This document shows, piece after piece, positions 1 to 64,000 of a DNA stretch of 64,000 nucleotides. The translations under genes were made by a program, and so were the position numbers. Each line of letters begins with the position of its first letter. The first letter of the stretch is position 1. Source of the stretch: Rhizophagus irregularis (lineage: Eukaryota > Glomeromycota > Glomeromycetes > Glomerales > Glomeraceae); the NCBI RefSeq assembly GCF_026210795.1, contig NC_089445.1, forward strand, positions 2,108,001 through 2,172,000. The letters are read 5' to 3'. The notes under the pieces were generated by a model, which saw only the letters and a list, made by a program, of their open reading frames with translations, was not told the DNA's origin and made no database searches.

Positions 1-24360: not shown

Positions 24361-25200
24361 CCATCGTGCAGGAAGGGAAAAGAGAGAATTAAAGGGAGAG
24401 ATGGAAGGACCAACAAAATTTTAAAAATGAGAAACAACTCACATTTTATATGCTAACAGTATTTTATTATAGTATTAATCGCACATTTACAAAGAAAAGT
24501 AAAGTAAAAATAAATAACTAACTAAAACAAATAGTCGCACAAATTTGTACATATAGAAAAGAAACTAAACTATAAAACCCAAATTTGTATATCCCAATTT
24601 TAAACCTATAAAAGCAAAGTTTCAGATCAACTACCCAAGTCCAATCCATCCTACCCTACAATCCAGTAAGCTAAGACACTAAATTGGACGAGGACTGTTT
24701 GACTCTTCAGAAAATCTGAGAGGTTGTTAAGCCAATTCGTACCTCAGATTATAGCAGAATGCATCCAGAAAATACCAAGTAAGGACCATTCGGAAGCCTG
24801 AAGCGGAGAAGGAGACTCATTGGTTAGGAAAGAGGTCGCCAGAAAGGTGTCATAGTGGAAATTTGTAAAATCGGAACTTTTGGTCATGCGAAGAAGGGTG
24901 GGCGTGATATCCAACGCCTTATCTTTAAGGAATTTCATCTTACATCTAGGACGCCAAAGTTGGTGGTAAATTTCACATTGTAGTTTAAGAAAATTTCTTA
25001 AAATGATTTTGCAGGCAAGACACTGAGGTAGTCCGGAACTGTAAGTAACTAAGGAAGAAAGGTCACGTGGAATAAAACCTTGGATAAACTATAGTCCAGT
25101 AAATGAAGAGGACTCAGAATATGTTTGAAGAAACGAAAATCCAACAGAAGGAAGAGCTTTCAATTGAAGCACTCACATTTGAGGTTTGCATAAAATTTAT
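24361..25200 (-). pseudogene. LINE-like fragment with Cys-rich segment
   Basis: A minus-strand reading frame from about 25060 to 24744 encodes a Cys/Trp-containing stretch (SGLPQCLACKIILRNFLKLQ, then CEIYHQLWRPRCKMKF) and a following tail. It resembles the Cys-rich segments found in fungal LINE polyproteins. It lies upstream of the RT remnant in the same orientation and may belong to the same or another truncated element. No start or stop can be defined. Family assignment is weak. Confidence 0.45.
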
Positions 25201-25390
25201 ATTAAAATTTTTCAAAAGTTGTGTATTACAGAGGTATTTTTAAAATTTCGTTATCCTACATATCCCGTTTTTAACACAACTAGTGATTCAATTTTAATAA
25301 AATTTATATCATTGGATTCTTCTCGATGAGAAAATTCTAATGATAATAAAATCGAATTCCTAGCTTCAATATTAACAGAGTTATGATGGT
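25201..25390. other. AT-rich spacer
   Basis: No gene or repeat is seen. Confidence 0.4.
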
Positions 25391-26138
25391 TCAGATTGGT
25401 CTGAGTTGGGGAGTAATCCGGGACTGGACCAAAAAATTAGTTCATTTCAGTCTGGTCCAATTTACATTAAAAAGAGAATCCGGGACTAGACTGGACCAGA
25501 CCAGTTATTTTGGTCTGGTCCGGTCCTATAATAAAAAAATGTTATGTGTTTTTTTATAATAATATATTAAAAAAAACGTTTTCGCAATATTTTTTCATTA
25601 AATTATTATAGAAACGTTGCGAAAATGTTTTTTCTATAATAATATATTAAAAAAAAAATGTTTTCGCAACATTTTTTCATTAAATTATTATAGAAACATT
25701 GCAAAAATGTTTTTTCTATAATAATATATTAAAAAAAAACGTTTTCGCAACATTTTTTCATTAAATTATTATAGAAACATTGCGAAAATATTTTTTCTAT
25801 AATAATATATTAAAAAAACGTTTTTGCAACATTTTTTCATTAAATTAATCAAAAAACGTTGCAAAAACATTTTTTTAATCAAAATTACTTTGAAAAAACA
25901 TTTTGCAACATTTTTTCGTTAAATTATTGCGAAAACGTTTTTTCTATAATAATATATTAAAAAAAATATTTTCGCAACATTTTTTCATTAAATTAATCAA
26001 AAAATGTTGTGAAAACGTTTTTTTTAATTAGAATTACTTTGAAAAAATGTTTCGCAACATTTTTATTACAATCGCAACAGTTTTAATATAAAACCATTGT
26101 CCGGGTTAAAACATCAACCCAGACCTGACCAATCTGAA
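25391..26138. repeat. inverted-repeat element filled with about 82-bp hairpin repeats
   Basis: The ends TCAGATTGGTC and GACCAATCTGA are inverted, and both flanks carry GGACCAGAC-type motifs (25431-25530 and 26127-26175). Between them, from about 25545 to 26075, a unit of about 82 bp repeats five to six times. Each unit contains the arms TTTTCGCAAC and TTGCGAAAA around CATTAAATTATTATAG, so each can fold on itself. No ORF. It is probably a nonautonomous foldback-type element. Confidence 0.7.
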
Positions 26139-26347
26139 TTTTTGGTCCAGATTGCCAGATTAGAACTGGACCGATTAGAGCTTTAAATTTAAAGTTTACT
26201 TGTGAGTTATATTAGTATTATTTGGGGTTCTCTCATACCCACCTACTTCCATGTAATATAAAAAATCTTATGTTACACTTATATGTTATATAACTTTCAA
26301 ATACCCTCCCACTTTCTAAAATATTACATAATAAATGTTACTTCTCT

Positions 26348-26434
26348 AAATACCAATCAGTCACCAATTAGATATCTAATAGATAACTGATTATTAACCA
26401 ATTGGTAACTGATTGGTATTTTCGTACCAATCAG
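26348..26434. repeat. nested hairpins (ACCAATCAG/CTGATTGGT)
   Basis: A 22-bp arm at 26348-26369 (AAATACCAATCAGTCACC...) is complementary to 26400-26421 with one mismatch. A second hairpin uses CTGATTGGTA (26409-26418) and TACCAATCAG (26425-26434) with a 6-nt loop, so the middle arm can pair either way. No element ends or ORF are visible. Confidence 0.75.
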
Positions 26435-27071
26435 ACAGTTTGCTAACTTTTGATCCAGTAATTAGAAAAGAATAAAATATAGTTTATTGGAATTGTCTTA
26501 ATAAGATGAATCTAATGGTAATAAAATTGTATTTTTTAAAATTAATATTTAATAAGAAATTAAGTAAAATATAAAAATAAAATTATCATCTAATCACTGG
26601 GAACTCTTTCTGCTAAACGTCTGGACTATATTTTTTTGATAACAAAAATTTTATTTTTATTTTTTTTCTTTACTTCGCTTATAGTTAATACACTTTTATT
26701 TTATTTCATATACTTCAAGTAAATACTTGACAGCAAAAAACCCACTGTGATTTATTTTAGTATTAGAAATTTCTTTTATTTTTTTCCTTTTTCTTACATA
26801 TTTTTCCTTTCTTTGTGGTGTTCCTGGACTAAAGACGGTCTGGAGAGGCATATCGCCCAGAATAAGCAAGCTTGGGACAACAGCCGTACACGGGTGTCTC
26901 AAACATGGATCACGTGATTAATAAAAAATTGATTTTTTCAGGCGTTTAAACATGTATCACATGATAATATTTTCATTGTGCACAAAATTTTTTTTTATTA
27001 TTTTTATTATAAAATTTAAATACACATACATGCATATACATACTATTAAAAGTGCGCATACATGCTATAAT
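26435..27071. other. intergenic, no clear gene
   Basis: AT-rich. A patch at 26820-26905 has unusually balanced base composition and stays open in more than one frame, which may indicate an old coding fragment. I cannot name it. Confidence 0.35.
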
Positions 27072-27964
27072 CTAACAACTATTTTGACATGTCTTTGCAT
27101 AATGTCCATATTGCTTGCACTTTCCACATTTTCATCCTTTTGTATTATTTGTTTCCTCTTCTACTATAATGTTATCTGTTATCATATTAACCTTTGTACT
27201 ATCCTTTAAAACCCATTTTCCCAAAGTTTCTACACTAGATTTAAACCTTTTTGGAGGTCATCCTTTATGTTTAGTAATAGCAGGATTATTAATATCAGTA
27301 AAGGTTTCTTGAGTTTCTTGAATTTTAACATTCTTATTATATATATCATAAATAAAAGACTTGAGTAAATTCATCAACTCATGTTGCATATTGGCTTTAA
27401 GTGCACAATCAATGGCTTTCTTTGATAACCCAAACAACTCTGCATAAATAGCTTTAGTTAATTTTATAGCCAAATTGGAAACATGTGAATCAACCCAAAA
27501 TGAAAAAAAGTGTTGAAAAATAATACTTTTTTTCATTCCTACTCTATCTTCTGTTTGTGTACCATATACTGAAATAGGAGAAAGATTATCTAACTGAATA
27601 TTGATATCTAGGTACCATCGGCTTGGAATAATATTCATGTGAAATGCCGCATGTTGAGAATAAGTACCAACTCGAAAAAAATGCCGGCATATTAATTCTT
27701 TATTGATCAAGAAAAGGCAAGTGCATAAATGTGTTCCTTCATCAAGCAGAACCATATAATGACCAATTCCTTGAGTTCCAGTTGCTCAGACAAACCATTC
27801 TTCTAGGATTGCTTCTGGTGGTATGTTCTTAATCAAGGATTTGAAAAGAATTTGCCGAACATCTTGTTCTTGTTCCCTGATTCCATTGCTTATCTCTTTA
27901 TTATCAATCTCCACCTATAAGGTAATTGTTAGTTTAAGATTATTATAATTAACACTAATAGAAC

Positions 27965-28270
27965 TAGGGTTTCGATCCTATTTTTTAAAGCAATTCGGAT
28001 AGAATCCGGATCTTCTCTTGCAAATCCGGATTGAATCCGGATTCTAAATTTGACCTTAACTCTGACCAAAATTATAATTTTGACCAGAATTAATATTAAA
28101 CGTCAAAGATTAACTGTCTGCAAAATTTGCTAGCTCTGGCCAAATTTATAGTGCTGGCTCAAATTAATAAAAACGGATTCATTCGTTACAAAAAAGTAAG
28201 ATCCGGATGTCCAAAAAACAAGGGAATCCGGATTTGAATCCGGATTGACCAGATCTGGATCGAAATCCTA
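27965..28270. mobile_element. hAT-type MITE, 306 bp, in the MULE intron
   Basis: Termini TAGGGTTTCGATCC and GGATCGAAATCCTA are inverted with one mismatch. The exact 8-bp direct repeat AATAGAAC flanks them at 27957-27964 and 28271-28278. Internally, AATCCGGATT motifs repeat several times near both ends. No ORF. It lies within a probable GT-AG intron of the MULE gene. Confidence 0.88.
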
Positions 28271-29677
28271 AATAGAACCAAAACTTTAACACTTACATTT
28301 ATTAAGTTTTGCCATTCTGTAATTCGATTAATATCATAACATACAGACTGATTCATTTGTGATCGTTGTTTTTCAAGCATTACAGGGCCTTCATGACATT
28401 ATCCACAGAACCAAAAAATCTTGTATTTCGCATTGGCATACCAATTGTAGGTATGGCATTTCGTTCAAGTTCAAAATATTCAAAATGTTCTTCATTTCTA
28501 ACGTGATCTTTGATATTAAGTAGTAAATCATATAATGAAGTGGCTCGATTAACTTTATCATGTATATGTCTGTTGATTGACTCAATTCTCTGTGTGCTTT
28601 GTGCTCCAGTAGTAAATCTTTTATGAATCCAAGGTATTGCCCAAGACTTTTTTTTATTAATATAAAGTGTATCAGACAAATACTTTGCTGCTGCTGGATA
28701 TTGATCAATTAATTGATTCTATCGAAGTTCAAATAGGTCTTCACAAAGAGAATTCCTGCATATATAGAACTTATGGCGAAATTCTTTAAACTTATTTCCT
28801 AATTTTCCCTTTAGTTTTTTTTGAAGATTCAAATCAATATGAAAAATGCATAATAGATGCTTGGTATTCACATAAATTTCTTTAATTGATTGAATCATAG
28901 AAGGATCTGAATCAGTAAAAATAACTCCAGGAGAAATACCTGTTTCAGTAAGAATAGCATCAAATAACCATCGGTATGTATTTAGTGGTTCATCATCAAT
29001 TATAGCAGTTGTAATAATTCATGACTTGTAGTTAATATCAACTACAGCTTATGATGCAAAGCATCATTTGAAATCTGTTTGTATTGTAGGTGGTATCAAT
29101 AATAGTAACATCATTGTATTTGTTATATAGTTCCTTTTGTGTAGGTGACATCCACAAGAGAGATTTTAGTTTTCTTGAGACAGGATCTAGCCGAAGTTTT
29201 ACAATCCACAGTGGATTGGGAATCCTTCCATAGTCATGCTTAAGTAAAAGATAAATAGATGCTGAGTCCATTCGACCTTGAATCACATACTTTTCAATAT
29301 CCACCAGCATTTCAGGCGTTAATTTTTGAAATTGTGGTACTATTTCATGGTGAGTGATTATGTTCATTATTAAAAGAATTGATCTTTATAACACCACTTG
29401 TTTTTGGACAGGTAACATTAAGTTTCCAAGGGCGTGATGTTTTTAAAGAGCTGGCATTGTGTCTTTTAGTTGGATCAGAAGTTACTTGAGAAGTATTTGA
29501 ACCTGATTTGATACATTCATAGGCTACCCTTCGTATTACGCCTTCAATCTTCTCACTTGATCTGATTTTATAGCTAAAACCTTCTTTTAAAGCAAATCTA
29601 TTAATCCAACTTTTAAATTCGTTCCAGCTGTTGAAGGTTAGTCCAGCAATCAATTCCAAAGAATCTGTAAGTTCAAC

Positions 29678-30211
29678 TAGGGATGCCAACGGTCAGTTCG
29701 GTTCGGTTTCGGTTTTAAAACTGCGGTTTTCAGCTGAAACCGAACCGACCGCAAAACCGACCGATAAAACCGAATTGCAAAACCGATCGCAAAACTACTG
29801 CAAATTGAATGAACTAATGTTAGAAAGTATTAATTATAATTTTATTTGATAATATTTCTTAAAGTTATAATTTTTTTTACGATAGTAATGTCAATTTTGC
29901 GATTTTTTTCAGCGGAACGAAAAATCACGTGATCGACGCGTAAAATATAAATTTGCTTATTATTTCAAAAACAAGAATACTATATATATATATACAACTA
30001 AATCATAATTTTTAATAGTATTCTCAATAAAATTAATAAAACAAACATTTTTTTCTTTTGAAATATATGATTAACTGATCGGTTTTTTTGTCAGTTTTTT
30101 TTATATATAAAACCGACGGTTAACCGGTCGGTCTTGGACTGAAACCGAACCGTAACTGAACCGGTAAAAACCGGTTATAATCGGTTATAACCGAAACTTT
30201 TGGCATCCCTA
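29678..30211. mobile_element. hAT-type MITE, 534 bp, in the MULE N-terminus
   Basis: Termini TAGGGATGCCAACGG and ...AACTTTTGGCATCCCTA are inverted. An exact 8-bp duplication AGTTCAAC lies at 29670-29677 and 30212-30219. Subterminal regions are packed with CGGTT/AACCG motifs. Removing it joins the MULE frame ...DELVEL to TDSLELIAGL. The TIR begins TAGGGATG, as does the right end of the large hAT element at 58509-63310. Confidence 0.9.
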
Positions 30212-31298
30212 AGTTCAACCAATTCATCTTCATTATCACTTGTTTTATAATCCTACTAAGGCCGGACCAATTAAAATATTTGTTTAACATAACATATGAA
30301 GTCATATTAATAACAATAAGTTGAGTTGAACAATCACGATGTACCATATATTATGAAATATAAATTTATTAAAATGATAAACTTTTTTGATACAAATTTA
30401 ACTTCTGGAATGAAAAAAAATTAACTATTAGTATTTCTCTTTCTTTTTTGACCTTTTGTATTAGTTTTAATTTCAATTTGTGCAAAAAAATCCTTTCCTT
30501 TACTTTGGCATATACTACACAAGGGAAATACAAACTTGTACTTTGATGTCATATATGTTGGAAATTCTAATAGTTTTAAGATAACTCAATTGGTGACTCA
30601 CATGGAATTTTTTCACGTACAAATAAAACATTGTAAAGTTCATGACTTTCAGGCACTAAAGAAGATCCACAGCTATAATCCCAATCATCAACAATACATT
30701 TAAATATAGACTGCTGTGTGTTGGTCAATGCTTTTTTACTATAGAGACATCGAAATTTTCCACATTGAAAGCATTGGATAATATCTGATATTGTGAACTT
30801 TTGTATTTACAAAGATAGTAGATGGTGCCTGTTCAGAATTTAACATAGCCGCTATTAGTGTGGGACAATATTGTTCTGTTGTTTCTGTACCATATATACT
30901 CTTAAAATCAGTATAACGATCATTGTCTACTATTAAGTATTAAGTGTATGTAAATAAAGAATATAAAACTTTTTTACATTGTGCGGGTACTGGATCTGGA
31001 AGAAAGCTAATGCCGTTAACATTGCAATCCGCATTTTCGCATTTCTTGATCTATGAAAAATTAATAGGCAATGATCATCATTTGGTACAATCAATGTGAT
31101 AATTGTGGCATAAAATTCTTAACCATTAATAATACCTGAAAACTATAATGATGAATTTGACAATGTGTTCGCATAAATTCCTGAAGATTAGTTTTTTTTG
31201 AAAGAATATTCATAGTTGTATCAGAAATCTTCAACGTTTTATCAATAGAAAAAATTATCTGCAAAAAATATATATAATTGATATCATTATTATTTTAT

Positions 31299-32544
31299 AT
31301 AATGGTGTAGTTAGCCGAAAAATTCAGCTGAAGGCGCAGTAAATTTTCGGCTAACAACACCCAGCCGAAAAAAATTCATGTTGATCTTGAATATTTTTTG
31401 AATATTTTATTGGTTCAACATCTACTATTTTCGGCTAGATATTTACGGCTAACTACATTATTATTTTAAAGAAGTGTAGTTAGCCGTAAATATCAAATGT
31501 AACACAATAGTTTAAGTGGTAACAAGTAATGAAAATTGATTGTTCATATTACAATATTTACCATTATTATTTAATGGTAAATATTATGTAATATTGTTTG
31601 GTGTAAAATTGTTTCTTAAAATGTTTAATTTTAATATTTGCTTGTAAATAATTTTTAAATTCTTTGGTTTTCTTTTTAAAAAATTAAATACCAGTTTTTA
31701 TTTTTTTTGATCGATTTGAATTAGTTCTAACAATTCTAATGATCTGCATGGTTAATTATAGGTATGGGAAATTATATTATAGACGCGGAAAATTATATTA
31801 TAGACGCAGTAAATTATATTATAAACATGGAAAATATTCAATAAAATGGATTTAAATATAATCAAAGATAATTTTTTTTTTAATAAACTTTTTTTCTTTG
31901 TTATCAAATTTGCTAAAATTTACTGAAATTCTTCACTTAATTATGGATTCTATTTCCACTAAACAACTTTTAACTAAAACTAGAAAAAAATTACCAAGTT
32001 TAAGTGAGATAATGTCTTATGGACAAAAACATAAAAAAATTCAGTGATCTTTCATATGTAGATGTTTATATATCTGAGGATATAGTTATAGATGAAGGTG
32101 CATGTTTATTATTACCAGATGAATTTAATGGTTATATACAACTGCTGATGGAAATTATAAATTTTGTTTGAACATTTATTATAGCTTAATAAAGTATAAA
32201 TGATTATAAAATTTTATATATTTTATAAATTAAATAAGTTAAATATATTAAATATATATAAAATCATCACATTTTGATGTTGCCTCCTTGTCTTGCTGGT
32301 TCGCTTTGGTCTCCTGGAATATTATATATTGGTGTTTCTTGCGCTTCTGATATTTCGGCTAACTACACTATTATTTAAAAAAAGTGTAGTTAGACGAAAA
32401 TATTCAGCCGAAAATAGTAGATGTTGAACCAATAAAATATTCAATAAAATATTCTAGATCAACATGAATTTTTTTTGGCTGGATGTTGTTAGCCGAAAAT
32501 TTACTGCGCCTTCGGCTGAATTTTTTGGCTAACTACACCATTAT
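31299..32544. mobile_element. long-TIR (MULE-type) nonautonomous element, 1.25 kb
   Basis: Both ends carry inverted repeats of roughly 150 bp or more, beginning ATAATGGTGTAGTTAGCC and containing AAGGCGCAGTAAATTTTC. A 9-bp direct repeat TTATTTTAT lies on both sides (31290-31298 and 32545-32553). Long TIRs and a 9-bp duplication fit Mutator-like elements. Inside are three 20-bp repeats (ATTATATTATAGACGC type, about 31775-31832) and short coding-like stretches. The duplication is AT-only, so chance is possible. Confidence 0.75.
31943..32173 (+). pseudogene. small coding-like stretch captured in the element
   Basis: ATG at 31943 opens MDSISTKQLLTKTRKKLPSL..., which stops at 32037. A one-base frame change near 32034 continues as DLSYVDVYISEDIVIDEGAC and LLLPDEFNGYI to 32173. 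Codon-like composition suggests a former gene of about 75 residues. No family recognised. On the other strand 32360-32265 also reads as a plausible C-terminus (PGDQSEPARQGGNIKM). Confidence 0.4.
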
Positions 32545-33456
32545 TTATTTTATTAACATACAAATTTACCTCAAATAATTCTTTGATAGTTTTTTTATCA
32601 GCGGGATTTTTGTTTCAAAAGGTATATTATGCAAAACCAGTTGTTCAGTTCGTGCACATAATAATTTTGGTTTTTTTTTGCGGCCTCTCGAATTTGTTCT
32701 AATGTATCAGCCTTTTCAAAAATTTCCTCTAAATGTGAACTCATCTCATCTCGCATAATTGCAACACCCTGAAGACCCAAATTAATTATTGACATAATTC
32801 GTTCAGCTGGATTTGCCCAACTGTGGTAAGGTGCAGTTCGCAATGCAATAAGAATATCAAAGTTACCACGAAGGAATAGACAAAGAAGGGATATTTGTAC
32901 TGAACCAAAAGTTATTTGATGGTCTGGACCACCATCTGTGTAAAGACAAAGAATGGGAGGTATGTTTGGTCCTGTAAAATTCGGTTGAATGTCTAATAGT
33001 GGTACTAGGTTGAAAAAGTGTATCCTTATATGAAACAAATACTTTACCATTATAAAAGGAATGTTCAATTGATTCAGGAATATCAATAAAAAAAGTTACA
33101 GAAGGGGTAAGAGATAGTTTGGTAAAATCATGATCACTTGCTACAAGAACTGTATTTGTACTAACTATATTTTTCTTATTACGTATGTGGTACACCTTCT
33201 CTGATTGGTATTTTATGCTTATCATCTGCAGCAATGAAACAAACATGACTGCGATAAAGAATAGCAAATTCATGTAGATACCAAAATAAACAAGCACAAT
33301 AATGTGCATCTGGATGATCTTTGCGTAATTGTCTAGCTTGGACTTGATATTCTTGATATTTAATATTAAATCGGCCAGTATATGTATTGCCGCTGCTGTA
33401 GTTGGATTGGTTAGCCAAAATTGAAGACGGATCCATTCTTCACATGGAAGTGCGAT

Positions 33457-35375
33457 TTTATTTTATTTTATTTTATGTAAAGCAGGCAGGGGCTACAAAA
33501 AAAGGGCATGATTCTGTAGTAATACAACCCAAACAAGTCCCACCATCGAAGACCAGAGGAGCTGGCACCCGACCCTAACTTCTTAAAAAGAAAAAACCTG
33601 AACCACTACCACGTCCAATAAAGGTCCAGGCAAACACACTGGGAAAAATTGAAAAAAAAAAGTGGAGAGGACAAGTCCCCTTTTCAAGAAATTGTGGCAC
33701 TAAACATAAACATATTCTATCCTAAAAATAATACAATTCTGAAATTTGTAAAACCGCTAATTACAGCGTAGGCTAAACTAGTTTCTGTAATAAAGTCAAA
33801 ATTTCTGCTAAAACCGCCTTGTTATCTTTATTACCACCCTTTTTCTTTGAGAAATTCTTTGCCTTCTTCTGAGTATTCAGGTGTTTCTCCTCCTGGTTAT
33901 TATTTTTGGAGACTTTTTTCAAGGATGTAGGTTTGTCTTTCTTCTTAGGCTGATTACTGTCCAAATTCTTGTCAGACTTACCTGACTTTTTCGTATTCGG
34001 TGTATTTTTAGCCTTTGGTTTATTTTGTGCTTTCTTCAAGGTAGGAATGGAGTGTCGACACTATTTCAACTCCTTACCATCAGGTACGAAAAACTGTGGC
34101 GTATCTAAGGCTCTTAGTGTGGTCTCACAATTCTCGAAATAGGCCACAAGTTTCCTCCTTCCTTTACTTGTTTGAATTATTTTAAACGAGCTAGCACCGC
34201 ACTTCATTAAAAATTCACATGGTTTACAGTCCATCCACAAGGTAGCCATCGTCATATCCTCCAGAATGTCATGAATAACGGCTTGGAACTTTTCACGTTG
34301 TTTTCTTTCTCGTAAAGTCCAACTTGCAGGGAACCATCTAACGGGTATACCTCCAGGTCTGTCGTCCAATATTTATTAACTGGGGAAGGACAAAAGAGGA
34401 AAATGCTATTTTGACTCGGAGAGTCTGATACTTATGTTGCCATTTAACGGAACAATTAATAGCGTTTCCCCAAAGTTTTAACTGCTAAAATTTTCTGCAG
34501 GTCCCAGATATACGGGATATCGTAAACTATTATGTCTCGGATTCGCTCTTGCTCCTCTCTGACAGTTTCGTATCCTGTCAGTATCTGTGTAGCTTCTGGT
34601 TCAGATGATTTCTTTCCCTTATGGGAATTTTTGGCTGATGTTTTCACATCAGGAGTTGCCTTCGTTGATTGGTTCATGGTTTGTTTATCAGCTGTAATAC
34701 GCGCCTTTTGTTTATCTTTCTTCCAGAAATTTTCGGGTATTACAGTTTGATCAACAAGGGGCACTACTATATCAGGCATTGATGGAAGCTTGATAGGTAC
34801 TGGATTTGGTGGTTTTTGGAATCCTTGGCGTAAAAGATCATCTTCATCAAGCTCTAGGAAAGGTGACGCATCCATTAGATAATCATCAGTATCCTGAGAT
34901 TCTGCATCGTCATCATCATCATCATCATCCATATCGCCAAAATTGTAATAGAATTGGGTAGAAAAATTATCCCAAGACCTGGACGCAGCATATAGCGCTA
35001 TAGAAAATATTAGCGAAAGGGTGGTGGGTTGTATATTCGTAGCCTGAGCTTGTGAAGTGAAGTTCGCAGGGTTGGCTGTTTCGCCAAACTTCTGTATCAG
35101 TAACTGGGCTTTATCCTTAGGTACTGAGGGGTTTTTTTCAAATAAGTCCTTGAGGAAACCGTCCTGTACAAAAGAACTTAAGTGGTGTGTAAAAGTCTGA
35201 AAATAAATTTTGTTAAACTTGGAAACGAAGTCTAAAGCTGCTTCGTTTGGTGTTCGACTCTTATCCATAGACATTTTTATATTTGTGTAATAAAATTTAA
35301 TAAAGGGGATTATTTTTTAAAAAAAATTATTACGCAGAAATTTTCGTAAAAAATGTATTTGGGAAAGAGTTTTTT
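33457..35375 (-). mobile_element. ORF1-only non-LTR retroposon, copy A (1.92 kb)
   Basis: Flanked by an exact 15-bp duplication ACATGGAAGTGCGAT (33442-33456 and 35376-35390). Read on the minus strand it has a 5' leader, one ORF1-type gene (35274-33773), a conserved 3' UTR of about 250 bp and a (TAAAA)n tail at the left end. No reverse transcriptase or endonuclease is encoded. Long target duplications and an A-rich simple-repeat tail show target-primed reverse transcription by a LINE enzyme supplied in trans. It sits inside the transposase of the 7-kb TIR element. Confidence 0.9.
33773..35274 (-). pseudogene. ORF1 (gag-like) RRM protein, copy A, broken
   Basis: Starts MSMDKSRTPNEAALDF and carries a conserved N-terminal region (PTTLSLIFSIALYAASRSWD), an acidic D-run (DMDDDDDDDD), a linker, an RRM-like fold starting IRDIIVYDIPY, a basic middle part (WTLRERKQREKFQAVIHD) and a Lys/Asn/Gln-rich tail ending in LTLLQKLV. 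An indel near 34480 shifts the frame inside the RRM. A Trp codon changed to TAG at about 34060 (after GKELK) adds a stop. An RNA-binding ORF1 protein would coat template RNA in a retrotransposition particle. Confidence 0.88.
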
Positions 35376-37291
35376 ACATGGAAGTGCGATATTTGGGCTT
35401 CCAATTGTTTTACTATAGTTCCACACAGATCACGAATTGAAATAGCTAATGGCATATATAAAGTTAGTTTGTGTTATCGATCATCAACTGCTGGCATATT
35501 CTATATTGATAATTCAAATAAAAAATTAAATTGAATGAAACAATTTGATAATAATAATATGTTAATCAAAAATTACCTCATTAAAATAGGCTTCCATTTT
35601 ATTCTAAAAGATGTCAAATTCCTTGCCTTTGAAACCACTATTAACTTGTAAATAAATAATTATTGACGGATCTTTAAGTATAAGCATCAATCGTAATCAA
35701 TCTTCAATTTCTCTTTGCAAATAGGATTCAATGTTGTGGAAGCATCACCAGTTAAATCATAATACAATGTTTGAAGCATAACTGGAGTAACCTTTTTGAT
35801 AAGAGAATACTTTTTAAAGCAAATAATTTATTAATTTAATACATTTTTTCTTATTTGGCGAGTAAAATACTTTGGAAAGCTTTCTTGAATTATTGATATT
35901 ACTTGTGCATTTTCTGTTTCTAATCTTTGATCTGCTAATAATAGAGCTTTCCATATATAATTAAGAGTACCTAGATAATTGCCCTGGTGATACTGGTAAA
36001 TAGTGACAGGAAAGTCAAGTTGCAAATTTTAAATATAACAATATCTTTGCATTGGATTAGATGGAATATATTCCTCAAGATTAAAAAATTCGTAATTGTT
36101 CTTGTTAGACAATTTCTGAGCATCTTTCAACGGTATATACTTACAGATCTTGACTAACATTTCGTACTGCCATATTACTAGTATGACGAACATTTAAACT
36201 CTTTGTAAATACTTCGCATATTGGTTGATCATATTTGCTAATTCAAATACTTCTAAAATAAAATCTGTCCATTTTGCTTCACTCGCCCATGGTTGACCAA
36301 TTGAGAGCTCCAATGATTCTGCTAATTGCTCAAGTTTTTCTCTTTTAAGACTCTCTTTTTTATGATGTGAAGTATAATAAAATTTATTATAATTGCTGCC
36401 ACATTGATATTGACTTAAGATATAGTGAATGAGAAGCAAGTGTGTCATGATGCAGATCAATATACCAAAGAAGATCTACAAGTTGCTTGATAAATATTTT
36501 CGCAATTTTCTTCTGATCTACTCTCCAACCATTTTTTTGGTTTTCTTTTAATAATGCTATGACATCATTGTATAAAACATCTCGTTGAGTATCTTCTCTT
36601 TTAATTGATGGAAAGTATGGCTTATGGGAAATGCATTTCTTTCAAATTGTTGATTTTGTTGTACTATATTATTTTCTTCAGTATGTACAATAAAACGTAT
36701 ATACTTTAATTCTAGCTCTGACATTAAAGTTATATCATCATACAATCCTTCTCTTAGATTATTCTACTTGCCATTCCCTTTACCAACGTAAACCCTTACA
36801 TTACATACACCAAATACGCCTTCAGTAATTGCTTCATATATTTCACCAAATGTACAGTACATGTTTCTTCAACAATTTTAATAACTTGTTGACTGATTAT
36901 ATTTTTTTGCCCTTCGTCAATGCTAACAAAAAAATGGACCATGTTTGAAAAATTTAATAATGTATCAAAATTATCTCTTAAAAATATTACAATATTTATT
37001 ATATTTATTCAATTTGACACGTAGCATTTGTCCATAATCAAACATATTTAAACTTAATTTTATTTTAGCACGCAGTATTTTTCTATGGTTGAGCATACAT
37101 CAATAAAGTTTTGATAGTATTTTCCGTGTTTTATATAAATTAATGTAACACTAAAACTTAAATATATTCTTTTGTGTAATTGATTAAATCATTCGCTAAT
37201 ATAGACAATATATAGTGTTGTTGTTCAAGAACCGTTTTTAGAAAATGAGAGAAGGGGGTTATGTTAAACAAACATTTTAATTGGTCCGGCC

Positions 37292-37745
37292 TAACAAACA
37301 TTAGAAACAAAATAATTAGATTGCTTATTAGAAGACGAAATTAATGATAGAAGAAAAATTTTTATTACTTGATTAGATTGATTTTCATTACAATCAGATA
37401 GGTTTTCATTTAGATTTTCGCGGGAGACATCATAATCTAGGATACCATCATGAGAAAAATTTTCGCATGTATCGTAAGGTAGATAGGTATCATAAGATAG
37501 ATTTTCAAGGGTGTCATAGGGTAAACAGACGTCATAAGATAGATTTTCATAGTAGGTATTATTATCATAAGTGGGTGGTAGACTTTCGTAAGTGTTGTCA
37601 TAAAGAAAATTTTTGTAGGCATTATAAAATAGGGTATTATTGTTAGGAATATTATCACGGATATTATTATAATCATGGGTGCTATCATAAGAAATACTTT
37701 CTTGATTATCATGGGTGTTATCATATTTCCTAACTTTAGGTCTAT
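37292..37745 (-). pseudogene. Tyr/Asp/Asn-rich repeat ORF
   Basis: Open frame rich in Tyr, Asp and Asn with repeated units such as ENLSYDTYLPYDT and YDNTHDNQESISYDSTHDYNN. It ends SNVC-stop exactly at the border of the 7-kb TIR element. Upstream it abuts a DDE endonuclease fragment in another frame. If the TIR element were removed, this ORF would lie directly upstream of the MULE N-terminus in the same frame, but with two stop codons at the junction. It could be a lost 5' exon of the MULE gene or unrelated low-complexity coding sequence. Confidence 0.4.
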
Positions 37746-38202
37746 AAATTTTTGACCTACCTGATCCAGCATATGCTCTGTAATGAACGAAGAATGAAAG
37801 CTTCTTTACTTTTAATGTGTAGATTTTCCCGCATTTGCAACCCGTGGCATGGACAAAGGAAGGTGAAAACCATGATAGAGCATCCTTGGTGTTTTGAGCA
37901 TAGAATATCTTCATCCTCTCTCATCCAGATTCTCCGCTGTCCATCATTTGTGTAAAAATGGCATTCATCATGTGTTATCTGAACTAATTCTTTATCTCCT
38001 GGCTTAAGTTGGGGTTCTGAAACTATATCCATCGTATCACCATCAAAATCTGTTATTAAGCTTTGATATTCAAACATCCTCTTCAACCATTCCTTTTTGT
38101 ATTTCAACCCCCTTTTTTCTTTCATCATACTTATATCCCCACAAATACATGTAGTTTTGGCATGTTTTCTCAGAAATTGTATCTTTTTTGATATGGCCCA
38201 TT
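37746..38202 (-). pseudogene. DDE superfamily endonuclease fragment
   Basis: Encodes SEKTCQNYMYLWGYKYDERK, then GVEIQ/LKYKKEWLKRMFEYQSLITDF, ELVQITHDECHFYTNDGQRR, IWMREDEDILCSKHQGCSIM, VFTFLCPCHG and, after a frame shift, EHMLDQVGQKFID. THDE (catalytic Asp-Glu region) followed by FYTNDGQ is characteristic of the DDE endonuclease-type transposases abundant in Glomeromycotina (from memory). Only the central part is kept; the second Asp and the Glu part are missing. Confidence 0.7.
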
Positions 38203-38203
38203 A

Positions 38204-38479
38204 CAGCTGATTGCAAAATTGTAAGACCACCCTATGATTTTCAATTTGAAAATTTGATATTTTGAATTTTTAAGAATTAGTAAAAAAGCAAGTTTAAATA
38301 CCTATTTTGGTAATAACTTTAACTTTTTAAAATTAATAAAGATTTTAAAGTAATTTATTTATATTGAATCATATGATATATTTCTATTTTTATTTAAGGA
38401 GTTGAATAAACAGGTTTTTAATTTGATTTTTTACTGGTTAAAAAATCATAAGGTGATCTTACAATTTTGCAATCAGCTA
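38204..38479. mobile_element. Tc1/mariner-type MITE, 276 bp
   Basis: The left end CAGCTGATTGCAAAATTGTA and the inverted copy at the right (TACAATTTTGCAATCAGCTA) match over about 38 bp with a few changes. TA flanks both ends (38202-38203, 38480-38481). The interior is AT-rich without an ORF. It lies between the hAT dimerisation-domain remnant and the DDE fragment. Confidence 0.85.
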
Positions 38480-38481
38480 TA

Positions 38482-40254
38482 AGAGAATCTTGAGACAGAT
38501 TTTGATGATCACTATCTAAAAGAGAATTATACATAGAAAAACTTTGTTCAATGGTACAACTTGAAATTAGCAGCCAAATGCAATCCATTGCAATATTAGA
38601 AAGGATTGGCAGTTGTATTGCCTTATCTTCCCAATATCAATCCAATTCCATTTCACTTAAAAACTCGTTATCTAATTTACAATAAATTCTCCATTCTTGT
38701 AATAAGTCATCTAATAGGTTGTCAAATTCTTTAATTATACTATACTGTCAAATGTTTTTTTGCAAATACTTGACATGCATAGAAAAGTGGCTGAGCTGGA
38801 TGATTAGGAATATGTGCAGCAAACTTGACATAAGCTGCTTCAAATGCTGCCCAAAAAATGAAATAGGATTTATGTGTATTAAATTGGAGACTATTAATTA
38901 AGTTTTCTAAGAAAAAACCAAAATCATTTGAATTCCTATATGTTTCGATATATGCAGTAAAAGTTGTTGAAGGTATAATTCTACAAAAGGAAAAACAGGT
39001 TTTTTTAATTGTTGGAAAAAATCAAGATCTTAAACAAATTCTTTAGCATAAGAGGAAATGAAATTAAAGTAAATTGCAATTCCTTTTCATTTTCCAAGAA
39101 AGAATTAATAGCAGCCAAAGTGTTGTGTTTCTTATCATTATTGAATTCTTCTTTAAAAAAAGAAGGCCAATAGATAATATGATCCTTTGCATATGAAACC
39201 ATCTGAAACTAAGAATTCCAATGCATTTTGTTATATAAAGGAATTTTGCATGGTGAGGGAATTCCATGCATTTTAAATAAGCCAGGTATCATCCTCTTCA
39301 GGAAGGAAAATTAACAAAAACCTCTTTAATTTTATCTAAAAAACATTTTAAAGTATGAAATTGAGGTAATGTTCTCCACATATCTCTTTAATTTTATTTA
39401 GAAAAAAACAAATCCTTTTTTATTAATTAGAACTTTTTTTTCATATTAGATTGTGCAAACACTTTGAACAAGAAAATTAATGCAAAATAATTAAAAAGAA
39501 AAAAGAAAAATATCGACCACTATGTAACCATAATTATTATCATGATGAAATTCGCCTCCTCTTACAATAAAAATAATGTCTACCAGCAGCCTACATACCC
39601 AATAAGATTTATAATTTTCATGTACGTGGCTGAATCTGAAAGAAATAGGCATGGCAAATTGAAGGATATATTAAAGTGAGTAAGAATGGTTGTGAGAACT
39701 TGTCCCATTGTGGTATTATTTACATGTTCAAGAAAATCATTTTGTTTCATTACGATAACAAAAAAGGGTGTTGACAACACTCCGAGCACAATCATCAGTA
39801 GTTTTACCCATAATTATGGCCACAGGTTTTGAATCAAAAAATAATTTAAGTGACTGGAAGTGTTTATCAAAAATGCTAGGTAGGTAATTTTGTCTGAGAG
39901 TAGGGGTTTGAGGAATGGAACCTCCATTTTTAACATGTTTTTTAAAAAATAGAAGTAGTGAATTGACTTTTTCAAGAGGAATGTCTGGTCTTCAATAAGT
40001 TGTTTTTTTGATTCTGAAACTGCCTGAGTACATAAAAGGGTAAGTTGTTGTGTTTTATTCTGGCTTTCTTTTTGACTTCTTACATCAATAACGTGTTTCT
40101 GACTTTTACAATGATTATCTACAGTAGATTTACGCTTCCAGTCTATAGAAATATTGCAATAATTGCAAAAGAGAACATTGTCATCAACTCGAAAAATATC
40201 TTTATATTCATTACATCTAGTAAAAACTGATGATGTTTTTTGTTTTTTTGGCAT
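38482..40254 (-). pseudogene. hAT transposase pseudogene
   Basis: Starts MPKKQKTSSVFTRCNEYKD with a BED-type zinc finger (CNYCNISIDWKRKSTVDNHC then KSQKH). The body follows through stops: a segment around CARSVVNTLFCYRNETK and DHVNNTTMGQVLTTILTHFN (39795-39660), then short fragments. At 38650-38500 it ends in a typical hATC dimerisation motif (AIQLPILSNIAMDCIWLLIS, SCTIEQSFSMYNSLL, HQNLSQDSL). Several frame shifts and deletions. Target duplications of the original element are not evident. Confidence 0.8.
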
Positions 40255-40692
40255 TGTGAAAGAAAAAAAGATGATTGAACTGATAATCCATAGCAAATTA
40301 AATATGTTTTACTGCGGATTATACGCTCTGATATCAGTGATATGGGATAATTTAAATTATGTGATTTTATGATGCGATCAGCTTAAATTATGCATTTATC
40401 GCATAATTATGCATTTAACATGATATTATGTGATTTACAGCTTGGAACTTCTCACATTGTTTTCTTTCTCATAAAGTCCAACTTGCAAGAAACCATCTCA
40501 CAGGTATACCTTCCAGGTTAGTCATCCAGAACTTGTTAAATTGGAGAAGGGTAAATGAGTTCAACACTATTTTGACTCTAAGAGTCTGATATTTGTGTTG
40601 CCATTTTACAGACAATTTAATAGTATTGCCCATAACATTAATTCTCCTTAGATTTTCTTAACATCCTAGGTATACAGAATATCATATACAAT

Positions 40693-41646
40693 CTCAACTA
40701 TCTAAAGGTCAGAATTGATCACCAAGAAGTGGCCGAAATCAGAAGCAGAACCAAGACTCAGCTAACAAGGTTAGAACAAATACTACAGATAACAAGATTA
40801 AGATGAGCAAACCTATTGGAAAAAAACACATATCTTCAACTTTAAAGAATATGAAAAAAGGTTTGGACGGTAGTGAATCTGGAAAACTAACATTGTTAGC
40901 AGAAATTAGATCACTACTAAGAAGGCTTGAGAACTGGCGGGATGACTGCTTGGCCTTGGCGACTATATGTAGATTTCTACCTTTTCAATTATCAAAAAAT
41001 AACTTGAAAGATTTCGGTTTAGATATTGTTATGAAAAAATTCCCAGAAATATTAATTATAATGATCGATTGTGGTAGACAGTATAGTAAACTTCGTATCT
41101 GTAAAATACTAATTTAAATTTTTTTTTTACCTGACTTATTGTTCTGCTCCTTTTATTTTTTTTTGTTCGATATGGGTTTCATCTGCAGTAGCAGTGAGTC
41201 CTTGGCAGTGTTGGAAATTCAGATTTTAAATCATGTGCAGAATCCACACATTATTTGCAATTTTTATGTGCGCAAATTCATATGCAATGTGCGGAAATGT
41301 GTAAAATATACAAGAATGTGTCAGATATGCAAATTTTTGTGTGCGCAAAGCGCACGCAAAAATTTTTGGTCATGTGCGGAGTTTTTAAAATTTGTGCGCG
41401 CACACACTCCGCACATTGAATTTCCAACACTGGTCCTTGGGGGCACTAAGAAAAGACACCTGAAAAAGGTAGACTTACTCCCCTAGCCTAAGTCCTTTAC
41501 TGATAGTGCACATATGGTTGCTTCGCCAAATTAGCAGATGGTGTAGTTCTTTACTAAATTAGGATTTATGGTAATTTTACGTGTATTGTATGAACTTATT
41601 GTTAAAATCTTAATAAATCTATATGTGCTGCAGCAAAAAAAAAAAA
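40693..41646 (+). mobile_element. poly-A-tailed retroposon F nested in fragment E
   Basis: A + strand unit ends in a TAATAAA polyadenylation-type signal (about 41610), then CAGCA and a 12-nt poly-A run (41635-41646). Imperfect flanking repeats AGAATATCATATACAAT (40676-40692) and GGAATATCACACAAT (41647-41661) look like a decayed target duplication. Its coding remnant at 40803-41117 (MSKPIGKKHISSTLKNMKKG, then LTLLAEIRSLLRRLENW) resembles the ORF1 C-terminus of copies A-D (LAEILSLLRKL). Its 3' UTR carries an inserted hAT MITE. Confidence 0.6.
41206..41432. mobile_element. hAT-type MITE, 227 bp, with CpG/TGCGC-rich interior
   Basis: Termini CAGTGTTGGAAATTCA and TGAATTTCCAACACTG are inverted, with an exact 8-bp duplication GTCCTTGG at 41198-41205 and 41433-41440. 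The interior repeats TGTGCGCA / GTGCGGA motifs. A CAGTG start and 8-bp duplication fit hAT. Confidence 0.9.
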
Positions 41647-41720
41647 GGAATATCACACAATAATGTCTCTGACTTGCTCTCACTCTTCTTTGTATCCTGT
41701 CAGTATTTGTGTTATGGGTT

Positions 41721-42715
41721 TTGATTGATTTTAATCAGTACTGCGCCACATAACTGATAATTGGCAAATGTGGATATGGTTTGCTTTGTTATTGTTATGT
41801 ATTTTTTTGTGTATATGTACTATAATTACTAGTATAGATGCCATCAGAATTATTTTTACGGTTACAGCATGTGCTGTATCACCGTAAAAAAAAACTGCAA
41901 ATCGTAAATGCCGTAATGCTGTAATTTAATTTGACGCCGTAATGCCATAATTTAATTTGGTGCCGTAATGTCGTAAATTTACATGGCATAAATAGATAAT
42001 TAAAAAATAATTCATTTACATTTATTTTTAAGAAACTTTAAATTCTCTTTTTTTTTAGGAATGATATCACTAAGTGGAAAAGGATTTTCTTTGAAATTTA
42101 CTTTAAGAAATGACATTTAACTTCGTTTCTTATTCTTTTTTTTTTATTTACTAAATGTAATCAACTAAATATAATGTTTATTTATATAATTAATTTCATT
42201 CACTAATAATTATAATGTTTATTTACTAATTATCATGTTTTATAATGTTATTTAATACTAATTATAATGTAATTTTGAATAGGAGTGAGAAAATTTATTA
42301 CTTGGTCTATTAAATATTTATTAACCAAATTAAGTTAATTTATTAAATATGTAAAATTTTTTAGATTACCGATCTATTACTTTAATCACGACAATTATAT
42401 TGCCATAAATCACTGTAAATATTGGAATTTATTTATTAAAGATTATTTTAGAAGAAGTAGCAATTTGATTTTATTCTTAAATCAAAATTTGACCACAATG
42501 TACCAAAATAATTAATAATTTTTACATCCTTATATCTATATAAATCAATTATCCAACTTGATTTTAAATAAATATGGTAAGTAGTTAAATAGTAACTTAT
42601 TTTTGATCACAAATCAAAAACGCATACTAAATAATGTAACATGTCAAAATACTTTTTTTTATTAAAAAAAATCAATCTATTCCAATTTTACATTTTTCAA
42701 AATTACAAATTTACA
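41721..42715. other. spacer with an imperfect palindrome and GCCGTAATG repeats
   Basis: 41853-41890 is an imperfect palindrome (TTTTTACGGT ... ACCGTAAAAA around ACAGCATGTGCTGT). From 41909 to 41985 GCCGTAATG(C)CATAATTTAATTTG-type units repeat about three times. The rest is AT-rich; no gene. Confidence 0.5.
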
Positions 42716-44355
42716 ATGTCATCCATTATTGAGCTTTCAGATATTGAAGAATATAATGCAGAAGATTTTGCAGATGTTGCAAAAATAGTTAATTAAGATA
42801 AGGTAAATAATGTGTGAAATAAGATAATATTTTATCCTTTCTAATAAATAAAATCAAATAGGATAGAGATGATATTAATGAAGATAAAAGTGAAGATGAT
42901 GAAAATGATGAAACAGTTGCTTTCTTTACTTCCAAACTACAAGTTCCAAAAATAATCTATACAACTGTTTTTGTAGAATACCCAGAAACCTTACTGGAGG
43001 AAGTCAACAATATACAATGTCACTGGTTGGAAGAATCACATGGATGCTTTTTCAGATGTAAGTATATATTGAATTTGATTTGATAGCAAATATATATATT
43101 TAATTAAAATTCTATTATTATGATAAGATTCAATATTCAACAAATGGTTCAGGTGGTTCTTCAAATATTAAGGAGTGTCCTTTTTTTGGTAGAATATCAA
43201 TTAAAAAGATAAAAGAATGTGCCAGGGCATTAATTACTGATCAAGAATTTGTCAACCAAGAGCATTGTAGCATTGATTTTGATTCTGAAACTTTTAAAAA
43301 GTACACACAACAGCAAGACATTAATTCCAAAGAAGCCAAAACATACATGTAAGATATTAACAATTATTCCTTTGATTTTGTTTATTATTTTGAACTAAAT
43401 GATTTATAAATTTATTTAGTTTATTTTTGGCAGTAAATGAATCTTCTTACCCTTTTAAAAAAGAGAATATATCTTATGATGGAAGAGCTCGTATTGGAAG
43501 ATGACTAATTATCAAACTCAAATAGTTTACATATTTTATTGATAAATTCAAACAGGGTGATCAATGGTATCGATTTATTAAAATTAAACCAGAAGAAATA
43601 GATATTTCACTTCCCCAAAATCTATTTTCTGGTACTGCACCTGTAAGTACTAAAAATCTTTTGCATTTTCTATTTTTTAAAACTAAAAACTAAATTAATT
43701 ATTTTAGGCGCGAGAAATGGCAAATTGTAGTATGATAATTCCTAGAAATTGTAGACGCAAAAAATGTGGTAATGTATCTAATTATTTAGTTTTATATTGT
43801 ATTATAGTGCCATATATAATTATCTAATTTTTAAATTTAAGAAATTCCTCATTTAAACAATGGAACTGCTGTCTGCAGTGATATAATTGAAAAATCATGC
43901 TTAGTACAATTTATCAAAATTATTCCTCACAATATTGCTGAATGTCTATTTGTTGCTCTTATTTGTATTGGTGTTCACAACCATTCTCCACAGAACACCT
44001 GCTGGAATTAAAAACAATTTACAATCTTGGCAATTTATCAGGATGATACTACCACTTCAAGATCTATTTTATCAGGTATAATATTGAATTTTAGTGAATA
44101 CTTTATTATTGTTGTATTATTAATATTTTAATATACTATATTAATTAATAGGAAATTTAATCAAAGCATATTTTAACAAAGATATCCTAGCAGAAGTACA
44201 TGTATCATTGAATAATATTGATAAATTACATTATTTGATAGGAAAAGCCTATAAAAATTTGCATCCATTTGGTCAAAGAGTAATGGGTATATATCATAAT
44301 GTATTAATAGCAAATTCTAATTTATCTAATTATGTTCATAAAATTGATAAGTTTT
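42716..44355 (+). pseudogene. transposase gene, 5' half (split by LINE)
   Basis: Starts MSSIIELSDIEEYNAEDFAD and continues through several probable introns and stops: acidic region (EDDENDET, 42890-42915), then FFGRISIKKIKECARALITD (43170-43240), SSYPFKKENISYDGRARIGR (43440-43505), QWYRFIKIKPEEIDISLPQN (43560-43620), CSMIIPRNCRRKKC (43725-43770), IPHNIAECLFVALICIGVHN (43920-43985) and GNLIKAYFNKDILAEVHVSL (44155-44210) to YVHKID (44350). It belongs to a transposase-like family common in Rhizophagus (from memory). The reading continues at 54570 (NNVQVIITCMLAEQAKRLIA), so the gene was split by the 10-kb LINE. Confidence 0.75.
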
Positions 44356-45567
44356 TAAATTTAATTTACATCTGTTTTTTTTCTGCAGCGCATTTGCAGT
44401 TTTATTAAAGTAAAAAAATAAAGAAAATATATACAAAGTAAAATTCCCTAATAACTACTCTAATATAATTAAACTACAAACCACTCGTCATACCGGTAGT
44501 ACCCCACGTGTGCACTGTCGTAGGTAGAATTCGTTTAGTAATAGGTCATCTTAGCCATAAAGGCCCTATCTTCAATGTCTGGTGATCACGGGACCCATTA
44601 CGCTGCAACTTTATCATAATTTTTTTTTATCATTATTATTGTTTTTTTATGTTGAATGGAAATTTTCCTAGACTTCCAAGGAGGTGACGCAAGCCTTCAT
44701 TATATTTTGATACCTTTTGTTCACGAAATGAGTTAGAGTATGTCAATAATGATTGCGTTGAGTTTCTATGTCCTCCTTATGTGTCTTTGAGGTCTTACAC
44801 TTGTCCTGAGGTGTGGTTTCCAAACATGTTCCCTAAAAGCTTCATGAAAGTATTTAATGATCTTTAGAGACAGGCATGAAGCAATTTTTCTTGATGTGAG
44901 TTTTTTAAGCCTCTTTACGATCGTGTGTGAAATCAAACCACATAGTAATTCCTGTCTATTCCTTTGTTTCGGTTCAGGAAAAGCTGGGTCTCTATATTCA
45001 AATATGGTGATGTAGAGTTCATTGATCATGACAGATTTTTTGCACTTGGAACGTTCGAATCTTATCTATCATTTCTTTTTCAGCAGTGAGGAACGCTTGT
45101 TCCAATCCAGCACATATTACTAAATGGTTCAAAGTCTCTTCATGATCACAGCAAGCTGGACACAGTACATCATCATAAATGTCGTTATGTTTTCTGAGAT
45201 TGTCAACTGTAGGTAATAAGTTATTTGAAGACTTTATGAAATTAATTAGAGTATTGTTGGTATCAATATTATTACAACGGCTCTTGTTAATGTTATTAAG
45301 ATAGCACCAGTGTGCGGTCCAATTCCATTCTATTGATATATCATGTGTTTGGTTATTGAAATAATCCTTCCAATTACTATTCAAAGACCACGTAACCTCT
45401 TCCAATGATTCCAAACAAGTCTATCTATTTCTATACTATGCCAAACTGGCAGAAATAATAAAGGAAAACTATAACTACATATAAATTGTAAGTCAACTAA
45501 TCTATTAGAATTGACAGATCGGTTATGATTTTTTTAGTAACCGCGTTGTACCATCATTTGTGGCCAT

Positions 45568-47507
45568 TTATTTTATTTTATTTTATTTTATGTGAAGCCG
45601 GCAGGGGATTTTACAAAGGGCATGATCCCGAAGTAATACAACCCAAATTAATCCTACCATCAATTTCCAGAGGAGCTGGAAGCCAACCCAAACTACTTGA
45701 AAATAAAAGACCTGTACTACTACCACGTCCGGTAAAAAGTCCAGGCGAACACACTGGGTAAAAATAGGAGGGGGAAAAAAGTGGAGAGGACAAGTCCCCT
45801 TTCCAAGAAATTATGGTGCAAACACATAAATCTGTTCTATCCTAAAAAATAATACAATTCTGAAATTTGTAAAACCGCTAATTAAAGCGTAGGCTAAACT
45901 AGTTTCTGTAATAAAGTTAAAATTTCTGCTAAAACCGCCTTGTTATCTTTATTACCACCCTTTTTCTTTGAAGTATTCTTTGCCTTCTTCTGAGTCTTCG
46001 GGTTTTTCTCTTCCTGGTTATTATTTTTCAGGACTTTCTTCGAGGATGTAAGTTTATCCTTCTTCTTAGGCTGATTACTTTCCAAATTCTTATCAGACTT
46101 ACCTGATTTTTTCAGATTCGGTGTATTTTTAGCCTTCGGTTTGTTTTGTGCTTTCTTCAAGGTAGGAATGGAGTGTCGACACCATTTCAACTCCTTACCG
46201 TCAGGTACGAAAAACTGTGGCGTATCTAAGGCCCTTAGTGTGGTCTCCCAATTCTTGAAATAGGCCACGAGTTTCCTCCTTCCATTGCTTGTTTGGATTA
46301 TTTTAAATGAGCTAGCACCGCACTTCATTAAAAATTCACATGGTTTACGGTCCATCCACAAGGTAGCCATCGTCATAAACTCCGGAATGTCATGAATAAC
46401 GGCTTGGAATTTTTCACGTTGTTTTCTTTCTCGTAAAGTCCAACTTGCAGGGAACCATCTAACGGGTATACCTCCCAGGTCTGTCATCCAATATTTATTA
46501 AACTGGGGAAGGGCAAATGAGGAAAGTGCTATTTTGACTCAAAGAGTCTGATACTTATATTGCCATTTAACGGAACATTTAATAGCGTTCCCCCAAAATT
46601 TTAACTCTGCTATTATTTTCTGCAGGTTCCAGGTATACGGGATATCGTAAACTATTATGTCTCAGATTCACTCTTGCTCGTCTCCGACAGCTTCGTATCC
46701 TATCAGTATCTGTGTAGCCTCCGGTTCGGATGATTTCTTTCCCTTATGGGTATTTTTGGCTGATGTTTTCACGTCAGGTTTTGCCTTTGTTGATTGGTTC
46801 GTGACTTGTTTATCATCTGTAACACGCGCCTTTTGTTTATCTTTCTTCCGGGAATTTTTGGGTATCACAGTTTGATTAACAGGGGCATTACTATATCAGG
46901 CATTGATGGAAGCTTGATAGGTACTGGATTTGGTGGCATTTGAAATCCTTGGCGTAAAAGTTCATCTACATCGGGCTCAAGTGGATATGACTCATCCATC
47001 AGATAATCATCTGTATTTTGAGATCCATCATCATCGTCATCATCATCATTACCCGTATCGCCAAAATTGAGATAGAATTGGGTAGAAAAATTATCCCAAG
47101 ACTTGGACGCAGCATATAGCGCTATAGAAAATATTAGCGAAAGGGTGGTGGGTTGTATATTCGTAGCTTGAGCTTGTGAAGTGAAGTTCGCAGGGTTGGC
47201 TGTCTCGCCAAACCGCTCTATCAGTATCCGGGCTTTATCCTTAGGTACTGAGGGGTTCTTTTCAAATAAGTCTTTGAGGAAACCGTCCTGTACAAAAGAA
47301 CTTAAGTGGTGTGTAAAAGTTTGAAAATAAATTTCGTTAAACTTGGAAACAAAGTCTAAAGCTTCTTCGTTTGGTGTTCGGCTCTTATCCATAGACATTT
47401 TTATATTTATGTAATAAAATTTAATAAAGGGGATTATTTTTTAAAAAAAATTATTACACAGAAATTTTCGTAAAAAATGTATTTGGGAAAGAGTTTTCTT
47501 GCGGTCT
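45568..47507 (-). mobile_element. ORF1-only retroposon, copy B (1.94 kb)
   Basis: Flanked by an exact 15-bp duplication ATCATTTGTGGCCAT (45553-45567 and 47508-47522). Same plan as copy A: 5' leader at right, ORF1, conserved 3' UTR, and (TAAAA)n tail at left. Inserted into the 3' third of the LINE. Confidence 0.92.
45894..47398 (-). pseudogene. ORF1 RRM protein, copy B, broken
   Basis: The N-terminal part 47398-46865 is intact (MSMDKSRTPNEEALDFVSKF), with an acidic GNDDDDDDDGSQ stretch. A frame break near 46868, two CGA-to-TGA changes just before DIIVYDIPY (about 46656-46668), and another TGA after QTL (about 46545) interrupt the RRM. The C-terminal half (46487-45894) is open to LTLLQKLV. The TGA after QTL is shared with copy D but not with A (CGA) or C (AGA). 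Confidence 0.9.
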
Positions 47508-47683
47508 ATCATTTGTGGCCATGTCTCAATACCATATTGTTCACTGTGTTGATACCATCGATCGCTGCCTGACTATCCGTTCATATGAATGTGTAAACAT
47601 AATTCACTGGGGGCGACTAATTGATTGTCAAATTGTTCGAGGCATCTGAGAACTCCGTGATTAGTAATGTTGATGAGATTATA

Positions 47684-47850
47684 CATGCTGCCCAAATTAT
47701 TTTGGGATGCCATAATTATAATTTGGGATGCCGTAATTTATTCAATTTATATATAATTTACTATGTAAAGTGCCAAAATAATTTGGGATGCTATAATTGA
47801 ATTTGGGATTTTACTTATAATTATGGCAGCCCAAAATAATTTGGGTGGCA
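47684..47850. mobile_element. Tc1/mariner-type MITE, 167 bp, in the LINE
   Basis: The arms CATGCTGCCCAAATTATTTT and AATAATTTGGGTGGCATG are inverted, continuing to about 40 bp (GGGATGCCATAATTATAA and its complement). TA (or TATA) flanks both ends (47682-47683, 47851-47852). The interior repeats TTTGGGATGC. No ORF. Confidence 0.82.
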
Positions 47851-49465
47851 TGTATAGATGAAATGGTTCTTTTAATAATGTCTAGGTCATAACTCGGGAT
47901 ATCAAGTGATATGAAAGGGGATTCATTCTCATGCCATGAAGGTTTCGTGATTATTCTCATCTTGATCAAATCAACAGGTGTCAAAATCTCATAATTGGAA
48001 GTGTCCTTAGTTGAACATTTTACATCAATAATTGTTGATTTGTGATATTTTTCCTTCTTTACACACACAGGATCATCCTTTATGTGAGTCGAGTTGGTTG
48101 AGCATCTGACGCATTTGGTAATCAAATTATTGTTATCTTGTCTGATCCAATGTTGATATGAGAACTGAATGAGATTTTTCTTTAAAATTTTTCCGAATTG
48201 GTACTCATCTCCATCGCGTGTAATGATCCATTCTTTACGCCTTCCATCGCTTGAAGGAGGAGAAGGTGTAAGTGTAATAGTCTTATTAATCAGGGTAATC
48301 GTAGCTTGGTACCGTTCTATTAATGTATGTTGTCCGTTCAAATTCTGATCGATAGCTATTTCTTCCAAGTATTAAAAAAAATTTGGGATTGGCCCTTTGG
48401 GATTTTTACCAAAAATCTTTTTGATCTGAGTCCAGGATAACATATCTACACCATTGTTGTGTGTAATGTGATCTAGAAAGTTAATATCAAGTAATTCTGC
48501 AGGTCATTTAATAAAAGATTCAATGGCCTTTCCTAAAGCTAAACATTTGATCCTTAAATGATTTCAATAAATTAAAGTTAAAGTTATTTTGTAAATTAAT
48601 TTAACCAATATGCATCCTTGTAATTCCATCCCAATCTCGTGAATTAATTCTAATAATAAATTCCAAATATTGTGCTGTACGTAAATGCACAATATTTTGG
48701 TACGTGAAAATATTATTATTCGCGGACCTTGTGATTCTCATTTTTGTCTTAAGTAGATTATGAAGTGTTTGGCATTAATTTTCACTAACTAAGGTAGTTT
48801 TCAGTCTGTATTCGAGCCTTGCCATTAAAACTACATTATTGACATATGCTATTTGGCTTGCTGTGACCTTCTTGTGTCTAAGTGCGTTAGTTATTGAAGT
48901 AATTTCTTGTTGCGCTCTTTTAAATACATGACTCTGGACTGCTCTGCTTCTGATATAAATGCCCAGATATCTAGCATCTTTTAAGGGAGGGTTGGCTTTT
49001 ATCAATGTCAAGTCGGTTCCCATATTAATTTCATTTGAAGTGCCTTTTGGTGTGTTCCAAACCAGGAGTTCAGACTTTTCTCCATTGATCGTAATATCAT
49101 TGAGTTTGAAGAATGAGTTTGATATGCTGATGATCTTTGTTATCTCATCTTTATTAGAAGCAATCCATGCAGTATCGTCTGCGTATGCTATACAAGAAAC
49201 CTTAAGTGTAGTTTCAGATGCAACAACATTGTGAAAATCTAGGATCATAGAAAATGCGCCAAATGAGTGGTGAAATTGTTTCTCCCTGATCTATGCCGTC
49301 CCTACCTGGAAAACATTCGAAAGTCCATATGCCATGATTATTTGAAGTTTCCTGTTTTTGAATAAATTAATAATGAAATCCATCCTTTTTAGCACCATTT
49401 CTAATGGGATCATTCCGACTGAATCAAAAGCCTTCGTCATATCTTGCAGGCAAATCCACAATTCT

Positions 49466-51331
49466 TTTATTTTATTTATTTTTATTTTTAAAATAAAGAC
49501 TAGTACTGGGGTCGCACAATACATAGGAACAGGAACCTACAAAGTAAGACCATTATTCCAAATTAATGATCAACCCAACCTCTCAAACGAATCGAAGGGG
49601 TCGCCTAGCCTCGCTCCACAAGGAATGCAGGCTTGGCCACAACTCAAGCGACGAACCAAATAGAACAAAAAAAAAAGACACTCAAACACTAATTTAGCGA
49701 GAGTTCCCAGTCAAAAAAGAAAGAAAAAAATTAATTCTGCTTATTCTGAATAAAATCTATTATTCTTATAACTACTAAATCTTTAAGAAAAAAAGAAAGA
49801 ATCGCCAGCGTTAACCGAACGAAATTGCTATACTAGTTTTCGCAGTAAGGATAAAATTTCTGCTAAAACCTCCGTGTTATCCTTATTACCTCCTTTATCC
49901 CTGGGCTTCTTATTGGACTTCGACTTCTGGGATTTGGGATCCTTCAACGAGTCTTTAGTAGATTTGGCTTGCTTCTTAGCACTGGTTGAGGATTTCTGGT
50001 TTTTCTTCTTAAGGTTAACGTTACCAGACTGTTGCACGGATTTCCCAGGCTTCTTGTCAAGAACATTCTTTGCCTTTTATTTGGTTGGTGCTTTCTTCAA
50101 GGTAGGTAAGAAATGTTGACACCATTTCAACTCCAGGAAATTCTCCCAGAAAGCTTGCGGAGTTCCTAGGGCTTTGAGTGTAGCCTCCCAATTCTCGAAA
50201 TATCCTACGAGCTTCCTCTTACCTTTACTTGTTTGTATAATTTTAAACGCGCTAACACCGCACATCATTAAAAATGGTTGTGGTTTACGGTCTGCCCACA
50301 AGGTAGCCATTGTCATCTCAACCGGAATATTGTGAATGACGGCTTGGAACTTTTCGCGTTGTTTCCTTTCTCGTAAAGTCCAACTTGCGGGAAACCATCT
50401 CACTGGTATATCTCCCAGGTCAGTCGTCCAGAACTTGGTGAATTGGGGAAGGGAAAATGAGTTCAAAACAATTTTGACTCTAAGAGTCTGGTATTTGTGT
50501 TGCCGTTTTAATGACAACTTAAGAGTTTTGCCCCATAACGTTAATTCTCCTAAGATTTTATTAACGTCCCAGGTATACGGAATGTTGTATACAATAATGT
50601 CTCTGACTTGCTCTCGCTCATCATCGCTTTCTTTGTATCCTGTCAGTATATGTGTGGCCCCAGGTGCGGTAGTTTTTGCCCCCAAAAATAGGGTATTTTG
50701 TTTGTCCGAGGTTTGTGCCTCAGGATTTGCCGTAAATGATTGGTGTATGATTTGTTTATCAGCTGCAACACGGGGTGTAACATATACTGGTTTTGGTGTA
50801 GTCTTCGGTGTTGATATGTACGTAGATCCAAATTCATCTTCAGCGGAGGGACATTCCGACTCTGAGTCACCCATGTCACCAAATCTCGTATAGGCGCGGG
50901 TAGCAAAATTATCCCATGACCTGGACGAAGCGTAAAGGGCTATAGAAAATAATAGTGAAAGGGTGGTTGGTTGTATATTCGTCAATGCCGCCTGTTGAGC
51001 GAAGTTGTTCGGGTTGGCAGACTCGCCAAACATATCTACTAAAAGCTGTGCTTTATCCACAGGTTGCTGTGGGTTTTTATCAAACAAAGTTTTGAGGAAA
51101 CCGTTCTCAACAAACTGTCCAAGCTGAAATGTTGTATAAGATAAGAACGTTTCCCCTTCTGCTGAAACGAACTCTAAAAAGTCATCAACAGATATATTTT
51201 CTACTGAGTCTCCCATGTTCGACATTTTTATTTTATGTAAAAAATTTTTAAATAAAGTGAAGAAATTTAAAAAAATTTTTGCAGAAATTTTCGTAAAAAT
51301 GAAAAGGAGAAAGAGTTTTTTTGTATTTATT
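49466..51331 (-). mobile_element. ORF1-only retroposon, copy C (divergent lineage)
   Basis: Bounded by the 16-bp duplication GCAAATCCACAATTCT at 49450-49465 and 51332-51347. Minus-strand ORF1, diverged 3' UTR, and a (TTTTA/TTTA)n tract at the left end. The ORF1 is clearly a different lineage from A, B and D (MSNMGDSVENISVDDFLEFV at the start). It sits back to back with copy D at the same target. Confidence 0.9.
49828..51225 (-). pseudogene. ORF1 RRM protein, copy C, one in-frame stop
   Basis: A 465-residue frame with a single stop (TAA at 50079-50077). The order is: N-terminal conserved region (ALTNIQPTTLSLLFSIALYA), a linker with fewer acidic residues than the other copies, an RRM (VRDIIVYNIPYTWDVNKILG then YQTLRVKIVLN, about residues 205-260), a basic part (WTLRERKQREKFQAVIHN), a central part ending ALGTPQAFWENFLELKWCQH, the stop, then a Lys/Gln/Ser-rich tail ending in LAEILSLLRKLV. 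It is the best-preserved representative in the window and defines the domain plan. Expected to be an RNA-binding, LINE ORF1-like protein. Confidence 0.88.
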
Positions 51332-51347
51332 GCAAATCCACAATTCT

Positions 51348-53127
51348 ATTTTATTTATTTATTTATTTTATGTGAAACCGGCAGGGGATACAAATGTGAG
51401 TATGATTCTGAAGTAATACAACCCAACTAAATCCTACCATCGATTTCCAGAGGAGCCGGAAGCCAACCCGAACTATTTGAAAAAAAAAAGACCTGCACTA
51501 CTACCACGTCTGATAAAAGTCCAGGCAAACACACTGGGTAAAAAAAGGAGGGGGAAAAAAGTGCAAAGGACAAGTCCCCTTTCCAAGAAATTGTGGTGCA
51601 TACACATAAACCTATTCTATCCTAAAAAATAATACAATTCTGAAATTCGTAAAACCGCTAATTAAAGCGTAGGCTAAACAAGTTTCTGTAATAAAGTTAA
51701 AATCTCTGCTAAAACCGCCTTGTTATCTTTATTACCACCCTTAATCTTCGAGGTATTCTTTGCCTTCTTCTGATTCTTCGGGTGTTTCTCCTCCTGGTTA
51801 TTATTTATCAGGACTTTCTTCAAGGATGTAGGTTTATCCTTCTTCTTAGGCTGATTACTTTCCAAATTCTTATCAGACTTACCTGATTTTTTCGGATTCG
51901 GTGTATTTTTAGCCTTCGGTTTGATTTGTGCTTTCTTCAATTTAGGAATGGAGTGTTGACACCATTTCAATTCCTTACCGTCAGGTACGAAAAACTGTGG
52001 CGTATCTAAGGCCCTTAGTGTGGTCTCCCAATTCTCGAAATAGGCCACAAGTTTCCTCCGTCCTTTACTTGTTTGAATGATTTTAAATGAGCTAGCACCG
52101 CACTTAATTAAAAATTCACATGGTTTACGGTCCATCCACAAGATAGCCATCGTCATATCCTCCAGAATGTCATGAATAACGGCTTGGAACTTTTCACGTT
52201 GTTTTCTTTCTTGTAAAGTCCAACTCGCGGGGAACCATCTAACGGGTATACCTCCCAGGTCTGTCGTCCAATATTTATTAAACTGGGGAAGGGCAAATGA
52301 GGAAAGTGCTATTTTGACTCAAAGAGTCTGATACTTATGTTGCCGTTTAACGGAACATTTAATAGCGTTCCCCCAAAATTTTAACTCTGCTATTATTTTC
52401 TGCAGGTTCCAGGTATACGGGATATCGTAAACTATTATGTCTCGGATTCGCTCTTGCTCCTCTCCGACAGCTTTGTATTCTGTCAGTATCTGTGTAGCCT
52501 CCAGTTCGGATGATTTCTTTCCCTTATGGGAATTTTTGGCTGGTGTTTTGGCATCAGCTTTTGCCTTTGTTGATTGGTTCGCAACTTGTTTATCATCTGT
52601 AATACGCGCCTTTTGTTTATCTTTCTTCCGGGAATGTTCAGGTATCCCAGTTTGATCAACGGGGGTCATTACTATATCAGGCATTGATGGAAGCTTGATA
52701 GGTACTGGATTATCCCAAGACTTGAACGCAGCATATAGCGCTATAGAAAATATTAGCGAAAGAGTGGTGGGTTGTATATTCGTAGCTTGAGCTTGTGAAG
52801 TGAAGTTCGCAGGGTTGGCTGTTTCGCCAAACTTCTGTATCAGTAACTGGGCTTTATCCTTAGGTACTGAGGGGTTTTTTTCAAATAAGTCCTTGAGGAA
52901 ACCATCCTGTACAAAAGAACTTAAGTGGTGTGTAAAAGTTTGAAAATAAGTTTCGTTAAACTTGGAAACGAAGTCTAAAGCTTCTTCATTTGTTGTTTGG
53001 CTCTTATCCATAGACATTTTTATATTTATGTAATAAAATTTAATAAAGGGGATTATTTTTTAAAAAAAATTATTACGCAGAAATTTTCATAAAAAATGTA
53101 TTTGGAAAAGAGTTTTTTTTCAGTCTC
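51348..53127 (-). mobile_element. ORF1-only retroposon, copy D, at the same site as C
   Basis: Bounded by the same 16-bp sequence GCAAATCCACAATTCT at 51332-51347 and 53128-53143, so three copies of the target flank C and D. Same plan as A and B, with a short (TTTA)n tail. The 3' UTR matches B closely. Confidence 0.92.
51674..53017 (-). pseudogene. ORF1 RRM protein, copy D, with in-frame deletion
   Basis: MSMDKSQTTNEEALDFVSKF opens a frame to 52319. Relative to copy B the segment between SWDN and PVPIKLP (about 54 codons including the acidic run) is missing in frame, with a short shared GGATT/ATT at the junction. The RRM is cut by the TGA after QTL that B also has. The C-terminal half continues at 52156-51674 to LTLLQKLV. 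Confidence 0.88.
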
Positions 53128-53322
53128 GCAAATCCACAATTCTTTCTTTGAAGCGTGTGCGTCTTCAATAATGTTATTGATCACATGAATTGGAGTGTTT
53201 GTGAAACCTCCTGAGGCCTGCGAAATTTGGTCCTTTGAGGACATCGTGTTGTAGTAAGTGCACACTCAGTCTTTTAGTGATAATTTTTACTGTAAGTTTC
53301 TTTAAACATTTCCATTCCTTCA

Positions 53323-53613
<291 letters not shown>

Positions 53614-54554
53614 TCAGTCTGTCCATGACAATCTTATCTTTATGTCTATTTAATAAACTGTTGAGCATTTTGGTTTGGTTATTTTGTTTCATAGAAGCTC
53701 TTTTATTAATAAAATCCTCAATCAACTTGTTCTGCGCAGATGTTTGATGTTGTTTAATAATGTTCATAGTTACTGTCCACGCATCTTTAACATGGTTTGC
53801 CCAGGCTGCATTCCAAACTGCATCAGGGGCATTTAATTTGACATTGTTGCATTGCTGATTGATGTGATTAATATATGTAATAGGTATGGGTTGACCCATT
53901 AATCTCTTGCATGTTAAATACATTAAACAAAGTTGTCTTAACTGCACGTACAAGTGTTTTGGGATTAGTAAATCTACTTTTTTCTTTGACATATTTGCGC
54001 CCATACGAACTTTTTTGTTTGGTATAGAGCTAGTTGCACATTTAAGCATGTGTCCTTTAATAATCAACTATATCCTATTGAGATCCTGTATATCATGCTA
54101 AGGCTGGTCGAGGATTTTCCAGAGTTCAGGATCCTTAAACAATTGTGCGTATTCAATTTGTATTTGTCCCATTTTTCTTTATTCATATCTGCGTAGTTGA
54201 AAATTATTCTTTCATTGTTCTTCCTTGCACAGGTTGATCTTTTATAATTTCTAATAATATCCGACATGTTAACAATGCAAGTCACTATGTTATGGTCACT
54301 AGAAGTGCACATTTGTGCATCTATGATCGTGCTGTGTAGTAATTCATTACACCAATTAGGACTCAGCCATATATAATCTATATGAGTCGCATTCATGCTG
54401 TTAGACCATGTGAATTTTCTGAGATCAGGGTTTAGCTTCTCTAAATGTATCGATAAAACTGTTATTATTCAAAAAATCTAAAATTTTGGTGTCCATATAT
54501 TTATCGACGATGGCATTAAAATCACCTGCAATGATCATAAATTATATAATTAAT

Positions 54555-55800
54555 AATTACTATTTTTTAGATTTTTTTACAAATAATGTACAAGTAATTA
54601 TTACATGCATGCTTGCTGAACAAGCCAAAAGGTTGATTGCACTTGAATGGTTTCAAATTGATGTTAGTTTCAAATGAGTAAAAGGAGAGTTGAAATAAAT
54701 ACATATGATTCTAATCATCATTTAAGTAAGTGAATTTTTGTTTTTTTTAAGTTCAATTTAATAAATATATTAGAAAAAATATATAACTTTTATTTTAAAG
54801 TATTGTCATTTTGTAGAGTTTTCACAAATGTTTTTACAGCTGAAGGATATCATAGGTTATTTTCATCTTTGTTCCAAGTAATTTATGACAATACATTAAG
54901 TTTCAACATATTTACAAAGAAGGTATTGGATGTATTTTGGCAGATTTAGATAGTGCACAAGCCAAAGGTTTAGGATTAGCTTTACATGATCTGGATTATG
55001 AAAGAGATTGGAAGACTCACTTAACCTTTATTTTTAAATCTTGTCTTGTGCACTTTGAATGGTATTTATTAATTTATTAGTTTATAAACTTTTAAATGTT
55101 TGCATTAATTTATTTATTTATTTTTTTCAAGTAATTTACATCATAAAGCATTTGAAAAGAACACAAAAAATCTAATAAGACAAATTCCTAGTGCATCTAG
55201 TATAGTAAAGATGAAGTAAATATTCTGTTACAACAAATAAATGATAGAATAGAAGGTATATATTAAATTATTTAATACTATAAATCAAGTAATATATTAT
55301 TTTAAATAAATATATTTTTTTTTTATAGATTAGTTAAAATATTATAAACAACTATACTTTTCGTCAAAATGACAAAATATTAATTAAATTTATTTTGACA
55401 GATGTAATTAATTCATAGTAATTTTAATAAATAGTGAATTGGTCCGTTCACCAAAATATGACATAGCGGAGAAGTATATAAACAACCATATGTATTGTTC
55501 TCTTTAAATCAATTTATTTCAAATATTGATCATGAGATTTGGAGGAAATACTAATAATGCAGAAGCAGCTCATTCTATGGTAAATAGAGATAGAAAGCAA
55601 TTAAAATTACTATCAGCCATTTTAAGGTGAATTATTTTATATTTTCTTTGATAATTTTATAAGTTATCCCAATAGTAGATAAAATTAGGATGATGTATCA
55701 GTTACCAATATATCTCATATGGTCAGTTCAGTTTTGATAGGCTTCAAGAAAGGAAATACGAAGAGAAAAGAATGCAAAAAATAAAACAAAAAATTATTTA
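54555..55800 (+). pseudogene. transposase gene, 3' half (split by LINE)
   Basis: Continues the 42716-44355 pseudogene: NNVQVIITCMLAEQAKRLIA then LEWFQIDVSFK (54575-54674), VFTNVFTAEGYHRLFSSLFQ (54819-54880), a degraded LADLDSAQAKGLGLALHDLD block (54935-54995), SCLVHFEW (about 55040), and DHEIWRKYTNNAEAAHSMVN then RDRKQLKLLSAILR (55528-55626). A further tail FDRLQERKYEEKRMQK (about 55735-55785) follows an intron-like gap. Stops and shifts are frequent. Confidence 0.75.
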
Positions 55801-56692
55801 TTTCATAGTGTGCTTTATTTCATATTGTTAAAATTATACAAATACATTTATTTTAAAAACAATAAATATAATCTATTTAATGAAAGTTCAGTACTTCTTT
55901 ACTAAGAAATAAAATTAAAAAGTGGAATGAAAAACTGGTACATCAAAAGTATACAGGTTAAAGTGTATAGGTTAAAATAAATAAATCATCACATGCTCAA
56001 TTAACCAATCATGTAATATAAGAACCAAATAAATGTCAATTCAAAGAACAAGCAGGCAGACAACAGAATATTTTGTATCACTGGGACTAAAACTTATACA
56101 GTCCTCCATTTAAGAATGTCTGTACTAATTTGTATTACTGTACAGTACTAATTTATATTCAATCCAGGGTATACCCTATGATTAAACATATCATACTACT
56201 ATCCACCAACCTACCACCATATATTACTTCCTACAACACACCTATATAAATTTTTTTAATGAAGAAATTTTTATTTCATATGAAATTTCTTTCATATTTC
56301 ATTTAAATAATGGAAGCAACACTTCATAACAGCAAAACTGCAAGATGTATCAAATATATTTCTTAACAGTCATTGCCAATATTTTGCCAAAAAGTGCACA
56401 GTTAAGTGGAAAAACATGTGCTCATATTTGTAAACACATATTGGATTTTATAAGAATCTGATCTAATCTGAATGGATTGGCAATTGAATTTGTAAATGCA
56501 TCTATTATTATTTTTCAAAAAATTTTTTGGCTGCTTCTCTTTATGGCAATGTTAGTATTTTCCCTTATAATTATCATTGATAGAAAACTTTCATTATATG
56601 TTATGCAGAGCAAATGTTTAATTATTAATTTTATTACAAAATTTCTTTAGAAAATTCACTTGAATTTACCAAGTACATACTGTATAATGCGG
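55801..56692. other. repeat-like noncoding region
   Basis: AT-rich, no ORF. A short palindrome TACTGTACAGTA lies near 56138. I see no complete element. Confidence 0.4.
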
Positions 56693-56942
56693 GCCATAGT
56701 ACCCTCAAGACCCACCTACTATTAATATAAGTCACCCTGTAGCCTAAGGTAAGGTTTACATATAAAACTCTTTGAAGACCCTACTATAAAAGGAAATTTT
56801 ATGTTACATTGTCATGATTTTTTTCCTTTTTGGACAATTAACCAATAGAATTTAAGCATATCCTAAGGTAAGGTTTCATATGAAAGTGAAATTTCTACCA
56901 GTAACATATCTTAGTAATAGGCGGGGTCCTGTAGGACTGGGA

Positions 56943-57179
56943 AAACTACTAATAAAGGTAACCAGTTTTCTTGGTTCGAACCTATAATTAATTTTCAAAA
57001 AGGTCATTGTAAAAATAATTAATAAAAGTCACGCAAGAATAAGAAAATTTGAGTGAAGATCTTTCTTTTTTCTGTTTTTGGAGCGAAAACATGTGAATAA
57101 ATAGCCAATTGACCAATCATAAGATGGTTCGCATTTATATGATTTTCTGGTGACTTTTATATATAGTTCTCCCAGTCCT
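56943..57179. mobile_element. hAT-type MITE, 237 bp
   Basis: Termini AGGACTGGGAAAACTA and TAGTTCTCCCAGTCCT are inverted and extend imperfectly to about 33 bp (TAAAGGTAACCAG / CTGGTGACTTTTA). An exact 8-bp duplication GGTCCTGT lies at 56935-56942 and 57180-57187. The GGTTCGAACC in its interior mimics a tRNA T-loop but has no tRNA fold around it. Confidence 0.87.
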
Positions 57180-57241
57180 GGTCCTGTACCTCCTATATAT
57201 AGTACTCTTCTTGAAAAATTTCATAGAATTGTATAGTAACC

Positions 57242-58501
57242 AATAAGGCAGACATCCTCATATTATCACAATATTGCCGATCATTTTGCTAATCACTTGT
57301 CCAATATTATCACATAAAAAAATACCATTGAATTAATTTTTTCACAAATTCTACATAATAATGTATAAAATTTTGATTTTATTTACTTTATTTTATTTAT
57401 TGTTAATAAATTAGTTCTTAAAATAATTCATAAAAATTTTGTCAAATATCAGACATATATTAATTTTACAACAATTGTAAACATTTATTTAATGATAACT
57501 TTTGGGTTATCAAAAATTATTTAGGTTTATTTTAACTACTAATTCTTGAATACCTAAATAGCATACTGTAAAAGTTTCAAGTTTGGCCCGAAGTTCTATA
57601 GCTTGGCCCAAAGCTTCAAAGTCAAATTAGCAGAACAGGGCGGACATCCTCATATTATCACATTATTGCTGATCATTTTGCCGATCATCTATTTTAAATA
57701 TTATCACATAAAAAATACCATTTTTTTGCAAATTTAACTATATAAATTTTATTTGTTATCAAAATTTATCCAAAGTCCGAAAATTAATGTTTTCAAATCC
57801 AAAAATTAACTAAAACCCAAAAATGGGCTGAATTTTAATAATAATTAGAAAATTGAAATTATTTTAATGATATTGTGACAACCAGTGATTAAAATTTAAT
57901 GTTTTATAGCTTTTTAGATTCATCTCGTCAAGACAAACATTTTGATAGTAATTTTATAATTTTTTACGCCAAATTGATTGAGAAATTGTATTTTGAAAAT
58001 TTCTATTTATTATATAGATTATAACAAATATAATTGCAAGTATAAATTTAGCCATAACTTCTTGATTACCTAAAATTAGGAATGATTACTTCGGCCATTG
58101 ATTTTAAATCAGTTAAACTATAACCCATAAAAGTTTCAAGCTTCGGCCAAACTTCTGTGACTTTGGCCGAAGTTTTAAAGTCTGATATCACCCAATTTAC
58201 TATAAGATCGGCAAATGATCGGCAAGGTGATATAAGGATGTCCGCCCTGTTAATTAGCAGATGATTAGCATATATATGAATTATTGAAAATTTCAACCTA
58301 AGGCTAAATTAGGAACCACATTTTATTTTGCTACAATACTTTTATATTTAATTATTGATAACCTAAATTATTAAACAAAACAGTTAAATATAATTTTTAG
58401 AACATTTATAGCTTGAGATAAGGCTTCAAAGTTAATGTAATATAACATTTATTATAATCGGCAAATGATCAACATGTGATATAGGGTATGTTCACCCTGT
58501 T
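57242..58501. mobile_element. MULE-type nonautonomous element, outer copy
   Basis: The left end AATAAGGCAGACATCC and the inverted right end GGTATGTTCACCCTGTT are related to each other and to the inner copy at 57634. Both are followed inward by ATATTATCAC/GTGATAT and GCCGATCATTT motifs. Flanks ATAGTAACC and (after removing the hAT) ATAGTACCA are similar but not identical, perhaps a decayed duplication. The large hAT inserted exactly at its right border. Confidence 0.6.
57634..58251. mobile_element. MULE-type nonautonomous element, inner copy, 618 bp
   Basis: Termini AACAGGGCGGACATCC and GGATGTCCGCCCTGTT are perfect inverted repeats. An exact 9-bp duplication AATTAGCAG lies at 57625-57633 and 58252-58260. 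Subterminal GATCGGCAAATGATCGGC-type repeats are followed inward by AT-rich DNA without an ORF. The 9-bp duplication fits Mutator-like transposition. Confidence 0.9.
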
Positions 58502-58606
58502 ATAGTACTAGAGATGGTATCGGTTCAGTTTGGTTTAGTTCAGTTTATAAACCAGCAGTTTAGATAGCAAACTGAACTGATCACGGTTTATTATTTAGTG
58601 CAAACC

Positions 58607-60053
58607 AGCATAGCAGGCTTTCTATATTATTACATAGATTTTGCCAATCATTTTCAATTTTATCACATATCATTATGATGCATCATATTGATTCTTTTGA
58701 ACAGTTCTACATAATAATATATTCTCAAAATTTGCCAATGTTTTAATTTTATTATGTATTTTAAATATATTTATTTTTATTAAAAACCATTCTTTATTGG
58801 TCAACTTTTATATGTAATAATATTTAATTTAACATAATCTCTCAATTATTTTTAATATAAATGTCTTGGTAGATTAAAATTTTACATAATAAATATACCT
58901 CAAACTTTCCAATCTATTAAATATCAATTTAGTATATCTGTGTATAAATATTCATTAAAATTGGAAATAAAATAAGGGACTTTAAACTTTAATATGTACT
59001 GTTCGCTTAAGATTAAAATCAAAAATAATTCTTATAGCAAAATTGTAAATAATTTGACATACATGTATGCTAGAGACATGATTCTACATTTATTTGAAAG
59101 GGAAGAATGAGGTCTATCCAGTGATTAAAATCACGTAAATTGAATCACTGGTTGATAAATAATTTTATCCAACATATTAATTTCCAATTATTGAACTTAA
59201 TCATCAATATCTCCACATATAATAATTTAATTTGAATGATCTTTAATTCTAAAATTAGTGTATATTTTCCCTTTCAAATAAATATAATTTGTTTATTTAG
59301 TATATACGATAAATCAATGAATATAACTACAATTAAACCCCATTAAAAAATATAGATCATATTCATAAGATTATTTTCATTTCATTTAAAAAATGTCATT
59401 TAAGCTTGAAATTGATGGAACATACGAAATAACTTCGTCCTAAAAGAAGAGTGAAAAAACATATATAATTAGTTTATTAAAAAAAGGAAAAAAATTACTC
59501 TGAAAATCCTATACCAAAAAACTCTCCCTTTATTCTGCAAAAATATTTAGTCAAAATATTTATCTTGTCATTTTATTTACTTTAATAGACTATTATAGAA
59601 GTAAACTTTTAAAAAATAACAAATTATAATTATATTGAATAAGAATAAATATAAATTAAATAAAATAATTATAAAATATAATATTACTATTTTATGCGAA
59701 ACTTTAACATACTTGTAACTTCTAACAATATTCAAATTATTTTGCGAGGTACTTAAAAAGAGTTTGCAGTATTGAAATATGCATGTAACTTTTGCTATTA
59801 AATTTTTTGTGGCGCTATTTAATTAAGATAGTGAAGATATCACGAATTTAAGTTTTGTGTAACATCACAAGATCTAGCTAATAAAATACGTACACTTGTG
59901 TCAAACAATTATGTAATTTAGAATTATAATACCTAATAGATTTTGCAATTTTATTTTTATATAATATTTCATTAAAATTATTTTTTTTAATGGAAAATAA
60001 AAGTGATCGGTAAAGTGATCGGCAAAGTGATAATATAGAAAGCATACTATGTT
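58607..60053. mobile_element. 9-bp-TSD element nested in the hAT, 1.45 kb
   Basis: The left end AGCATAGCAGGCTTTCTATA and the inverted right end (TATAGAAAGCATACTATGTT) match with a few changes. An exact 9-bp duplication GTGCAAACC lies at 58598-58606 and 60054-60062. Its ends contain GATCGGCAAAGTGAT-type motifs related to the elements at 57242 and 57634. The interior is AT-rich and noncoding. MULE-type by duplication length. Confidence 0.85.
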
Positions 60054-60239
60054 GTGCAAACCACAGTTCAAACTGCAGTTAAACTGCGGTTTAAGCTACA
60101 GTTCAAACTGCAGTTTACATATTTAATCATTAAATTATTATATCATTTATAATTTATATAACAATTAGTAATAGCATTCACAATTATTTTATTTTATTTA
60201 TTTCATAATTTGTTAACATCAAAAATAAAATCTTTCACT

Positions 60240-62088
60240 TAAAATTTAAACCTATTCATTTGTTTCATTTTCTTTATCACCATCATCACCATTATCATCA
60301 TCGCTATCAGGTTGATCAACCTCATTATTATCTTCACCAATTTTTTCAGTAATCCAACTTTTTAAACATAATAAGGCACGAGCTGTTTCTAGATTTAAAT
60401 GATTTCGCACCTTGGAAATAGTTAAACCAGCAATAGAAAATGCTTGTTTACAGGATACTGAAGTTGCTTAAATAGCAAGGTGATCTTTGGCCATAGCTGA
60501 AAGAATTGGAAATTTTTTTTATAAGAATTCCACCATATTAAAGGATCACAATTATCATTTTGGGGCAAAGATAAATATTTTTCTAATTCATTACTTAAAA
60601 CGGATTGTATTGTTGGACGAAATTTATCTACTAGACTTTTTAAGTGAGCACGGGCATCAAGTTGTTGTGCTACATTTACAACATTATCATTATTATTTTG
60701 AGCACCAATATTGTTGCTATGATTGTTGTATTATCAATGATATCCCAATATTCAATTAATTTTTGAAGTATAGAATCTGCTAATAAATATTGTGTCTGAT
60801 TAACCGAAATTTCATATTGTAAATGTTGCAGAAAGTCAGGTGGAGAGCTCCAATTGTTGAATACATAGATGAAGAAAGTGTCAAAGTAGCAGAGTAAAAA
60901 GATGATAAAACAGATACAAGTTCCTAGGAATAAAAAAATTATTTATTAATAATTACATTTAATCCAACTTACGTTTAAATTTTCCCAATCATTATCGTCA
61001 AAATGGATATTTGTAAATTCATTTGAATGTTGTGCTATAAGCATATTTGCTTAAACTTTTATTTGAATCATTTTATTAATCATTAAAAATGTTGAATTCC
61101 AGCGTGTATTAATATCAAGCTGTGGTGATAGAAATTCAATAGATTGAGACTCAAATATGCGCCATAAATCTTCTAAAAGTTTATTAGAATTGCATAAATT
61201 TTCTAACTTTGTCAACAGACGCATCATGAATATATGCACCACATCGAAAATGAGAAAAATTAATATTATTAAGTGTATTTTTCAATTCATTTTTCATTTC
61301 TCTTCTACACACAAACATTGCTACAGCATTATCTGTTGTAATTGCAAATGCTTTAGAGGATAGATTCAATTCTGATAATAAATTTGTTAAGTTTGTGCCA
61401 TATTTTTACCAGTATATGATTCGTGAAATGGTATAATATCAAGTAAAAAATGTCCAAGTGTCCAATTATCATCAATGTAATGACAGATTACTCCAAGAAA
61501 TGCAGTATGACTATTGTCAGACGTCCACATATCAGTAGTTAAAGATATTCCACTTTTAATTTTTTCAATGTCATACTTTAATATTTTACGCCAATTTTCA
61601 AATCTATTAACTACATGCTTTTTAATATATTTACGATTTGGTACACGATAACGTGGATCAAATTTTTTGATCATTTCAATAAAATAATCCTCCTCTACTA
61701 CAGAAAATGGCTGCAAACTTGTTACTATCCAATCAATTAAATTTTTACTTTTTTTAAAATTTTCTTTACGATTATATGGATATGTACGTTGAAAATTTAA
61801 GGTTGTTTGAGTAAATTTACGTTGGTATTCGATTGGATGCTTCTTTTCTAAATGTTTCTTTAAAGTTCCAGTTGAAGTAGAACTACTATATACAGTTGCA
61901 CATATTTGACATTTTTGAGAGTTCTTTGTTCTGATAAAAAATTCATTTATCTCATATGAAGATGAAGTTTTATTATTTCTAATTGGCCCTCCATTAGATT
62001 TTTGACTTCTGTCGTCAGTAATGTCTATAACTGATTGATCACTAATATCACTAATAGCTGTATCATCAAAAGTATATTCACTAGACAT
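60240..62088 (-). pseudogene. hAT transposase (BED zinc finger), decayed
   Basis: Starts MSSEYTFDDTAISDISDQSV. A BED zinc finger (CQICATVYSSSTSTGTLKKH then LEKKH) lies at residues about 60-90. The catalytic region contains SLTTDMWTSDNSHTAFLGVI (first Asp, about 61540-61490), and after a frame shift FAITTDNAVAM (second Asp, about 61345). RWNSTFLMINKMIQIK (about 61100) precedes a break at 61050, a region with several stops and shifts. The C-terminal hATC dimerisation block reads SIAGLTISKVRNHLNLETAR then ALLCLKSWI (about 60450-60360), ending in an acidic tail (DDDNGDDGDKENETNE). It is the likely former transposase for the element's own TIRs and possibly for MITEs with TAGGGATG ends. Confidence 0.88.
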
Positions 62089-63555
62089 TTTGCAATTTTC
62101 AAAAAAAAGGGGGTCAGGAAGAATGAAAATCAGAAAGTAGAAATTTAATTATTATTAACTCCTTAATCAACGTGCTTTATATAGTTACATTGTAATTAAA
62201 AAAGTAAAATTTAAAGATTCTCTAATTAAAAACTTACAAAATTCAAAGAATCCATCAGAAAGTTGGAAAAAAATAGGAAAGAAAGATTTATTATAAAGCT
62301 TCAAACTGACCTAAAATTTTTTGTATAAAAAAAACGCCAAAATATTTTTTTATTAAAAAAATGGTTCGGAGTTTTGCTTTATTCAACTATGATAAAAAGG
62401 AATTTGATTATTATTATTTTTTTTAAAAAATAATTACAAGGAAGACGACGTAATTAATTTATTGATTCTACAATATTATGGACTTTGCGATCACGTAATA
62501 TATATATTGTGATCCACTCCTACAAGAAATTATTCCTTAAAAGGTTCTATTTTGAAATCTACAAAAAAAGTGATTGGTAAACATACTTATATAAAAGAAA
62601 AACAAATCCTGCTCCCTCACCCCTTTAGAACACTTACTTATCTTCAAGTTCAAAATTAAAAGTTAAAGAACATTAATAAATGTTCTTACATAGCAAATAC
62701 TATTCTCTCTCCCTACCTATCCGTCTCCAATTTCAAGTTCCAGTCCAAAATCTACATAAAAAAGTCAAAGAACGTTAGTAAACGTTCTTATATATATAAA
62801 AAGAAACTCCTGTTGGCTGTTCCTCTTCCTACCTACTCTTCTCCAATTCCAAGTTTTAGCCTGGATTCTGAAATCTACAAAAAAGAGAAGAAAATTACTA
62901 AAACATTCTTCATAAAAAAAATTTAAATATTTTGAAGTTCGTACATACAAAAATAAAAAAAAACGATTTTTTTAAATAATAAAAAAGATTAAATAATAGA
63001 AAGAACGATGTAATAAGAAATAAAAGTTTTGGCAATAAAACTGAAAATAACTATTTTTTTTTTAAAAAAAAAATTAGATTATTAATTTATCATCTCAATG
63101 AAACAATTGGTAAATCAGTCACATGTTTTATGTTTGATGCCGAAACTCTGATCAAAAGCTAATTCAGCTTGAACTATAGTTTGAACCACAAGTTGAGCTG
63201 CAGTTTAAACCAGTAAATCAAACCGCGGTTTGAAATGTTTAAACTGCCTCATATCAGTTCTATTTCAAACTGCGGCTAAACTGGTTTCACTTAAACCGAT
63301 ACCATCCCTATATAGTACCAAGGGGGATATTTTACAATTATCTCGTGATTCAGTAATCAGATTTAAGCCATCATTTTTTTATTTGATAACTCTCATTGAG
63401 CTTTTCAAAATAAAAAAATAATCGTTCAAATTGGACCAGTAGATCATGAGATATTCGCAAAAAACAGAATATTTAGATTTTATTTAATACCTGGGGGTAC
63501 AGGATCAAATCCCCGATTTTTGCAAGATACCCAGGGTACTGTGGCCCGCTATATA

Positions 63556-64000
63556 TGGTAGTATTGTAAGCATGTGTATGCTATTTTTTGTGCTGTTTGC
63601 ACTACTATCCTAAAACCCTTTGCTACATAAATTCAAGTTTTAGTTATTGTATTATTTTGAATATTTTTCAGGTATTTTCTTCATTTTTCATGTTGTTCCT
63701 TGCTCTTTTTTGCTGCATAATTTAACATTGCTTTGTAACAATGCCATGTAAGTGTAATTATTTAACTGCAAAGATAACATTTAGCCTAAATGAGATCATT
63801 CATATTCTTTGCTGCATTAATAAGCCATTTATACAGGAATTTCATAAAAAAGTTAAAATTTATGAAGATATTGCAATTATTAAATCATTACAAGAGTTTT
63901 ATATGTTTTATATGTAATAGAAACTTCATCAATTTTATTTTTTATTTTATTTTTCTGATACTGAGGTCAAATTACATATAGGACTCATTTACATAATATT
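63556..64000. other. AT-rich end of window, no gene seen
   Basis: Short open stretches are low-complexity. No repeat border is evident. Confidence 0.4.

Follow-up and report, generated by a model that had tools for sequence, protein, structure and literature searches.

ORF1-only retroposons of Rhizophagus irregularis, with one branch located at candidate centromeres

We analysed a 64-kb stretch of C17 (the window), where C1 to C32 denote the chromosomes or scaffolds of the arbuscular mycorrhizal fungus Rhizophagus irregularis DAOM197198, together with the genomic relatives of the elements that it contains. We read this family as ORF1-only parasites of LINEs, one branch of which lies at candidate centromeres, by analogy with HeT-A at the telomeres of the fly. 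The branch found in the window (the cluster branch) comprises the lineage of copies A, B and D and that of copy C, and a sister ORF1-only family (the arm branch) is located on the chromosome arms. On balance, we lean towards an explanation in which nonautonomous ORF1-only retroposons are copied in trans by the reverse transcriptase (RT) of LINEs, with one branch addressed to candidate centromeric chromatin. The location of centromeric repeats is left as future work in the text of the 2023 assembly paper on R. irregularis (PMC10234402), and the regions described here provide testable centromere coordinates for 31 of the 32 chromosomes.

Retroposed copies in the window and in the genome

All four copies, A to D, are ORF1-only elements that arose by retroposition. 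The original prediction had placed four copies in the window, each flanked by a target duplication (TSD) and ending in a (TAAAA)n-type tail, and all of these features were recovered. The copies lie on the minus strand: copy A, of B-type, at 33457..35375; copy B, the type copy of the A/B/D lineage, at 45568..47507; copy C, of the second lineage and with an unrelated 3' UTR, at 49466..51331; and copy D, of B-type and lacking an internal stretch of ORF1, at 51348..53127. Exact search detected the duplication of copy A (ACATGGAAGTGCGA) at 33442-33455 and 35376-35389, and that of copy B (ATCATTTGTGGCCAT) at 45553-45567 and 47508-47522. The sequence GCAAATCCACAATTCT is common to C and D, which stand head-to-tail, and was found at 49450-49465, 51332-51347 and 53128-53143. 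Since one duplication is common to both, C and D were inserted at one and the same site, which is present once, and empty, in the paralogous LINE L029. All four tails are of the form (TAAAA)n/(TAAA)n. What remains of a fifth copy is a piece of the ORF1 core at about 40429..40692 on the minus strand; this fragment, the single region per chromosome, the arm sister family and the several 3' UTR types of the cluster elements were absent from the original prediction.

No endonuclease or RT was detected by Pfam in the five element ORFs scanned, as had been predicted, and the RT match inside 33457-53127 belongs to the LINE that hosts C and D. This LINE (44601..54468, minus strand) is a broken APE-RT element of the L029 type, named LINE F1, and is the host of the B, C and D insertions, not a part of the elements. 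ORF1 had been described as their sole coding unit; the ORF1-only plan stands, but no window copy has an intact ORF, as A, B and D are split and the ORF1 of copy C (50077..51225, minus strand, 382 codons as far as the stop) carries one in-frame stop.

Beyond the window, we collected full-length copies with their flanks from 24 loci fetched from the genome (L001-L024) and from the C23 and C28 clusters. A duplication of 14-20 bp was present in 11/11 strictly mapped full-length copies from these sources and the window, on nine chromosomes, whereas 0/106 mismatched flank pairs attained 12 bp. Copies A and D failed the strict end probes of this set, and their duplications come from exact search. Full-length copies in the fetched loci were about 1.9 kb long and ORF1-only. 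It had been considered that genomic copies might run on into an RT-bearing ORF2, but no RT reading frame continued from the element at any of the 24 loci; LINE matches flanked elements at 5 of them, where the LINE sequence was interrupted by the element or ran the opposite way, and never continued it.

Conservation and affinities of ORF1

Between lineages, the dN/dS of ORF1 was 0.23-0.39, which is in the purifying range. Copy C against B-type copies gave 0.34-0.35, and comparisons among diverged lineages of the arm branch gave 0.30-0.39. Values of 0.6-1.9 came from several pairs of young copies of the cluster branch, and the ratio was undefined for one pair within the cluster branch and for three pairs that combine a cluster with an arm element. 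The ratios between lineages indicate purifying selection on ORF1, to which selection acting in an ancestor that carried RT may have contributed. Neutral evolution in all copies was thus not seen, and the value for C against B-type agrees with the original prediction that ORF1 was kept over the two lineages. The accompanying suggestion that ORF1 is needed in cis fared less well. Copies on C28 and C4 form a sister pair on different chromosomes (support 0.825) with two stops in common, and therefore a broken copy may have spread. The commonest shared stop was found in 7/22 copies, scattered over the tree, and the cluster copies decay at CpG-type sites.

ORF1 had been taken for an RNA-binding protein with an RRM. 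What stood of this is a weak profile match to LINE ORF1s in hhalign (E=0.004, probability 8.5), with a profile score of 32.4 against a decoy maximum of 25.1 in 60 shuffles; an RRM was not detected by Pfam (0/7 members). The same seven members yielded no L1 ORF1 family, no recognised chromatin-binding domain and no CCHC zinc knuckle (zf-CCHC 0/7, versus 2/4 LINE ORF1s). ORF1 was not close to any of the four LINE ORF1s compared, and a PDB sequence search returned no match. The AlphaFold model, made from an alignment of the window proteins only, had a pLDDT of 38 and was too poor for a fold search.

The plan of the elements had been equated with that of mammalian HAL1, whose ORF1 is a recognisable L1 ORF1. 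HAL1 is described as a nonautonomous element that encodes ORF1p only and arose from L1 several times (PMC5753468). The half-LINE layout, with ORF1 and no ORF2, the A-rich tail and the TSD are shared with HAL1. However, ORF1 here is a diverged family of its own, the elements fall into several 3' UTR types, and one branch has a single chromosomal address. Identification as HAL1 was rejected on the lack of an L1 ORF1 family by Pfam and the distance from the four LINE ORF1s.

The derivation of HAL1 from L1, and a 5' leader that the arm branch has in common with the autonomous LINE F6, could suggest that a single RT-bearing LINE gave rise to the elements by loss of ORF2, and that segmental duplication multiplied them locally. 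We consider this very improbable, in view of TSDs that differ between copies, C23 and C28 clusters that have only the elements in common at the DNA level, an ORF1 far from the LINE ORF1s compared and without a detected zinc knuckle, and several lineages that share the ORF1-only plan.

One region per chromosome

Three whole-genome pattern scans listed 230 matches, and 223 of these fall in a single region on each of 31 of the 32 chromosomes. No region exceeds 88 kb, and all regions together make up 0.64% of the genome; the C17 region (C17:2141508-2175628) occupies 33508..64000 of the window. For the individual patterns, 97 of the 100 matches listed (of 102), 91/94 and 35/36 lie in regions. The location claim is carried by these scans, because the protein and DNA searches score best candidates only. 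Since the region limits were drawn from the same matches, a fair test has to ask how concentrated the matches are on each chromosome. All matches lay within 120 kb on 23 of the 25 chromosomes with at least two listed core matches, compared with at most 3 or 4 chromosomes in two runs of random placement (2000 trials). The first run used a neighbour's length for C6, C18, C21, C22, C25, C29, C30 and C32, and one comparison in it took the first 50 of 89 matches to the 5' leader; the second used the printed lengths for C30 and C32. C24 and C25 had one listed pattern match each, C29 had none in the three scans, and outliers were present on C10, C13 and C18, that on C10 being one match of about 150 bp.

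A genome search with the 3' UTR of copy B (45585..45893, minus strand) yielded 85 candidates. Of the 40 matches scored, 38 lay in the main regions or at most 1 kb from them, and the remaining two fell in the second patch on C13 and that on C18. When the genome was scanned with the B-type 3' UTR pattern, every match was in a region or a second patch. Of the matches to five queries aimed at other retroelements, 0/63, 0/89, 0/37, 2/150 and 0/116 lay in regions, the last two being the RT and APE queries; two APE matches lay within 20 kb of a region. One sister-family locus, on C18, was less than 50 kb from a region.

These regions are probably the centromeres, an identity that we infer from sequence. 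A monocentric centromere gives one internal site per chromosome, and one internal site on 31/32 scaffolds conforms to this pattern. In Coccomyxa and Chlamydomonas, LINE clusters of similar form have been interpreted as centromeres (PMC8226300). Both points argue against the regions being a domain of another kind that occurs once per chromosome, for example a heterochromatic anchor, instead of the kinetochore site. The second patch on two chromosomes and the CpG-type decay of the copies, as expected of methylated heterochromatin, would suit such a domain, which we nevertheless hold to be unlikely.

Clusters of this kind are described for Zepp and ZeppL of green algae, found once per chromosome at putative centromeres and placed by their EN and RT domains (PMC8226300), and for Grem-LINE1 of Mucor, which forms pericentric clusters and has ORF1 and an ORF2 with RVT (PMC7377519). 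The elements studied here resemble them in having one cluster per chromosome and in being nearly absent elsewhere (223/230 listed matches), but those elements carry RT and these do not.

The distribution could also result from retention, if cluster elements insert anywhere, arm copies are lost, and those in repeat-rich, perhaps low-recombination regions survive. Selection against insertions into genes is general, and transposon-like ORFs and broken LINEs abound in those parts of the regions that were inspected. Yet near-identical young copies on C9 and C20, with branches of 0.2-0.4%, are inside regions, the sister family and LINEs persist on the arms, and the copies found outside by the pattern scans are few (the short C10 match and the second patches of C13 and C18). 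We regard retention as improbable.

LINE partners and the address of the cluster branch

The original prediction held that an autonomous LINE must supply the enzyme in trans. This is supported by sequence marks in the arm relatives, to which the direct marks are confined, namely a common LINE tail and a common target. The 3' UTR of an arm subfamily aligned to one autonomous LINE with a score of 83, against a shuffle maximum of 34. The common tail motif had 63 matches in the genome and 0 in the control; 14 of these adjoin arm ORF1-only copies, another 14 have a listed LINE RT at a distance of 2-4 kb, no match has both neighbours, and the remaining 35 were left unassigned. LINE F3 and the C19-type arm elements have the same target repeat. 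The 5' leader pattern (89 matches) misses the cluster elements, whose leader has diverged.

Comparison with LINE 3' ends, proposed as a route to the partner, thus matched arm relatives to a LINE, but for copies A to D no alignment to any of 8 LINE 3' ends scored above its shuffles. C with F8 scored 30 (shuffle maximum 32), and the only excess, L006 with F8, was marginal (28 versus 27). The 3' UTR had been predicted to be conserved; it is common to A, B and D, but that of copy C is unrelated to theirs (scores 20-26, below shuffle maxima of 31-32). The 3' UTRs of C and L024 scored 31 against a shuffle maximum of 29, in an 18-base T-rich stretch. Several 3' UTR types exist among the cluster elements, and B-type and C-type elements with unrelated 3' UTRs occupy the same regions. 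TSD sequences of cluster copies were diverse and without a common motif, and the address of the cluster branch is therefore not a DNA site. Because unrelated 3' ends and diverse target sites reach the same regions, targeting would reside in ORF1.

Alternatively, the address may lie in the partner, if a region-dwelling LINE, via its endonuclease or its own protein, carries the elements along. The target repeat common to LINE F3 and the arm relatives indicates that a LINE can set targets. In addition, decayed and mutually related LINE pieces are present in the C1, C5, C17 and C31 regions, and the C1 cluster copy sits within one of them; the RT and APE searches, which score best candidates only, had listed just the C17 piece. 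Because LINE pieces lie in some regions, we gave this alternative more weight and the preferred explanation less. The lack of a common motif in cluster TSDs, the scarcity of RT and APE matches in regions, and the absence of any LINE match in 30 kb of the C23 cluster or 18 kb of the C28 cluster speak against it, and we judge it rather unlikely. LINE F1 was rejected as a centromeric LINE, since it also has close copies outside the regions, on C10 and C25.

In the explanation that we prefer, a LINE RT would copy the ORF1-only RNA in trans, and insertion would leave the TSD and the A-rich tail. The element's own ORF1 protein, on its RNA, may guide the RNP to the chromatin of the centromere; there, a LINE protein accepting TAAA/TAAAA tails could nick without strict sequence and prime the cDNA; ORF1 would be retained for RNA binding and for the address. 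We infer that ORF1, and not a centromere-dwelling LINE, sets the address of the cluster branch. If an ORF1-only element does hold a chromosomal address on a borrowed RT, then ORF1, not the endonuclease, can choose the destination of a LINE.

In HeT-A of Drosophila, Gag is reported to be essential for telomere targeting (PMC5537684). Like HeT-A, the elements are without their own RT, occupy a single chromosomal domain and include head-to-tail copies. Unlike HeT-A, which joins chromosome ends, they insert internally with a 14-20 bp TSD. That the family is a centromeric counterpart of HeT-A, whose ORF1 protein reads centromeric chromatin, helps build centromeres and uses the enzymes of LINEs living elsewhere, is a plausible extension that we put forward tentatively. 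TRE5-A.2 of Dictyostelium, which is without ORF2, is described as relying on the ORF2p of TRE5-A.1 for its movement in trans, and a tagged TRE5-A.2-based element still targets near tRNA genes (PMC5633606). It differs from the family here in being a variant of a single autonomous element; the present family is deep, and the analysis turned up no close autonomous form of it. The arm branch, with its LINE tail motif, also recalls SINE-LINE pairs. In such pairs the nonautonomous element bears the 3' tail of its mobilising LINE; SINEs code for no protein, whereas the elements here keep a selected ORF. Through their LINE tails, the arm relatives illustrate a way in which such parasites can switch partners.

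Distribution of the elements along the chromosomes

We searched the assembly (146,748,485 bases in 32 contigs; the window is C17:2108001-2172000) with the ORF1 protein, the 3' UTR of copy B and the DNA of copy C, and all three queries led back to the same places. With the copy B 3' UTR, 38 of 40 scored matches lay in or at most 1 kb from the main regions, and two in second patches. Only the best candidates are scored in such searches, and so we also scanned the whole genome with three patterns. The ORF1 core pattern gave 102 matches (100 listed; control, 0), the ORF1 N-terminal pattern 94 (control, 0) and the B-type 3' UTR pattern 36 (control, 1 on each strand). Among the matches listed for the three patterns, 223 of 230 fell in one region per chromosome, on 31 of 32 chromosomes; together these regions, the widest being 88 kb, make up 0.64% of the genome. 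The other seven were on C10 (one, of about 150 bp), C13 (three) and C18 (three). No match to the three patterns was present on C29; the one copy on C24 was decayed, and those on C30 and C32 were better. On 23 of the 25 chromosomes with at least two listed core matches, all lay within 120 kb, compared with at most 3 or 4 chromosomes (two runs) on random placement in 2000 trials. The cluster branch, to which copies A to D belong, has a one-region address.

The regions contained none of the 63 matches to the tail motif of LINE family F5, none of the 89 to a 5' leader motif, none of the 37 loci of a sister family, and none of the 116 APE query matches, two of which lay within 20 kb. Two of 150 RT query matches were inside, one being the query itself. 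Second patches with cluster-type elements were seen at C13:3004979-3010587 and C18:2745959-2747473; they may mark former centromere positions or stem from rearrangement or assembly.

Insertion, anatomy and decay

Target duplications were found: all 11 strictly mapped full-length copies were flanked by duplications of 14-20 bp, differing in sequence, and none of 106 mismatched flank pairs reached 12 bp. Head-to-tail neighbours separated by a target copy were present on C17, C12 and C28; C19 has such neighbours in the sister family. The cluster elements are true insertions that arose by retroposition. They consist of ORF1 only: neither endonuclease nor RT was found in the five element ORFs scanned, and at 24 loci no LINE piece found extends an element in the same orientation, in agreement with the view that the copies do not continue into an ORF2.

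Copies A, B, C and D are on the minus strand of the window, and each has a broken reading frame. Over ungapped repeat blocks, A, B and D mostly resembled one another at 84-95%, with 68-83% in parts of the 3' UTR; C resembled them at 63-79%. The insertions B, C and D share a host, a broken L029-type APE-RT LINE at window 44601-54468, and C and D went head-to-tail into one common 16 bp site; by exact sequence search, this site occurs three times around C and D, and the paralogue L029 has a single, empty one. The window also holds an array of AT-rich units of about 80 bp that form inverted repeats (25569-26052), and inverted repeat pairs with arms of 111 and 96 nt about 1 kb apart (31287-32556).

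ORF1 has been under selection, with dN/dS of 0.34-0.35 between copy C and B-type ORF1, 0.23-0.36 between cluster and arm ORFs (dS saturated) and 0.30-0.39 among diverged arm lineages, although these deep values could partly reflect selection in an ancestor that carried RT. Pairs among six intact cluster copies ranged from 0.27 to 1.9 (one undefined), a spread to be expected if most differences postdate insertion. Six of 22 aligned B-type copies were without any break. The commonest common break, a CpG-type stop in 7 of the 22, is scattered over the tree and therefore suggests repeated decay; the C28 and C4 copies form a sister pair with two stops in common, so that spread of an already broken copy is possible. 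CGA-to-TGA stops recur in scattered branches of the tree, which suggests that copies in the regions decay through CpG methylation. As to the RRM nature of ORF1, two conserved blocks aligned with the part of LINE ORF1s that holds the two RRMs (E=0.004, probability 8.5), above all 60 decoys, but Pfam recognized neither an RRM nor a zinc knuckle. ORF1 is likely an RRM protein.

Possible basis of the address

The 3' UTRs of B-type and C-type copies are unrelated; that of locus L024, which exceeds shuffles only against C and within an 18-base T-rich stretch, looks like a third type. Unrelated 3' UTRs in the same regions, together with diverse target sites, speak for an address in ORF1 or its RNP rather than one set by the 3' end or by a sequence-specific endonuclease. 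In the mechanism we propose, the regions would be centromeres, ORF1 would act as the address and the partner would be a LINE accepting TAAA/TAAAA tails. HeT-A Gag provides a precedent for an ORF1 address (PMC5537684) and TRE5-A.2 for movement in trans with targeting (PMC5633606).

The main rival is that a region-dwelling LINE carries the cluster elements along. LINE matches were present in the flanks of 5 of 24 loci obtained with the ORF1 protein (L001 and L003, with the window's LINE; L014 on C5; L020 on C1; and L023 on C31), and therefore decayed LINEs occur in some regions; cluster elements often sit inside them, the C1 copy within an RT gene. Decayed, mutually related pieces (L020 417-866 and 2864-3283; L023 3008-3595; L014 3086-3550; window 23063-24435), those of C1, C17 and C31 having 46-66% identity, may be what is left of a LINE that lived at centromeres, and of the partner. 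Using tblastn with ORFs from eight LINE families, we detected LINE pieces in the window and no match in the C23 or C28 clusters. At the DNA level, the clusters of C23 (30 kb) and C28 (18 kb) had nothing but cluster elements in common; what each shared with the C17 window was cluster elements plus other repeats in short or diverged pieces.

RT-bearing LINEs of green algae also cluster once per chromosome, whereas the cluster elements lack RT; LINEs of Mucor occupy pericentric regions; and mammalian half-LINEs are likewise ORF1-only. In the open-licence papers searched, we found no element that is ORF1-only and has one internal address per chromosome. The R. irregularis assembly paper defers the location of centromeric repeats to later work (PMC10234402).

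A sister family on the chromosome arms

One search gave 93 matches, 41 of them cluster-family copies and 52 rows (37 loci) arm elements. These follow the cluster plan (5' leader, ORF1, 3' UTR, poly(A)), with ORF1 intact in 5 of 6 read (503-539 aa), clear target duplications in L027 and L028, and target repeats around L025 and L026.

Arm relatives share tails or targets with LINEs. The C1-type 3' UTR matched LINE F5 with a score of 83 (shuffle maximum, 34), and their common motif had 63 genome matches (control, 0): 14 adjoined arm ORF1-only copies, 14 had a listed LINE RT at a distance of 2-4 kb, and 35 were left unassigned. The C19-type 3' UTR scored 60 against LINE F3 (shuffle maximum, 45), T-rich sequence accounting for part of this, and 37 against LINE F7 (shuffle maximum, 32); C19-type elements and F3 also have (TGTCAA/TGACAA)n as a common target. 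The 3' end of F3 was reached in 5 of 6 places read (L043, L056, L057, L058 and L060), each time in this repeat beside a common flank, and F3 looks site-specific. C19-type 3' ends were in repeats of this type in 5 of 8 read, three with the F3 flank; L051-L053 lay elsewhere.

The 5' leader of the arm branch is common to LINE F6, and its motif had 89 genome matches (control, 0). The leader, AAACTCTTTCCCC...TCCGCAGTAA, also begins a third repeat set with ORFs of unknown function (read in L063-L067; for example L063, L065 and L067), and therefore one promoter type may be common to many retroelements of this genome. The same leader occurs in L066, a short element whose encoded piece resembles by eye the N-terminal part of ORF1.
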